The notes under the pieces are model-generated. The model was not told the DNA's origin, searched no databases, and was given only the letters and a program-made list of their open reading frames with translations. A stretch of DNA of 55,400 nt from an uncultured Ruminococcus sp. (GTDB taxonomy: Bacteria; Bacillota; Clostridia; Oscillospirales; Acutalibacteraceae), in contig CADBYC010000011.1 of the NCBI GenBank assembly GCA_902798755.1, forward strand, positions 1 through 55,400, read 5' to 3'. A program made the translations under genes and the position numbers. Shown here piece after piece: positions 1 to 55,400 of the stretch; within the stretch, counting starts at the first letter, position 1; every line of letters starts with the position of its first letter.

Positions 1-419
1 ACGTTACCGTTAAGACCTACAAGGTAGTAGCTAAGAAGGTTGACGCTACCACTAAGGCTGCTCTCGCAGGCGCTAAGTTCGGTCTGTATCAGGATGCTGC
101 TTGCACCAAGCTGATCGCAGAGTCTCCCGAAACCGGCAACGACGGTATCGCTGACTTTGGTGTTAAGCTGCCCGCAGGTACCTACTACATCAAGGAGACC
201 AAGGTTCCCACAGGCTACAACCTCAACACTGAGATCAAGTCCGTCACTCTGGGCGACTCTAACGCTGACGCAACCGTCACTGTTGAAGATACTCAGGCTA
301 AGCTGCCCTCCACCGGTGGCAACGGCACTCTGATGTTCACCATCATCGGCGGCAGCCTCGTACTGCTCGCTGCTGCTCTCTTCGTTATCGTTATGAAGAA
401 GAGATCTTCCGCAAAATAA
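1..419 (+). CDS. LPXTG-anchored SpaA/Cna_B-type pilin-like surface protein, C-terminal part
   Basis: The gene enters from the left edge; the readable frame starts at base 3 and gives 138 residues before TAA at 417-419. It shows one SpaA/Cna_B-like beta domain: a KKVDA strand, a GLYQD segment and the IKETKVPTGY motif whose Glu normally promotes a Lys-Asn/Asp isopeptide bond. This is followed by the sorting signal LPSTG, a hydrophobic helix and the basic tail KKRSS. Such proteins are exported, cut between Thr and Gly by a sortase and either polymerised into pili or joined to the wall. The class C-type sortase gene about 120 bp downstream fits a pilin role. The N-terminus is outside the window, so shaft versus tip or base subunit cannot be decided. 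Confidence 0.85.
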   Translation, partial: VTVKTYKVVAKKVDATTKAALAGAKFGLYQDAACTKLIAESPETGNDGIADFGVKLPAGTYYIKETKVPTGYNLNTEIKSVTLGDSNADATVTVEDTQAKLPSTGGNGTLMFTIIGGSLVLLAAALFVIVMKKRSSAK

Positions 420-440
420 TTTGTCATTAATCAATCTTTA

Positions 441-467
441 GGGAGCCCGAAAGGGCTCCCTTTTTTT
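441..467 (+). terminator. Rho-independent terminator after the pilin-like gene
   Basis: A perfect 8-bp stem (GGGAGCCC / GGGCTCCC, 441-448 with 453-460) is closed by a GAAA tetraloop and followed by seven T. It ends the pilin-like transcript before the sortase promoter. Confidence 0.93.
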
Positions 468-479
468 ACATTTCGTTAA

Positions 480-508
480 TTGCTTTTGTATCTGTTTTAT
501 ACTATAAT
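480..508 (+). promoter_or_regulatory. Sigma-A type promoter of the sortase pair
   Basis: TTGCTT (480-485), a 17-bp spacer and TATAAT (503-508). It lies 30 bp upstream of the sortase ATG, with AAAGGA at 525-530 as ribosome site. The sortases therefore have their own promoter, separate from the pilin gene. Confidence 0.8.
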
Positions 509-537
509 AGAACGAGATCATTCCAAAGGACGTTTTT

Positions 538-1440
538 ATGAAACGATATTTACCCATTATTGCAATTGTTTTGATATTTCTCATCGGCTTAGGTATTCTG
601 ACCTATCCGCTTCTCAGCTCCGTGATCAATAATATCGGTATCCGCAACGAGGCGAAGGTTGAATATCAAAAGGCGCAGGATATGGAGCCCGAGGATGTCA
701 AAAAGCTCTTTGACGAAGCTCAGGCTTACAACAAAAGTCTGCTCAATACGGTCATCCTGACGGACCCTTTTGACGAAGAAGCGTATGAGGCGATCACGGC
801 GCATTATGAGGAGACCTTTAACGTCGGCGCCAACGGATTGATCGGATTTATCGATATCCCGAAGATCAATGTCTATCTGCCGATCTACCACGGTACCTCC
901 ACCGAGGTGCTTGAGCGCGGAGCGGGTCATCTGGAAAATACCGCATTTCCCGTCGGAGGAAAGAACACCCACAGCGTTATCTCGGCGCATTCCGCTTTTC
1001 CGACCGAAACCTTTTTCGACTATCTCACCGATATGGAGGAGGGCGACTATTTCTATATCCACGTCCTCAACCGTGTCCTGACCTATCAGGTGGATCAGAT
1101 CAAGGTCGTCCTCCCCGACAATACCCATGATCTGTATGTCGAGGACGGCAGAGACCTTGTCACGCTTTTGACCTGTACGCCCTATTCCATCAACTCTCAC
1201 CGTCTTCTCGTGCGCGGTACGCGCGTCGAGGATCGGGATCCGGGCGACGTGACGACCGTATCAACGGGCAATGATTATCTCTTCTTCATGGGCTACAAGA
1301 TCTCCTTTGTCACTGCCGGCATCGTGATCGCGGTGTTCCTTCTCTTTGTCGCGGGAGTGGTATTTGTCGCGATCCGTATGCGCAGGAAAAAAACTCCGGC
1401 TCATTCTGCGGACAAAAAGGACGGTGGTCCCGATGCGTAG
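538..1440 (+). CDS. Class C sortase (pilus-assembly type)
   Basis: 300-residue membrane transpeptidase. It has an N-terminal membrane helix (about 5-30) and a DPF lid motif at 76-78 typical of pilin-polymerising class C sortases. The catalytic His151 (SAHSAF), Cys213 (LLTCTPY) and Arg222 (HRLLVRG) are all present. A second membrane helix (about 250-279) precedes a basic tail; a C-terminal anchor is usual in class C. It probably links pilin subunits such as the LPSTG protein just upstream. AAAGGA sits 7 bp before the ATG. The 3' end overlaps the next sortase gene by 8 bp, so the two are translationally coupled. Confidence 0.92.
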   Translation: MKRYLPIIAIVLIFLIGLGILTYPLLSSVINNIGIRNEAKVEYQKAQDMEPEDVKKLFDEAQAYNKSLLNTVILTDPFDEEAYEAITAHYEETFNVGANGLIGFIDIPKINVYLPIYHGTSTEVLERGAGHLENTAFPVGGKNTHSVISAHSAFPTETFFDYLTDMEEGDYFYIHVLNRVLTYQVDQIKVVLPDNTHDLYVEDGRDLVTLLTCTPYSINSHRLLVRGTRVEDRDPGDVTTVSTGNDYLFFMGYKISFVTAGIVIAVFLLFVAGVVFVAIRMRRKKTPAHSADKKDGGPDA

Positions 1441-2308
1441 AGAGAAAGAGCCTAAGAAAAAATGGAAGCTTTGGCAAAAGATCACCGTCACTCTTGCTGT
1501 TGTATTGTTGATAGCAGGTCTCGGCTTCCTGCTGTTCCCGACCGTATCAAACTTCTTCGGCCAGCAGCGCGCCAACGCCACCATCGACGAATTCAAAGAG
1601 TCACTCCGTCACGTTGTCCCGTCCGATACGGAAGATAACGCTCCGACTGACAGTACCGTCGCGGGTGTTACTGCCCGTACCTTCAAGGAAGCATTGGAGA
1701 AAGGCGAGGTTGATGAAGAGGGCTATGTCCTCGATGACGACGGCAACCGCACATCGGGTACACCTATCGTGTTCAAATACGACCTCGACGCCCTTCACCG
1801 CGACAGCCTTACCTATAACGAAAATCTGATCGACCATCAGGGAACGGTCGATACCACCGACTACGCTACCCCCGCGCTGAGGATGAGCGATTACGGCTTG
1901 TCCAATTTCTACTGCTTCCTCAGCGCCGACGCGATCGACATGTATCTGCCTGTCTATCTCGGCACAAGCGACTCTATGATGAGCAGCGGCGCGGCGCACC
2001 TTTCGGGCACCTCTCTGCCTGTCGATCAAAAGAGCACCAATGTCGCGATCGCGGGTCATACCGCCTATATCGGCAGGATCTTCTTTGATAATATCCGCAA
2101 GCTCGAGCTCGGCGATACGGTATCCATTCATAACTATTGGGAGGACATCGACTATGAGGTCATCGATTATAAGATCGTGACCGAGGACGAAACGTCTGAT
2201 ATCTATATCCAAAAGGATCGCCAGCTCCTGACCCTGATCACCTGCATCTATTCGGGTCATGGAGATGATTTTGACCGCTATCTCGTCATCTGTGAGAAGA
2301 AGGATTAG
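1433..2308 (+). CDS. Second class C-like sortase without lid or C-terminal anchor
   Basis: 291-residue sortase beginning at the ATG that overlaps the end of the preceding sortase. An upstream in-frame start would only add residues encoded inside that gene. It has a basic N-terminus, one membrane helix (about 15-36), catalytic His209 (AGHTAY), Cys271 (TLITCIY) and Arg282 (FDRYLVI). Unlike its neighbour it has no DPF lid and stops after the catalytic barrel. About 100 residues rich in Asp, Thr and Glu separate helix and barrel. It may attach finished pili to the wall or handle a different substrate; substrate choice cannot be read from sequence. Confidence 0.88.
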   Translation: MRREKEPKKKWKLWQKITVTLAVVLLIAGLGFLLFPTVSNFFGQQRANATIDEFKESLRHVVPSDTEDNAPTDSTVAGVTARTFKEALEKGEVDEEGYVLDDDGNRTSGTPIVFKYDLDALHRDSLTYNENLIDHQGTVDTTDYATPALRMSDYGLSNFYCFLSADAIDMYLPVYLGTSDSMMSSGAAHLSGTSLPVDQKSTNVAIAGHTAYIGRIFFDNIRKLELGDTVSIHNYWEDIDYEVIDYKIVTEDETSDIYIQKDRQLLTLITCIYSGHGDDFDRYLVICEKKD

Positions 2309-2343
2309 TCCGAGAGATCGATCGAAAATCGACTATCTTTTTG

Positions 2344-2376
2344 AGCCTTCCCGAACGGGAGGGCTTATTCTTTTAT
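2344..2376 (+). terminator. Terminator of the sortase pair
   Basis: AGCCTTCCCG pairs with CGGGAGGGCT (2344-2353 / 2356-2365) with a tight GAAC-type loop, followed by a T-rich run. The remaining DNA to 2524 is AT-rich and holds nothing else recognisable. Confidence 0.75.
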
Positions 2377-2524
2377 CGTCAAAAAAGGCAAACGAATCCA
2401 CTAAAAAATGCGCCTTTTTGGTATTAGTTACAAAACTATTTTTTCTTTGTTGATTTTGTACATTTTATTTCAAAAATGTAATTTTAAAACCGTTGTATTA
2501 ACTATTTTTTAACAAATTATTCTA

Positions 2525-2553
2525 TTGACTTTACCGATTCGAGCGATTATAAT
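2525..2553 (+). promoter_or_regulatory. Strong sigma-A promoter of the cohesin-like gene
   Basis: TTGACT (2525-2530), exactly 17 bp, TATAAT (2548-2553). The start codon is 280 bp further on, so the transcript should carry a long 5' leader. Confidence 0.82.
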
Positions 2554-2560
2554 TAATCTC

Positions 2561-2833
2561 GTATAGAAGCAGGGTAAAGGGCATCTGCGCCCTTTTGCGG
2601 TTCAGTACCGACGGTCACGAATGCTTCTGTACCGAAAGCCGATTTCATATCTCATTGTTGCCGCTTCGGCGGTGAGTAAGGGGATTTGGAATATATCTCC
2701 GCGGCGCCTGTACAACGCTGCGGCGTTCAAAACCCCGGACAGGGGTCAAGCTGTCCCCGGTATCAGACGGAACGTGGGAGTCCGCGATACCCGGATGAAC
2801 CTCTCCCGCAATTCATTTGAAAGGAGCTTGGTC
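2561..2833 (+). promoter_or_regulatory. Long structured 5' leader of unknown class
   Basis: This lies between promoter and ATG. An 11-bp stem (2561-2571 with 2622-2632, one G-U) encloses a second hairpin, AAAGGGC / GCCCTTT (2576-2582 / 2589-2595). Further downstream are CCGC-TTCG-GCGG, GGACAG / CTGTCC and GGTATC / GATACC pairings. The leader ends with AAGGAG (2821-2826) 7 bp before the ATG. I do not recognise a known riboswitch core. An in-frame extension of the protein into this region has no ribosome site. It may control expression or stability of the surface protein mRNA. Confidence 0.5.
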
Positions 2834-4360
2834 ATGAACAAGCGAATCTTATCTATCTTGCTTTGTTTAATGCTGGTTGCTTCCTTGCTGGTATTGGCCG
2901 TACCCGCAAACGCTGCGCCTTCTAATCCGCAGTTTAAAGTAACCGCAGACAAAACCGAAGCAAAACCCGGCGATACTGTTACATTCCAGTTCGTTTTGGG
3001 TCCTGTTACCGATGTTGGTAACTTCCAAGCCGCCGCTGATATTCCTGCAGGCTTAACTTACACTGCTGGTTCCGGCGCACTTGATCCCGGTGCCAGAACC
3101 GCATTAGGTTACGATAGTGCAAAGGATCCGGCAAATGTCCATCTTGATTGGGTTGAAAATAGAGTACTTGTTAAGACGGACAATCCCTATTCTGACCTCA
3201 ATACTACTTCTGATGTAGTGCTTGCCAGCTTTTCTTGTACCGTTGATGACGATGCAGAAGGTACGTTGACTGTAAGCATTAAAGATTTTGAAGCATACTC
3301 CGGACAGACTTGGGATGAGTATACCGAAGACTTCTCTCTGGAAGGTGCCACCATTACTATTGTGAACGATACTCCCACCGAAGCTCCCACCGAGGCTCCG
3401 GTTCCCACCGAGGCTCCGACCGAGGCTCCGGTTCCCACTGAGGCTCCGACTGAGGCTCCCGAACCCACCGAGGCACCCACTGAGGCTCACGTACACAGTG
3501 GCACTTTTGTTGCCGAGGTTCCCGCTACTCCCGAGAAGGACGGCGTAGCAGCTCATTATGAGTGCTCCTGCGGCAAGAAGTTTGCTGACGAGGCTTGCGC
3601 TGTGGAAGTTACTGACGAGGAGCTCCGTATTCCTTACGTAGAACCGACTGAGGCTCCGACTGAGGCTCCGGTTCCGACCGAGGCTCCGACTGAGGCTCCG
3701 GCTCCGACTGAGGCTCCGGCTCCGACCGAGGCTCCGACCCCGACCGAGGCTCCGACCCCGACCGAGGCTCCGGCTCCGACTGAGGCTCCGACTCCGACCG
3801 AGGCTCCGACCCCGACTGAGGCTCCGGCTCCGACTGAGGCACCGGCTCCGACTGAGGCTCCGGCTCCGACTGAGGCTCCGGTTCCGACCGAGGCTCCGGT
3901 TCCGACCGAGGCTCCTGTTCCGACCGAGGCTCCTCATACCCACAGCGGCACCTATGTCGCTCAGGTTGACGCTACTCCCGAGAAGGACGGCGTAAAAGAG
4001 CACTATGTATGTGAAGGCTGCGGCAAGCTGTTTGCTGACGAGGCTTGCACTGTTGAAGTAACTGCCGAGGATCTCGTTATCAAGTACGTTGCTCCGACCG
4101 AGGTTGTTGAGCCCACTACCGTTGAGCCTACTACTGTAGAGCCCACCACTGCTCCTGCAGTTACTCCTACCGACGCCGCTACCAAGGATTCCGCTACCAA
4201 GGATTCTTCCACTAAGGATTCTACTACCAAGGATTCCTCTACTGCTAAGACCGGCGACAGCACCCATACTTACCTGTGGCTGCTGATCATGCTCGCTTCT
4301 ATGGCAGGCGCGGCAGGTGTTCTGTACACTGCTAAGCGCAAGGGAATATTCAATAAGTAA
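2834..4360 (+). CDS. Cohesin-like cell-surface protein with TEAP-rich stalk and C-terminal membrane anchor
   Basis: 508 residues. A signal peptide (1-27, ending ANA) is followed by a cohesin-like beta domain at about 28-178, opening with [15 protein letters not shown]. Next come a short TEAP linker (181-218), a CxCGK-type repeat (219-270), a 97-residue TEAP stalk (271-367), a second CxxCGK repeat (368-421) and a Thr/Lys/Asp linker. The end is KTGD (472-475), a hydrophobic helix (480-499) and a basic tail. The end resembles a sortase signal, but with KTGD in place of LPXTG; the class B sortase at 5352 is a candidate partner. The start is set by AAGGAG at 2821. Cohesins bind dockerins, and a dockerin protein is encoded at 6435. 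Binding is inferred, not shown. Confidence 0.8.
3644..3934 (+). repeat. In-frame minisatellite encoding (A/T/V)PTEAP units
   Basis: About 17 TEAP units are encoded by near-identical 12-18 bp tandem copies, as in CCGACTGAGGCTCCGGCT. A shorter block lies at 3374-3488. Unit spacing keeps the reading frame, so copy-number change would lengthen or shorten the stalk without frameshift. Confidence 0.9.
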
Positions 4361-4386
4361 TATTCGCTAACCCTGAACAAACGGGC

Positions 4387-4420
4387 GGCGACGGATCTCC
4401 GCCGTCGCCCTGATGTTTTT
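4387..4420 (+). terminator. Probable terminator of the cohesin-like gene
   Basis: GGCGACGG (4387-4394) pairs with CCGTCGCC (4402-4409), and five T follow after TGATG. The T run is offset by a few bases from the stem. Confidence 0.65.
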
Positions 4421-4470
4421 GGTATTGAGTTTTCAGCGCCTTAAACCGCGGCAAGCCGCTATTAAAAAAA

Positions 4471-4585
4471 GTCATTGCGAGGGCTTCAGCCCGTGGCAAT
4501 CTCAACCGATTAAAAAGGGTAAAATACCCCTCTGTTGTTTTTAAATTGTCATTGCGAGGGCTTTTAGCCCGTGGCAATCTCAACC
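4471..4585 (+). repeat. Two direct copies of a REP-like palindromic repeat
   Basis: The 37-38 bp unit beginning GTCATTGCGAGGGCTT and ending GTGGCAATCTCAACC occurs at 4471-4507 and 4548-4585, differing only in the loop (TTCAG versus TTTTAG). Each unit folds as ATTGC..GGGCT / AGCCC..GCAAT. Similar palindromes are common intergenic repeats in many bacteria. A 40-bp AT-rich spacer separates the copies. Confidence 0.85.
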
Positions 4586-4639
4586 ATCTGCTGAAATCTG
4601 AATACTGAGAATATCAGTACAATAGTCATTATGAAATCA

Positions 4640-4785
4640 AGCGCGAAAGCGCTGTTTTCACATTATAAGAAACTGTTCGTTTCTTATAATGTGAAAGATT
4701 TATATGCCCTCCCGGTTTGCTGCGGCGCAGCAACGGGAGATGGCTATACGAAATGCGCGCGAAGCGCGATTTCTTGTATGGAGGA
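4640..4785 (+). promoter_or_regulatory. Leader with four consecutive hairpins ending at the ribosome site
   Basis: Hairpin 1: AGCGC-GAAA-GCGCT (4640-4653). Hairpin 2: a perfect 18-bp stem (4656-4673 / 4679-4696) with TGTTC loop. Hairpin 3: CTCCCG..TTGCTGCG / CGCAGCAACGGGAG (4709-4739). Hairpin 4: about 4746-4779, with GCGCG-type core. Hairpin 4 ends one base before GGAGGA (4780-4785), the ribosome site of the next gene, so folding could change access to it. A weak TACAAT (4618-4623) is the only -10-like site nearby. No known RNA family was recognised. Confidence 0.55.
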
Positions 4786-4791
4786 AATTCT

Positions 4792-5355
4792 ATGAGTAAC
4801 TATACATCTAAACATTCTGTCGATAAAACCCGCTCCGGCAAATCCGCCGATGCCAAGAAAAAGAAGGTCCTGATCATCGTGATCGTGGCTGTACTGGCTG
4901 TCATCATCGCCGCTGCGCTGATCTTTATCTTCGTGCCCGGCGCTGAGTCAGGCGTTTCCGGTTTCTTCGGCGGCAAACCCGCTTACGTTCCCGAAACACA
5001 AGACGGCACCACCATTATTTCTCCGTATTATCAGAACGGTATTCTTCCTTCCGCGGCTGATCGCCACGATGTCGATGTCATCAAGGGAGGCGGCGCGAAC
5101 GGCTCCGATCTTCTGGGCAGATGGCAGATGGGCGATCATGACGCTTACCTCTTCGATGGACAGGGAAGAGGCATCATCCTGACGGGCGTCGATAACTATA
5201 CCTTTACCTACAGTGCCGAAAACGGCAAGCTCAGGATCGACTACGATGGTCAGAACGGCTCTGACTTCGAGTATGATTATACTCTCAACGGCGACAAGAT
5301 GACGTGGACCCGCGGCGGAAAAACCTATGATCTGACGAAGGTTGCAGAAGAGTGA
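4792..5355 (+). CDS. Membrane-anchored DUF5640-like lipocalin-type domain protein
   Basis: 187 residues from the ATG preceded by GGAGGA. A Lys-rich cytoplasmic start (about 1-23) and one membrane helix (about 24-46) are followed by a linker and a C-terminal beta-rich domain at about 105-184. That domain begins LLGRWQMGD and runs through ITGVDNYTF-like strands to MTWTRGGKTYDL. This short barrel resembles the DUF5640/lipocalin-like family, which is of unknown function and common in gut Firmicutes. Its stop codon overlaps the GTG start of the class B sortase, so both are made together. It may assist or accompany the sorted substrate. The small lipoprotein at 45013 has a similar domain. Confidence 0.6.
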   Translation: MSNYTSKHSVDKTRSGKSADAKKKKVLIIVIVAVLAVIIAAALIFIFVPGAESGVSGFFGGKPAYVPETQDGTTIISPYYQNGILPSAADRHDVDVIKGGGANGSDLLGRWQMGDHDAYLFDGQGRGIILTGVDNYTFTYSAENGKLRIDYDGQNGSDFEYDYTLNGDKMTWTRGGKTYDLTKVAEE

Positions 5356-6161
5356 GACACGCAGCAGAATCCAAATCTCCGAAAAAGAATACCAAAAAGG
5401 GTAAAACTGTCGTTATCGTTTTTCTGTCGATATTCATCGTGGGTTTTATCTTCGGCGCTTATATGCTGATCACAACGCTGCTCAACGCCGCGCGCGAGCA
5501 GAACACCTTTGACGATCTTGCGCAGATGGTACAGGATACCGACGAAACAGATGACGACGGCGCCTTGAGAAAGTACGACGAGCTGTACAAGAAGAATCCC
5601 GATTTCTTCGGCTGGCTCAAGATCGAGGGCACCAAGATCGACTACCCCGTCATGTATACGCCCCGCGACTCCGAGTATTATCTCCATCGTGATTTCTACG
5701 GCAATTATTCCGACAGCGGCATGCTGTTCATTGACGGCGAATGTCCCGAAAAAGGCAATTACTATCTTATCTACGGTCATCATATGAATAACGGCTCCAT
5801 GTTCGGCGAGCTGCCGAAGTACAGCGATAAAAAGTTCTATGAAGAGCACAAGACCGTTTTCTTTGATACGCGCTATGAGCTGAGAGATTATGAGGTCGTC
5901 GCCGCGTTTTACGCCAAAGCCTATCCCAAGGGCGAGGAAGAGGGCTTTGTCTACTATCAGTACAAGGATCTGAGCTCCAAGGAAGCCTTCAATGAATATG
6001 TTTCCAACGTTAAGGCGCTCTCCGTGTACGATACAGGCATCACTCCCGTTTACGGCGATGAGCTGATCACCATGTCTACCTGCAATTACCATACCGAAGA
6101 CGGCAGATTTGTCGTCGTGGCGCGCAGGATCAAGGACGCCCCCAAAAGCACTGAAAAATAA
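5352..6161 (+). CDS. srtB: Class B sortase
   Basis: 269 residues starting at GTG within a GTGA overlap with the preceding gene. It has one N-terminal membrane helix (about 18-42) and the class B signature: NPDFFGWLKIEGT, IDYPV, and a tyrosine-rich stretch YYLHRDF. Catalytic His143 (YGHHM), Cys244 (TMSTCNY) and Arg252 (GRFVVVARR) are present. Class B sortases attach specialised proteins, often with non-LPXTG signals, to peptidoglycan. The nearby cohesin-like protein with a KTGD ending is a plausible substrate. A strong terminator follows. Confidence 0.93.
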   Translation: MRHAAESKSPKKNTKKGKTVVIVFLSIFIVGFIFGAYMLITTLLNAAREQNTFDDLAQMVQDTDETDDDGALRKYDELYKKNPDFFGWLKIEGTKIDYPVMYTPRDSEYYLHRDFYGNYSDSGMLFIDGECPEKGNYYLIYGHHMNNGSMFGELPKYSDKKFYEEHKTVFFDTRYELRDYEVVAAFYAKAYPKGEEEGFVYYQYKDLSSKEAFNEYVSNVKALSVYDTGITPVYGDELITMSTCNYHTEDGRFVVVARRIKDAPKSTEK

Positions 6162-6166
6162 CAGTT

Positions 6167-6198
6167 GCTCCTCTCTATTTGCAGAGGAGCTTTGTTTC
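6167..6198 (+). terminator. Terminator after srtB
   Basis: GCTCCTCT (6167-6174) pairs with AGAGGAGC (6183-6190), followed by TTTGTTT. Confidence 0.85.
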
Positions 6199-6318
6199 TT
6201 ATTGGGGAAAATCAAGCCTTGGTCATCAAAATAAAAACGAATCCGTGTGCCGTCAATATCATTCTCGTCCATAATTTTGAATCATTTGTAAAAATTTTGT
6301 GATTTCCATAAATTTTTA

Positions 6319-6347
6319 TTGCACTTGCGCTGAAAGTTTGGTACAAT
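6319..6347 (+). promoter_or_regulatory. Sigma-A promoter of the dockerin protein gene
   Basis: TTGCAC (6319-6324), 17 bp, TACAAT (6342-6347). The 80-nt leader contains GAACCGA / TCGGTTC pairing and ends in AGGAGGT at 6421-6427, 7 bp before the ATG. Confidence 0.8.
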
Positions 6348-6434
6348 GAGTGTGTAGATGAAAGCGAACCGAAACAATAGCAACTTTCGTCGGTTCAGCT
6401 GAATCGGATATATTATTTTTAGGAGGTAATTCCA

Positions 6435-7538
6435 ATGAGAAAGTTATTATGTCTGATGCTTGCTGTTATAATGGTTGTTTCTGCAGCGGTCATCGCTGTA
6501 AACGCTGCCCAGACCGCTCCCACAGGAGCCGGTACCGCGACCGTTACTATACAGAGCATCAAAGGCGATACCGTTACCAAGACCTATGCCGTAGGCGAGA
6601 CCTTTACTACCTACACCTACCTGAACGCGAGCCAGCTCAACAGTGGTAAGATCGGCTCGATGAATTGCAGCCAGTTTTACACCAACTCCGTACTGGAACT
6701 GGCTGAAGAATACACTGAAGACGATGGTATCTTAGATGTCGAGACCGTGTTCCCGGTTACTAAGACAGCTACGATGGCAAGCGGTCACCATACCGAGTCC
6801 GAAGAGTATCCCGGTATGGGCGCTGTTTATTACAACGCTACCACCCCAGGCTACAGCGGATTCAAATTTAATTCTGACACCGCGGCGCTGATCATCTGCC
6901 GCTATAAAGTCAAGGTGGCGGGTGAAGCCACGATCTTGAATGAGATCACAACCCTCGCTCAGTCTGATTATGAGTTGACCAGGATCGTTAACGGGGGCAA
7001 GATCGTCAATGATAACTTCACCAGCCCTGTCGCTCTCTCTGAGCCTGCCGCTCCGACCGGCTTTACCCTCAGCGGAACCGCTACCAGCTACAAGACTACT
7101 CAAACCGCGTCTGATGCTGTTACTTTGACCCTGACCGGTTCCGACAACAACTTCACTAGTACTATTACTGTTACGGCTTCTAATTACGATAGCAAGAACA
7201 GTGCTGCTACAGCTTTTACTTTTGAGAATGTACCTGAGGGCAACTATGCTTTGACCGTTTCCAAGGACAATCATGTGACCCGTGAGTATACTGTTTCCGT
7301 AAGCGCCAATACAACTCAGGATGTTAAGATCTGCCCGATTGGCGATGTATCCAATGACGGCAAGATTTCTAATGTTGACTATGCCCGTGCAAATTCTCAC
7401 TTTAGTGGTGTTTCTACTCTAACCGGCTATAATCTTCAGTGTGGCGATGTTGTTAAGGCAGACGGTGTTATTGCTAATGTTGATTTAGCACGCATCAACT
7501 CCCATATTTGTGAAGTTTCTTCTCTGTGGAAAAAATAA
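6435..7538 (+). CDS. Secreted cohesin-like/dockerin protein
   Basis: 367 residues. A signal peptide (about 1-25, ending NAA) precedes a cohesin-like or carbohydrate-surface beta domain (about 30-200). A second beta sandwich (about 205-298) contains ENVPEGNYALTVSKDNH, as in carboxypeptidase-regulatory folds. The C-terminal type I-like dockerin (about 300-367) has a first loop, GDVSNDGKISNVD, that fits a calcium-binding pattern. The second, GDVVKADGVIANVD, has its acidic residues shifted by one. Dockerins plug into cohesins, so this protein could dock on the cohesin-like protein encoded upstream or on scaffolds elsewhere. No catalytic domain is seen. It has its own promoter and terminator. Confidence 0.82.
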   Translation: MRKLLCLMLAVIMVVSAAVIAVNAAQTAPTGAGTATVTIQSIKGDTVTKTYAVGETFTTYTYLNASQLNSGKIGSMNCSQFYTNSVLELAEEYTEDDGILDVETVFPVTKTATMASGHHTESEEYPGMGAVYYNATTPGYSGFKFNSDTAALIICRYKVKVAGEATILNEITTLAQSDYELTRIVNGGKIVNDNFTSPVALSEPAAPTGFTLSGTATSYKTTQTASDAVTLTLTGSDNNFTSTITVTASNYDSKNSAATAFTFENVPEGNYALTVSKDNHVTREYTVSVSANTTQDVKICPIGDVSNDGKISNVDYARANSHFSGVSTLTGYNLQCGDVVKADGVIANVDLARINSHICEVSSLWKK

Positions 7539-7559
7539 TAGCAAAATTAAATCAAATCA

Positions 7560-7588
7560 ACCCCCGTCTCTCTGAGGCGGGGGTTTTA
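7560..7588 (+). terminator. Terminator of the dockerin gene
   Basis: CCCCCG (7561-7566) pairs with CGGGGG (7578-7583), then TTTT. Confidence 0.82.
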
Positions 7589-7594
7589 CCGTAG

Positions 7595-7623
7595 TTGACA
7601 TTATCGTTGCTTTCGTTTATACT
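7595..7623 (+). promoter_or_regulatory. Consensus promoter of the solute-binding lipoprotein gene
   Basis: TTGACA (7595-7600), 17 bp, TATACT (7618-7623). GAGGGAG at 7644-7650 serves the ATG at 7659. Confidence 0.85.
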
Positions 7624-7658
7624 AATTATGAATACAATTCAATGAGGGAGAACCCGAT

Positions 7659-8948
7659 ATGAAAACAAAACGAATCTTAGCGCTGATCCTGTCAGCGGTT
7701 ATGATACTGTCGCTTGCCGCGTGCGATTTCGGCGGCGCTGATGATACGGTCTATTGGCTCAATTTCAAGCCCGAGCTCGCCGATACCTTGCAGGAGCTCG
7801 GTCAGCTCTATCACGACAAGACCGGCGTGAATGTCAGGATCGAAACGCCCGAGGTGGGCGAATACCGCCGCGTTCTGCGTGAGGAGATGAAGAGCGAGGA
7901 TCCGCCCACCCTTTTCATCATCAACGATCAGGACGGCGTCAACGAGTGGAGAGAATCCGCGCTTGACCTGAACGATACCGCGATCTTCAAAGAGCTGAAC
8001 ACCTCAACCTACAACCTCTCCGACGAGGACGGCAAGGTGGTGGCGATCCCGTATTGCCTCGAGTGCTACGGTATCGCGGTCAACCCCGATCTGATTGAGA
8101 ATCTCGGCTACACGGTCGACAGCATCAAGGATTTCGATACGCTGAAAATGCTCGCTGAGGTCATCCACGCCAATGAGTTCTGGCTCGGATACGACGCGTT
8201 CTGCTCTCCCGACCTCGACGTCGCGAATTCGTGGAGGATCACCGGTCATCTGGCAAACCTCGAATACTTCTATGAGGAGCGCGACTCCGGCACGTGGCAG
8301 GAAAGCCCCGCTTCTCTGACCGGCAAGTATCTGCCGAATTTCAAGAATCTTTACGATCTGTGCATCAATAACTCCGTGTCGGCTCCCGAGGAGCTTGCCG
8401 CGGGCGGACATGACCCACTGAATCAGTTCCTTTCGAAGAAAGCGGCGTTCTATCTGACCGGCTCATGGGATTACGCAAAGCTCAGCGCCGAGATCCCCAA
8501 CGTGACGATGATCCCGTATTATTGCGGCGTCAAGGGTGAGGACAAAGCCGCCCTGAACAGCGGCTCCGAAAACTTCTGGGCGATCAACGTCAACGCGTCC
8601 GAAAATGATCAAAAAGCGACGATGGCGTTCATGCAGTGGCTTGTTACCGATGAAGAAGCCAGCGGCAAGCTGGTAGAGCAGCTCGGCAATCTGCCGTATA
8701 AAAACGCCGCGAAAGCCGACAACGGCTTCTTAGCGGCTCAGAACCAGTACATCAAGGACGGCTGTTATATTATGGATTGGGCGACCAATCATCAGCCGAA
8801 CGAAGCGGAATACCGTGCCGATCTCGTTACAGCGCTTACCGCCTACAACGCGGATCAGAGCGAAGAAAACTGGGATAAGGTCAAGACCGCCTTTGTCGAC
8901 GGCTGGGCAAAGCAGTATGCCGCCGCAAACAACAACAGCATAGAGTGA
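7659..8948 (+). CDS. Extracellular solute-binding lipoprotein (family 1-like), orphan
   Basis: 429 residues. The N-terminus is a lipoprotein signal with lipobox LAAC (Cys22). The mature part has the two-lobed pattern of carbohydrate ABC importer binding proteins: a TLQELGQLYHDKTG helix near the start, PPTLFIINDQD, then VVAIPYCLECYGIAVNPDL in the hinge region. The C-terminal helix region includes ATMAFMQWLVTDEE. The likely ligand is a sugar or oligosaccharide, but it cannot be named. No permease or ATPase gene is adjacent. The gene is flanked by its own promoter and terminator, so it must use a transporter encoded elsewhere. Confidence 0.85.
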   Translation: MKTKRILALILSAVMILSLAACDFGGADDTVYWLNFKPELADTLQELGQLYHDKTGVNVRIETPEVGEYRRVLREEMKSEDPPTLFIINDQDGVNEWRESALDLNDTAIFKELNTSTYNLSDEDGKVVAIPYCLECYGIAVNPDLIENLGYTVDSIKDFDTLKMLAEVIHANEFWLGYDAFCSPDLDVANSWRITGHLANLEYFYEERDSGTWQESPASLTGKYLPNFKNLYDLCINNSVSAPEELAAGGHDPLNQFLSKKAAFYLTGSWDYAKLSAEIPNVTMIPYYCGVKGEDKAALNSGSENFWAINVNASENDQKATMAFMQWLVTDEEASGKLVEQLGNLPYKNAAKADNGFLAAQNQYIKDGCYIMDWATNHQPNEAEYRADLVTALTAYNADQSEENWDKVKTAFVDGWAKQYAAANNNSIE

Positions 8949-8960
8949 TCCGTAACAAAA

Positions 8961-8987
8961 CAGGCGCCCGTCAGGACGCCTGCTTTT
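8961..8987 (+). terminator. Terminator between convergent genes
   Basis: CAGGCG (8961-8966) pairs with CGCCTG (8977-8982), then TTTTA. It lies between the plus-strand lipoprotein gene and the minus-strand gene ending at 9007. Confidence 0.7.
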
Positions 8988-9006
8988 ATGTGCTTATTCA
9001 ATTGGC

Positions 9007-9675
9007 TTAACCGATCTGCGATACGTTCAGGTTGCTGTCAACGCTGACCGTCATATTGACGGGCTGCTGTACACCGTCCGCAGTGTTGTAGTACAAGGTC
9101 AGCGAGGTCGTGCCTTCGCTCAGGCCCGTGATGACAAAGTCATACTGATGGGCGTCGAAGTTGTAGTTACAGCTGACGCTGACGATGCCGCCGCCGCCCG
9201 AGTAAGTCCAGTCATAGCCGTAAGAGGTCGAGCCGTTGGCGGTATAGTGGATGCTGTTGCCCGTGCTCATCGCCGCGCCGGGGTCAGACGAAGCCGCCGA
9301 AGAGGACGTCTGAGGGTCAACCGCGGCTGTAGTCGCTTCTTCGGGATTGCTGTAAGTGTTCTCATCCTGTGAGGATGCGACATAATTCTGATCATCACTG
9401 CGCGCGACAGTCGGCTGCGGAGCAGTCGTCGCTTTGGGCTTTTGCGTTTCAGAAGCAATGGTCGCGGTCACCACGGTAGGCTCTGTGTTTTGATCATTCT
9501 TTTTGTTCTTTCCTGTCAAGGCAACGATCGCGATAATGATACCGATCACCACCGCCGCCACAACGGCAACGACTACGATATTGGTGATCATGCTCTTTCT
9601 TTTGAGCTGTCGTCTTCTTTCCATTCGGTCGCGCTCGATCGCGTTCGGTCTGTGATCGTCATTATAATTCGGCAT
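9007..9675 (-). CDS. Single-pass membrane protein with possible chagasin/I42-like C-terminal domain
   Basis: 222 residues. A charged cytoplasmic start (about 1-28) is followed by a membrane helix (about 29-53), a low-complexity Thr/Ser/Ala linker and an extracellular beta domain at about 145-215. The domain contains GYDWTYSGGGG, then YDFVITGLSEGTTSLTLYY, and ends in an alternating strand. This order resembles chagasin-type cysteine-protease inhibitors (GYxW loop, then FxF...G...L...Y), but the usual NPTTG loop is not conserved, so the assignment is tentative. AAGGAG (9684-9689, minus strand) supports this ATG. The gene is monocistronic. Confidence 0.6.
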   Translation of the reverse strand: MPNYNDDHRPNAIERDRMERRRQLKRKSMITNIVVVAVVAAVVIGIIIAIVALTGKNKKNDQNTEPTVVTATIASETQKPKATTAPQPTVARSDDQNYVASSQDENTYSNPEEATTAAVDPQTSSSAASSDPGAAMSTGNSIHYTANGSTSYGYDWTYSGGGGIVSVSCNYNFDAHQYDFVITGLSEGTTSLTLYYNTADGVQQPVNMTVSVDSNLNVSQIG

Positions 9676-9718
9676 ACCTTCAACTCCTTTTTGGTTTTAC
9701 CGTTATATTCACAACCCC

Positions 9719-9747
9719 ATTATAGCCGACATAATTCTTTAAAGCAA
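9719..9747 (-). promoter_or_regulatory. Sigma-A promoter of the minus-strand membrane protein
   Basis: Read on the minus strand: TTGCTT (9742-9747), 17 bp, TATAAT (9719-9724). Confidence 0.8.
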
Positions 9748-9884
9748 GAATATATTTGAAAAATTTACAAACTATACAATAATTCCTGTTCTTTCGCACT
9801 ATTATCCGCATGAATAACGGCTTTTGTAGGCAAAAATCATAAAACCATGAAATTCGTGGTTGAAAAACTCGGTGATTCCTTGCC

Positions 9885-9912
9885 TTGCTAATTCTCAGCT
9901 TTGTGATATAAT
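9885..9912 (+). promoter_or_regulatory. Promoter of the G3E GTPase gene
   Basis: TATAAT (9907-9912) with TTGCTA (9885-9890) at 16 bp. AAAGGA at 9930-9935 precedes the ATG at 9945. No Zur-like palindrome was recognised in the spacer. Confidence 0.65.
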
Positions 9913-9944
9913 ACAGATGAATACTGAATAAAGGACTGATACAT

Positions 9945-11267
9945 ATGAGTAAAATACTTCCCGTTACCCTTTTGACCGGTTACCTCGGCGCGGGCAAAAC
10001 GACCCTGTTGAACCACGTGCTCAATAACCAGGAGGGCTACAAGGTAGCCGTCATCGTCAACGATATCGGCGAGGTCAATATCGACGCTGAGCTGATCCAG
10101 AAAGGCGGCGTCGTCAACGAAAAGGACGAGAACCTCGTCCCGCTCCAGAACGGCTGTATTTGCTGTACGCTCAAAACCGACCTGATCGAGCAGATCTTAG
10201 GCCTTGTCAAACAGCAGAAATTTGATTATATCCTGATCGAAGCGTCGGGTATCTGCGAGCCGATCCCGATCGCTCAGACTATTTCCATGCTCGATGGCTC
10301 CTATAACGACCCCCGTCTGCCCAAGCTCTGCCGTCTGGACAATGTCGTATCCGTTGTTGACGCGGCGCGCCTGTCCACCGAGTTCGGCTGCGGCGGATCT
10401 CTCTTGAAGGACGATATCGACGACGAGGATATCGAGAACCTTCTGATCCAGCAGATCGAATTCTGCAACACCATCATTCTGAACAAGGTCGACCTCGTCA
10501 GCGACGAAGAGCTGGTCAATATCAAGAAGGTCATTCGCGCGCTCCAGCCCGAGGCGAAGATCATCGAGACCACCCGCGGACAGGTCGCCATCAGCGAGAT
10601 CCTCGACACCAACAATTTCGATTTTGATAAGGTCGCTTCCTCCGCGGCATGGGTACAGGAGCTCAATGCCGACGTTGATGATGACGACGATCACGATGAG
10701 CACGACCATCATGACCATGACGATGACGAGCATGACCATCATGACCACGACGATGACGAGCACGAGCATCACCATCATCACGACCACGATGATGACGAGC
10801 ACGAGCATCACCATCATCACGACCATGACGAAGACGAGCATGAACACGGTCACGGTCATCACCATCACCACCACCATCATGACGGCGGCGAGGTAGAGGA
10901 ATACGGTATCGGCACCTTTGTATACTACCGCCGCGCACCGTTCTCCAAGGATAAATTTGAGAAATTCCTCGCGTCCTTCCCGAAGAACGTCATTCGCTCC
11001 AAGGGCCTGTTCTGGATCAAAGAGGACAAGGATTGGGCGATCATGTTCGAGCAGTCCGGCAAGCAGATGGATTGCACCGACTACGGTCAGTGGCTTGCCG
11101 CCGCTCCTGCGCATATCCGCCGCAAGATGTTCAAGGAGGATCCCGAGCTGCAGAACGATTGGGATGATAAGTACGGCGACCGTATGATCAAGCTGGTCTT
11201 TATCGGTCACAATATGGACAAAGAGGGCATCATCAAGGCTCTTGACGACTGCCTGACCGAGCTCTGA
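9945..11267 (+). CDS. COG0523 G3E-family GTPase (CobW/ZNG-like metallochaperone) with His/Asp-rich loop
   Basis: 440 residues. Walker A GYLGAGKT is at 12-19, the metal-binding CICC motif at 71-74, and the ASG and NKVD nucleotide motifs follow. A roughly 70-residue His/Asp stretch (about 245-313) comes next, then a CobW C-terminal domain (from about 318, YGIGTFVYYRR). COG0523 proteins use GTP hydrolysis to load metals, mainly zinc or cobalt, into client enzymes. The CxCC motif binds the transferred metal, and the His-rich loop can store or capture it. No metal enzyme or transporter neighbours it, so the client is unknown. The family usually has a far shorter His loop. Confidence 0.93.
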   Translation: MSKILPVTLLTGYLGAGKTTLLNHVLNNQEGYKVAVIVNDIGEVNIDAELIQKGGVVNEKDENLVPLQNGCICCTLKTDLIEQILGLVKQQKFDYILIEASGICEPIPIAQTISMLDGSYNDPRLPKLCRLDNVVSVVDAARLSTEFGCGGSLLKDDIDDEDIENLLIQQIEFCNTIILNKVDLVSDEELVNIKKVIRALQPEAKIIETTRGQVAISEILDTNNFDFDKVASSAAWVQELNADVDDDDDHDEHDHHDHDDDEHDHHDHDDDEHEHHHHHDHDDDEHEHHHHHDHDEDEHEHGHGHHHHHHHHDGGEVEEYGIGTFVYYRRAPFSKDKFEKFLASFPKNVIRSKGLFWIKEDKDWAIMFEQSGKQMDCTDYGQWLAAAPAHIRRKMFKEDPELQNDWDDKYGDRMIKLVFIGHNMDKEGIIKALDDCLTEL

Positions 11268-11282
11268 TAATCATATCGAAAT

Positions 11283-11312
11283 AAAAGCGCTTCCGTGATG
11301 GAAGCGCTTTTT
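11283..11312 (+). terminator. Bidirectional terminator
   Basis: A 12-bp perfect stem AAAAGCGCTTCC / GGAAGCGCTTTT (11283-11294 / 11300-11311) has A and T tracts on both sides. It serves the GTPase gene and the convergent HAD gene. Confidence 0.9.
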
Positions 11313-11335
11313 ATGTGTATCTGTATGGAAAATAT

Positions 11336-12142
11336 TTAAATGATCCCCAGCTCTTTCAGCGCGACGGCGATACCGTCATGGTCGCAGTCCGCAGTCACCG
11401 TGTCGGCGGCTTCCTTCACCGCGTCCTCGGCATTGCCCATCGCGATACCCAGTCCCGCCGCCTTGAGCATGTAAATATCGTTGTAGCTGTCGCCGAACGC
11501 GATCGCCTCGCTGATATCCACGCCCGCGTTGTCGCAGATCTTCTGCAAGCCCGTGCCCTTGTTCGTGCCCTTGGGCATGACTTCAAGGAACCACGGCGCG
11601 GAGAGGTAGATGTCCACCTCGTCGCCGAGCTTTTCGAGCAATTGCCGCTCCAGCTCCTTGAGCTCTGCGGGATCGCCCGAGATCAGGAATTTGTGGATAT
11701 CCCAGTCGATGAACGACGGCAGATCGTCCACCACGTTCAGCGGCAGTCCGATCACGTCGCTTTCGATATGGGTGTAGTCGTTCACCTTGCCGTCGGCATA
11801 GATGACACTGCCCCTGTGTACCATCGTAGTCGCGTTTGACGGACGGAGGATATCGTAGACAGGGCGGATATATTTGCTGTCGAGATAGCTCTTGCCGATC
11901 AGCTCGTCGCGGCTGTTCATGATCGCGCCGCCGTTGAAGCCCATGTAGTAGCCGCCGTAGCGAAACACGTCCAGTGCCTGAGCGTAAGGGCGCACGCCGT
12001 AGGGCAGCCGTCCCGACGTCACGGCGACGATCACGCCGTTTTCCTGCGCCTGTATCAGCGCCGCTTTCGTGACGGGGGAGAGGGTCTTGTCCTTTCTGAG
12101 CAGGGTGTCGTCGATGTCTGTCGCAATCAGTTTATATTTCAT
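11336..12142 (-). CDS. HAD-superfamily Cof-type phosphatase
   Basis: 268 residues, typical length for Cof/YidA phosphatases. Motif I is DIDDT with nucleophile Asp9 and acid/base Asp11. Motif II is VAVTSGR, and the motif III/IV region is AFGDSYNDIYML with GIAMGNA. The C2-type cap lies between motifs II and III. These soluble enzymes hydrolyse sugar phosphates, flavin or pyridoxal phosphates; the substrate cannot be named. GAGG lies upstream of the ATG. The divergent gap 12143-12433 holds the promoter of the next operon but no clear promoter for this gene. Confidence 0.88.
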   Translation of the reverse strand: MKYKLIATDIDDTLLRKDKTLSPVTKAALIQAQENGVIVAVTSGRLPYGVRPYAQALDVFRYGGYYMGFNGGAIMNSRDELIGKSYLDSKYIRPVYDILRPSNATTMVHRGSVIYADGKVNDYTHIESDVIGLPLNVVDDLPSFIDWDIHKFLISGDPAELKELERQLLEKLGDEVDIYLSAPWFLEVMPKGTNKGTGLQKICDNAGVDISEAIAFGDSYNDIYMLKAAGLGIAMGNAEDAVKEAADTVTADCDHDGIAVALKELGII

Positions 12143-12322
12143 ATTTTACCTCGGGATTCGTCAAATTACTACCCTATACCTTATCATAAAAAAGACCGCA
12201 TGACAAGTGGAATTTTGCTTTAACGCTGTAATGTGCTGATAATTAATATGACCAATTTTGTATGCAAAGTATTATATGAACTGATGAATGTGTAAAATTT
12301 CTAATAAATCATTAAAAATAGA

Positions 12323-12350
12323 TTGAATTTTTTTCATATTGTAGTATAAT
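12323..12350 (+). promoter_or_regulatory. Promoter of the Dlt-like operon
   Basis: TTGAAT (12323-12328), 16 bp, TATAAT (12345-12350). It lies in an AT-rich intergenic stretch 84 bp upstream of the chosen ATG. Confidence 0.72.
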
Positions 12351-12433
12351 ATTTAATGTATTACTATGGATTATTATGGAAAATTATAAGATGCCGCAAT
12401 TTTTCGGCGGTATACAGAAAGGACGTGCTGAAT

Positions 12434-13939
12434 ATGCAGACATCGGTTCTCGAACGCTTGGATCATGTCGCCGCCGTCTATACGGACAAGGTGATGTTCA
12501 AGGATCCCGAGCGCAGCCTGACCTTCGGTCAGTTCGACAAGCTCACCAAATCCATCGGTACTTACCTTGCGGGTGTGACCGCTCCCGGCGATCCAGTCGC
12601 GGTCATGTCCGGCAGACATGTTTATACACCCTCTTGCTTCCTCGGCGCTGTCAGAGCGGGTTGCTTCTATGCTCCGATGGACGGCGATATGCCCAAGGCA
12701 AGACTCAACCAGATCCTCTCCGTCATCAAGGCGCCGTATATGCTGGTCGATCAGGCGCATCTCGAGCAGGCTCAGTCCCTCGAGTTCGACGGCAAGATCA
12801 TCGTGATGGAAGAGATCATGGATACCCCTGCTGACGAAGCCCTGCTCGCGCAGAGAGCGGCTACTCTCGTCTGCACCTCTCCGCTGTACGTGATCTTCAC
12901 CTCCGGCTCTACCGGCAAGCCCAAGGGCGTTATCACCTCGCACCTCTCGCTGATGACCTATATCGACTCCGTGTGCAAGGTGCTCGATATCAACGATACC
13001 GACGTCATGGGCAACCAAAGCCCCCTCGACTATATCGCGGCTGTCCGCGACATCTATTTCCCGATCAGCAAGGGTGCTTCTACCTTCATCATTCCGAAAA
13101 ACGAATTCGCCGTTCCGACAGAGCTGTTCGGTACGCTCAACCGTGAGAAGATCACCGCTTTGTGCTGGAGCGTCGCGGGCGTAGAGATCCCCGCCAAGCT
13201 CGGCGCGTTTGATGAGAGCAAGCCCGAATACCTCAAGAAGCTCTGCTTCTCGGGTTCGGTCATGCCCTGCAAATATCTGAAGATCTGGCAGGAGAACCTG
13301 CCCGACGTCCTCTACGTCAACCAGTACGGTCCCACCGAGGCGACTGCCTCCTGCACCTACTATGTTGTCAAGGAAAAGGTGGACGACGATACCGTCCTGC
13401 CTATCGGCAAGCCGTATGATAATTATAAGATCACACTTCTGAATGAGGACAACACCCTCACTCCCGACGGCGAGATCGGCCAGATCTGCGTCAGCGGTCC
13501 CGTATTGGCGCTCGGCTACTACGGCAACAAGGAAGTCACCGACTTATCCTTTATCCAGAATCCGCTCAACGACAATTACCGCGAGCTGATCTACAAGACA
13601 GGCGACCTCGGTCGCTGGGGCGAGGACGGCAACCTGATGTTCCACGGCCGTATGGATCGCCAGATCAAGCATCTGGGTCACCGTATCGAGCTCGGCGAGA
13701 TCGAAGAGACCGCAAAGCTCGTCGAGGGCGTCAAGGATTGCTGCGCGCTGTATAATAAGCCCAAGGCGACCCTCTACCTCTTCTATACAGGAGAAGCGAC
13801 AAGCAAGGATATCGTGCTCTATTTCAGAGCCAATATGCCCGCCTTCATGGTGCCGCGCAAGCTGATCAACCTCGAAGAAATGCCCGCCCTGCCTAACGGT
13901 AAGACCGACATGCAGGCGCTCAAGGCAATGTTCAAATAA
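12434..13939 (+). CDS. DltA-like amino-acid adenylating enzyme (AMP-dependent synthetase/NRPS A-domain family)
   Basis: 501 residues, the length of D-alanine:carrier ligase DltA. ATP loop FTSGSTGKPKG is at 155-165, FSGS at 272-275, YGPTE at 298-302, KTGD near 388-391, RIELGEIE at 417-424 and catalytic Lys490 in LPNGKTD. Such enzymes activate an amino acid as adenylate and load it on a carrier-protein thioester. Here the carrier gene follows after a repeat. In classical DltA the motif aligned with FSGS is FCGE, whose Cys helps choose D-alanine. The Ser here hints at another substrate (inference). The start was chosen for AAAGGA at 12418; an earlier in-frame start lacks a ribosome site. Confidence 0.85.
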   Translation: MQTSVLERLDHVAAVYTDKVMFKDPERSLTFGQFDKLTKSIGTYLAGVTAPGDPVAVMSGRHVYTPSCFLGAVRAGCFYAPMDGDMPKARLNQILSVIKAPYMLVDQAHLEQAQSLEFDGKIIVMEEIMDTPADEALLAQRAATLVCTSPLYVIFTSGSTGKPKGVITSHLSLMTYIDSVCKVLDINDTDVMGNQSPLDYIAAVRDIYFPISKGASTFIIPKNEFAVPTELFGTLNREKITALCWSVAGVEIPAKLGAFDESKPEYLKKLCFSGSVMPCKYLKIWQENLPDVLYVNQYGPTEATASCTYYVVKEKVDDDTVLPIGKPYDNYKITLLNEDNTLTPDGEIGQICVSGPVLALGYYGNKEVTDLSFIQNPLNDNYRELIYKTGDLGRWGEDGNLMFHGRMDRQIKHLGHRIELGEIEETAKLVEGVKDCCALYNKPKATLYLFYTGEATSKDIVLYFRANMPAFMVPRKLINLEEMPALPNGKTDMQALKAMFK

Positions 13940-13946
13940 ATTATCA

Positions 13947-14113
13947 GGCTCCCTTTGGTAAAGGGAGCTGTCAGCGCAAGCTGACTGAGGGATTGCACAA
14001 TTGACCGAGCGAAGTGAGAAACCCTTGTTTATTCGGTCGATCGTATAACAAGTGTCGTGCTCTATGACACAATCCTGCTAATCTACCTCCCTTAGAAAAG
14101 GGGAACTATGACA
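13947..14113 (+). repeat. Dispersed structured repeat, copy A
   Basis: It begins GGCTCCCTTTGGTAAAGGGA, a hairpin. A second hairpin GTCAGC-GCAA-GCTGAC follows, then TGAGGGATTGCA, and about 100 bp of weaker similarity ends near CTCCCTTAGAAAAGGGG. A second copy lies at 24899. The element sits between the adenylating enzyme and carrier genes, inside what otherwise looks like one operon, and supplies no ORF. The true right boundary is uncertain. Confidence 0.75.
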
Positions 14114-14167
14114 GTATATTACCTAAAGGTGATAATAAATTAAAGATCAATAAAAGGAGTAATTATC

Positions 14168-14395
14168 ATGGATGAATTAATGGAAATCTTACAGGAACTC
14201 AGACCCGACGTTGACTTTGAAAACGAAACCGCTCTGATTACCGACGGCATTCTCGATTCTTTTGATATCGTTGCTCTCGTAGGCGAGCTCAACGATGCTT
14301 TCGATATCGAGATCAAGCCCAACAACCTTGTTCCCGAGAACTTCAACTCCGCGAAGGCTATGATGGCTCTCGTCGAGAAGCTCCAGGACGAATAA
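14168..14395 (+). CDS. DltC-like acyl/peptidyl carrier protein
   Basis: 75 acidic residues forming a four-helix carrier. Ser31 in ILDSFD is the phosphopantetheine attachment site. The pattern after it, IVALVGELNDAFDIEI, then ENFNSAKAMMALV, matches DltC-type carriers. AAAAGGAG lies 8 bp before the ATG. It would receive the activated amino acid from the upstream ligase. The surrounding genes suggest transfer across the membrane by the MBOAT protein rather than fatty-acid or polyketide synthesis. Confidence 0.93.
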   Translation: MDELMEILQELRPDVDFENETALITDGILDSFDIVALVGELNDAFDIEIKPNNLVPENFNSAKAMMALVEKLQDE

Positions 14396-14409
14396 TCCGA
14401 CTGATCGTC

Positions 14410-14442
14410 TCCTGTTCGGGAGTTTTGCGCTTCCGGACAGGA
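14410..14442 (+). promoter_or_regulatory. Intercistronic hairpin between carrier and decarboxylase genes
   Basis: TCCTGT (14410-14415) pairs with ACAGGA (14437-14442), with further pairing inside and no T run. It is more likely an mRNA-processing or stability element than a terminator, and could explain high carrier-protein output. Confidence 0.45.
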
Positions 14443-14480
14443 ACATTTCGAATCTAATTTTCCGTAAAGGAATGATATAA

Positions 14481-15668
14481 ATGGATATCAATAAGCTAAG
14501 GGAGCTCTTACCCCGCGTAGGGACCCCCTCTTATATCTTTGAACTTGACGCGTTCCAAAAGCGCGCTGAGCTGGTCAAAAAATATTTCGGCGACAAGATC
14601 GGACTCTGCTTCTCTATCAAAGCGAATCCCTTCCTGCTGGGCAGACTCCCCGAGGTCTTTGACAAGATCGAGGTCTGCTCTCCCGGCGAGCTGACGGTCT
14701 GCGAGCGCACCGGCGCCGATATGAGCACCGTCATCTTCTCCGGCGTCAACAAGGGCTACGCGGACGTCGAGCGCGCCGCCGATGACAACGTCGGCACCTT
14801 CACCGCCGAAAGCCCGCTCCATCTTGAACTGATCAATGACGCGGCGCTGTGCAGAGGCAAGGTCTTTGACCTCTTACTGCGCGTGACCGATATCAAGGGC
14901 GGCAGCCAGTTCGGCATGAACGAAGAGGTCACTCTCGACATCATCCGCCGCCGCGACGAATATAAGGGCGTCAATATCGTCGGTCTGCACTACTTCACCG
15001 GTACGGCAAAGCGCAAGGCGAAGCCCATCGAGAAGGAATGCGACTACCTGATGGATCTGACCGCCCGTATCAAGAGCGATCTCGGCTTCACCGTACAGCG
15101 CATCGAGTACGGCACAGGCCTTGCGGTCGACTATTTCTCCGAGACTGCCGACGCGGAAGAGGAGGAGCGCCTCGCTTCTATCTCTCCTAAATTGCAGGAG
15201 CTTGCCGAAGTCGCCGAGCTGACGGTCGAGATGGGTCGTTTCTTTGCCGCTCCCTGCGGTTACTATCTGACCAAGGTCGTCGATACCAAGACCAATTTCG
15301 ATATCAACTACGCCATCGTTGACGGCGGTATGAATCAGGTCAAGTACAACGGTCAGCTCCAGGGCATGCAGATCCCCGAGATCCTGCATCTGGCGGATCG
15401 CGACCTTTCAGGCGACGCTCAGCCGTGGACGTTGTGCGGTTCTATCTGTACGACAGCCGATATCTTAGCACGCAACGCGATGTTCACCGACCTCAGGATC
15501 GGCGATATCCTCGTGTTCTGCCGTACGGGCGCGTACTCCTGCATGGAGGGTATCTCCACCTTCCTCAGCCGCGAGATGCCCGTCATCGCTGAGTACAGCG
15601 AGAAAGAGGGTCTGACGATCCTGCGCGAGATGTTCTACTCCGACGAGTTGAACACACCGCACAGATAA
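14481..15668 (+). CDS. PLP-dependent fold-type III amino-acid decarboxylase-like enzyme of the Dlt-like operon
   Basis: 395 residues. An alanine-racemase-like barrel carries the PLP lysine Lys47 in FSIKANP. His170 (GLHYF), a glycine-rich EYGTGLAVDY (usually GGGLG) and Glu250 in VEMGRFF follow. Near the C-terminal beta domain are Cys323 in GSICTTAD and the active-site loop GAYSCMEG. The family includes diaminopimelate, ornithine and carboxynorspermidine decarboxylases and carrier-linked decarboxylases of biosynthetic clusters. Since a carrier-loading enzyme and its carrier precede it, it may act on a free or carrier-bound amino acid. Racemase activity is less likely because the decarboxylase Cys loop is present. 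AAAGGA precedes the ATG. Confidence 0.82.
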   Translation: MDINKLRELLPRVGTPSYIFELDAFQKRAELVKKYFGDKIGLCFSIKANPFLLGRLPEVFDKIEVCSPGELTVCERTGADMSTVIFSGVNKGYADVERAADDNVGTFTAESPLHLELINDAALCRGKVFDLLLRVTDIKGGSQFGMNEEVTLDIIRRRDEYKGVNIVGLHYFTGTAKRKAKPIEKECDYLMDLTARIKSDLGFTVQRIEYGTGLAVDYFSETADAEEEERLASISPKLQELAEVAELTVEMGRFFAAPCGYYLTKVVDTKTNFDINYAIVDGGMNQVKYNGQLQGMQIPEILHLADRDLSGDAQPWTLCGSICTTADILARNAMFTDLRIGDILVFCRTGAYSCMEGISTFLSREMPVIAEYSEKEGLTILREMFYSDELNTPHR

Positions 15669-15716
15669 GCGACCGAAGTTATCATAAAGTTTTAGTTTTA
15701 AGTTCAAAGGTTTACT

Positions 15717-17348
15717 ATGACTTATACATCGATCAAATTTATCTTTTTTGTACTGGCGACGGCGTTGATCTACTTCGTCCTGCCGTGGAAGAAGTACCGC
15801 TGGACGGTACTCCTCGCCGCAAGCGCGGTGTTCTACTGTCTTGCCAGCTATAAGTATGCCGTCTTTATCCTGTTTACGGCGCTGAGCACCCTGCTGATCG
15901 GCTTGTGGCTCGATGATGTGAACAGGAAGGGCAAGCAGCTTTTAAAAGCCAACAAAGGCGAATGGGACAGAGAACAGAAGAAAGCCTTCAAGAATAAGCA
16001 GAAGGTCAAGAAGCGCTGGATCATGGCGCTGTGCCTGATCCTGAACTTCGGTATTCTGGCGTTTTTGAAGTATTACAACTTCTTCTCGGGCTCTTTGAAC
16101 GACATCTTAGGCTCGTTCGGTATCGACTTCTCCGTTCCGACCTTAAAGCTGTTCCTGCCGCTCGGTATCTCGTTCTACACCTTCCAGAGCATGGGCTATA
16201 TCGTGGACGTCTACCGCGAGAAGGTCAAGCCGCAGACCAACCCCTTCAAGTTCCTGCTGTTCGTGTCCTTTTTCCCGCAGATCATCCAAGGTCCTATCAG
16301 CAACTACGAGCAGCTCGGACATCAGCTCTTTGAGGGTCACGACTTCGACTTTACCCGCTTCAAACACGGCTCTCAGTTGATCTTATGGGGCTTCTTCAAG
16401 AAGCTCGTCATCGCCGACAGAGCGGTCGTCGCGATCAATACGGTCACCGCGACCTATCAGGGCTATAATAAATATTCAGGCACGACGCTGACCTTCACGA
16501 TCCTGCTCTACGCCTTCCAGCTGTATGCCGACTTCTCGGGCGGTATCGATATCTCCCGCGGCGTGGCTCAGCTCTTCGGCATCGACCTGATCGACAACTT
16601 CAAGCGTCCGTACTTCTCAAAGTCCATCAACGAGTATTGGCGCAGATGGCATATCTCTCTCGGCGCTTGGATGAAGGATTACATCTTCAACCCGCTGGCG
16701 ATCTCCTCGGCGTTCCTCAACGCGAGCAAGAAGATGAGAGGCACCCGCTTCGGCAAGACCAAGGCAGGCTCCCATATCGCCAAGGTGCTCCCGACCGCGT
16801 TCGCTTCGCTGATCGTCTTTCTGATCGTCGGTATCTGGCACGGCGCGAGCTATAAATATGTCGCCTTCGGTCTGTGGAACGGCGTGATCATCATGATCTC
16901 CACCCTCATGCAGCCGCTGTTTGACGGCGTGACCGACAAGCTCCATATCAACCGCAAGAACTTCTTCTTCCGTCTGTTCCAGATGATCCGAACCTTCATC
17001 GTGGTACTGGTCGGCTATGTGTTCGACGTAGCGCCCTCGTTCAAGCAGGGCATGATGACCATTTCCCGCTTCTTCACCGACCAGAGCATCACCCGCGGCA
17101 AGACCGAGATCTTGAAACTGGGTATCACATGGAAGGATTATATCCTGCTCGGCGTATGCGTGATCGTGATCTGGATCGTCAGCATGATCCAGGAGAAGCA
17201 CTCCGATACCACCATCCGCGAAATGCTCGATAAAAAGCCGTTTATCCTGCGTTTTATCGTGTTCTTCTTACTGATCATGGCGGTCATCGTCTTCGGTATC
17301 TACGGCTCGGGCTATGCCGCTTCCGACTTTGTCTACATGCAGTTCTAG
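15717..17348 (+). CDS. DltB-like membrane-bound O-acyltransferase (MBOAT)
   Basis: 543 residues with about 12 membrane segments. MBOAT signatures are GISFYTFQSMGYIVDVYR, SFFPQIIQGPI, NEYWRRWHISLGAWMKDY and the catalytic His375 in GIWHGASY. It is longer than DltB (about 400) and closer in size to alginate O-acetylase-type MBOATs. It would take the carrier-bound group on the inside and pass it through the membrane for transfer to a wall polymer. AAAGG sits 6 bp before the ATG. It is followed by the SGNH/DltD-like partner, the usual pairing. Confidence 0.9.
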   Translation: MTYTSIKFIFFVLATALIYFVLPWKKYRWTVLLAASAVFYCLASYKYAVFILFTALSTLLIGLWLDDVNRKGKQLLKANKGEWDREQKKAFKNKQKVKKRWIMALCLILNFGILAFLKYYNFFSGSLNDILGSFGIDFSVPTLKLFLPLGISFYTFQSMGYIVDVYREKVKPQTNPFKFLLFVSFFPQIIQGPISNYEQLGHQLFEGHDFDFTRFKHGSQLILWGFFKKLVIADRAVVAINTVTATYQGYNKYSGTTLTFTILLYAFQLYADFSGGIDISRGVAQLFGIDLIDNFKRPYFSKSINEYWRRWHISLGAWMKDYIFNPLAISSAFLNASKKMRGTRFGKTKAGSHIAKVLPTAFASLIVFLIVGIWHGASYKYVAFGLWNGVIIMISTLMQPLFDGVTDKLHINRKNFFFRLFQMIRTFIVVLVGYVFDVAPSFKQGMMTISRFFTDQSITRGKTEILKLGITWKDYILLGVCVIVIWIVSMIQEKHSDTTIREMLDKKPFILRFIVFFLLIMAVIVFGIYGSGYAASDFVYMQF

Positions 17349-17389
17349 CGGAAAAGCTTTGAGAAGATTTATATTTTGAGGCTGAACCT

Positions 17390-18601
17390 ATGAAAGCAAA
17401 ATTATATATCACCCGAGGTATCAAGCTTTTGGCTTTTGCCCTCGCGGTGATCTCATCTACCTATCTGCTTCAGACATTTTTGCTGAAGCGCATTGATAAC
17501 AACACCATGCGCATGGAGGCGTTCTATCTTGAGGAAAAGGAGTCCATCGATGCCGTTCTGATCGGCGCATCCGATGTGTACGCCGGCTACTCCGCGCCCT
17601 ATGCCTATGAAAAATACGGCTATACCAGTTATCCCTACGCGACCCAGAGTTCTCCGGCGAATATTGTTCTTCCCCAGATCAAAGAGGTCATCAAGTACCA
17701 AAATCCCAAGATGATCATCGTAGAGATCAACGCGTTCATGTATAAGGATAATGAACTCCCCTCTGAAGCGAGCCAGCGTATGTTTGCGGACAACGTCCCG
17801 CACGACCAGATCTGGCGCGATTATCTTGCCGACGCGATCCCTGCCGATAAGCAGATCGAGTATTATCTGCCTATCGTGAAGTATCACAGCTCATGGAACG
17901 AGTATCCGTGGAAGTTCAAGTACCTCACAGCGGAGCTCGGACTCAAGCAGGCCGGCTATTCGCTGTTCCGCGGCTACAAGACGGTCGCTAACGAATTCCA
18001 CCCGACCGTCAAGGTCTATAACAGTGAGCTCAAGGACGACGATTCTACCTATCCGCTCGGCGTCAACGGCGAACGCTATCTGAGACAGACGCTGGAATAT
18101 CTCAAAGAGAACAATATCACTAACGTCGTATTCATGCGATTCCCTCATATCGTCCGCACTGAGGCGTATTCGCGTTTCAGGCGCTGTAACGAGGCGGGCA
18201 ATATCATCAACAGCTACGGCTATGATTTCGTCAACCTCGAGCGCTACGGCGAGGAGGAAGGCTTTGTCGTCGATGAGGATTTCTATAACTGGGATCATCT
18301 GAATATCTACGGTACCGAGAAGCTGACCGACTATATCGCCGATATGCTGCAGAACAAGTATCATATGACCTCTGCCGAGCTGACCGACGCCCAAAAAACG
18401 GAATGGAACGATTCGGTGAACTACTATCATATGATCTACAATTACAGTCAGGAGATGATCAGCCGCCGCAAAGAGCTGGGCAAGACCGGCAACGGAGGCA
18501 CGACCGTCTCGGAAGATGAAAAGAGTATCTCGACGATCATGGAATACGCCCGCAAGCACCCCGATAAGGGTAAATACGACGTCGTTCTCAAAGATGAATA
18601 A
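17390..18601 (+). CDS. DltD/AlgX-like SGNH-fold protein partner of the MBOAT
   Basis: 403 residues anchored by one N-terminal helix (about 10-30) with the rest outside. A putative nucleophile, Ser61, lies in LIGASDVYAG, and the Asp302-His303 pair lies in NWDHLNIYG, as in DltD and alginate O-acetylation proteins. Length and layout match DltD. It probably accepts the group from the MBOAT and places it on the extracellular polymer, or edits it. It is the last gene of the operon before a terminator. Confidence 0.8.
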   Translation: MKAKLYITRGIKLLAFALAVISSTYLLQTFLLKRIDNNTMRMEAFYLEEKESIDAVLIGASDVYAGYSAPYAYEKYGYTSYPYATQSSPANIVLPQIKEVIKYQNPKMIIVEINAFMYKDNELPSEASQRMFADNVPHDQIWRDYLADAIPADKQIEYYLPIVKYHSSWNEYPWKFKYLTAELGLKQAGYSLFRGYKTVANEFHPTVKVYNSELKDDDSTYPLGVNGERYLRQTLEYLKENNITNVVFMRFPHIVRTEAYSRFRRCNEAGNIINSYGYDFVNLERYGEEEGFVVDEDFYNWDHLNIYGTEKLTDYIADMLQNKYHMTSAELTDAQKTEWNDSVNYYHMIYNYSQEMISRRKELGKTGNGGTTVSEDEKSISTIMEYARKHPDKGKYDVVLKDE

Positions 18602-18616
18602 GCATTAGCTTCAAAG

Positions 18617-18641
18617 GCTCCCGCTTCTCGGCGGGAGCTTT
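18617..18641 (+). terminator. Terminator of the Dlt-like operon
   Basis: GCTCCCGC (18617-18624) pairs with GCGGGAGC (18631-18638); the T run is short (TTTC). Confidence 0.65.
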
Positions 18642-18707
18642 CGGCATAATTGGCAAAGTTTTGGTGAAAAATTTGTAAAATTTATGATAGAAATGTTACA
18701 TTTTCCC

Positions 18708-18736
18708 TTGATTTTATGACCCGTATAGGGTATAAT
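18708..18736 (+). promoter_or_regulatory. dcw-cluster promoter upstream of mraZ
   Basis: TTGATT (18708-18713), 17 bp, TATAAT (18731-18736). Just downstream, GGTGGCGTTTAGTG has two GTG-core units about 10 bp apart, similar in spacing to MraZ-binding repeats. Autoregulation by MraZ is therefore possible but unproven. AAAGGGGAG precedes the mraZ ATG. Confidence 0.75.
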
Positions 18737-18825
18737 AATTGCGTTGGTGGCGTTTAGTGTCATTTTGTGACAAGAAAGGAACAAAACTGACCAAGTAGAT
18801 TCTTTACTGAAAGGGGAGAGGCAGC

Positions 18826-19245
18826 ATGTTCTTAGGTACGACCGACCATAACTTAGACGCTAAGGGCAGAGTGATCCTGCCTACCCATTTCAGAGAAGAG
18901 CTTGGCGAGAGCTTTTATATCACGATGGGCTTCAATCGCTGCGTACAGGTGCTCAGCGAAGCACAGTTCGATCGTCTGCGCGATCAGATCCGTCAGCTCC
19001 CCGCTGACAAAGCTCTCTCCCTGCAGTATCTCCTGATCTCTCCCGCAAAGCTGGTCACTCCCAACTCACAGGGCAGGGTCAGTATTCCGCAGAAGCTGCG
19101 CGAGGACGCGGGGCTGAACGGCGAAGTTACCGTAGTCGGCATGGATACCCGCGTCGAGATATGGGACAAGGCGACGTTCAATGTCTTTATGGAGCAGCAA
19201 AAGCAGTCTTCTGTCAAAGAAGCGCTTGAACTGCTGAGGCTGTAA
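18826..19245 (+). CDS. mraZ: Transcriptional regulator MraZ
   Basis: 139 residues, full length, with two AbrB-like swapped-hairpin repeats: HNLDAKGRVILPTHFRE near the start and VTPNSQGRVSIPQKLRE in the second half. MraZ forms ring oligomers that bind direct repeats in its own promoter and modulate the division and wall cluster that follows. It is the first gene of the cluster and lies 2 bp from rsmH. Confidence 0.97.
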   Translation: MFLGTTDHNLDAKGRVILPTHFREELGESFYITMGFNRCVQVLSEAQFDRLRDQIRQLPADKALSLQYLLISPAKLVTPNSQGRVSIPQKLREDAGLNGEVTVVGMDTRVEIWDKATFNVFMEQQKQSSVKEALELLRL

Positions 19246-19247
19246 GC

Positions 19248-20171
19248 ATGGAATTCACTCATGTAAGCGTGCTTCTTTATGAAGCGGTCGACGGCTTGAA
19301 TATCCGTCCCGACGGAATCTATATCGACGGAACAGCAGGCGGCGGAGGTCATTCGGCAGAGATCTTGTCCCGATTGACGAGCGGCAGGCTGTACAGTATC
19401 GACCAGGATCCCGACGCCATCGCCACCGTTACCGAGCGTTTCAAGGACGACGACCGTTCCACGATCCTGCAAGGCAATTTCGGCGATATGAAAGCGCTTT
19501 TGAATGACGTCGGCGTATACGCGGTCGACGGCGTGCTTCTGGATATCGGCGTATCGTCCCATCAGCTGGACGATGGCTCCCGCGGATTTTCCTATCACGA
19601 GGACGCGCCGCTGGATATGCGCATGAGCCAAAGCGGCGAGACGGCGGCAGATTTAGTCAATACCTTGGACGTCGGCGAACTGAGCAGGATCATTTCCCTC
19701 TACGGCGAAGAGAAATACGCGTTCTCTATCGCAAAGGGGATCGTTCGCGCGCGTGAGATAAAGCCGATCGAAACGACCTTAGAGCTTGCCGAGATCGTCA
19801 AGGAGAACGTACCGCAGAAGGTGCGCCGCGACGGCCATCCCGCCCGCAAGACCTTTCAGGCGTTGCGGATTGCGGTCAATCACGAGCTCGATGTGCTCGA
19901 AAGCGGCTTGCAGGGCGCTTTTGAATTACTCAGTCAGGGCGGCAGGCTGAGCGTGATCACCTTCCATTCACTTGAGGATCGCATCGTCAAGCAGTTTATG
20001 CGCGACAAAGCACAGGGCTGTACCTGTCCCAAGGACTTCCCCGTGTGCGTCTGCGGCAATAAACCGAAGGTCAAGATCATCACCAGAAAGCCGATTTTGC
20101 CCTCTGATGAGGAATTAGAGCGCAATCCCAGAGCCCGTTCGGCGAAGCTGAGAGTATGCGAAAAGCTCTGA
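19248..20171 (+). CDS. rsmH: 16S rRNA (cytosine-1402-N4)-methyltransferase RsmH
   Basis: 307 residues, family length. SAM-binding DGTAGGGGHS is near 26, LLDIGVSSHQLDDGSRGFS is near 96, DMRMS and the helical insert domain follow, and TFHSLEDRIVK is near 243. It methylates C1402 of 16S rRNA with RsmI. Its position after mraZ is the usual one. The gene ends in a 370-bp gap before the ftsL-like gene. Confidence 0.97.
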   Translation: MEFTHVSVLLYEAVDGLNIRPDGIYIDGTAGGGGHSAEILSRLTSGRLYSIDQDPDAIATVTERFKDDDRSTILQGNFGDMKALLNDVGVYAVDGVLLDIGVSSHQLDDGSRGFSYHEDAPLDMRMSQSGETAADLVNTLDVGELSRIISLYGEEKYAFSIAKGIVRAREIKPIETTLELAEIVKENVPQKVRRDGHPARKTFQALRIAVNHELDVLESGLQGAFELLSQGGRLSVITFHSLEDRIVKQFMRDKAQGCTCPKDFPVCVCGNKPKVKIITRKPILPSDEELERNPRARSAKLRVCEKL

Positions 20172-20582
20172 TTTTTCCTGATTGGAAATTTCAGTCACCC
20201 TAAGAAAGTATTTCTAACATATTGCGCAAATTGTCGGCGAATCAACCGCATATTTGTATAGTTTTACTATGGACAACCGCAGTAGGATATAGTAGAATGA
20301 TAACAAGATTGTAATAATTGCGCTAACCCTATAGATTGTGATAAAATCCCGATAAAAACACATTATCCTGTGAAATCAGGGCAAAAATGTCACGATAACG
20401 GTTAAAAGAAGATTACAGAAAAATTACAGTCGATTTATCATTCTTCGCCGCTCGGACAAGCTCCCGACGGCGAACGGATCAATTGATTATCCCTACTCTT
20501 TATATAGATAAAACAGAAACAGACAGAACAGAAACCAAAGTGCTTGGAACGCACGCAACCATCAAAGGATCAGTGGTGCAGC
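20172..20582 (+). other. Long untranslated interval inside the dcw cluster
   Basis: 411 bp without a credible ORF. It is AT-rich in the first 270 bp and contains several -10-like sites (for example TAAAAT near 20342) without convincing -35 partners. A GC hairpin TTCGCCG / CGGCGAA lies at 20444-20450 / 20468-20474. AAAGGA (20564-20569) and GTGGTG (20572-20577) precede the next ATG. It could be a leader with its own promoter or the scar of a lost gene. Confidence 0.4.
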
Positions 20583-21137
20583 ATGGATTATTACTATCGC
20601 AGCAGCCTTGCCTATGATCTCACCCTTTTCGAAGAATCCGAAGCGGATAACGTATCCCATATCGAGAGAGAGTCTTCCGAGAATAAGAGCGAGAGAGCGG
20701 ACGGCGGCACGAGAAACAGTAATAAACGCGACAGAAACAACAGAACAAAGAAGAACTCGAAGCAAAAAGGCCGCCGCTCAAAGATCGGGCGCATCATTTT
20801 CGGCGTCGTGTGCGGCCTGTTGATGGCGTTCGTCGTCGTCTCCATCATTCACGGTCAGGTCCAGCTGACCGAGCTGAATCAGGAGATCGCCGACGCAAAG
20901 GCTCGCCTTGCCGAGCAGCAGAGTATTTACACACAGCTGGAGATGAAGGTGGATTCCTCGATCTCGACTACGGTCGTAGAGGACTACGCCAAGAACAATC
21001 TCCATATGAATAAAGCTGCGAACTCTCAGAAGGAGTTTGTCAACCTTTCCGACGGCGACAAGGCGGAGGTCAGTCTGAGCGGCGACAAAAATATTTTCGA
21101 GTCAATTGCCGAGGCGATATCTTCCTTATGGTCATAA
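20583..21137 (+). CDS. ftsL: FtsL-like septum formation protein
   Basis: 184 residues. A charged cytoplasmic part of about 75 residues (rich in Glu, Arg, Lys and Asn) precedes one membrane helix (about 80-98). A coiled-coil heptad region (about 99-130, QLTELNQEIADAKARLAEQQ) and a short tail follow. This topology and the place between rsmH and the PBP gene are those of FtsL, which together with DivIC and DivIB activates septal synthesis. Sequence similarity in the family is always low, so the call leans on context. A TTG start 39 bp upstream is possible but has no ribosome site. Confidence 0.8.
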   Translation: MDYYYRSSLAYDLTLFEESEADNVSHIERESSENKSERADGGTRNSNKRDRNNRTKKNSKQKGRRSKIGRIIFGVVCGLLMAFVVVSIIHGQVQLTELNQEIADAKARLAEQQSIYTQLEMKVDSSISTTVVEDYAKNNLHMNKAANSQKEFVNLSDGDKAEVSLSGDKNIFESIAEAISSLWS

Positions 21138-21180
21138 CAGGTATATATTTTTTGCGTTTGAATAGAATTTAGATGAGGTA

Positions 21181-21222
21181 AGAGTTGAGATTTTATCTTA
21201 ACTCTTATTCGTGTTTTTACAG
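21181..21222 (+). terminator. Hairpin with T-rich tail after the ftsL-like gene
   Basis: AAGAGTTGAGA (21181-21191) pairs with TCTTAACTCTT (21197-21207, one G-U), then ATTCGTGTTTTT. It may be an attenuating terminator inside the dcw cluster. Confidence 0.5.
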
Positions 21223-21280
21223 AGCGGCATTCAGCGACCGTTTTTGGCGGCTGAAACGCTCATTTTGCTGTCGGATCGTC

Positions 21281-21438
21281 ATACTAATCCTTAATAAAAA
21301 CCTTTATCATCTATTGCGCTATATTTCGTATAGCTTTGTTGGTATCCTTGACAGGCGCCAGCCTGTCTGCGTTTCCCGTCGCGCTATCCGAAATATATCA
21401 CTAATATCTGATTAAATCTTTTATCAAGGATTAGTATC
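21281..21438 (+). mobile_element. MITE-like palindromic element, complete copy
   Basis: 158 bp with terminal inverted repeats ATACTAATCCTT...AAGGATTAGTAT. The two halves are imperfect reverse complements throughout and meet at a central hairpin GACAGGC-GCCA-GCCTGTC (21350-21367). The first 96 bp match the element at 55305 in 93 of 96 positions. It carries no ORF, so it would need a transposase from elsewhere. It lies between the ftsL-like and pbp genes. Confidence 0.8.
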
Positions 21439-21486
21439 AAGCCGATCCGCGGATCAAAGATTTTTTCATGAAAGGAGTGATCGCTC

Positions 21487-23811
21487 ATGGGAGCTAATCA
21501 GAAGCTCAGAAGAAGAACCGTATGGCTGTTGATCATCGTATTGGCAGTCGGCTTCGGCGCGGTTATCACCCGACTGGCGTATCTGCAGCTGGTACAGGGC
21601 GAAGAGCTCCAGAGAAGAGCGATCGAACAGCAGCTGGCGGATACTCCGATCTCCGCCAAGCGCGGCACGATATACGACACCAAGGGCAAGATCTTAGCGC
21701 AGTCCGCCTCCGTATGGCAGGTCGTCATGGCTCCTGCGTACTTCGACGACGGGGCAGAGGGCGACGAACAGCGATCTTTTGTCGCGTCGCGCCTTGCTTC
21801 TATCCTCGACTTGGACGAAGCGGAGCTTCTGGAGGACACCAAGCAGAATACCTACTATGTGTCCGTCAAGCGCAAGGTCGAGAGCGAGCAAAAGGAGCAG
21901 ATCATCGAGCTGCAAAAGGAGCTTGCGGAAAAGTACCAGAAACCCGGTATCATCTCCCTGCTCGACGACTACAAGCGCTACTACCCCTACAGCGACCTCG
22001 CGTCCTCGGTCATCGGCTTCACCGGCTCTGAGGATCAGGGCTTGTGGGGTGTCGAGTACCAGTACAACGACTATCTCTCGGGCACACCCGGCCGCATCAT
22101 ATCGGCACAGAACGGTATTCAGACAGAAATGCCCTTCGATTATAACCAGAACATCGGCGCGATCGACGGCAGCTCGGTGGTGCTCACCATCGACGAGACC
22201 GTCCAGAGTATCGTTGAAAAATACATGAAGCAGGGTATCATCGACAACCAAGTCCATGAGCGCGGCGTTTGTATCGTCATGAACGTCAACAACGGCGAGA
22301 TCGTCGCGATGGCGTCCGTCAACGGCTTCGACCTCAATGACCCCTTCACCATTCTCCCCGATCAGAAAAAAGAGATCGAGGCGATCGACCTCGATTATCT
22401 GATCAAGCACGATTATTTTGAAGAAGACGAAGATCCCTACAAGCTCAGCGAAGAGAAAAAGAAAGAGCTGATCGAGCAGGCACAGAACGAGGCTGAGAGC
22501 GCCGCTCTCGCCCGCAACTGGCGCAACAAGGCGATCTCCGATACCTACTATCCCGGTTCGGTTTTCAAGATGGTCACCCTCTCGATGGCGCTGCAGGAAG
22601 GCGTCGTCAACAAAGACAGCCGCTTCGTCTGTTCGGGCGCGTTCCAGCTTTATGAAGACACCATCCATTGCCATAACACCGCGGGTCACGGCACACAGAC
22701 CTATCAGGAATGTCTGTGGAACTCCTGCAACCCCGGTTTCATTCAGATCGGCCAGCTGGTCGGCAAAACCAAATTCTGGGAGTATTACCAGGCGTTCGGC
22801 TTCTCCGATAAGACAGGTATCGACCTGCCCGGTGAATCCGAGGACCAGTTCTTCGTCCATGACGGCGTAGAGGGCAACATGCTCGATACCGACTTGGCGG
22901 TCGCGTCCTTCGGTCAGAACTTCTCCATCACTCCGATCCAGATGATCACGGCGGCGAGCGCTGTCGCGAACGGCGGCAAGATCGTCCAGCCTCACGTCGT
23001 CAAGCAGATCCTTGACAACGAGGGCAACGTCGTGAAGAACGCCTCCACTGAGACCAAGCGTCAGGTTATTTCCGAATCCGTCTCCGAAGAGATGCGCGGC
23101 ATCATGGAAGAGAACTGTATCTCCGGTTCCGGTAAGAACGGCTACGTCGCGGGCTATCGTGTCGGCGGCAAGACCGGTACTTCCGAGAAGCTGATCGACG
23201 TCAACGATGACGGCGCCGATGACTATATCGCTTCCTTCTGCGGCTTCGCTCCCGCGAACAACCCGCAGTACGCGGCGCTGGTATTCTTTGACGCGCCGCT
23301 CGGCGGCAACTACTACGGCTCCGCGGTCGCGGCCCCTGTATTCGCCAGCATCATGAGCGAGGTTCTGCCTTATCTCGAGGTTGCCGCTCAGTATACCGAC
23401 GAAGAAGCGAGCAATATCGATACGGCGGCAGGCGCGTACAGCGGCATGAGCGTTGATGACGCGGTAGCCGCGGCAGAGCGCGACGGCTTTACTGTCACGG
23501 TCAAGGGCGAAGGCTCTACAGTCGTGTCTCAGAATCCTTCGACGGGTGCTTCAATGCCGACAGGCGGCACCATCGTCCTGTATACGGATCAAAGCGGCAC
23601 CGACGAAAAGGTAACGGTACCGAATCTGGTCGGCTTCAGCGTATCCGAAGTCAACGGCATCGCGTCCTCCTACGGACTGAACGTCAGCGTCACGGGTATG
23701 GTATCGTCCTCCGACAGTACCTCCACCACGCAGAGCGTACCCGAGGGCACCGAGGTCGCTCCCGGTACGGTCATCACCGTCACCTTCAGCGGCGGCGGTA
23801 TCGCGGACTAA
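21487..23811 (+). CDS. SpoVD/PBP2x-type class B penicillin-binding protein with two PASTA domains
   Basis: 774 residues. One N-terminal helix (about 12-32) precedes a dimerisation domain with the RGTIYDTKGKILA motif. The transpeptidase domain has nucleophile Ser358 (PGSVFK), Ser413-Cys-Asn (SxN) and KTGT at 562-565. Two PASTA repeats follow (about 645-700 and 705-772). It cross-links septal or spore peptidoglycan together with the FtsW-like protein encoded downstream. PASTA domains are seen in SpoVD and PBP2x but not in most other class B PBPs; whether the cell sporulates cannot be told here. AAAGGAG (21471-21477) precedes the ATG. Confidence 0.95.
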   Translation: MGANQKLRRRTVWLLIIVLAVGFGAVITRLAYLQLVQGEELQRRAIEQQLADTPISAKRGTIYDTKGKILAQSASVWQVVMAPAYFDDGAEGDEQRSFVASRLASILDLDEAELLEDTKQNTYYVSVKRKVESEQKEQIIELQKELAEKYQKPGIISLLDDYKRYYPYSDLASSVIGFTGSEDQGLWGVEYQYNDYLSGTPGRIISAQNGIQTEMPFDYNQNIGAIDGSSVVLTIDETVQSIVEKYMKQGIIDNQVHERGVCIVMNVNNGEIVAMASVNGFDLNDPFTILPDQKKEIEAIDLDYLIKHDYFEEDEDPYKLSEEKKKELIEQAQNEAESAALARNWRNKAISDTYYPGSVFKMVTLSMALQEGVVNKDSRFVCSGAFQLYEDTIHCHNTAGHGTQTYQECLWNSCNPGFIQIGQLVGKTKFWEYYQAFGFSDKTGIDLPGESEDQFFVHDGVEGNMLDTDLAVASFGQNFSITPIQMITAASAVANGGKIVQPHVVKQILDNEGNVVKNASTETKRQVISESVSEEMRGIMEENCISGSGKNGYVAGYRVGGKTGTSEKLIDVNDDGADDYIASFCGFAPANNPQYAALVFFDAPLGGNYYGSAVAAPVFASIMSEVLPYLEVAAQYTDEEASNIDTAAGAYSGMSVDDAVAAAERDGFTVTVKGEGSTVVSQNPSTGASMPTGGTIVLYTDQSGTDEKVTVPNLVGFSVSEVNGIASSYGLNVSVTGMVSSSDSTSTTQSVPEGTEVAPGTVITVTFSGGGIAD

Positions 23812-23894
23812 TCAAATCATAGAGCTTGGGGCGGGGCTTCCCGCTCCGCGGCTCCTCTATCCATATAAGAGAATTCCAAAAATGAGGTGAAATA

Positions 23895-24893
23895 ATGGAG
23901 ACAGGTTTATGGGCATTCGGTGTGGCGGTCGTATCATTTGCCATCACCGCGATCATAGGTAGGTACCTGATACCTTTCCTCCACAAATTGAATTTCGGCC
24001 AGACGATTCTGGACATCGGTCCCAACTGGCATAAAAACAAGCAGGGCACTCCCACGATGGGCGGCATCATGTTCGTTATCGGTATCGTGATCGCGACCTC
24101 CGCGGGTGTTCTGCTCTACGCGATCGGTCACGGACTCGATTCCGTCAGCCGCTTTGTGTTCGCGGGCTTGCTGTTCGCGCTGCTCAACGGCGGCATCGGC
24201 TTCATCGACGACTATGTCAAGGTCGTCAAGAAGCGCAATCTCGGTCTGACCGCGATCCAGAAGCTGGTTCTGCAGTTCTTGGTGGCGGCGATCTACCTCT
24301 TCGTCATGTATCTGTGCAAGGATAATACAGAGATCCTCGTGCCCTTTGTCGGCTATGTCGATCTCGGCTTCTTCTACTATATCGTGATGGCTGTCGTGCT
24401 CGTCGGCATCGTAAACGCTGTGAACCTGACGGACGGCATCGACGGCCTTGCGGGCTCCGTTACCTTCTTTGCCTGCCTGTTCATGATGCTGATCGCCAAC
24501 GTGCTTGGCAATCATGTCGCGAACGTCCTGTTTGCCGCGGCGGCGGCAGGCGGCTGTCTGGGCTTCCTGATCTGGAACTTCCACCCCGCCAAGTGCTTCA
24601 TGGGCGACACAGGCTCGCTCTTCCTCGGCGCGATGGTCTGCGCGATCGCTCTGGCGATGGATATGCAGCTATTGTTGATCCTGATCGCACTGGTCTACCT
24701 GATCGAGATGTTCTCTGTCATGCTGCAGGTCACCTACTTCAAGCTCACCCACGGCAAGCGCCTGTTCAAGATGTCCCCGATCCACCATCATTTTGAGATG
24801 TGCGGCTGGTCGGAAATGAAGATCGTATGCGTTTTCTCCGCCTTCACCGCTCTTTGCGGACTCGGTGCGCTGCTCTTGGTGATCTTCGGATAG
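23895..24893 (+). CDS. mraY: Phospho-N-acetylmuramoyl-pentapeptide transferase MraY
   Basis: 332 residues with ten membrane segments. Diagnostic motifs are GTPTMGG, FIDDYVKVVKKRN (catalytic Asp pair), NLTDGIDGLA, FMGDTGSL and the HHHFE motif near the end. It makes lipid I by moving phospho-MurNAc-pentapeptide from UDP onto undecaprenyl phosphate. MurE and MurF, usually just upstream, are missing here. Confidence 0.98.
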   Translation: METGLWAFGVAVVSFAITAIIGRYLIPFLHKLNFGQTILDIGPNWHKNKQGTPTMGGIMFVIGIVIATSAGVLLYAIGHGLDSVSRFVFAGLLFALLNGGIGFIDDYVKVVKKRNLGLTAIQKLVLQFLVAAIYLFVMYLCKDNTEILVPFVGYVDLGFFYYIVMAVVLVGIVNAVNLTDGIDGLAGSVTFFACLFMMLIANVLGNHVANVLFAAAAAGGCLGFLIWNFHPAKCFMGDTGSLFLGAMVCAIALAMDMQLLLILIALVYLIEMFSVMLQVTYFKLTHGKRLFKMSPIHHHFEMCGWSEMKIVCVFSAFTALCGLGALLLVIFG

Positions 24894-24898
24894 CCATA

Positions 24899-25029
24899 GG
24901 CTCCCTTTGGTAAAGGGAGCTCCCGCGACCCGGCGGGTGAGGGATTGCATAATTGATCGAGCGGCAGCGAGAATCCATATACTTATTGGTTTGGTTGCTA
25001 TACCCGTATATATGATCCCTCAGACTACT
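24899..25029 (+). repeat. Dispersed structured repeat, copy B
   Basis: It opens with the same GGCTCCCTTTGGTAAAGGGA hairpin as the element at 13947. The second stem is CCCGC..GCGGG instead of GTCAGC..GCTGAC, followed again by TGAGGGATTGCA. The stem is kept while its bases differ, which suggests selection for structure. It fills the gap between mraY and ftsW. Confidence 0.75.
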
Positions 25030-25049
25030 TTACAGAAAGGACTCGGCAT

Positions 25050-26273
25050 ATGTTGACAATCGAAAACACCTCGCGCCGCAGGGCGCGGGATTATGAGAGT
25101 GAGCGTCGTGCCTCGTCCAAAAAAGGCAGACGAAAAATCAACTTCTCACTGCTGAATATCGGTAAAGGTATCGATATTCCCTTCGTTCTTCTGATATTTG
25201 TATTGCTCGCCATCGGCATCACCATGATGTTCTCGGCAAGCTACCCTGTCGCTTATTACGAGATCGGCGACAGCTATTATTACTTAAAGCGTCAGCTGAT
25301 CTTCGCGCTGATCGGACTGGTGGTCATGATCGCGGTCTCCTTCGTCGATTACCATTACTACCACCGCTTCGCCGCGATCATCTTAGGTATCAGCTACTTT
25401 GCACTGGTGCTCGTGCTGGTACTTCCGTCCCAGGAGGGCGGCGTTCACCGATGGATCGGCGTCGGTATGTTCGGTATCCAGGCGTCGGAGATCAGTAAAT
25501 TCGCGATCATCCTCTTTATGGCGCACTGGGGCAGCCGATATTATGACCGCATGGATACGCTTAAATACGGCGTCCTCCCCGGCGCGGCGGTCTTTCTTTC
25601 CACTGCTTTTCTGTTGCTCTTTGAGCCGCATTACTCCTGTATCGTTATCATCGGTATCCTGACAGTCGTTATGATGTACGTTTCGGGCATCAAGATCAAG
25701 TGGCTTGCGATCGGCGCGGCGGTGCTCGCGGTGCTGATCCTCCTGCTCTGGGTCACCGGTATGCTGACCTACGCGATGGAGCGTATGGACGGCTGGGGTC
25801 AGGCGTTGTCCGACGACCTTGATCGCGATATGTGGAACAGTACATGGCAGACGAGAAACAGCCTCTACGCCATCGGTTCGGGCGGCTTGTTCGGACTGGG
25901 CTTGGGGCAGAGCCGACAAAAGTATCTATACCTACCCGAACCGCAGAACGACTTTATCTTTGCTATCGTCTGCGAGGAACTCGGGCTCGTCGGCGCGGTG
26001 CTGATATTGCTGATATTCGCCCTGCTCGTCTGGCGCGGCATCATCATTTCCCTGCGCGCGCGCGACCGTTTCGGCAAACTGCTCGGTATCGGTCTGACGA
26101 CGCATATCGGACTACAGGTCGTACTGAATATATTGGTAATCACCGACTGGCTGCCCAATACGGGTATCTCCCTGCCGTTCTTCAGCTACGGCGGTTCCTC
26201 ACTGCTGACGCTGATGTTTGAGATGGGCGTTATCCTCGCGGTATCCAGAACGTCGAATATTGAAAAAAGCTAA
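25050..26273 (+). CDS. ftsW: FtsW/SpoVE-family lipid II polymerase (SEDS protein)
   Basis: 407 residues. A basic cytoplasmic start of about 45 residues precedes about ten membrane segments. SEDS motifs are GGVHRWIGVG, FEPHYS, QSRQKYLYLPEPQNDFIFA and LPNTGISLPFFSYGGSS. It polymerises glycan strands with the class B PBP encoded upstream. FtsW versus SpoVE cannot be separated from sequence alone. AAAGGA precedes the ATG. Confidence 0.94.
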   Translation: MLTIENTSRRRARDYESERRASSKKGRRKINFSLLNIGKGIDIPFVLLIFVLLAIGITMMFSASYPVAYYEIGDSYYYLKRQLIFALIGLVVMIAVSFVDYHYYHRFAAIILGISYFALVLVLVLPSQEGGVHRWIGVGMFGIQASEISKFAIILFMAHWGSRYYDRMDTLKYGVLPGAAVFLSTAFLLLFEPHYSCIVIIGILTVVMMYVSGIKIKWLAIGAAVLAVLILLLWVTGMLTYAMERMDGWGQALSDDLDRDMWNSTWQTRNSLYAIGSGGLFGLGLGQSRQKYLYLPEPQNDFIFAIVCEELGLVGAVLILLIFALLVWRGIIISLRARDRFGKLLGIGLTTHIGLQVVLNILVITDWLPNTGISLPFFSYGGSSLLTLMFEMGVILAVSRTSNIEKS

Positions 26274-26277
26274 GAGA

Positions 26278-26411
26278 GTTAGGAATTAGGAGTTAGGAGT
26301 TGATGGTGGGTTCTGCCCACACCCATTTGTAATATGATATCATACGTATTACCGATTCAAAACGCTTCAGCGTTTCCCTAAACTTCTCACTTCTCACTTC
26401 TCACTCCTCAC
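26278..26411 (+). repeat. Intergenic repeat element with AGGAGTT and CTTCTCA tandem ends
   Basis: The left end is GTTAGGAATTAGGAGTTAGG. The right end is tandem CTTCTCA units (26383-26411). In between are small palindromes TGGGTTCTGCCCA and AAACGCTTCAGCGTTT. There is no ORF. It has the look of a dispersed mini-element, but only one copy is in this window. It separates ftsW and murG. Confidence 0.55.
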
Positions 26412-26431
26412 TAAATTAATCGGAGTTTTTT

Positions 26432-27553
26432 ATGAAAGTATTACTCGCCGGCGGCGGTACCGCCGGACACATCAATCCCGCCTTAGCGATCGCGGGCTAC
26501 ATCAAAGAAAAAGAGCCTGATACAGAGTTCCTGTTCATCGGCAACCGCGACGGTATGGAACAGCGCCTCGTCAAACAGGCGGGCTTCCCGATCAAATCCG
26601 TCGTCATCACAGGCTTCAAGCGCAGTCTGTCGCCGAAGAACACGGTACATAATGTCAAGACCGTGTACTATTCCTTTGAATCCCGCGCGAAAGCGAAGAA
26701 GATCATCAAGGAATTCGATCCTGATATCTGTATCGGTACCGGCGGCTACGTCAGCGGACCCGTTATCCTCGCCGCGTGCAACCTTGGTTACAAGGCGGTG
26801 ATCCATGAGCAGAACGCCTATCCCGGCGTTACCAATAAAATGCTCGCGAAATCCGTCAACCGCGTCATGCTCGCCAACGAGGACGCGAAGGCTCGCTTCA
26901 CGGACAAGGCTCATTTTGTCCTGACAGGCAACCCCATCCGTCCCGCGATCCTTTCTACCAAGCATGATGAAGCGAAGGCTCGGCTGGGTCTTGATGATTC
27001 CAGACCCGTGATCCTCTCCTTCGGCGGTTCTCTCGGCGCTGAATGTATCAACAAATCCATGGCGGAGCTGATTGCCCGTTCCGCTAAGGATAAGAAATAT
27101 TATCATATCCACGCCTACGGCCAGCAGGGCACATGGATGCCCGATCTGCTGAAATCGAAGGGCGTTGACATCAAAAATTGCGACAACCTCGATATCCGTC
27201 AGTATATCGACAACATGAACGACTGCCTTGCCGCTTGCGATCTGGTAGTGTCCCGCGCGGGCGCGATCACCCTGTCCGAGGTACAGGCAAAGGGCAGACC
27301 CGCGGTGCTGATCCCCTCTCCGTTTGTCGCGGAGAATCACCAGTACCACAACGCCATGTCCATGGTCAACAAAAAGGCGGCGAAGCTGATCGAGCAGGCT
27401 GACCTTTCGGGCGAGCTCTTGATCGAGACCGTTGACAGCATGCTGACCGACAGAAGCGTCCTCGAAGAGTACCGCAGAAACGCCCAGAAGATGGCGATCA
27501 CCGACGCCAACGAGCGTATCTATCAGACGGTGAAAGAGGTACTCGCAGAGTAA
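26432..27553 (+). CDS. murG: MurG, UDP-GlcNAc:lipid I N-acetylglucosaminyltransferase
   Basis: 373 residues. GGGTAGHINPALA is at the N-terminus, HEQNAYPG and GGSLGAECIN lie mid-protein, and the donor-binding VSRAGAITLSE with PSPFVAENHQ is near the C-terminus. It adds GlcNAc to lipid I to make lipid II on the inner membrane face. CGGAG lies upstream of the ATG. Its place after ftsW is conserved in Firmicutes. Confidence 0.97.
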   Translation: MKVLLAGGGTAGHINPALAIAGYIKEKEPDTEFLFIGNRDGMEQRLVKQAGFPIKSVVITGFKRSLSPKNTVHNVKTVYYSFESRAKAKKIIKEFDPDICIGTGGYVSGPVILAACNLGYKAVIHEQNAYPGVTNKMLAKSVNRVMLANEDAKARFTDKAHFVLTGNPIRPAILSTKHDEAKARLGLDDSRPVILSFGGSLGAECINKSMAELIARSAKDKKYYHIHAYGQQGTWMPDLLKSKGVDIKNCDNLDIRQYIDNMNDCLAACDLVVSRAGAITLSEVQAKGRPAVLIPSPFVAENHQYHNAMSMVNKKAAKLIEQADLSGELLIETVDSMLTDRSVLEEYRRNAQKMAITDANERIYQTVKEVLAE

Positions 27554-27624
27554 GAAAACCAGTCACAAAACCGACCGACCTTTCATAGTATAAAAGGCAT
27601 AGAGTCTTTGAAAGGGTGTTGGGT

Positions 27625-28878
27625 GTGTCGGTATTTGTGGTAAACGGCGGGAGAAGATTATCAGGAGAGGTCGAGCCGCAGGGCTCCAAAAACAGCGCTT
27701 TGCCGATCTTGGCGGCGACGCTGCTGTGCCGCGGAGAGTGCGTCTTACATAACTGTCCGCGTCTGAGCGATGTGGAAGCGTCGCTTGCGATCCTGCGCTA
27801 CATAGGCTGTACCGCTCGTCGCGAAGGCAGTACCGTGATCGTCGATACCGGCAGTGTGGAGCGCTTTGAGATCCCCTCGGAGCTGATGCACCGCATGCGT
27901 TCCTCGATCATCTTCCTCGGCGCGATGATCGCGCGCTTTGACAGGGTGCGCATGTCGTTCCCCGGCGGGTGCGAGTTAGGTCCCAGACCGATCGACCTGC
28001 ATTTAAGCGCTTTACGCGAGATGGGCGTCGTGATCTGTGAAGAGCACGGTGAGCTTGATTGCTATGTCAGCGATGAACTGCACGGCGCGAATATCACCCT
28101 GCCGATCCCATCGGTCGGCGCGACGGAGAATATCATGATCGCGGCGGCTTTAGCGAACGGTACTACCGTGATCAGCAACGCGGCGCGCGAGCCCGAGATC
28201 GTCGATCTGGCGGATTTTCTGAATTCCTGCGGCGCGCGTATCCGCGGCGCGGGGGAGAGCTCCGTTGTGATCGAAGGCGTCGAGCGCCTGCATCCTACGA
28301 TCCACGCGATGATCCCCGACCGTATCGTGACGGCGACGATGATGTCTGCCGCGGCGGTTACGGGTTCCGATATCACGATGAAGGGCGTGATCCCTTCGCA
28401 CCTTGAGTCGGTGTTTCCCGTGTTTCGGGACAGCGGCTGTGAGATCAATATCAAAGGGAATACGGTTCGTATCGGCGCGCCTTACCGCTTACGCAGTCCT
28501 AAGCTGATCCGCACCATGCCGTATCCCGGCTTTCCTACCGACGCCCAGGCGCCTGTGATGAGCATGGCGGCTGTCGCGGATGGGATGACCGTATTTGTGG
28601 AAAATATGTTTTTGAGCCGTTACAGTCACGTCAGCGAGCTGTGCCGTCTCGGCGCGGATATCCGCGTAGAGGGCAAGGTCGCCGTAGTGGACGGCGTGAA
28701 AAAGCTGCTGTGCGCCGATGTCCGCGCGCAGGATCTGCGGGGAGCCGCCGCCTTGGTGGTCGCCGCCTTGTGCGCGAGAGGACAGAGCCAGATCAGCGGC
28801 ATAGAATATCTCGAACGCGGCTATGAGGACTTTGAGCTGGTGCTCTCCTCATTGGGCGCTGACGTGAAGAAGATATAA
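27625..28878 (+). CDS. murA: MurA, UDP-GlcNAc 1-carboxyvinyltransferase
   Basis: 417 residues from GTG at 27625, chosen because AAAGGG (27611-27616) is 8 bp upstream. Starts at 27616 and 27619 would overlap or touch this ribosome site. Motifs are GSKNSALPILAA (KN pair), active-site Cys in FPGGCELGPRPIDLHL, PSVGATENIMIAA, and FPTDAQAP. It commits UDP-GlcNAc to peptidoglycan synthesis using PEP. The Cys means normal fosfomycin-type chemistry at the active site. A long gap of lower similarity to typical MurA near VENMFLSRYSH is within family variation. Confidence 0.94.
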   Translation: MSVFVVNGGRRLSGEVEPQGSKNSALPILAATLLCRGECVLHNCPRLSDVEASLAILRYIGCTARREGSTVIVDTGSVERFEIPSELMHRMRSSIIFLGAMIARFDRVRMSFPGGCELGPRPIDLHLSALREMGVVICEEHGELDCYVSDELHGANITLPIPSVGATENIMIAAALANGTTVISNAAREPEIVDLADFLNSCGARIRGAGESSVVIEGVERLHPTIHAMIPDRIVTATMMSAAAVTGSDITMKGVIPSHLESVFPVFRDSGCEINIKGNTVRIGAPYRLRSPKLIRTMPYPGFPTDAQAPVMSMAAVADGMTVFVENMFLSRYSHVSELCRLGADIRVEGKVAVVDGVKKLLCADVRAQDLRGAAALVVAALCARGQSQISGIEYLERGYEDFELVLSSLGADVKKI

Positions 28879-28910
28879 CCTAAATAAAGATAAAAGAAAG
28901 GAGGGGTATT

Positions 28911-30395
28911 ATGGCTAAGAAATCCGACAAAAAGCGCAAAAGATCAAACCGCAATTCCGCGCGTGAAGAACTGCGCCGCCCGCGCCGGCAGGTAGAGCCC
29001 GCGTGGGATGACGAAGAACCGTACGACGATTTTGCCGAGAAATATACCGAAGAGATCGATTTCCGTAATTTTGAAGAGAATACGCCAAAGCGCAAGCCCT
29101 ATAGACCCTCCGAGCCCGAGCGTGACGACCTTCCCTACGAGGAAGAGCCGAACGAGCGCAACACGCGCCGATTCGAGAAAAAGACCAAGAAGAAAAAGAA
29201 GAGGAGAAAGCGAAAGCTCCTTCCGACCCGCCGACCCGTCGAACGGGTTCGGGACGAAGAGGACATGCTCAACGAGTTTTCCGATGACACCAACGAGTTT
29301 TATACCGACGAGAGCATACACAGCAGGCGGCGCGAAGATCCGCGCGATTTGAAGCAGGCGAAGAAGCAGGCAAAAAAGCAGGAGAAGCGCAAGCCCAAAT
29401 CTCCGCTCCAGCGCAAGATCATCCGTATCCTCAGCTACGGCGCGATCATCGCCGTCGTCTTGATCGTCGGCGTAGTGCTGTCGCTGACGGTGCTGTTCAA
29501 AACGCAGGCATATGAAGTGACAGGCGTGACGCGCTATTCAGAGGAAGAGATCATTGACGCCTGCGGTATCAGCAAAGGCGAGAACATTTTCCTTGCGCCG
29601 AAATCCGCTGCAGAAAAGCGGTTGAAAAAGCAGTTCCCGTATGTGGAGGAAGCCAACGTCAGCTTCAAGATCCCCGATACGATCCGCATCTCGATCGAAG
29701 AGGCTGCGGAGGGCTATCTGATGAAGCTCAGCGGCTCTGATTATCTCGTCATCAGCACCAAGGGACGTATCCTCAATCAGGTGACGGATACCTCCGCTTA
29801 TGATCTGCCGATCTTTATCGGACCTACGCTGACCTCCGGCGCGATCGGCGACTACGTCAGCTATGAGGACGATACCGTCGTCGAGATGATCGAGAGCATC
29901 ACCCAGACCTTTGCCGACAACGGCTATCAGGGCATCACCGAGATCGACGCCACCGATATGGCGAATATCTCCTTCACCTATGATAACCGCGTCAAGGTCA
30001 AGCTCGGTATCCCCGAGGATCTCGATTATAAGGTCCGCACCGCGATGACCATCATCAACGAGAATCTTGATAAAAACCAGACGGGCACCATCACGGGTAT
30101 CCTTGACGTTTCCCGCTGTAACTCTACCAAGCGCTCCTACTTCAACGAGCAGGAGATCCGTCCCACCGAGGTCAAGCCCTCCGAAAAGCCCACCGAAGCA
30201 GTTTCGGGCGATGGAGGAACGGGCGACGGCGGCGATTACAGCAGTGATTACAGCGCGGATTACAACAGCGATTACAGTGCCGATGGCTCGGCTGACGGCT
30301 ACTATTCTGACGATTACAGCTGGTACGAAGGCGCCTATACCGACGATCCCTACGCCTATTATGGTGCATATGATGGTTATGGTTACTATGAATAA
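28911..30395 (+). CDS. divIB: DivIB/FtsQ-type cell-division protein with acidic Tyr-rich tail
   Basis: 494 residues, longer than the usual 260-300. The cytoplasmic N-terminus is long and highly charged (about 1-165, with Lys/Arg runs). It is followed by one membrane helix (about 172-195) and a POTRA domain (AYEVTGVTRYSEEEI, then CGISKGENIF). The beta domain ends near residue 415. The last 75 residues are a low-complexity Ser/Asp/Tyr/Gly tail with SDYSADY-like units. DivIB binds FtsL and DivIC outside the membrane. AAAGGAGGGG precedes the ATG. The tail is unusual. Confidence 0.9.
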   Translation: MAKKSDKKRKRSNRNSAREELRRPRRQVEPAWDDEEPYDDFAEKYTEEIDFRNFEENTPKRKPYRPSEPERDDLPYEEEPNERNTRRFEKKTKKKKKRRKRKLLPTRRPVERVRDEEDMLNEFSDDTNEFYTDESIHSRRREDPRDLKQAKKQAKKQEKRKPKSPLQRKIIRILSYGAIIAVVLIVGVVLSLTVLFKTQAYEVTGVTRYSEEEIIDACGISKGENIFLAPKSAAEKRLKKQFPYVEEANVSFKIPDTIRISIEEAAEGYLMKLSGSDYLVISTKGRILNQVTDTSAYDLPIFIGPTLTSGAIGDYVSYEDDTVVEMIESITQTFADNGYQGITEIDATDMANISFTYDNRVKVKLGIPEDLDYKVRTAMTIINENLDKNQTGTITGILDVSRCNSTKRSYFNEQEIRPTEVKPSEKPTEAVSGDGGTGDGGDYSSDYSADYNSDYSADGSADGYYSDDYSWYEGAYTDDPYAYYGAYDGYGYYE

Positions 30396-30464
30396 AGTGT
30401 AAACACAACCATTCCCTGTGAAAATTTATCAATTTTTTGAAAAATATTCAGAAAATGATTGAAA

Positions 30465-30492
30465 TTATCACTGATATGTGTTAACTTATAAT
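30465..30492 (+). promoter_or_regulatory. Possible ftsZ promoter
   Basis: TATAAT (30487-30492) with TTATCA (30465-30470) at 16 bp in an AT-rich gap. AAGGAGG (30554-30560) serves the ftsZ ATG. Confidence 0.55.
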
Positions 30493-30567
30493 ATGATAGA
30501 AGAAATATAATGCGTATGTATGCGTGAGCGTTTATGACCCTCACACATATGACAAGGAGGATATAAA

Positions 30568-31689
30568 ATGGCTTTTGAATTGGAAAAGAATCCTGCCAGC
30601 GGTCTGCCGGTAATCAAAGTAATCGGTGTCGGCGGTGGCGGCGGTAATGCTGTCAACCGCATGATCAAAATGGATGTTAAGAACGTCGAGTTCATCGCCG
30701 TCAATACGGACGAGCATGTACTGCGTTTCTCTCAGGCTCAGGAAAAGATCCAGATCGGTGAGAAAGCTACCCGCGGCAAAGGCGCAGGCTCTATGCCCAG
30801 CGTCGGACAGGCTGCGGCGGAGGAGAACCGTGAGGAGATCGCGGCGATCCTGAAGGACACCGACATGGTATTTATCACCGCAGGTATGGGCGGCGGTACC
30901 GGTACAGGCGCGGCTCCCATCGTAGCGAAGATTGCGAAGGATATGGGTATTCTGACCGTAGCGGTCGTTACTAAGCCCTTTGCGTTTGAAGGTAAGAAGC
31001 GTATGGCTCAGGCTGAGCAGGGTATCGCGGAGCTTTCCGCTTGCGTAGACTCCCTGATCATCGTGCCCAACGAGCGCTTAAAGCATATCGCCGACCAGAC
31101 GATCACACTGCAGAACGCTTTCCTGATCGCCGACGACGTACTCCGTCAGGGTGTACAGAGCATTTCCGATCTGATCGTTGTTCCCGGTCTTGTCAACCTC
31201 GATTTTGCCGACGTTTCCGCTATCATGCGCGACGCGGGATTTGCTCATATGGGTATCGGTAAGGCTACCGGTAAGGACAAGGCGGCTGTCGCCGCTGATA
31301 TGGCGATCTCTTCCGCTCTGCTCGAGACCTCGATCGACGGCGCTACCGGTGTGATCATCAATATCACCGCTTCTCCCGATATCACTCTTGAGGATATCGA
31401 CACAGCTTCTACCATGGTACAGCAGAAGGCGGCTCCCGACGCGAACATCATCTGGGGTGCTGTTATCGACGAGGATATGAAGGACGAGATCAGCGTCACC
31501 GTTATCGCTACCGGCTGCGGCGGCAATAACGACAACTCCGGCGCGTTCCCGACTTCCGCTCCCGTTTCCAACCCCGCTACCGCTCCCGATCCGCTCGCGA
31601 CTCCTGTCGCTCCGGCTGTAGAGGTAGATTCCACCGACGATGATGACAGCTTCTATGACATCATGTCGATCTTCAACTCTAAGAACTAA
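30568..31689 (+). CDS. ftsZ: Cell-division protein FtsZ
   Basis: 373 residues. The N-terminal GTPase has [11 protein letters not shown], the tubulin signature [10 protein letters not shown] near 107-116, and the synergy-loop region [12 protein letters not shown] Pro/Thr/Ser linker and a short acidic C-terminal peptide ([11 protein letters not shown]) follow; the peptide probably contacts membrane tethers. It polymerises into the Z ring. FtsA is not encoded next to it, so another tether such as SepF may serve. Confidence 0.98.
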
Positions 31690-31702
31690 GTAATCATATA
31701 GT

Positions 31703-31732
31703 AAAAGCCCTTCCGAGTGGAAGGGCTTTTTT
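31703..31732 (+). terminator. Strong terminator of the dcw cluster
   Basis: AAAAGCCCTTCC (31703-31714), GAGT loop, GGAAGGGCTTTTTT. The A tract upstream also suits the convergent minus-strand gene. Confidence 0.92.
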
Positions 31733-31739
31733 AGGTGAA

Positions 31740-32714
31740 TTAGTTTATCTGAGATAATCTGAAACCGTTTTCAATTGAATAATCATATTGAAGCAACTTA
31801 ATTGTCTTACTTTCAATGATGGAACGTTGATTAACATATTGAATTACTTCCTCAGAATAATTTTTTGCTATTGCTGATGTTCGAAGCATTTTACTATCGC
31901 CCATAACTTTTTTGTGAAGAAACCATGTTTCATATCCGATTAATTGTTTTAGTGCCTTTTCATCAAAAACATCTCTTTTTACTTCTATTAAATCATAAGA
32001 TAAAACTTTAGAATCATGGTCCTTATTTCCGAACATTAAGATGATATCCATTTCTTTACCTAAGCTGGTTGGGACATAGCTTAGGTAATCAGAGTAATTG
32101 CCGAACACTTCTGTGAGTTTGTTATGAGCAAACGCATTATTCAGTAATGTCATTACAGAGTATTCATATTTTGGCTTTTGATTATCAAAATGAATTTTAT
32201 CAATGATATTATTTTTTCTGAAGGGATAGGGTTCAGGAATTCTCTGCCTGTGTAAGGAAAAAGGATTAAGCTTCATAAACTCTTCAAGAAGAATATGGAA
32301 CTCATTATTTGATATTGAGAACATCGAGTTAGAACCAGATGCTCTTTGTAATGCCCATGTCCATATTTTGCCGCTACTAATCAAATCATTAATATCATTT
32401 AGTTTAAGCGGAACAAGAAAACTGTATTCTGAACATTTTATTTTACATCGAAAAGGATAAATACGATCTTGCCAAATGGGTGTATCTTCAAAAAAAGGTT
32501 CTCCGTCTGCTTGCCAAACGCCTCTTAATTCTTGCTTGCCTGTGACATACATTAAAATGTAATCATTTTCTTTGATCACAGCTAATCTTGACAACAATCC
32601 ATCAAATATATTATTAGCGCTTCTGCTCTCTTTAGGTTCAGGTAAACCGACTATTCCTTTTGTAGTGCTTATTTGAAAGTTTTCCTCATTGATCTGAAAA
32701 ATATGAACAGACAT
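31740..32714 (-). CDS. EVE-like N-terminal domain plus PD-(D/E)XK nuclease-like protein, probable modification-dependent restriction enzyme
   Basis: 324 residues from ATG 32714, with GGAGG 8 bp upstream; a TTG start 15 bp earlier would overlap this site. The N-terminal part (about 35-110) has the EVE/PUA-like pattern: KENDYILMYVTGK, RGVWQADGEPF, then DRIYPFRCKI. EVE domains bind modified bases. The C-terminal part (about 195-290) has an Asp in GKEMDIILMF and LIEVKRD, a PD-(D/E)XK-type active site, followed by ALKQLIGYETW. This layout suggests a stand-alone type IV-like restriction nuclease. The gene is clearly AT-richer than its neighbours, with AT-ending codons, pointing to recent acquisition. 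No methylase or partner gene is adjacent. Confidence 0.68.
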   Translation of the reverse strand: MSVHIFQINEENFQISTTKGIVGLPEPKESRSANNIFDGLLSRLAVIKENDYILMYVTGKQELRGVWQADGEPFFEDTPIWQDRIYPFRCKIKCSEYSFLVPLKLNDINDLISSGKIWTWALQRASGSNSMFSISNNEFHILLEEFMKLNPFSLHRQRIPEPYPFRKNNIIDKIHFDNQKPKYEYSVMTLLNNAFAHNKLTEVFGNYSDYLSYVPTSLGKEMDIILMFGNKDHDSKVLSYDLIEVKRDVFDEKALKQLIGYETWFLHKKVMGDSKMLRTSAIAKNYSEEVIQYVNQRSIIESKTIKLLQYDYSIENGFRLSQIN

Positions 32715-32757
32715 ACTTTGTGCCTCCAATACTTTTGGGTTTTATTGTGTCGAATAC

Positions 32758-32786
32758 ATTATATGCAATTTGTTAGCGAATGTAAA
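32758..32786 (-). promoter_or_regulatory. Promoter of the nuclease-like gene
   Basis: Minus strand: TTTACA (32781-32786), 17 bp, TATAAT (32758-32763). Confidence 0.75.
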
Positions 32787-32806
32787 GATACTATGAAGCA
32801 TTTCAA

Positions 32807-32840
32807 ATAAAAACAAGCTGACCAAATGGACAGCTTGTTT
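32807..32840 (-). terminator. Terminator of the glutamate dehydrogenase gene
   Basis: A perfect 10-bp stem AAACAAGCTG / CAGCTTGTTT (32811-32820 / 32831-32840). On the minus strand it runs into TTTTTATTTG. Confidence 0.85.
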
Positions 32841-32873
32841 AAAAATGTTAGTATTGAATATGAGATACTACAA

Positions 32874-34182
32874 TCAAACAATACCCTGCATGAGCATTGC
32901 GTTAGCAACACGCTCAAAGCCTGCGATATTAGCGCCTGCGATGAGGTCGTCGCCGAGGTTGTACTTCTCGCAAGCCGCAACGCTCTGCTTGAAGATGTTG
33001 ACCATGATTGCTTCGAGCTTTTCAAATACGTCATCCTCAGTGAAGATGGTGTGCTCAGCGTTCTGGCTCATCTCGATGCAGGAGCAAGCTACGCCGCCTG
33101 CGTTAGCAGCCTTGGAGGGACCGACAACAACGCCGTTCTCCTTGAAGTACTCGATCGCTTCGTTTCTGGTGGGCATGTTAGCAGCCTCGCACAGGAACTT
33201 ACAGCCGTTTGCGACCATCTTCTGAGCCTCTTCCATGCCGATCTCGTTCTGAGTCGCGCAGGGGATGTACAGGTCAGCCTTAACGCCCCAGGGCTTCTCG
33301 CCTGCGAAGAACTTAGCGCCCGGGAACTTGTCGGCATAGGGAGCGCAGATGTTCTTACCGGAGGAGCGGAGCTCGAGGAGGTAATCGATCTTCTCGCCGG
33401 TGACGCCGTCCTCGTCGAGGATGTAGCCGTCAGGACCGGAGATGGTGATCGCCTTAGCGCCGAGCTGTTCGAGCTTCTTAGCGGTACCCCAAGCAACGTT
33501 ACCGAAGCCGGAGATAACGACCTTCTTGCCCTCGAGGCTCTCGCCGAAGTGCTTGAGCATCTCACGAGCATAGAAGACAACGCCGTAGCCGGTAGCCTCG
33601 TCGCGACCTGCAAGACCGCCGTTCATGGTGCCCTTGCCGGTGAGAGTGCCGTCATACAGGTTGCGGATGCGCTTGTACTGACCCATCATATAGCCGACCT
33701 CTCTGCCGCCTACGCCGATGTCGCCTGCGGGAACGTCAGTCTCGGGACCGATGTGGCGATAGAGCTCGGTGATGAAGCTCTGGCAGAAACGCATGATCTC
33801 CATGTCGGACTTGCCGTTAGGATCAAAGTCGGAACCACCCTTGCCGCCGCCGATGGGCAGACCGGTCAGGCTGTTCTTGAAGATCTGCTCAAAGCCGAGG
33901 AACTTGATGATACCGATATATACGGACGGATGGAATCTCAGACCGCCCTTGTACGATGTTGACCTGTACCTGACCGTTATCGTCTACCCACGGAACGCGG
34001 AACTTGATCTGTCTCTCGGGCTCGACGATACGCTCGAGCAGAGCCAGCTTGCGATACTTCTCCTCGTTAGCGTCAACGAGGGGGCGGATGGAAGTGAGAA
34101 CCTCTTCTACGGTCTGAAGGAATTCAGGCTCGGAAGCGTTCTTTTCTTTTACTTTTGCGATGACTTCATCAACATAAGACAT
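32874..34182 (-). pseudogene. gdhA: Glutamate dehydrogenase gene with internal deletion and frameshift
   Basis: The N-terminal frame starts at ATG 34182 behind AGGAGGT and reads to about 33950 (through RVPWVDDNGQVQVN). The C-terminal frame covers 33910 down to 32874, with IKFLGFEQIFKNSLTGLPIGGGKGG, EATGYG, GFGNVAWG and GPSKAANAGGV. Between them the conserved segment equivalent to RGFRVQFNSAIGP is missing, and TACAAGGGCGGTCTG (YKGGL) continues out of frame. The span is 1309 nt. Adding 35 nt gives 448 codons, exactly the usual size, so a net 35-nt loss fits. The intact enzyme makes glutamate from 2-oxoglutarate and ammonium. The loss could be real or an assembly error; the promoter and terminator look intact. 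Confidence 0.85.
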
Positions 34183-34260
34183 AAATATACCTCCTGTTTT
34201 GTGCCTAATATTAAATTGTATTCTCAGGGATATACCCAAAAGAAAAATTGCACAGTTGAT

Positions 34261-34289
34261 ATTATATTACAAGAGATGGATTTTTGCAA
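34261..34289 (-). promoter_or_regulatory. gdhA promoter
   Basis: Minus strand: TTGCAA (34284-34289), 17 bp, TATAAT (34261-34266). The leader to the ATG is about 75 nt. Confidence 0.82.
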
Positions 34290-34353
34290 GATTTTTTTGG
34301 TAAAAATCATTCAAATTGGAGAATTCGCCATATTCCACCATGAAGTGCAAGCG

Positions 34354-34387
34354 TATTTGCAACGAATTTACGTATAAGTTGCAAATA
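34354..34387. promoter_or_regulatory. Perfect inverted repeat upstream of gdhA (operator candidate)
   Basis: TATTTGCAAC (34354-34363) and GTTGCAAATA (34378-34387) are separated by 14 bp. The repeat is centred about 80 bp upstream of the gdhA -35 box on the minus strand. Position and symmetry suit an activator-binding site. The rest of the 34183-34559 gap holds only the promoter and the terminator below. Confidence 0.5.
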
Positions 34388-34492
34388 ATTTAGTGCGTTA
34401 ATGCCCTGAAAGAAAAAGCGGGGAAGTGATTCAAATTACATTTTATAACGGCGGTTCATCATATGCTTACCTTGACGGACCGGGCGCTGTCA

Positions 34493-34529
34493 GAAAAAAG
34501 AACGACCGCCGTATTGATATGGCGGTCGT
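34493..34529 (-). terminator. Terminator of the NuoEF/NfnB-like operon
   Basis: ACGACCGCC (34502-34510) pairs with GGCGGTCGT (34521-34529). On the minus strand the stem is followed by TCTTTTTTCTG. Confidence 0.85.
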
Positions 34530-34559
34530 AAACATAGTTTGGCTATTTAAATAGTTTGT

Positions 34560-36236
34560 TTATTTGAGCTTGGCGGCTAATTCCTCTCGGCTGAGACCCG
34601 CGCTGCGGGAGAGTTCATCGTTCGGAATGACGCGAAGGAGCTTGCCGTTATAGCGGGATACTAATACGGAAGCCTGCTTGCCGTCGATCTCAATGGTTTC
34701 TTCGGTGTACTGTTCATTGAGCGGCACCTGCTTTTTGAGGTTAGCTTTTTCTGTGAGCGCGCCTGTGGGACAGAGCTGAACGCAGAGTCCGCAGTTGTTG
34801 CACTTGGTCTGATCGAGCGGGAGCGCGAAGGCGGTGGAGGGTTCGGTGGTGAAGCCTCTGCCCATCAAACCCAAAGCATGGATATCCATGACCTCGCGGC
34901 AGCTTCTCACGCACAGTCCGCAGAGGATGCACTTCGCGGTGTTGCGCTCGATGAACGCGTTTTCGTCGTGGGTGTACTTTTGCGGCATTTCACCCTTGAA
35001 GCGGCTCGGGTCGATGTCATATCTCTGCGCCACATTCAAGAGCTTGCACTTGTAATACTCGCGGCAGCCGCATTCGAGGCAGCGGCTCGCTTCTGCCTGC
35101 GCTTCTTCCTCGGTAAAGCCTAAGCTGACCTCGTCGAAGTTTTTGTTTCTGACCTCGGGGTCTAAGACCTTCGGATTCAGGCGTGCCTGTTTCTCTCTGT
35201 CGGAGTAATCAATAGTAGATTCGTCACGCTTGGAGATATACGGAACGCGAGTATCTAAGCTTTGACCGTTCAGATACGCGTCAACCGCCTTTGCACAGCG
35301 GTCAGCCTCGCCGATCGCTTCGATCGCGATGGACGCGCCGCGGTTGGTTGCGTCGCCGATCGCGAATACACCGTCAAGGTTGGTGGTGAAGAAGTCGGGG
35401 TCGGCTTCGATGTTGCCGCGGTCGTTGAGCTGTAATTCGCTGACGTCGCCCTGCACGAGCTTCTGACCGATGGCGAGGATCACAGAATCAAGCGGGATCT
35501 CCTCGGTCTTGCCCTCTACGGGAACAGGTCTGCGGCGACCCGACGCGTCGGGCTCGCCCAGCTCCATGATCTGCAAGGTCACGGATTTGAGCTTACCGTT
35601 CTCACCGTTGAAGGAGATCGGATTGGTGAGGAACTTGTAGATCACGCCCTCTTCTTCTGCTTCGTCGATCTCCAAAGCGTCGGCGGGCATTTCGTTTCTG
35701 GTTCTGCGGTAGATGACATAGACCTCCTTTGCACCCAGTCTTACCGCGGTTCTGCAAGCGTCCATCGCGGTATTACCGCCGCCGCAAATAGCGACCTTTT
35801 CGCCGATCGCGGGAGCATTGCCTTGGATAACAGCACGGAGGAAGTCGATACCGCCGTATACGCCCTCGAGGTCTTCGCCCGGGGTACGCATGGAAGAAGA
35901 TTTCCACGCGCCGACGGCAACGATCACCGCGTCATTCTCGGCTTTTAATGACTGAATGGTAAAGTCCTTACCTAATTTGACGTTATTGACGAGCTTGACG
36001 CCCGATTTTTCGATGATAGCGATCTCTTTGTCGAGTACTTCTTTCGGCAGTCTGTACTGGGGGATACCGTATCTGAGCATTCCGCCCATCTTATCCATCA
36101 TGTCATAGACCGTCACGCTGTGACCCATGATGTTGAGATAGTACGCGGCAGTCAGTCCCGCGGGACCGCCGCCGATGATCGCGACCTTTTTACCTGTGCG
36201 TACCATCACGTCGGGGAGATAGCTTTCCTTATTCAA
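34560..36236 (-). CDS. NfnB/GltD-like FAD-NAD(P) oxidoreductase with C-terminal ferredoxin domain (3' part of a broken gene)
   Basis: 558 residues. FAD motif IIGGGPAGLTAAYYL is near 20, NADPH-type CGGGNTAMDACRTA near 150, and VFAIGDA near 300. The C-terminal part has RCLECGCREYYKC and two 4Fe-4S clusters, CILCGLCVRSC and CNNCGLCVQLCP. This is the transhydrogenase-type subunit of Stn/Nfn-like complexes. It begins at a TTG with no ribosome site, overlapping the stop of the 2Fe-2S gene. In homologues one polypeptide continues from the 2Fe-2S part through a segment like GRVCPHPCE..CRR into this region. That segment (about 35 residues) is absent and the frame changes, so the gene appears broken by a deletion of about 106 nt, or the assembly is wrong. 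Confidence 0.82.
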   Translation of the reverse strand: MNKESYLPDVMVRTGKKVAIIGGGPAGLTAAYYLNIMGHSVTVYDMMDKMGGMLRYGIPQYRLPKEVLDKEIAIIEKSGVKLVNNVKLGKDFTIQSLKAENDAVIVAVGAWKSSSMRTPGEDLEGVYGGIDFLRAVIQGNAPAIGEKVAICGGGNTAMDACRTAVRLGAKEVYVIYRRTRNEMPADALEIDEAEEEGVIYKFLTNPISFNGENGKLKSVTLQIMELGEPDASGRRRPVPVEGKTEEIPLDSVILAIGQKLVQGDVSELQLNDRGNIEADPDFFTTNLDGVFAIGDATNRGASIAIEAIGEADRCAKAVDAYLNGQSLDTRVPYISKRDESTIDYSDREKQARLNPKVLDPEVRNKNFDEVSLGFTEEEAQAEASRCLECGCREYYKCKLLNVAQRYDIDPSRFKGEMPQKYTHDENAFIERNTAKCILCGLCVRSCREVMDIHALGLMGRGFTTEPSTAFALPLDQTKCNNCGLCVQLCPTGALTEKANLKKQVPLNEQYTEETIEIDGKQASVLVSRYNGKLLRVIPNDELSRSAGLSREELAAKLK

Positions 36237-36652
36237 ACAGGGAGCGGTATTTTGTTCTTGATCAGCTTGATGGCGCTATCGTATTCGCCGTTAGCGATCA
36301 GTCCGACATAGCCCTGACAGTCGGTTCTCGCAGGGCAGTTGAGCTGGCAGGGAGCGACACAGTCGCCGTCATGCGCGCTCATGAGCAGTTCCATCGCAAT
36401 CTTGCGCGACTGAACAACTCTTTCGGATTCTGTATTGATGACCATGCCCTCGGTGCATTTTGCGGAGCAGGATCGCAGGAGCTTCGGGATACCCTCTGCT
36501 TCTACCACACATAATCCGCACGCGCCGTAGATCTCTACAGCCTTGTCATAGCACAGGGTGGGAATGTCGATACCGTTCGCGCGAGCGGCTTCGAGTATCG
36601 TCGCGCCCTCGGGGGCTTGAATCGCTTTTCCGTTGATGGTTAAATTGATCAT
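36233..36652 (-). CDS. 2Fe-2S (NuoG-type) N-terminal fragment of the NfnB-like subunit
   Basis: 139 residues. A plant-type ferredoxin fold begins INLTINGKAIQAPEGATILEA, with cluster Cys in TLCYDKAVEIYGACGLCVVEA and RSC. A GltD-type linker follows: DCVAPCQLNCPARTDCQGYV, then IKNKIPLPV. It stops exactly where homologues continue with the Cys-rich GRVCPHPC segment. The downstream frame picks up past that segment, so this is most likely the 5' part of one gene rather than an independent ferredoxin. A CTCC-type (minus-strand GGAG) ribosome site precedes the ATG. Confidence 0.78.
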   Translation of the reverse strand: MINLTINGKAIQAPEGATILEAARANGIDIPTLCYDKAVEIYGACGLCVVEAEGIPKLLRSCSAKCTEGMVINTESERVVQSRKIAMELLMSAHDGDCVAPCQLNCPARTDCQGYVGLIANGEYDSAIKLIKNKIPLPV

Positions 36653-36665
36653 TCTTACCCCTCCT

Positions 36666-38348
36666 TTACGCTTTTACTACCGCGTCAAAGCGGCATACGC
36701 TGTAGCACTTGCCGCACTTGATGCCAGGGCAATTCCTTGCACACAGGGTACAGCCCTTACATTTATCCTTATTGATACTGTATTCAATCAGGTCGGAGCA
36801 TTCGCCCGCAGGACACTTTTTGTCCTTGATGTGGGCTTCATACTCGTCACGGAAATAATTGATAGTCGTTAATACAGGGTTCGGAGCTGTCTGGCCGAGA
36901 CCGCAGAGCGCGCCGTCCTTGATGGCGTAGCACAGCTCCTCGAGCAGTTCGATATCTCCCTCTTTTCCCTCGCCCTTGGTGATGCGCTCGAGCATTTCGA
37001 GCATTCTCTTGGTACCGATACGGCAATGGATGCACTTGCCGCAGCTTTCCTTGGCAGTGAAGTCGAGGAAGAATTTTGCCATGCCGACCATGCAGGTGGA
37101 TTCATCCATGACGACCATACCGCCTGAGCCCATGATCGCGCCTGTGGCTCCCAACGCTTTGTAGTCGATGACGGTATCTATTAAAGAAGCGGGAATACAT
37201 CCGCCGGAGGGACCGCCCATCTGGACAGCCTTGAAGGGCTTGTCGGTCTTCATACCGCCGCCGATGTCAAAGATGACGTCGCGCAGGGTCTTGCCCATCG
37301 GGATCTCGACAAGACCGCTTCTCTTGACCTTACCTGTGACGGCGAATACTTTCGTACCCTTACTGCCCTCGGTACCCATCGCGGCGAACGCTTCGCCGCC
37401 GTTGTTGATGATCCACGCAACATTGGCGAAGGTCTCAACGTTGTTGATGTTGGAAGGTTTACGCCAGAAACCCGACTGAGCGGGGAAGGGGGGCTTCAAT
37501 CTCGGCATACCTCTGTGACCCTCGAGTGATTCGATCAGGGCGGTTTCCTCACCGCAGACGAACGCGCCCGCGCCTGCTTTGATCATGAAGTCGCAGGAGA
37601 AGTCAGAACCAAAGATATTCTTGCCGATGATGCCTTTTTCTCTTGCCTGTTCCAAAGCGTTTTTCAGTCGCTTGATGGCGAGCGGATACTCCGCTCTGAC
37701 ATAGACGACCGCGTGCTTTGCGCCGATGGCATACGCGCCGATGAGCATACCCTCGATCAGGTTATGGGGGTCGGATTCGATAACAGCGCGATCCATGAAC
37801 GCGCCGGGGTCGCCCTCGTCGGCGTTACAGATCAGGTATTTTTCCTCGCCCTCGGAGTTGCGGGCGGCGTTCCACTTGAACCATGTCGGGAAGCCCGCTC
37901 CGCCTCGGCCTGCCAAGCCCGAGGTCTTGATGATTTCAATGACTTCTTCGGGAGTTATACTGAGCGCTTTTTTGAGTGCTGTATAACCGTCTTTCTCAAT
38001 ATATTCCTCGATGATCTCGGGGTTGATGATACCGCAGTTGCGCAAGGCGATACGAGTTTGTTTCGAGAGGAACTCGCTGTCCTCGTCAGTGACAACGAGG
38101 TTTTCGATCTTGCTTCTGTCGCCTGTGTTGATATACTCCGCGATCGCGGGAGCGTCGCTCTCGGATACCTTGACCAGTCGGGTCAGTCTGTCCTCGTCGT
38201 AGATATCCACGATCGGCTCGAGATAGCACATACCGATACAGCCTGTGATGGAGATCGGGACTTCGATGTTCTGAGAGAGAAGCGCTTTTCTTACTTTCTC
38301 GGCGCCCGCGGCAATACCGCAGGAGCCTTGTCCGATGACTACTCTCAT
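36666..38348 (-). CDS. NuoF-like NADH-binding flavoprotein subunit of a bifurcating complex
   Basis: 560 residues from the ATG inside an ATGA overlap with the NuoE-like gene. The N-terminal thioredoxin-like 2Fe-2S domain carries GQGSCGIAAGA and TGCIGMCYLEP. The FMN/NADH domain has GLAGRGGAGFPTWFKW, NADEGDPGAFMDR and GAGAFVCGEETAL. A 4Fe-4S site ESCGKCIHCRIG follows, then a C-terminal ferredoxin domain. The last domain is short: CKGCTLCARNCP runs directly into GIKCGKCYSVC. About 19 residues usually found between, including the first Cys of the second cluster, are missing in frame. Such subunits bring NADH electrons to a bifurcating flavin in hydrogenases and Stn-type transhydrogenases; no hydrogenase subunit is present here. 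Confidence 0.88.
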   Translation of the reverse strand: MRVVIGQGSCGIAAGAEKVRKALLSQNIEVPISITGCIGMCYLEPIVDIYDEDRLTRLVKVSESDAPAIAEYINTGDRSKIENLVVTDEDSEFLSKQTRIALRNCGIINPEIIEEYIEKDGYTALKKALSITPEEVIEIIKTSGLAGRGGAGFPTWFKWNAARNSEGEEKYLICNADEGDPGAFMDRAVIESDPHNLIEGMLIGAYAIGAKHAVVYVRAEYPLAIKRLKNALEQAREKGIIGKNIFGSDFSCDFMIKAGAGAFVCGEETALIESLEGHRGMPRLKPPFPAQSGFWRKPSNINNVETFANVAWIINNGGEAFAAMGTEGSKGTKVFAVTGKVKRSGLVEIPMGKTLRDVIFDIGGGMKTDKPFKAVQMGGPSGGCIPASLIDTVIDYKALGATGAIMGSGGMVVMDESTCMVGMAKFFLDFTAKESCGKCIHCRIGTKRMLEMLERITKGEGKEGDIELLEELCYAIKDGALCGLGQTAPNPVLTTINYFRDEYEAHIKDKKCPAGECSDLIEYSINKDKCKGCTLCARNCPGIKCGKCYSVCRFDAVVKA

Positions 38349-38824
38349 ACTGCCGCCTCCCTTAACTCTTTTAAGATCTTCTTGGTCTTGTCGGGGGTGA
38401 GACTGCCGTAGGTGTCCTCGTTGACCATCATGACAGGCGACAGTGAGCAGCAGCCTAAACACGCCACGCATTTGAGGGAGAACAAGCCGTCCTCGGTGGT
38501 CTGTCCGTCGTCGATGTGCAGTTCATCCTTGATGGTCTGCAAAATGAGCTCGGAGCCGTTGACGTGGCACGCAGTGCCCTGACACAGCATGATGAGGTAT
38601 TTTCCTACAGGTTCAAAGCGGAACTGGGTGTAGAACGTGCCCACGCCCATGATCTCTGAGGTCGCGATGCCTGTCCTCTCAGAGATACGCTCGATCGCTT
38701 CCTTTGGCAGATAGCCGTAGATGTCCTGTGTGTGCTGTAAGATGGTGATAAGACTGCCCTTGACGGAGGCGTATTCGTCGAGTACGCCGTCGAGCAAAGA
38801 CAGATCGATCGTTTTCTTTTCCAT
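38345..38824 (-). CDS. NuoE-like 2Fe-2S subunit
   Basis: 159 residues from the ATG preceded by GGAGG. An N-terminal helical bundle (QDIYGYLPKEAIERISERTG) and a thioredoxin-like domain carry four cluster cysteines: CQGTACHV and CLACLGCCSLSP-type motifs (CVACLGCC). It transfers electrons with the NuoF-like subunit. It is the first gene of the minus-strand operon NuoE, NuoF, 2Fe-2S, NfnB-like. That order is like Sporomusa-type Nfn (Stn) transhydrogenases that couple NADH, ferredoxin and NADP. Confidence 0.9.
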   Translation of the reverse strand: MEKKTIDLSLLDGVLDEYASVKGSLITILQHTQDIYGYLPKEAIERISERTGIATSEIMGVGTFYTQFRFEPVGKYLIMLCQGTACHVNGSELILQTIKDELHIDDGQTTEDGLFSLKCVACLGCCSLSPVMMVNEDTYGSLTPDKTKKILKELREAAV

Positions 38825-38862
38825 GGATATCCTCCATTTCATCTGTATTTACATTAACCTTT

Positions 38863-38891
38863 ATTTTACCTCATTCATGCGTGTAATGCAA
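38863..38891 (-). promoter_or_regulatory. Promoter of the NuoEF/NfnB-like operon
   Basis: Minus strand: TTGCAT (38886-38891), 17 bp, TAAAAT (38863-38868). Confidence 0.75.
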
Positions 38892-38990
38892 GATATATTT
38901 ATGTTTTAGGTGCATATGATCGACAAATATCGGGGAGGGTGATTTTTGTGGAAATAGGTCAAATTTTTCGGGCGTATTATCGGAATAGTA

Positions 38991-39019
38991 TTGCAAATGT
39001 CCTATATTCGTGGTAAACT
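38991..39019 (+). promoter_or_regulatory. Promoter of ssnA-ygfK-hyuA
   Basis: TTGCAA (38991-38996), 17 bp, TAAACT (39014-39019). AGGAGGG (39054-39060) precedes the ssnA ATG. It is divergent from the preceding operon. Confidence 0.7.
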
Positions 39020-39066
39020 GTAGTTGTATTAGTATACCATTGGGAAAAAGAACAGGAGGGATAGGT

Positions 39067-40398
39067 ATGTATTTGATAGCAAACGGCAGACTGTTTACCC
39101 GCGACCCGCAGTGTCCCTATATTGAGGACGGCGGCGTTGTGACCGAGGGCGAGCGCATTATCGCCGTCGGAACCGCGGAGGAGTTGAAGCTAAAATATCC
39201 TCAGGCTGAGTTGGTGGACGCTCACGGACAGCTGATCATGCCCGCGTTCATCAACGCGCATACACATATCTATTCGGGACTCGCGCGCGGACTGTCGATC
39301 AACGGTTATAACCCCACGAACTTCTATGAGATCTTGGACGGTATGTGGTGGAAGCTTGACCGCAACCTGACCTTAGAGGACACTAAGGCGAGCGCGTACG
39401 CGACCTATCTTGAATGTATCCGCAACGGTGTGACGACCATCTTCGATCATCACGCGAGCTTTAAGGAGATACCGGGCTCGCTGTTCGCTATCGCGGGCTG
39501 CGCGAAAGAAATGGGTATCCGTTCCTGCTTGTGTTATGAGGTATCCGACCGTGACGGCGAGGAAAAATGCGATCAGGCGATCAAGGAGAACGCCGACTTC
39601 ATCAAGTACTGTCAGGAGAAGCGCGACCCGATGCTCAACGCCATGTTCGGCATGCACGCGCTGTTTACGATCTCTGACAAGACCTTTGAGAAATGCGTCA
39701 AGGCGAACGACGGCAGGACAGGCTATCATATCCACATCTGTGAGGGTCTGAACGACGTTATCGACAGCCGTGACAATTACCATATGCTCCCTGTCGACCG
39801 ACTGGTCAAATGGGGGATCTTAGGCGAGAAAACGATACTCGGTCACTGTATCCACTTAACAGAGCCCGAGATGGATAAGATCGCCGAGACGAACACCATG
39901 GTCGTCAACAACCCCGAGAGCAACATGGGCAACGCCGTAGGCTGTTCGCCCGTGCTGAAGATGTTTGAAAAGGGCATTTTGCTCGGACTCGGCACGGACG
40001 CTTACACCCACGATATGCTCGAAAGCTTGAAGGTCGCCTTGACCATCCAGCGCCATAACGCGGGTATGCCGAATGTCGGCTGGAACGAGGTCACGACCAT
40101 GCTGTTCAAGAACAACGCGAGGGTAGCGGGAAAGTACTTTGACATACCGCTCGGCGTGATCAAAGAGGGCGCGGCGGCGGATATCGTCGTGATGGATTAC
40201 ACGGCGTTTACACCGCTGTCGGCGAATAACCTCGACGGTCATATGATCTTCGGTATGAACGGCAGGCAGTGCCGTACGACGATGGCGAACGGCAGACTGC
40301 TGTACAAGGACAGACAGTTTGTCGATATTGATGAAGAAAAGCTCAGCGCGCAGATCTTGGCGACAGCTCAGAAGCTGTGGGGCAGAGTGAATTCCTGA
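39067..40398 (+). CDS. ssnA: SsnA-type amidohydrolase (putative aminohydrolase)
   Basis: 443 residues, matching E. coli SsnA length. Metal-binding HxH lies in INAHTHIYSGLARG, with further ligands in HACE-like IHICEGLND and GHCIHLTE, and Asp in GLGTDAYTHD. The start is fixed by AGGAGGG 6 bp upstream. The family deaminates or opens purine-like rings. SsnA is one of the proteins found, with YgfK and the YgeZ/HyuA hydantoinase, to be needed for anaerobic urate breakdown in gut bacteria. Both partners follow in the same operon. Confidence 0.9.
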   Translation: MYLIANGRLFTRDPQCPYIEDGGVVTEGERIIAVGTAEELKLKYPQAELVDAHGQLIMPAFINAHTHIYSGLARGLSINGYNPTNFYEILDGMWWKLDRNLTLEDTKASAYATYLECIRNGVTTIFDHHASFKEIPGSLFAIAGCAKEMGIRSCLCYEVSDRDGEEKCDQAIKENADFIKYCQEKRDPMLNAMFGMHALFTISDKTFEKCVKANDGRTGYHIHICEGLNDVIDSRDNYHMLPVDRLVKWGILGEKTILGHCIHLTEPEMDKIAETNTMVVNNPESNMGNAVGCSPVLKMFEKGILLGLGTDAYTHDMLESLKVALTIQRHNAGMPNVGWNEVTTMLFKNNARVAGKYFDIPLGVIKEGAAADIVVMDYTAFTPLSANNLDGHMIFGMNGRQCRTTMANGRLLYKDRQFVDIDEEKLSAQILATAQKLWGRVNS

Positions 40399-40441
40399 AT
40401 AGAATAATTGACGCACCGTTTCATAATATGAGGGGAACATT

Positions 40442-43400
40442 ATGAGTGAAAAAATGGTACCGCTGAGCATACACGAACTGCTCAGCCGCATGACAAAAGA
40501 ATACAGCAGAAATCAGATTGCCTTCACGATACATGAGGGCTTCAAGATCTCGCGCTACAATGACTGGCGCAAGACCTATGCGGGCAGCTTAGGCGAAGAA
40601 GCGACCGCCAATCTTACGGGCGAGGAAAAGTACCTGCCCATCTTCGGCGAGAAGCTGGAGGTCCCGCTCGGTCCCGCCGCGGGACCGCACACGCAGATGG
40701 CGCAGAATATCATCTCGGCGTATATCGGCGGCGCGCGCTTCTTTGAGCTGAAGACCGTTCAGGTGATGGACGGCGAGGAGCTGGCGAAATGTATCGCCCG
40801 TCCGTGTATCAAGGCGGACGACGAGGGCTACAACTGCGAGTGGTCCACGGAGCTGACCGTCGAGCAGGCGTATGAGGAATACGTCAAGGCGTGGTGCGTG
40901 TGCAAGGTCATTTCTGTCGCCTTCGGTCTGGGCGATCCCGACGGCTTTGTGTTCAATATGAGCGTCGGCTACGACCTCGAAGGCATCAAGTCCGAGAAGA
41001 TCGACCGCTTCATCGAGGGTCTAAAGGACGCCTCCGACCGTCCGATCTTTACCGAAACAAAGAACGCGTTAAAGGAATTCTATCCCGAATATACCGAGCT
41101 GATCGACGGTATCTCGCCGCGTATCTGCCGCAGTGTGACGCTGTCGACGCTGCACGGCTGTCCGCCCGACGAGATCGAGCGGATCGCAAGCTATCTCATC
41201 AAGGAAAAAGAGCTGAACACCTTTGTCAAATGCAACCCGACGATCTTAGGCTATGAGACCGCGCGCGCGCTGCTGGACAAGACGGGCTTTGACTACGTTG
41301 CCTTTGACGATCATCACTTCAAAGAGGATCTGCAGTGGGGCGACGCGGTGGAGATGTTCCGCCGTTTGCAGGCGCTTGCGCAGTGCAAGGGGCTGGAGTT
41401 CGGCGTGAAGCTCTCCAATACCTTCCCCGTAGACGTCAAAAACGGCGAGCTGCCCGCTGACGAAATGTATATGAGCGGACGCGCGCTGTTCCATTTGACG
41501 ATCGAGATGGCGCGCCGCTTCTCGGAGGAATTCGACGGCAAGCTGAGGATCTCCTTCTCGGGCGGCGTATCGCAGTACGTGGTGCGTTACCTGTTTGAAG
41601 CGGGTATCTGGCCGATCACGGTGGCGACTACGCTCCTAAAGCCCGGCGGCTATTCGCGCTTGGCAAGTCTGGCGTATACTCTGCGGATCTGCGACTATCA
41701 GCCGTTCACAAAGACCGATACGCAGAAGATCGCGACGCTCGCGGAGCGCTGTCTGACCCATCAGTATTATCAAAAGCCGATCAAGCCTCAACCGTCTAAA
41801 AAGAACGATGAGCCGGTGCCGCTGTTCGACTGCTATACCGCGCCGTGTCAGGGCGGCTGTCCGATCCATCAGGATATCCCCGAGTATGTGCGGCTCGTCG
41901 AGCAGGAAAAGCACAAGGAGGCGCTGGAGGTCATCTTACAGAAGAACCCCCTGCCCTTTACGACGGGGCTTATCTGCTCTCACCGCTGTATGACCAAGTG
42001 CACCAGAGCGCATAACTATCTGCCCATCGACATCAGGGGGATCAAATTCATCGCCACCTGCGAGGGCTATGATGAAGTGTTTGAAAATATCAAGAAGCCC
42101 GCTCCCACAGGCAAAAAGGTCGCCGTCATCGGCGCGGGCGCGGCGGGTCTCTCCGCGGCGTATTTCCTTGCCCGCGCGGGGATACAGGCGGACGTGTTTG
42201 AAAAATCGGATAAGGCGGGCGGTATCGTGACCAACGTCATTCCCGACTTCCGTATCTCTCCTTATTTTGTCAAATGGGATATCGCCCTGATCAAGCGCAT
42301 GGGCGCTGATATCCGCTTGAAAACGCCAGCTCCGTCCTTTGCGCAGCTCAAGGCGGACGGCTACAGCGCCGTGGTCTGCGGCGTGGGCGCGTACAAGGCG
42401 CGCGACCCGAAAGTCAAGGGCAACGTGATGAACGTGATAGACTTTTTGAAGGCGTACAAGAACGGCAGCCTCGACACCTTCGGGATCAAGCATATCGCCG
42501 TGATCGGCGGCGGCAATACCGCCATGGACGCCGCCCGTGCCGCGAAGCGTATGGAAGGGATCGAGAGCGTGAGCATCGTCTACCGCCGCACGAAGAAGTA
42601 TATGCCCGCGGACGAGGAAGAGCTCAGAGAAGCGCTCAAGGACGGCGTTCGGTTCGTCGAGCTGGCGGCTCCCGTGGAGCAGAGGGACGGCAAGCTGACG
42701 TGCACCGTGATGAAGCTCGGTGAGCCTGACGAGAGCGGCAGACGCTCGCCCGTCGCGACGGACGAAACGACGGAGCTCCCTGCCGATCTGGTGATCGCCG
42801 CGATCGGCGAACAGGTCGATAACACGCTGTTTGCTCAGAACGGCATAGCCCCAGATGAAAAGGGCAGAGTACCGTTTTTGAGCGAGATCGACGGCATGAA
42901 GGTGTATAATATCGGCGACAGCCTGCGCGGTCCGTCGACTGTGGTCGAATGTATCGCGGACGCGCAGAAGGCCGCGGACGATATTATCGGCGAGCCGTTT
43001 GAGATCACGATCCCCGACGACGCGTATCCGTCGCTCTTTGAGGCGATCGAGAGCAAGCGCGTGATCGATCCCGTTGTGCTCACGCCGATCTATTCCAGAT
43101 GTATGAGCTGTAACACGGTCTGCGAGAACTGCGTCAGCGTATGCCCGAACCGCGCGAACGCGGTGGTTGAAATGCCCGACGGCAGGAGAGAGATCCTGCA
43201 TATCGACCGCCTGTGCAACGAGTGCGGCAACTGCAGGAGCTTCTGTCCCTATGCTTCGGCTCCGTACCTCGACAAATTCACCTTCTTTGAAGATGAAGAG
43301 AGCTTTGATATCAGCAGTCAGAAGGGCTTTTTGATCCTCGACGATCACACGGTCCGCGTGAGATTGGACGAAGTCAAGGACATTGACCTTGACAAGCCCA

Positions 43401-43468
43401 ACGATCTGCCTAAGGATGTAGAAGTACTGATCCTGACCGTGATGAAAGACGTTGATCTTTACAGATAA
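40442..43468 (+). CDS. ygfK: YgfK-like multidomain iron-sulfur flavoprotein
   Basis: 1008 residues, close to E. coli YgfK. The N-terminal half (about 50-440) is dihydroorotate/dihydropyrimidine dehydrogenase-like, with LGPAAGPHTQMAQN, LHGCPPDEIE, KCNPTILGY and SFSGGVS. A GltD-type Fe-S linker follows (CQGGCPIHQDIPEYV, CSHRCMTKCTR). Next come FAD and NAD(P) folds (IGAGAAGLSAAYFL near 562; IGGGNTAMDAARAA near 685). Two 4Fe-4S motifs lie near 885-930 (CMSCNTVCENCVSVCP; CNECGNCRSFCP). It has been called a selenate reductase subunit, but the operon context points to reduction of a purine or oxopurine ring. It lies 43 bp after ssnA. Confidence 0.92.
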   Translation: MSEKMVPLSIHELLSRMTKEYSRNQIAFTIHEGFKISRYNDWRKTYAGSLGEEATANLTGEEKYLPIFGEKLEVPLGPAAGPHTQMAQNIISAYIGGARFFELKTVQVMDGEELAKCIARPCIKADDEGYNCEWSTELTVEQAYEEYVKAWCVCKVISVAFGLGDPDGFVFNMSVGYDLEGIKSEKIDRFIEGLKDASDRPIFTETKNALKEFYPEYTELIDGISPRICRSVTLSTLHGCPPDEIERIASYLIKEKELNTFVKCNPTILGYETARALLDKTGFDYVAFDDHHFKEDLQWGDAVEMFRRLQALAQCKGLEFGVKLSNTFPVDVKNGELPADEMYMSGRALFHLTIEMARRFSEEFDGKLRISFSGGVSQYVVRYLFEAGIWPITVATTLLKPGGYSRLASLAYTLRICDYQPFTKTDTQKIATLAERCLTHQYYQKPIKPQPSKKNDEPVPLFDCYTAPCQGGCPIHQDIPEYVRLVEQEKHKEALEVILQKNPLPFTTGLICSHRCMTKCTRAHNYLPIDIRGIKFIATCEGYDEVFENIKKPAPTGKKVAVIGAGAAGLSAAYFLARAGIQADVFEKSDKAGGIVTNVIPDFRISPYFVKWDIALIKRMGADIRLKTPAPSFAQLKADGYSAVVCGVGAYKARDPKVKGNVMNVIDFLKAYKNGSLDTFGIKHIAVIGGGNTAMDAARAAKRMEGIESVSIVYRRTKKYMPADEEELREALKDGVRFVELAAPVEQRDGKLTCTVMKLGEPDESGRRSPVATDETTELPADLVIAAIGEQVDNTLFAQNGIAPDEKGRVPFLSEIDGMKVYNIGDSLRGPSTVVECIADAQKAADDIIGEPFEITIPDDAYPSLFEAIESKRVIDPVVLTPIYSRCMSCNTVCENCVSVCPNRANAVVEMPDGRREILHIDRLCNECGNCRSFCPYASAPYLDKFTFFEDEESFDISSQKGFLILDDHTVRVRLDEVKDIDLDKPNDLPKDVEVLILTVMKDVDLYR

Positions 43469-43539
43469 AGATATTGAAAGATAAAAACCGTGTAGGGTGC
43501 GCCGATGATGAAGCGCCCTACATTCAGGAAAGTGGTAAT

Positions 43540-44910
43540 ATGAATAAGATAGTGTTAAAAGGCGGCTCCGTCGTATCGACCCGCGGAGTCAAAAAAGCCG
43601 ACGTGCTCATTGCAGGGGAGAAGATCGTAGCGGTCGGAAAGCACCTTTCCGCTGACGCGCAGGTCGTTGATATCAGCGGCAAGCTAATCTTCCCCGGCTT
43701 TATCGACGCGCATACGCATTTCGATCTTGAGGTGAGCGACACCGTGACCGCCGATGATTTTGAATCGGGATCGCAGAGCGCGGTCGCGGGCGGCGTGACG
43801 ACGGTGGTGGATTTCGCGACCCAGAACAAGGGCGAAACGCTGACGGACGCGCTGAACAACTGGCACATGAAAGCGTTCGGCAAGTCGAGCTGTGACTATG
43901 CCTTCCATATGGCGATCTCCGACTGGCGCGAGGATATCAAAAATGAACTCCCCGCCATGTTTGAGCAGGGAGTCACCTCGTTTAAGGTCTATATGATCTA
44001 TGACGCGATGGAGTTGAACGACCGCGAAATCTATGAGCTGATGAAGGAGCTGAAGCGGTATGGCGGCATCGTCGGCTGTCACTGTGAGAATTCGGGTATT
44101 ATCGGGAAATTAAGAGAAGAAGCGCTCGAGAACGGCGACACCGCGCCGAAATACCACCCGCTGACCCGTCCCGATTTCACGGAGGCGGAGGCGGTCAATC
44201 GCTTTCTCAGTATCGCCGAAGCCGCTGACGCGCCGTGTATCGTGGTACACCTGAGCACCCGCGGCGGGTATGAAGAGGTGTTGCGCGCGAGAGATAAGGG
44301 CGTGTTGGTATACGCCGAAACCTGTCCGCAGTATCTGCTGCTCGACGACAGGGTGTATGAGGAGTCCTTCGACGTCGCTTCCAAATATATCTGCTCGCCT
44401 CCGCTGAGAAAGCCGGAGGATAAAAAGGCGCTGTGGGACGCGCTGAAGACCAACAATGCCGACACCGTCAGTACCGATCACTGCTCCTTTACGCTCGAGC
44501 AGAAGCGGGCGGGGGAGGACGACTTCACCAAGATCCCCAACGGTATGCCCGGCGTAGAGACACGAGCGATCCTGATGTATACCTACGGCGTGAAGAAGCA
44601 CCGTATTTCCCTGCAGCAGATGTGCGCTTATCTGAGCGAGAATCCCGCCCGCCTGTACGGAATGTATCCGAAGAAAGGCGTGATCAAGGCAAGCTCGGAC
44701 GCGGATCTGGTCGTCTTTGACCCCAAGGGACACGACATGATCACGGCGGAGCGCTGTCACAGCAAATGCGGCTATACGCCCTTTGAGGGAGTCAAGACCG
44801 TCGGCAGCGTCAGGCAGGTCTATCTGCGCGGTAACCTTGTGTACAATGAGGGAGAGATCGTGCTGAAAAACAAGGGAAAATATGTCATGCGCGATCACTA
44901 TGATCTGTAG
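43540..44910 (+). CDS. hyuA: Hydantoinase/dihydropyrimidinase (YgeZ/HyuA type)
   Basis: 456 residues from ATG 43540, with an AGGAAAGTGG-like site upstream. Cyclic amidohydrolase motifs are GFIDAHTHFDLEV (metal HxH), carboxylated-Lys region VTSFKVYM, CHCEN, VVHLSTRGG and STDHCSFTL. It opens a hydantoin or dihydropyrimidine-type ring by amide hydrolysis. With ssnA and ygfK it completes a three-gene purine-breakdown operon. The usual partners ygeW, ygeX, ygeY and xdh genes are not in this window. Confidence 0.9.
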   Translation: MNKIVLKGGSVVSTRGVKKADVLIAGEKIVAVGKHLSADAQVVDISGKLIFPGFIDAHTHFDLEVSDTVTADDFESGSQSAVAGGVTTVVDFATQNKGETLTDALNNWHMKAFGKSSCDYAFHMAISDWREDIKNELPAMFEQGVTSFKVYMIYDAMELNDREIYELMKELKRYGGIVGCHCENSGIIGKLREEALENGDTAPKYHPLTRPDFTEAEAVNRFLSIAEAADAPCIVVHLSTRGGYEEVLRARDKGVLVYAETCPQYLLLDDRVYEESFDVASKYICSPPLRKPEDKKALWDALKTNNADTVSTDHCSFTLEQKRAGEDDFTKIPNGMPGVETRAILMYTYGVKKHRISLQQMCAYLSENPARLYGMYPKKGVIKASSDADLVVFDPKGHDMITAERCHSKCGYTPFEGVKTVGSVRQVYLRGNLVYNEGEIVLKNKGKYVMRDHYDL

Positions 44911-44917
44911 GTGAGGG

Positions 44918-44956
44918 GTCAAACGAATGACAGTATGGTCATTAGTGGCGTTTGAC
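44918..44956 (+). promoter_or_regulatory. Imperfect hairpin after hyuA
   Basis: GTCAAACGAATGAC pairs with GTCATT..CGTTTGAC around an AGTATG loop with a 5-nt bulge. It precedes the terminator by 20 bp and may stabilise the 3' end. Confidence 0.5.
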
Positions 44957-44974
44957 AGTTGAAAAAGCATAAAG

Positions 44975-45002
44975 AAAAGCCCGACTCTGCGTCGGGCTTT
45001 TT
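44975..45002 (+). terminator. Bidirectional terminator
   Basis: AAAAGCCCGAC (44975-44985), TCTGC, GTCGGGCTTTT. It serves hyuA and the convergent lipoprotein gene. Confidence 0.92.
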
Positions 45003-45012
45003 GTGCGGGATT

Positions 45013-45381
45013 TTACTGTTTCTGGCAGTAGTAGCTGGCGTCGAAGGTCTCGAGATCGAGAACCTTTTCGGTGACGGAGTAGGTGAACATGGTTTCTTTC
45101 TCCCACTTGTTCAGCTTGATCTTGATTTTGCCGACGCCCTCTTCGGGGATCATATAGATACCGTCGCTGTCAAAGCCGTCGTCGCCGACCAGCTTGCAGG
45201 TGCCGTCGCTGTTGAAGGTCCAGGTCCAGTTGCCGTCCTTATCGTCGGTCTGCTTCCATGTGCCTACGATATTATTGTCAGGATGATTCTCTTCTTTCTT
45301 TGCGCCGCCGCATGCGACCATCAGAGAGGCGAGTACGGCGACCATCATAACTACGGCGATGACTCTTGTAAATGTCTTCAT
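45013..45381 (-). CDS. Small lipoprotein with DUF5640/lipocalin-like domain
   Basis: 122 residues. A lipoprotein signal ends MVAC-GG (Cys24). The mature domain begins NIVGTWKQTDDKDGNW and continues with FNSDGTCKLVGDDGF, the GTW..F...G pattern of DUF5640-like small barrels, as in the membrane protein at 4792. AGGAGG precedes the ATG. An extended -10 (TGTTATAAT read on the minus strand, 45413-45418) lies upstream. Its function is unknown; it may bind a small ligand at the cell surface. Monocistronic. Confidence 0.7.
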   Translation of the reverse strand: MKTFTRVIAVVMMVAVLASLMVACGGAKKEENHPDNNIVGTWKQTDDKDGNWTWTFNSDGTCKLVGDDGFDSDGIYMIPEEGVGKIKIKLNKWEKETMFTYSVTEKVLDLETFDASYYCQKQ

Positions 45382-45503
45382 TTTTATCCTCCTAAATTTC
45401 AGATGAGGCTATTATAACACATTGATCTGAAAATTTCCATAGTTTTCATAAGTTTTAACAGATTGTTTATTTTAGCGGCTTTGAATGCTGATAAAACTAT
45501 GGG

Positions 45504-45536
45504 CAAAACAAAAGGCGGGGAGCGGTGCTCCTCGCC
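45504..45536 (-). terminator. Terminator of the histone-like gene
   Basis: GGCGGGGAGC (45514-45523) pairs with GCTCCTCGCC (45527-45536). On the minus strand it is followed by TTTTGTTTTG. Confidence 0.85.
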
Positions 45537-45557
45537 GATGTTATTCGTACTGTTAAA

Positions 45558-45947
45558 TTAGTCAGCTACGAAGAATACGTCCATGCCGGTGGTCTCGCCG
45601 TCAGCTACGATGTAAGCCTTGCTCTCTTCGGGCTTGACATAAACGGTGTAAGCCTTCTTACCCTTGACGACCTTCTTGACGTTCTTCTCGATATCATTGA
45701 CGGAAACGGTAGCGCCGCCGAACTGGATGTAGAGATCGAACTTGGGCTCGGTCTTCTTAGCAGCGGGCTTCTTAGCGGCTGTGGTCTTAGCGGCAGCAGC
45801 CTTGGTCTCGGTCTTCTTAGCAGCGGTAGCAGCGGTCTTGGTCTCTGCCTTCTTAGCGGCAGCCTTGGTCTCTGCCTTAGCGGTGGTGGTCTTCTTAGCA
45901 GCTGTCTTAGTCTCAGCCTTAGCGGTAGTTGCTTTCTTAGTTGCCAT
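45558..45947 (-). CDS. Histone H1-like Lys/Ala-rich tail plus DUF6465 domain protein
   Basis: 129 residues. Residues 1-67 are almost entirely Lys, Ala, Thr and Glu in AKKTETKAAA-like units, as in H1-type bacterial nucleoid proteins. The C-terminal 60 residues are a compact domain (FDLYIQFGGATVSVNDIE..., YVKPEESKAYIVADG) recognised as DUF6465-like. The tail could bind DNA or RNA; the domain has no known role. Its own consensus promoter and strong terminator suggest abundant expression. AAGGA lies upstream of the ATG. The tail's repetitive DNA could vary in length. Confidence 0.78.
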   Translation of the reverse strand: MATKKATTAKAETKTAAKKTTTAKAETKAAAKKAETKTAATAAKKTETKAAAAKTTAAKKPAAKKTEPKFDLYIQFGGATVSVNDIEKNVKKVVKGKKAYTVYVKPEESKAYIVADGETTGMDVFFVAD

Positions 45948-46019
45948 GATAAAATCCTTCTTTCATTTTGTAAAGATATGTATTTAAGCAGTTTATTTGT
46001 TTGCTTGCTTACAACTCGT

Positions 46020-46048
46020 ATTATATATTCGTAATATTCGCTTGTCAA
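46020..46048 (-). promoter_or_regulatory. Consensus promoter of the histone-like gene
   Basis: Minus strand: TTGACA (46043-46048), 17 bp, TATAAT (46020-46025). Both hexamers are perfect apart from none to one mismatch. The 230 bp between this and the divergent promoter at 46280 is AT-rich, with a GTGAAAC / GTTTCAC inverted pair and no ORF. Confidence 0.88.
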
Positions 46049-46279
46049 ATGATAACGAAAAATTTGTTTGTTTACACAAATGCAGTGAAACACTTCGACG
46101 GTTTGTAGGTATTGTTGACGGAAAATTTTTGCACAAAAACCGAATTTGGCAGTTTTTTGCTCTGCGTTTTTCACAAATTACATGATTCATTTTGTGCAGT
46201 TTCACAGGGTAATATTCAGTACTTTGTCATTTTGCCTATTTTTTTATTTATAAAGTTATATCTTTTCACTATATGCCTG

Positions 46280-46308
46280 TTGCAATTTATCGGCTGAGCT
46301 GATATAAT
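46280..46308 (+). promoter_or_regulatory. Promoter of the AEC transporter-WYL regulator pair
   Basis: TTGCAA (46280-46285), 17 bp, TATAAT (46303-46308); AAAGGGG lies before the ATG. Confidence 0.82.
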
Positions 46309-46362
46309 GACTGAGTACAACAATCGGGACTCAAACGATTCCGGTGTCAAAGGGGTGAGGGT

Positions 46363-47298
46363 ATGCTTTCTTCATTTACGGACGTCGGCACGCAGGTGCT
46401 GGTGCTGTTTATCCTGATCGGCGTGGGCGCGCTGCTGACAAAGGTCGGGCTGATCACGGACAAGGGCTCGCGCACGATGACGGACGTCGTACTGTATGCC
46501 GTGACGCCCTGCGTGATCGTCAACGCCTTTCAGCGGGAGTATCAGCCAGAGATGCTCACAGGCCTTTTGATCGCTTTACTGGCGGCGTTTTTATCACTGG
46601 GCTTTTCGGTGATACTCGCGGAGATACTCTATCGCAAAAAGGATATTTCGCGCGGCGTGGTGCTGAAATTCGCGGTGGTGTTTTCCAACTGCGGCTTCAT
46701 GGCGTTGCCGCTGCAGAAGGCAATCCTCGGTGAGGACGGCGTGTTTTACGGCGCGGCGTTCGTCGCGATGTTCAACATCTTCATGTGGACGTACGGATTG
46801 ATCGCCATGAGCGGCAAGACGGAGCTGAAAGCCGCTCTCAAGGCAGTGGTCAACCCCGGTATCATCGGGACGGTCATCGGCGTTGTTTTCTTCGTCCTTT
46901 CCGTCAAGCTCCCGACGGTCATTTTATCGCCTGTGAGTATGCTCGCTTCGCTGAATACGCCCGTACCGATGCTGGTGATCGGCTATCATCTGATGCACTC
47001 CGATCTGCGAAAGGTGCTAAAGGATAAGGACGCGTATATCGCGATGGCGCTGAGGCTGATCGTTCTGCCGCTTGCTGTGATGGGCGTGATGCTCATGATG
47101 AAGATCGACATGACGATCACGACGGCGACGGTGATCGCGGTCAGCTCGCCTGTCGCGGCGTTTACTACGATGATGGCGACAAAGTACGGACGGGATACAG
47201 AGCTTTCGGCGGGGATCGTCTCCGCTTCGGCGCTGTTCTCGCTGTTGACGATGCCGCTGGTCGTAGGGCTGACGCAATATCTGGTCAGTATAAAATAA
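46363..47298 (+). CDS. AEC-family (auxin efflux carrier-type) transporter
   Basis: 311 residues with about ten membrane helices in two five-helix halves: IGVGALLTKVGLIT near the start, FSNCGFMALPLQKA in helix 4, and the second-half repeat ending in SSPVAAFTTMMATKYG. Bacterial AEC proteins move organic acids such as malate or malonate, or amino acids; the substrate cannot be read. It is followed 46 bp later by a WYL-domain regulator that may control it. Confidence 0.9.
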   Translation: MLSSFTDVGTQVLVLFILIGVGALLTKVGLITDKGSRTMTDVVLYAVTPCVIVNAFQREYQPEMLTGLLIALLAAFLSLGFSVILAEILYRKKDISRGVVLKFAVVFSNCGFMALPLQKAILGEDGVFYGAAFVAMFNIFMWTYGLIAMSGKTELKAALKAVVNPGIIGTVIGVVFFVLSVKLPTVILSPVSMLASLNTPVPMLVIGYHLMHSDLRKVLKDKDAYIAMALRLIVLPLAVMGVMLMMKIDMTITTATVIAVSSPVAAFTTMMATKYGRDTELSAGIVSASALFSLLTMPLVVGLTQYLVSIK

Positions 47299-47344
47299 GA
47301 AAATCACAAGGACATGATCCTTTGAATATGGAAAGGAAGCCGCT

Positions 47345-48349
47345 ATGCCGAAGAATCCGAAACAGAAACAAAAGCTGCTGTATATCATGAAATTATTTAT
47401 GGAAAAGACCGACGACGATTACGGTGTGACCGTCGCGGATATCATCGAGTATCTTGACTCCTACGGAATCGTCGCCGAGCGCAAGAGCATCTATAACGAT
47501 ATCGAGTGCCTGCGCGATTTCGGTATGGATATCGTCAAGACCAAGGTCGGCAAGATCTCGCTGTTCAGTCTGGTATCGCGTGAATTCACCCTCGAGGAGA
47601 TCAAGCTGTTGATCGACGCGGTGCAAAGCTCTAAGTTCATCACCCTGAAAAAGAGCCGCGACCTGATCCGTAAGATCGAGACCCTTACCTCTGAGAATCA
47701 GGCGAAGGAGCTGCACCGACAGGTCATCGTCGCCAACCGCGTCAAGAACAGCAACGAGGATATCTATCGCAATATCGACAGCATCAACCGCGCCATCAAT
47801 AATAAGCGCAAGATCAGCTTCTACTATACCCAATGGGCAGTTTCCCGCACGGGAGCGAAGAAGGTCGTCAGGGTGCGCCGCCACGACGGCAAGCGTTATT
47901 TGCTCACGCCCAAGGCGCTGACATGGGACGACGAGAACTACTACCTGATCGCCTATGATAAGGAAGCGGAGAAGCTCAAGCACTTCCGCGTGGACAAGAT
48001 GGAGAATATCGCCGTTGAAGAGACCCGCGCCGACAGCACCAAGGCGGTGGATAAATTTGACCTTGCCGTGTATACCAAGCAGGTGTTCGGCATGTACGGC
48101 GGCGAGACCGTCAGTGTGAAGCTGCGCTTTGACGACAGCCTGATCGGCGTGGTGGTCGACCGCTTTTCTGACAGGGTATTTATCCAACCGCACGGCGACG
48201 GCACCTTTACGATGAGCGCGGAGGTGATGCTCTCACCGCAGTTCTTCGGCTGGCTGTTCTCCTTCGGGGATAAGGTGCAGATCACCTCGCCAAAGTCGGC
48301 AAAGCAGGAATTCAACGCCTATCTCGACAGTGTAAAGGCGCAGTATTAA
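47345..48349 (+). CDS. WYL-domain transcriptional regulator
   Basis: 334 residues. An N-terminal winged helix-turn-helix (about 8-70, VTVADIIEYLDSYG then RKSIYNDIECLRDFGMDI) precedes a helical linker. The WYL domain is at about 150-230 (KISFYYTQW, LTPKALTWDDENYYLIAYD) and a WCX extension is at the end. WYL proteins sense nucleic-acid or nucleotide ligands and often regulate defence or DNA-damage genes, but many Clostridia carry generic ones. AAAGGA lies upstream of the ATG. Confidence 0.92.
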   Translation: MPKNPKQKQKLLYIMKLFMEKTDDDYGVTVADIIEYLDSYGIVAERKSIYNDIECLRDFGMDIVKTKVGKISLFSLVSREFTLEEIKLLIDAVQSSKFITLKKSRDLIRKIETLTSENQAKELHRQVIVANRVKNSNEDIYRNIDSINRAINNKRKISFYYTQWAVSRTGAKKVVRVRRHDGKRYLLTPKALTWDDENYYLIAYDKEAEKLKHFRVDKMENIAVEETRADSTKAVDKFDLAVYTKQVFGMYGGETVSVKLRFDDSLIGVVVDRFSDRVFIQPHGDGTFTMSAEVMLSPQFFGWLFSFGDKVQITSPKSAKQEFNAYLDSVKAQY

Positions 48350-48690
48350 TAATAGATATAATTCTAATATAGAATAATCAACATACCGCGGAGCTCCCTT
48401 TCTTAAAGTCCCGTTTATGGGCAAATGGTTCTGTTATCATAGAATCACGGAGACCCTGAATTGACAAAGTGAAGTTACGATTTTGGGGTGATTTCGCTTT
48501 GTGGTCATTGCACTCTCCGAAAACGGGTGTGAAAGGTGTGTTGATTTTTTCAAAATTATGTTTATTTTTCAGGGAATTTGTGTTATTATGTATTAGTTAG
48601 CATATCGGCACAATTTCGAATATCCGACGTCAGAACGCCGAAGATAAGAGAAACACCCTTTGATTCGGCAAATCGAGTAAGAGGAGAGCT
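48350..48690 (+). other. Intergenic region with hairpin and weak promoter
   Basis: 341 bp without ORF. GAGCTCCCTTTCTT near 48391 resembles, in reverse, an end of the repeat at 13947 and may be a remnant. ACAAAGTGAA / TTCGCTTTGT forms a 10-bp stem (48464-48473 / 48493-48502). TATTAT (48584-48589) with a poor -35 (TTTATT, 48561-48566) may start maf transcription. Confidence 0.4.
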
Positions 48691-49263
48691 ATGAGCAGGA
48701 TCATTTTAGCGTCACAATCACCGCGCAGACAGGAACTGATCGCGCATATCACCCCGGAGTTCACGGTCATCGTATCAGACGCCGAGGAGAGCTTGCCCGA
48801 GGGCTTGCCGCCCGAGGATGTACCCGCGTACTTAGCGGGGATCAAAGCAGAAACTGTCGCCGCCGATCACCCCGATGATATCGTGATCGGAGCGGACACG
48901 GTGGTGATCCTTGACGGCTGTATCTTAGGCAAGCCGCGGGATAAGGACGACGCGGTGAGAATGCTGAGCGCTCTCTCGGGCAAGGCGCATACCGTAGTGA
49001 CAGGCTGCGCCGTGTATCAGGGCAGCAGAAGGATAACGTTCTCTGAGCGGACGCGCGTTGAGTTTTATCCTCTCAGCGACAGGGAAATTTTGGAGTATAT
49101 CGCGACGGGCGAACCGTTTGACAAAGCGGGCGCCTATGGGATCCAAGGGCGAGGCTGCGTTCTCGTCAAGCGGATCGAGGGCGATTTCTTCAATGTTATG
49201 GGGCTTCCCGTCGCTCGACTCAAACGCGAGCTGGAACGCTTCGGGGCGTTATCTGCCGAGTAA
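48691..49263 (+). CDS. maf: Maf-family nucleotide pyrophosphatase
   Basis: 190 residues, family length. N-terminal LASQSPRRQELI, the catalytic DTVVILDG region with GKPRDKDDAVRML, TVVTGCAV and the GEPFDKAGAYGIQGRG motif are all present. Maf proteins hydrolyse non-canonical nucleoside triphosphates (dTTP/UTP or m7GTP types) and affect septation in Bacillus. It lies 13 bp before the lipid-kinase gene. Confidence 0.95.
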   Translation: MSRIILASQSPRRQELIAHITPEFTVIVSDAEESLPEGLPPEDVPAYLAGIKAETVAADHPDDIVIGADTVVILDGCILGKPRDKDDAVRMLSALSGKAHTVVTGCAVYQGSRRITFSERTRVEFYPLSDREILEYIATGEPFDKAGAYGIQGRGCVLVKRIEGDFFNVMGLPVARLKRELERFGALSAE

Positions 49264-49276
49264 AAGGAGATACGAT

Positions 49277-50191
49277 ATGACGCATCTGTTTATCCTCAAC
49301 CCCTTCGCGGGCACTAAGGATTCGACGCCTGAATTAAAAGAGCAGATCGAAGCCTTGTGCCTGCCTGACGCTGTCATCGAGTATACACAATGTAAAGGCG
49401 ACGCGGAGAATATCGCCCGCCGCTATGCCGAAAAGGGCGAGCCGCTGCGCGTGTACGCCTGCGGCGGCGACGGTACGGCGAATGAAGCGCTTCAAGGACT
49501 GCTCGGCTTTGAGAACGTCGCGCTCGGTCTGATCCCTGTCGGCACGGGCAACGATTACGTCCGCTCCTTACCTGCCGAACCTGACGATTTCCTTGACCTC
49601 GGAAAAATGACGCGCGGCACAACCATGACGGTCGATCTGATGAAATGCGAGGACCGATATGCCCTCAACGTCGTTTCTGTCGGCTATGACTGTGAGGTCG
49701 CCGACCGCGCGCAGAAAAATAAACGCTGGCCGCTGATGTCGGGCTCGTTCGCGTACAAGCTTGCCATCGTGCAGTGCCTTCTGACAAAGAGGAAACACAC
49801 CTTCACACCCATCGCCGACGGCAAGGAGATCCCGATCGCCGACGGCTTCAAAAGCCAGATGCTCGCCGTAGCCGCGAAGGGCATGTACTACGGCGGCGGT
49901 ATCAAGGCGACACCGTACGCGAGACTGAACGACGGATTGATCGACTTTATGGCGATCCCGACCGTCCCCATCAGCTACTTTGCGTGGATGCTCGGGTCGT
50001 TCACCCGCGGGGAGCACATCAACCACCCCGAGGGGAAGAAATTTATATTGAATCAAAAGTGCAAGACCTTGAAGCTCGACAATCACGGCGATATCAAGGT
50101 AAGCATCGACGGCGAGATGTTCGTGATGAAGGATCCCGCGATCACCGTCGAGCCGAAAGCGTTTGGAATTATTATTCCTGAAAAGAAATAA
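49277..50191 (+). CDS. Diacylglycerol/lipid kinase catalytic-domain protein
   Basis: 304 residues. The first motif is LFILNPFAGTK, nucleotide-binding GGDGT is at 63-67 with ANEAL, and LIPVGTGNDYVRSL, then AAKGMYYGGGIKATPYA follow. This is the DgkB/YegS family, which phosphorylates diacylglycerol or similar lipids, recycling the diacylglycerol left by lipoteichoic acid-type synthesis. AAAAGGAGA precedes the ATG at 49277. The following SGNH and glycosyltransferase genes fit an envelope-lipid role. Confidence 0.92.
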   Translation: MTHLFILNPFAGTKDSTPELKEQIEALCLPDAVIEYTQCKGDAENIARRYAEKGEPLRVYACGGDGTANEALQGLLGFENVALGLIPVGTGNDYVRSLPAEPDDFLDLGKMTRGTTMTVDLMKCEDRYALNVVSVGYDCEVADRAQKNKRWPLMSGSFAYKLAIVQCLLTKRKHTFTPIADGKEIPIADGFKSQMLAVAAKGMYYGGGIKATPYARLNDGLIDFMAIPTVPISYFAWMLGSFTRGEHINHPEGKKFILNQKCKTLKLDNHGDIKVSIDGEMFVMKDPAITVEPKAFGIIIPEKK

Positions 50192-50211
50192 AACTATTAG
50201 GGTTCAGATAG

Positions 50212-51435
50212 ATGAAGAATAGATTGACAAAAAGGTTTTGGATTACCGCGCTGATCGTCGCCGTCTTGGTAGCGATCACCCTGAGCGCGACGATCGTCAG
50301 CGCAATCGCGAAAAATGTCGCCGCTCAGCCGAGAACGGTAGAGGAAAGCGCGCTGGCGACTCCTGATAACAGGGGGGATAAAATGATCAATGAGCGTATC
50401 TATGCGACGACGCATAACCGCAGCCGATGGCTGTATGATCTGATCACCGTATCGGGCAAGGCGACGCTGACGGACAGCAATGACGCGAAAAAGATATTTG
50501 AAGCCGCCCGCGACTGCGGCGTGATATCCGATTATACCGAGGAGGATATGGTACTTCCGCTGACGCGTTTCTTTGTCGCGCAGACGACGGTCAGGGCGCT
50601 GAATTACAAGCAGCGCAATCCCGGGCGTATCGCCGATATCAACTCGCTGCAGAGCGCAATGGCGACGATGGCATACTATGGCTACTTCTTGCCCGACGTC
50701 AATAATATGGTCTATCCCGATAAGGAGATCACGGCTGAGGAATACGAAGGTCTGCTGACACAGCTCGAGCGTTACAGACAGCTCAAAGGAAAGGTCATCC
50801 TCGCGTTCGGCGACAGTATCATGCACGGCAGCGGCAACAACGATGAGGGCATCGCCGATATGATCGCCGAGAAATACGGCATGACGGCGCATGATTACTC
50901 CGTGCCGGGCGCGGCGATGGGATTATGGGTCGGCAGAAGTCATATCATCGACCAGCTGCGGCTGGCGTTGAACGATTTGATCAAGCCCGATATCATACTC
51001 ATTAATGGCGGCACCAACGACATGAACCATGTGTCCCTCGGCGATTTTACCGAGGGATATGATATGACGAATACCTCGAGCGAGAACTTCACCGGCGGCT
51101 TTGAAAAGACCATGTGGATGCTCACCAACAACTACTACCGCGTGCCTGTTGTCTATGTGCGCGCTCACAATATGGATCTCGGCTCTGATGCGAATGAGCG
51201 AAAGTTCGGCGAGAGGGCGCTTGACGTCGTTGAAAAATGGAACGGTACCTCTGTTGATATCTATAAAGATACCGATCTATATACCGAGGACAGCTATATG
51301 AGAGGTCGCTACACCTACTTTGATCCGGCTTTCGGAAACGCCCCTGACTCGATCCATCCGAACGCTCTCGGTTACGCGACGTATTATCTGCCACTTGTCA
51401 CGGACGAGATCATGAATCAGCTGATAAAGGAGTAA
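50212..51435 (+). CDS. Membrane-anchored SGNH/GDSL hydrolase
   Basis: 407 residues. One N-terminal helix (about 10-33) is followed by a helical region of about 150 residues without recognised family. The SGNH domain comes from about 195: nucleophile Ser202 in AFGDSIMHG, block II Gly in VPGAAMG, block III INGGTNDMNH, and Asp379-Ser-Ile-His382-Pro. All catalytic blocks are intact, so an exported esterase or deacylase acting on envelope glycan or lipid is likely. It lies 20 bp after the lipid kinase and 3 bp before the glycosyltransferase. Confidence 0.85.
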   Translation: MKNRLTKRFWITALIVAVLVAITLSATIVSAIAKNVAAQPRTVEESALATPDNRGDKMINERIYATTHNRSRWLYDLITVSGKATLTDSNDAKKIFEAARDCGVISDYTEEDMVLPLTRFFVAQTTVRALNYKQRNPGRIADINSLQSAMATMAYYGYFLPDVNNMVYPDKEITAEEYEGLLTQLERYRQLKGKVILAFGDSIMHGSGNNDEGIADMIAEKYGMTAHDYSVPGAAMGLWVGRSHIIDQLRLALNDLIKPDIILINGGTNDMNHVSLGDFTEGYDMTNTSSENFTGGFEKTMWMLTNNYYRVPVVYVRAHNMDLGSDANERKFGERALDVVEKWNGTSVDIYKDTDLYTEDSYMRGRYTYFDPAFGNAPDSIHPNALGYATYYLPLVTDEIMNQLIKE

Positions 51436-51438
51436 GCT

Positions 51439-52383
51439 ATGACGAAATTATATATTGCGGTCCCCTGCTATAACGAGGAAGAGGTGCTGCCCGACAGCGC
51501 CGAAAAACTGCGCGTAAAACTCAACGCGATGATGGATAGGGGGCTGATCTCTTACGACAGCCGTATCGTGTTCATCGACGACGGCAGCCGCGATAAAACA
51601 TGGGAGCTGATCGAAAAGCTCCATGAAAGCGACAGCATCTACAGCGGGATCAAGCTCAGCCGCAACCGCGGTCACCAGAACGCCTTGATGTGCGGACTGA
51701 TGACGCTGAAAGATGAAGCGGACGCGGTGATCTCCATCGACGCCGACCTGCAGGACGATATCGAAGTGTTCGACGAGATGGTGGAGAAGTATCAGGCGGG
51801 GTGCGACGTGGTGTACGGCGTGCGCTCCAAGCGCGCGACCGATACCTTCTTCAAGCGCTTTACCGCCGAGGGGTACTACAAGGTGCTCGACAAGATGGGC
51901 GCGAAGGTCATCTTCAATCACGCGGATTTTCGCTTGATGAGCCAAAGGGCGCTGAGGGCGTTTGCTGAGTTCAAGGAAACGAATCTGTTCCTGCGCGGAC
52001 TGGTGCCGATGGTGGGCTTCAAGAGCGAGATCGTGACCTATGAGAGATCGGAGCGGCTCGCGGGTGAGAGCAAATATCCGCTCAAAAAGATGCTCGCGCT
52101 GGCGTGGGAGGGTATCACCTCGCTGTCGACCAAGCCGATCAAGATGATCACCCGACTGGGGCTGATCATCTTCCTTATCAGTATCGTCATGCTGATCTAC
52201 GCGCTGGTGCGCTACTTCATGGGCGCGACCGATACGGGCTGGGCTTCGCTGATGGTGTCCATCTGGGCGATCGGCGGCTTGCAGATGATGGCGATCGGTA
52301 TCATCGGCGAGTACATCGGAAAGATCTACCTTGAGTCAAAGCACAGACCGCGCTTCATCGTGGAAGAGTATCTGCACGACTGA
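51439..52383 (+). CDS. GtrB/DPM-like family 2 glycosyltransferase
   Basis: 314 residues. The GT-A domain has YIAVPCYNEEEVLPDS, FIDDGSRDKTW, LSRNRGHQNAL and DADLQDD (DxD). Two C-terminal membrane helices (about 233-257 and 268-292) follow. This layout is that of enzymes loading glucose, mannose or aminoarabinose on polyprenyl phosphate for envelope decoration. AAAGGAG, inside the end of the preceding gene, serves its ATG. No GtrA-like flippase or GT-C transferase follows. Confidence 0.92.
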   Translation: MTKLYIAVPCYNEEEVLPDSAEKLRVKLNAMMDRGLISYDSRIVFIDDGSRDKTWELIEKLHESDSIYSGIKLSRNRGHQNALMCGLMTLKDEADAVISIDADLQDDIEVFDEMVEKYQAGCDVVYGVRSKRATDTFFKRFTAEGYYKVLDKMGAKVIFNHADFRLMSQRALRAFAEFKETNLFLRGLVPMVGFKSEIVTYERSERLAGESKYPLKKMLALAWEGITSLSTKPIKMITRLGLIIFLISIVMLIYALVRYFMGATDTGWASLMVSIWAIGGLQMMAIGIIGEYIGKIYLESKHRPRFIVEEYLHD

Positions 52384-52394
52384 TCATATCAATC

Positions 52395-52424
52395 AAAAAA
52401 GCTGACCTCACGGGTCAGCTTTTG
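52395..52424 (+). terminator. Bidirectional terminator
   Basis: AAAAAAGCTGACC, TCACG loop, GGTCAGCTTTT (stem 52401-52407 / 52413-52419). It separates convergent genes. Confidence 0.88.
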
Positions 52425-52437
52425 TTGTATACAGATA

Positions 52438-52917
52438 TTACAGATTGAACGCGCGTTTTAAGAAGAGCTTGCCCGTGTTGGTGAGGAAGATGTCTTCGGC
52501 TTTGCGAATGATCTCCTTCTCGGGGGTGTGCTGCTCCTTGAAGTCGACGATCAACTTCGCTTCGATCAATATTTGATGATCGAGCGTGCCGATGTGCTCG
52601 TAGTTCTCGATATTCTCCACCATGTGACAGACCTTCATCGACGCCGCTTCGCTGATCTCGCACTCGCGCAGGATATCGCGCACGACGGGGATACAGTCGC
52701 CCTCGACGTTGTGTACGACTGCCGCTAATTCTACGTCGAGCTGTTCCTCGTCGCCGAGGTGCTCGAGCTCGCCGATGGATTTTGCCAGCGTATAGACGCG
52801 GACGAAGTGCTGTACCTTGCCGACGTCGCCGTGATGGTACGCCTTCATTCTCAGCGCGACGCGCTGGACGCGCAGGGTGCGCTCGTTGACGATCGCCTTG
52901 TTCTGTTCGTCAGGCAT
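52438..52917 (-). CDS. HD-superfamily-like protein with altered HD motif
   Basis: 159 residues from ATG 52917, which overlaps the end of the upstream gene by 8 bp and has AAGGAG before it. The helical pattern is that of small HD-domain proteins: His37 in KVQHFVRVYTLAKSIG, AAVVHN at 65-70, a later His-rich helix (CHMVENIENYEH) and Asp125 in EAKLIVDF. The doublet that is normally His-Asp is His69-Asn70, so metal binding may be changed or lost. It may hydrolyse a phosphomonoester or nucleotide, or be a pseudoenzyme. It is coupled to the DUF5662 gene. Confidence 0.7.
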   Translation of the reverse strand: MPDEQNKAIVNERTLRVQRVALRMKAYHHGDVGKVQHFVRVYTLAKSIGELEHLGDEEQLDVELAAVVHNVEGDCIPVVRDILRECEISEAASMKVCHMVENIENYEHIGTLDHQILIEAKLIVDFKEQHTPEKEIIRKAEDIFLTNTGKLFLKRAFNL

Positions 52918-53503
52918 TTTTGAGCTCCTTCTTTCGTGCTTTTCTGTCCTTCTTATCCTGCTTGATGACCTCGCGCATATAGGCGAATGCCTTGTCCTCG
53001 CCGTTCTCGGCAAGGTAGGTGAGGTAGCTTTCAATCAGGTCGCAGGTGGCGGGGTGTACCATCTCGCCGCGGAACACGCGCCCCTTGCGCTCCTTACCAC
53101 GGATAAAGTACTCGAGCGGACTGCGGTCGGTGTATTGGTCGCCCTGATAGATCTTGCAGGCGGCAACGCGGTCGCAGAACATCTCCACGACGTACCGCAC
53201 GGGCATTTCGACGGGGCGTATCCTGCGGTCGATGGGAGAGTAGTCCGTCCAGTATTCAAAGTGGTGGCGGTTCCTGCCCTTATGGTGCATCCATGCTTCG
53301 CTGTAGCCCTTGATCTCGCGCTCGCGGTCGTTGGGGCTGCGCGTGCCCTGCCAGTACCGCGCGCCTTCGCCGAACTCCGTCCACGAATACTTGGACAGAT
53401 CGTGCTTTAGTCCCTGCCACGGGATACCGGCACGAAAGCAGTTCTTGATGACCTGGTGGCGGTGGCGGGTGATGGTTCTAAAATGATTCAGCGCTTTGCT
53501 CAT
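52910..53503 (-). CDS. DUF5662 family protein
   Basis: 197 residues. Conserved family blocks are HRHQVIKNCFRAGIPWQGL, HDLSKYSWTEF, YSEAWMHHKGRNRHHFEYW and PVEMPVRYVVEMFCDRVAA. The many His and Asp (HDLSK, HHKGRN, HH, D) look like a metal centre resembling an HD-type hydrolase, but no function is known for the family. AGAGGGA precedes the ATG. It shares an operon and an 8-bp overlap with the HD-like gene. Confidence 0.85.
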   Translation of the reverse strand: MSKALNHFRTITRHRHQVIKNCFRAGIPWQGLKHDLSKYSWTEFGEGARYWQGTRSPNDREREIKGYSEAWMHHKGRNRHHFEYWTDYSPIDRRIRPVEMPVRYVVEMFCDRVAACKIYQGDQYTDRSPLEYFIRGKERKGRVFRGEMVHPATCDLIESYLTYLAENGEDKAFAYMREVIKQDKKDRKARKKELKNA

Positions 53504-53558
53504 TTGATCCCTCTTTTGGGTCAGCCGAACTGTAAGTCCGACTATGATTTCGACCTAT

Positions 53559-53587
53559 ATTATAGTATAAAGAGCGAGAATGTGCAA
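53559..53587 (-). promoter_or_regulatory. Promoter of the DUF5662/HD-like pair
   Basis: Minus strand: TTGCAC (53582-53587), 17 bp, TATAAT (53559-53564). Confidence 0.85.
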
Positions 53588-53671
53588 GAGGGGACGAGAT
53601 GGATTTATCAAAAGGCAGAATGGAGTATATTAAAATCAGAATATTTTTTGATTGGAAAGGCAAAATACCTA

Positions 53672-53700
53672 TTGACAAATTATGTTTTATCAAATATAAT
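53672..53700 (+). promoter_or_regulatory. Consensus promoter with overlapping palindrome (MarR/OhrR operator candidate)
   Basis: TTGACA (53672-53677), 17 bp, TATAAT (53695-53700), both perfect. An imperfect palindrome TTGACAAATTATG..TTATCAA covers the -35 box and spacer (53672-53693), and ATGTTATCAAAC follows the -10. Binding of the encoded regulator here would block RNA polymerase. Confidence 0.8.
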
Positions 53701-53726
53701 GTTATCAAACAAAGGGGTTGAACGAT

Positions 53727-54164
53727 ATGGGTACTATCAATTATGATGAAATGCTGAAGCTCGAAAATCAGCTTTGCTTCCCGCTGTACGCCGCGGCGCG
53801 TCAGGTAACGGGGCTGTACACGCCCTATCTCAAGGAGCTGGGGCTGACCTACACACAGTACATCGTTTTTCTTGTGCTGTGGGAGCAGGACGGAATCCCT
53901 GTCGGGGAATTGGGCAGGCGGCTGTATCTCGATAACGGCACCCTGACGCCCTTGCTGAAAAAGCTCGAGACAGCGGGCTATCTGACCCGTGCGCGTGATA
54001 CATCTGACGAGAGGGTCGTGACCGTGTCGCTGACGGAGAAGGGCAGGGCGCTCAAGGAGCAGGCGAAAGAGATACCCCTGAAGATCGGCTCCTGTATCAA
54101 GCTCAGTGAGGAAGAGGCGCAGGGATTGTATATCTTACTGTATCGCCTATTGAGAGGAGAATAA
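53727..54164 (+). CDS. OhrR-type MarR-family transcriptional regulator
   Basis: 145 residues from ATG 53727, with AAAGGGG 9 bp upstream. The N-terminal ENQLCFPLYAAAR carries Cys17, the position of the peroxide-sensing cysteine of OhrR. Winged-helix motifs are TYTQYIVFLVLW, PVGELGRRLYLDNGTLTPLLKKLE, and the wing YLTRARDTSDERVVTVSLT. OhrR releases DNA when this Cys is oxidised by organic hydroperoxides. The gene is followed 2 bp later by a cation exporter instead of the usual ohr peroxidase. Confidence 0.92.
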   Translation: MGTINYDEMLKLENQLCFPLYAAARQVTGLYTPYLKELGLTYTQYIVFLVLWEQDGIPVGELGRRLYLDNGTLTPLLKKLETAGYLTRARDTSDERVVTVSLTEKGRALKEQAKEIPLKIGSCIKLSEEEAQGLYILLYRLLRGE

Positions 54165-54166
54165 GC

Positions 54167-55273
54167 ATGGACAGACAGAAGATCATCGTCCGCACCAGCG
54201 TGATCGGAATACTCGCCAACGTCTTTTTAGCGGCGTTCAAGGCGGCAGTCGGACTGCTGGCGAATTCCATTTCCGTCGTGCTGGACGCGGTGAACAACCT
54301 AAGCGACGCGCTGTCGTCGGTCATCACGATCATCGGCGCAAAGCTCAGCGTCAAGCCCGCGGATAAAAAGCACCCGCTCGGGTACGGGCGTATAGAATAT
54401 TTAAGCTCCGTGATCATCGCGGTTATCGTGCTGTACGCCGGTATCTCGGCGGCGGTCGAGTCGGTGAAGAAGATCATCACTCCCGAAGCGCCCGACTACA
54501 GCACCGTGTCCCTGATCATCATCGGCGTAGCGGTCTTGGTGAAAATACTGCTCGGCACTTACGTCAGCAGGACAGGCAGGAAGGTCAACTCGGATTCGCT
54601 GATCGCGTCGGGCAAGGACGCGCTGATGGATTCTATTATCTCGGCTTCCGTTCTGGTCGCCGCGGTGATCTACCTGATCTGGGGCGTGTCGCTGGAAGCA
54701 TACCTCGGCGTGATCATTTCGATTTTTATTATCAAATCGGGCTTTGAGATCCTGCGCGAGACCATCTCCCGCATTCTCGGCGAGCGTATCGACAGCGAGC
54801 TGAGCAAGGAGATCAAAAAGGATCTGTGCGCCTATGACGAGGTCAAGGGCGCGTATGACCTGATTTTGCACAGCTACGGCCCCGATAAGCTGATCGGCTC
54901 GGTGCATATTGAGGTGGACGAGCATATGACCGCTCCCGCGCTGGACGTGCTGGAGCGCAGGATCACGGCGGACATCTATGAGAAGCACAGCGTGGCGCTG
55001 ACGGGTATCTCGATCTACGCGATCAACCTCAGTGACCCCGAGACCGATAAGCTGTTCCATCATGTGGAAAAGGACGTGATGGCGCATGAGCACGTATTGC
55101 AGCTACACGGCTTTACGCTCGATAAAAAGACTTCGACGGCGGTATTTGACCTTGTTATCAGCTTTGACCTCAAGGACAGACAGTCGCTCTACAAAGAGAT
55201 CGTCCGTGAGCTGCATGAAAATTATCCGCAATATAAATTCTACGTCGCTTTGGACAGCGATATTTCAGACTGA
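54167..55273 (+). CDS. Cation diffusion facilitator exporter, manganese-type metal site
   Basis: 368 residues. Six membrane helices (about 10-205) precede a cytoplasmic domain with a ferredoxin-like fold (about 210-285) and an extra C-terminal domain. Transport-site residues are Asn43-x3-Asp47 in helix 2 and Asp151-x3-Asp155 in helix 5. Zinc CDFs normally have His in helix 5; the N-x3-D/D-x3-D combination is typical of manganese exporters. KKHPLGYGRIEYL is the conserved loop after helix 2. It is co-transcribed with the OhrR-like regulator, suggesting metal export tied to oxidative state (inference). Confidence 0.9.
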   Translation: MDRQKIIVRTSVIGILANVFLAAFKAAVGLLANSISVVLDAVNNLSDALSSVITIIGAKLSVKPADKKHPLGYGRIEYLSSVIIAVIVLYAGISAAVESVKKIITPEAPDYSTVSLIIIGVAVLVKILLGTYVSRTGRKVNSDSLIASGKDALMDSIISASVLVAAVIYLIWGVSLEAYLGVIISIFIIKSGFEILRETISRILGERIDSELSKEIKKDLCAYDEVKGAYDLILHSYGPDKLIGSVHIEVDEHMTAPALDVLERRITADIYEKHSVALTGISIYAINLSDPETDKLFHHVEKDVMAHEHVLQLHGFTLDKKTSTAVFDLVISFDLKDRQSLYKEIVRELHENYPQYKFYVALDSDISD

Positions 55274-55304
55274 TACGGCGCTCGGTAACATAGCCGAACC
55301 GTTC

Positions 55305-55400
55305 ATACTAATCCTTAATAAAAACCTTTATCATCTATTGCGCTATATTTCGTATAGCTTTGTTGGGCTCCTTGACAGGCGCCAGCCTGTCTGCGTCTCC
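55305..55400 (+). mobile_element. MITE-like palindromic element, left part of a second copy
   Basis: It starts ATACTAATCCTT and matches 21281-21376 with three substitutions in 96 bp, including the central GACAGGC-GCCA-GCCTGTC hairpin. It runs off the right edge. It lies 32 bp after the CDF stop. Confidence 0.85.

Follow-up and report, generated by a model that had tools for sequence, protein, structure and literature searches.

A Dlt-like operon with a built-in BtrK-like decarboxylase may place a different charged group on the clostridial cell surface

D-alanylation is the textbook Gram-positive route for tuning surface charge. In the window (the whole stretch of 55,400 nucleotides that was analysed), genes resembling those of the Dlt system share one strand with a gene for a PLP decarboxylase. 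We asked what such an enzyme does in an operon of this kind. Our answer, developed below, is that the extra enzyme probably trims an amino acid while it is bound to the carrier, so that the charged group displayed on the cell surface may be a different one.

Sequence and profile comparisons confirmed the five same-strand genes of a preliminary description, which lie at 12434-18601. They encode a DltA-like ligase (LIG), a carrier protein (CP), a decarboxylase (DEC), a DltB-like MBOAT, and an SGNH/DltD-like protein (Table 1). The start of LIG is probably 12434 and not 12356, because the alignment of its relatives begins there and because AGAAAGGA lies upstream. Other parts of the preliminary description had to be revised. 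It had called the arrangement Dlt order, but in the same class the gene order of true dlt operons is A-B-C-D or D-A-B-C (DltD in these controls was named by its place and length), whereas here the carrier precedes the MBOAT; this is the usual order in the Dlt-like family, with or without DEC. The placement of DEC between carrier and MBOAT is correct for the window but does not extend to all relatives, some of which read ligase-DEC-carrier or DEC-carrier-ligase. A single promoter had been assumed. However, the region contains 12 promoter-like sites against 7.4 +/- 2.7 expected, and the second site with a 10/12 match lies just past a genome-wide repeat, within which RNA folding gave hairpins. 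As for the single terminator, there is a strong hairpin at the end of the operon (-23.8 kcal/mol for the 56 nt folded), but its T tract is short and it is absent from the terminator scan list.

Table 1. Positions of the operon's features in the window
Feature	Position	Strand	Evidence
Promoter-like site, TTGAAT-16-TATAAT	12323..12350	+	10/12 consensus match, weak evidence
LIG, DltA-like adenylating ligase	12434..13939	+	PF00501, 193 bits; alignment with relatives
Repeat element between LIG and CP	13940..14110	none	31 genome matches, itself included
Second promoter-like site, before carrier gene	14108..14136	+	10/12 consensus match, weak
CP, carrier protein, Ser31 in DSFD	14168..14395	+	PF00550, 21.1 bits
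DEC, fold-type III PLP decarboxylase	14481..15668	+	PF02784 and PF00278
DltB-like MBOAT	15717..17348	+	PF03062; TIGR04091, 143 bits
SGNH/DltD-like protein	17390..18601	+	family alignment (n = 27); hhalign to true DltD
Terminator-like hairpin	18614..18641	+	RNA fold z -3.9; T tract short

The co-occurrence of the five families, which had been suggested as a check, was borne out. All five genes were present on one strand in 61 of the 80 DEC loci from named genomes, which is far beyond chance. Of the other 19 loci, 14 lie no more than 3.5 kb from a contig end, and two of these 14 (L128 and L130) have other genes after DEC. Five ligase-carrier-DEC trios away from contig ends lack a same-strand MBOAT and SGNH gene (L145, L148, L150, L159, and L160), and at L127 there is no ligase within 9 kb upstream of DEC. 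No ORF matching two operon families, as a gene fusion would, was seen in the 80 loci. Among the family genomes with DEC, the window's included, 12 of 13 hold all five genes and the last is cut by a contig end; seven of eight further class-level loci also hold all five. The genes are tightly spaced in relatives, with median intergenic gaps of 42, 8, 29, and 17 bp (58 loci). The operon is a minority trait (13/150 family genomes). We found it in Ruminococcus and Lachnospiraceae genomes from the rumen and gut, and cultured Ruminococcus albus also has it (L131 and L133). We do not use a dcw-adjacent location as evidence: MraZ and RsmH were present in only 10 of 100 loci, some of which are too short to show them.

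We then considered what kind of decarboxylase DEC is. Its profile matched BtrK best in the PDB (178 bits), followed by 6knh, a "probable" DAP decarboxylase (167.4 bits), and by LysA entries from 160.5 bits downward; as a single sequence, DEC scored equally with a LysA and with BtrK. Arg285 and Glu315 are the TmDAPDC residues that bind DAP at its distal carboxylate and amino group, and E315T alone decreased DAP activity from 675 to 26 mU/mg (PMC8277567). These two columns contain Tyr and Thr/Ser in 91/91 readable operon DECs and Arg and Glu in 18/18 LysA-type controls, while BtrK has Phe and Thr there by alignment. The decarboxylase residues of the CxxxD motif (Cys and Asp) are present in all 91 DEC rows that can be read there, and the PLP lysine is likewise present in all 91 that can be read at its position. 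The alignment has 92 rows, with L154 (split into two ORFs) unreadable at the Arg285/Glu315 columns and L127 (late start) unreadable at the PLP lysine; five distant relatives (212 to 223 bits), which are outside operon membership, were also scored. The pocket residues of DEC (K47, R253, Y289, C323, T324, and D327) are BtrK-like, and the pocket is identical to neither that of BtrK nor that of LysA. Our best reading of these comparisons is that DEC is a BtrK-type, carrier-linked fold-III decarboxylase with predicted activity on an aminoacyl-carrier.

The ligase also departs from its Dlt counterpart. LIG scored 236.8 and 257.8 bits against DltA models with cut-offs of 559.85 and 476, and the TIGR01734 DltA cut-off (559.85) was passed in 0 of 20 genomes. 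In a FastTree phylogeny, the ligases of the Dlt-like family form a clade apart from true DltA. The LIG pocket residues I201, A202, and R205 correspond to positions 235, 236, and 239 in GrsA numbering. In the window's type of ligase, the Asp that binds the alpha-amino group is gone and an Arg has been acquired, and positions 235 and 239 are unlike those of 12/12 true DltA. Position 239 is Lys or Arg in 96/96 DEC-linked ligases, many of which are close relatives (58 are left at <80% identity), and in 0/12 true DltA. In an early sample this position appeared to be a marker of DEC, being basic in 82/82 DEC-linked ligases and not in two of three DEC-less ligases. This was overturned by a wider sample in which 26 of 37 DEC-less ligases also carry a basic residue, Lys239. 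Thus, the marker claim is limited to the Ile-Ala-Arg type, and the substrate assignment is weakened, as the residue alone does not mark a DEC substrate. The Ile235-Ala236-Arg239 type (68 ligases) occurs with DEC only (0/37 DEC-less ligases) and forms one clade with a support of 100. The ligase tree requires just 4 changes of the DEC label, and an independent-pairs test of this label had no power, with 2 supported pairs. Pocket counts use ligases of >450 residues, from 69 of the 80 named-genome loci; the tree omits rows of <430 residues (DltA excepted) and any row that shares 80% identity or more with one already included. We sampled 52 ligase places and left out two.

The remaining three proteins are the carrier, the MBOAT, and the SGNH/DltD-like protein. 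The carrier passes the PF00550 cut-off (21.1 versus 20.8 bits) and falls below those of the NCBIfam DltC models (34.5 of 68 and 21.5 of 52.35 bits); its Ser31 is invariant in 29/29 aligned carriers. The MBOAT scored 143.4 bits with TIGR04091 DltB, whose cut-off of 375 was not reached, and its family is homologous to true DltB (hhalign E 3.1e-37). H312 and H375, in WRRWH and WHG motifs, are invariant in 22/22 sequences and match, by motif, the active histidines His289 and His336 of DltB (PMC11035591). The SGNH/DltD-like gene had no match in Pfam or NCBIfam, and a profile search of the PDB gave nothing useful. Within its family (n = 27), S61 and H303 are invariant and D297 is nearly so, and its profile aligns with DltD profiles over the C-terminal catalytic block (about 86 columns; hhalign E 1.2e-5, probability 81%). 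What the sequence shows, then, is that the parts are present and stay linked in relatives, that the DEC pocket resembles BtrK and not LysA, that the carrier has its serine and the MBOAT its histidines, and that the ligases are split from true DltA.

For the substrate, the on-carrier timing, the product, the acceptor, and the physiological role, we infer the following scheme, to which we give about an even chance of being right: the locus would be a Dlt-like export-acylation operon in which an acidic donor is remodelled while attached to its carrier, so that a surface polymer receives GABA or beta-alanine. The ligase would take an acidic amino acid (Glu most likely, Asp second), adenylate its side-chain carboxyl, and then thioesterify it to the carrier phosphopantetheine. 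With the amino acid bound to the carrier, its alpha-carboxyl would remain free and would be removed by DEC, which would leave gamma-aminobutyryl-carrier (or beta-alanyl-carrier). The DltB-like MBOAT would move the omega-aminoacyl group across the membrane and, with its SGNH/DltD-like partner, would esterify it to the surface polymer. As in D-alanylation, this would make the polymer more positively charged. The preliminary description had allowed decarboxylation either free or on the carrier. We narrow this towards the carrier because of the BtrK profile match and the precedents of BtrK and VinO.

The main alternative for timing is that DEC acts on a free acidic amino acid and the ligase loads ready-made GABA or beta-alanine, with the remaining steps unchanged. 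We consider this unlikely. In its favor, many fold-III decarboxylases take free substrates, gene linkage would be expected either way, and IdnL3 (similarity of fold is not implied) decarboxylates free beta-glutamate (PMC11284099). However, DEC does not have the distal Arg285 and Glu315 with which LysA handles its free substrate. In addition, the Arg/Lys of the ligase pocket suits a substrate with its carboxylate still on, and the closest solved relative of DEC by profile is the carrier-specific BtrK. DEC could also catalyze another conversion. For instance, its substrate might be some other dicarboxylic or amino-dicarboxylic acid, or it might racemise an amino acid and so provide the DltA-like ligase with the D form. 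A pocket that copies neither BtrK nor LysA leaves room for this, as does a weak match (22.5 bits, with a cut-off of 24.1) to the N-terminal domain of alanine racemase. Against it are the conserved CxxxD Cys/Asp and PLP lysine and the fact that the best matches are decarboxylases; we regard any such conversion as quite improbable and a racemase as unlikely.

Another question is which molecule receives the acyl group. A wall polymer is a plausible acceptor. In the 90%-complete draft genome, we found one match above cut-off to PF04464 (TagF-type) and none to PF00884 (LtaS-type); therefore, something other than ordinary type I LTA may be the acceptor. The missing LtaS-type match in the draft would also suit an operon that modifies a lipid, protein, or capsule instead of a wall teichoic-type polymer, and the MBOAT-less trios adjoin an OafA-type (Acyl_transf_3), hexapeptide, or ATP-grasp sugar-transfer gene. 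However, DltB is the only PDB match of the MBOAT profile at an E of 0.001, and the window's genome has a separate MBOAT/AlgX-type pair elsewhere; we regard this reading as quite improbable. It is very unlikely that the operon is a small pathway to a natural product or siderophore and has no role in the envelope. The closest mechanistic precedents (butirosin and vicenistatin) are indeed natural products, and the clusters around four distant DEC relatives (212 to 223 bits) contain carrier-like genes but lack an MBOAT. By contrast, the typical DEC is accompanied by DltB-like MBOAT and SGNH genes, and several operons adjoin a two-component system. Finally, the alternative named in the preliminary description, an ordinary LysA (or SpeC) located in the operon by chance, is scarcely credible, and we reject it as far as sequence allows. 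A TIGR01048 lysA score of 172.6 bits speaks for it. Against it, this score does not reach the cut-off of 297.9, both compared residues of the DAP pocket are lost in every readable row, the linkage is kept across loci, and another LysA-type gene in the same genome, at C7, keeps the Arg and Glu. The C7 gene is unlike the other controls at two further columns and therefore may be no plain LysA; in the family sample, 10 of the 12 further genomes with the operon have a second LysA-like match, as does the window's own genome.

Many relatives of the operon have no DEC, and some have a GNAT instead. Thus, within a broader Dlt-like family, DEC is one occupant of a "tailoring slot". For the most part, the pocket type of the ligase follows the tailoring gene: Ile-Ala-Arg and mostly Asp-Val-Lys occur with the decarboxylase, Asp-Leu-Lys with the GNAT, and Ser-Met-Ser/Thr and most Asp-Ala-Lys with neither tailoring gene seen. 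A broader reading, which we put forward tentatively and at less than even likelihood, is that Clostridia have a modular Dlt-like surface-acylation family. In such a family, ligase and carrier would work with an exchangeable carrier-acyl tailoring enzyme (a BtrK-like decarboxylase, a GNAT, or none), and the envelope polymers of rumen and gut bacteria would be decorated with GABA, beta-alanine, or N-acylated amino acids and not with D-alanine. A second solution to charge tuning, based on an achiral amine formed on the carrier, would mean that cationic-peptide resistance and host signalling of such bacteria have to be read differently. The surface mark would be base labile and directly findable by amino-acid analysis, and carrier-bound decarboxylation, known from antibiotics, would enter envelope biology.

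How does the operon compare with known systems? BtrK decarboxylates Glu-S-BtrI, converting glutamyl-carrier to GABA-carrier (PMC7857480). The butirosin system BtrJ-BtrI-BtrK shares with the operon a carrier and a BtrK-like fold-III decarboxylase, with the LysA residues lost in both, and differs in belonging to an antibiotic pathway. BtrJ is not known to be a DltA-type ligase, and no MBOAT or SGNH protein is known from that system. In the vicenistatin system VinN-VinL-VinO, loading must come before decarboxylation (PMC11284099). The likeness lies in the layout of the trio alone (an adenylating enzyme, a stand-alone carrier, and a PLP decarboxylase), and unlike the operon this system makes a polyketide starter unit. 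It is not known to have an export part. The exosortase-A-associated system (TIGR03098/TIGR03099) also has a ligase and a fold-III decarboxylase in one locus; LIG and DEC did not reach its cut-offs (164.7 and 157.9 versus 592.35 and 478.45 bits), and it is not known to be linked to an MBOAT or DltD. A search of literature titles and abstract openings, with subscription papers mostly outside its scope, found neither a decarboxylase-bearing Dlt-like operon nor GABA or beta-alanine teichoic esters.

The closest systems are thus Dlt-like themselves. The DEC-less Dlt-like operons (L078 type; GNAT type L260 and L279) have the same ligase clade and the same order, without the decarboxylase and, in some, with a GNAT occupying the slot that follows the ligase; among 34 such loci, a carrier is present in 32, an MBOAT in 30, and an SGNH gene in 19. 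With the Dlt system proper (DltA, DltB, DltC, and DltD), the operon has in common a ligase, a carrier, a DltB-like MBOAT, a DltD-like partner, and the probable export of an amine-bearing acyl group. It differs in that its ligase, carrier, and MBOAT score far under the DltA, DltC, and DltB cut-offs and in its extra decarboxylase, altered ligase pocket, separate ligase clade, and other gene order.

The five genes of the operon lie on one strand in the order ligase, carrier protein, decarboxylase-like enzyme (DEC), MBOAT (DltB-like export protein), and SGNH-like (DltD-like) protein, in contig 11 of a 2.44-Mb draft genome that is 90% complete. We found that the gaps between the genes are 228, 85, 48, and 41 bp. 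The repeat element in the first of these gaps has 31 matches in the draft genome, including the query itself, and is directly followed by a second promoter-like site; the carrier gene may have its own separate start in this genome. In 58 relatives sharing the gene order, the median gaps are only 42, 8, 29, and 17 bp, and this spacing supports operon organization in general. Just downstream of the five genes is a division and wall (dcw) cluster, in which some gene names were assigned by position; of 100 loci, only 10 had MraZ and RsmH close to the operon.

Features in the window and in loci from other genomes (L numbers)
Sequence	Coordinates	Feature	Remarks
Window	9945-11267	CobW-type GTPase	Very long His/Asp-rich repeat; probably metal-binding
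Window	12434-18601	Five-gene operon	Ligase start most likely at 12434
Window	13940-14110	Repeat element in ligase/carrier gap	Two hairpins
Window	18826-31689	dcw cluster	MraZ, RsmH (MraW), PBP with PASTA, MraY-type, FtsW-type, MurG-type, MurA-type, FtsZ
L159	10181-12263	Ligase-carrier-DEC trio in polysaccharide locus	Followed by two acyltransferase genes where MBOAT is expected
L260	4696-6522	Large protein with polysaccharide deacetylase domain	After MBOAT, at expected place of SGNH
L285	3090-4931	Large protein with polysaccharide deacetylase domain	After MBOAT, at expected place of SGNH

The five-gene set is conserved. Operon-type DEC (at least 171 bits) was present in 13 of 150 family genomes, our own counted, and the next-best match among the 150 scored 88 bits, the level of the diaminopimelate (DAP) decarboxylase LysA. 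Twelve of these 13 genomes carry all five genes, and the locus in the remaining one is broken off by a contig end. Among the best 80 of at least 567 confirmed DEC loci in named genomes, 61 have the five genes on one strand, 14 are incomplete with a contig end no more than 3.5 kb away, and 5 are ligase-carrier-DEC trios with no MBOAT or SGNH on that strand. The 14 contig-end loci are not all simple truncations, since two (L128 and L130) have other genes downstream of DEC and in a third (L127) DEC is present but the ligase is absent from the 9 kb upstream. In L159, the first acyltransferase is Acyl_transf_3 by Pfam and the second looks alike by eye.

At the class level, the DEC profile (E value of 1e-60) matched 19 of 391 sampled genomes, 14 of them (our own included) at 369 bits or more and 5 at 212 to 223 bits. 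All five genes were found in seven of eight newly fetched high-scoring loci; the other, L205, was without MBOAT and SGNH, and a ninth, L211, was interrupted by a contig end. Among the matches listed, the closest named relatives of DEC are from uncultured Ruminococcus and Clostridiales, several of ruminant origin by record title, and DEC-bearing records include Ruminococcus albus, Pseudobutyrivibrio, Butyrivibrio, Mogibacterium, and Lachnospiraceae. Gene order varies (ligase-carrier-DEC, ligase-DEC-carrier, or DEC-carrier-ligase), and a response regulator and histidine kinase adjoin some of the operons. Four loci (L206, L207, L209, and L210) have a distant BtrK-like decarboxylase clustered with carrier-like genes and no MBOAT, and appear natural-product-like by eye.

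The export proteins resemble those of the Dlt system. DltB was the only match of the MBOAT profile in the PDB, and the profile aligned to true DltB with an E value of 3.1e-37. All 22 MBOAT sequences share two histidines, and the motifs around these match those of His289 and His336, the active histidines of DltB (PMC11035591). In the SGNH-like family alignment, S61 and H303 are invariant and D297 is nearly so; the profile matched DltD modestly. The 90% complete draft genome gave no match for an LtaS-type gene (PF00884) and one above the cut-off for a TagF-type gene (PF04464).

The ligase is a relative of DltA. Against two DltA models, whose cut-offs are 560 and 476, it scored 237 and 258 bits, and no DltA above the cut-off was found among 20 genomes (13 with the operon and 7 without). 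A FastTree phylogeny of 103 ligases separated the new family from 12 true DltA sequences with support of 100. We placed pocket positions 235, 236, and 239 (GrsA numbering) in the ligases through LgrA. Of 96 DEC-linked ligases, 68 have Ile-Ala-Arg at these positions and 28 have Asp-X-Lys; all 12 true DltA sequences have Asp-X-(Ser, Met, Ile, or Ala). Gain of the Arg and loss of the amino-binding Asp would suit activation at a carboxyl group distant from the alpha-amino group, with the Arg holding the alpha-carboxylate. However, Lys is also at position 239 in 26 of 37 DEC-less ligases, which counts against a simple pocket-substrate story. The Ile-Ala-Arg ligases form one clade (support of 100), whose sister is a DEC-less Asp-Ala/Gly-Lys clade (support of 92). 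Thus, a single branch carries both the association with DEC and the pocket change; this is one event and no statistical proof, and an independent-pairs test was without power. Elsewhere in the draft genome, contigs C8 and C15 hold a nearly 2,000-residue open reading frame with two adenylation-domain matches, plus several other AMP-binding enzymes.

A search of 345 genomes of the order with a DEC-less ligase found 52 places in 50 genomes. DEC was present in 6 of 40 newly fetched places and absent from 34, where our searches detected a carrier in 32, MBOAT in 30, and SGNH in 19. In six DEC-less loci, a gene of 254 to 265 residues follows the ligase; Pfam identifies it as a GNAT in the three tested (L260, L270, and L279), and a GNAT likewise follows the ligase in L079 and L259, two operons without DEC. 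The slot beside the carrier is thus occupied by a decarboxylase or a GNAT, or is empty. This pattern of gene content suggests that the Dlt-like family is a modular tailoring system.

In the proposed reading, DEC would decarboxylate a dicarboxylic amino acid on the carrier. As a single sequence, DEC scored equally for a DAP decarboxylase and for BtrK of the butirosin pathway. With the DEC profile, BtrK was the top PDB match at 178 bits, followed by a "probable" DAP decarboxylase at 167 bits and LysA entries at 160.5 bits or less. According to PMC8277567, Thermotoga LysA binds the distal carboxylate of DAP through Arg249 and Arg285 and its distal amino group through Glu315, and E315T removes most DAP activity. 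By alignment, all 91 operon DECs readable at these columns have Tyr in place of Arg285 and either Thr (88) or Ser (3) in place of Glu315, whereas all 18 LysA-type controls (17 from family genomes and 1 from our own) have Arg and Glu. DEC retains the PLP lysine, both the Cys and the Asp of the CxxxD motif, and the residue at the Arg249 position, each in 91 of 91 rows readable there. By the same alignment, BtrK has Phe and Thr at the Arg285 and Glu315 positions; according to PMC7857480, it converts glutamyl-S-carrier to GABA-S-carrier by decarboxylation.
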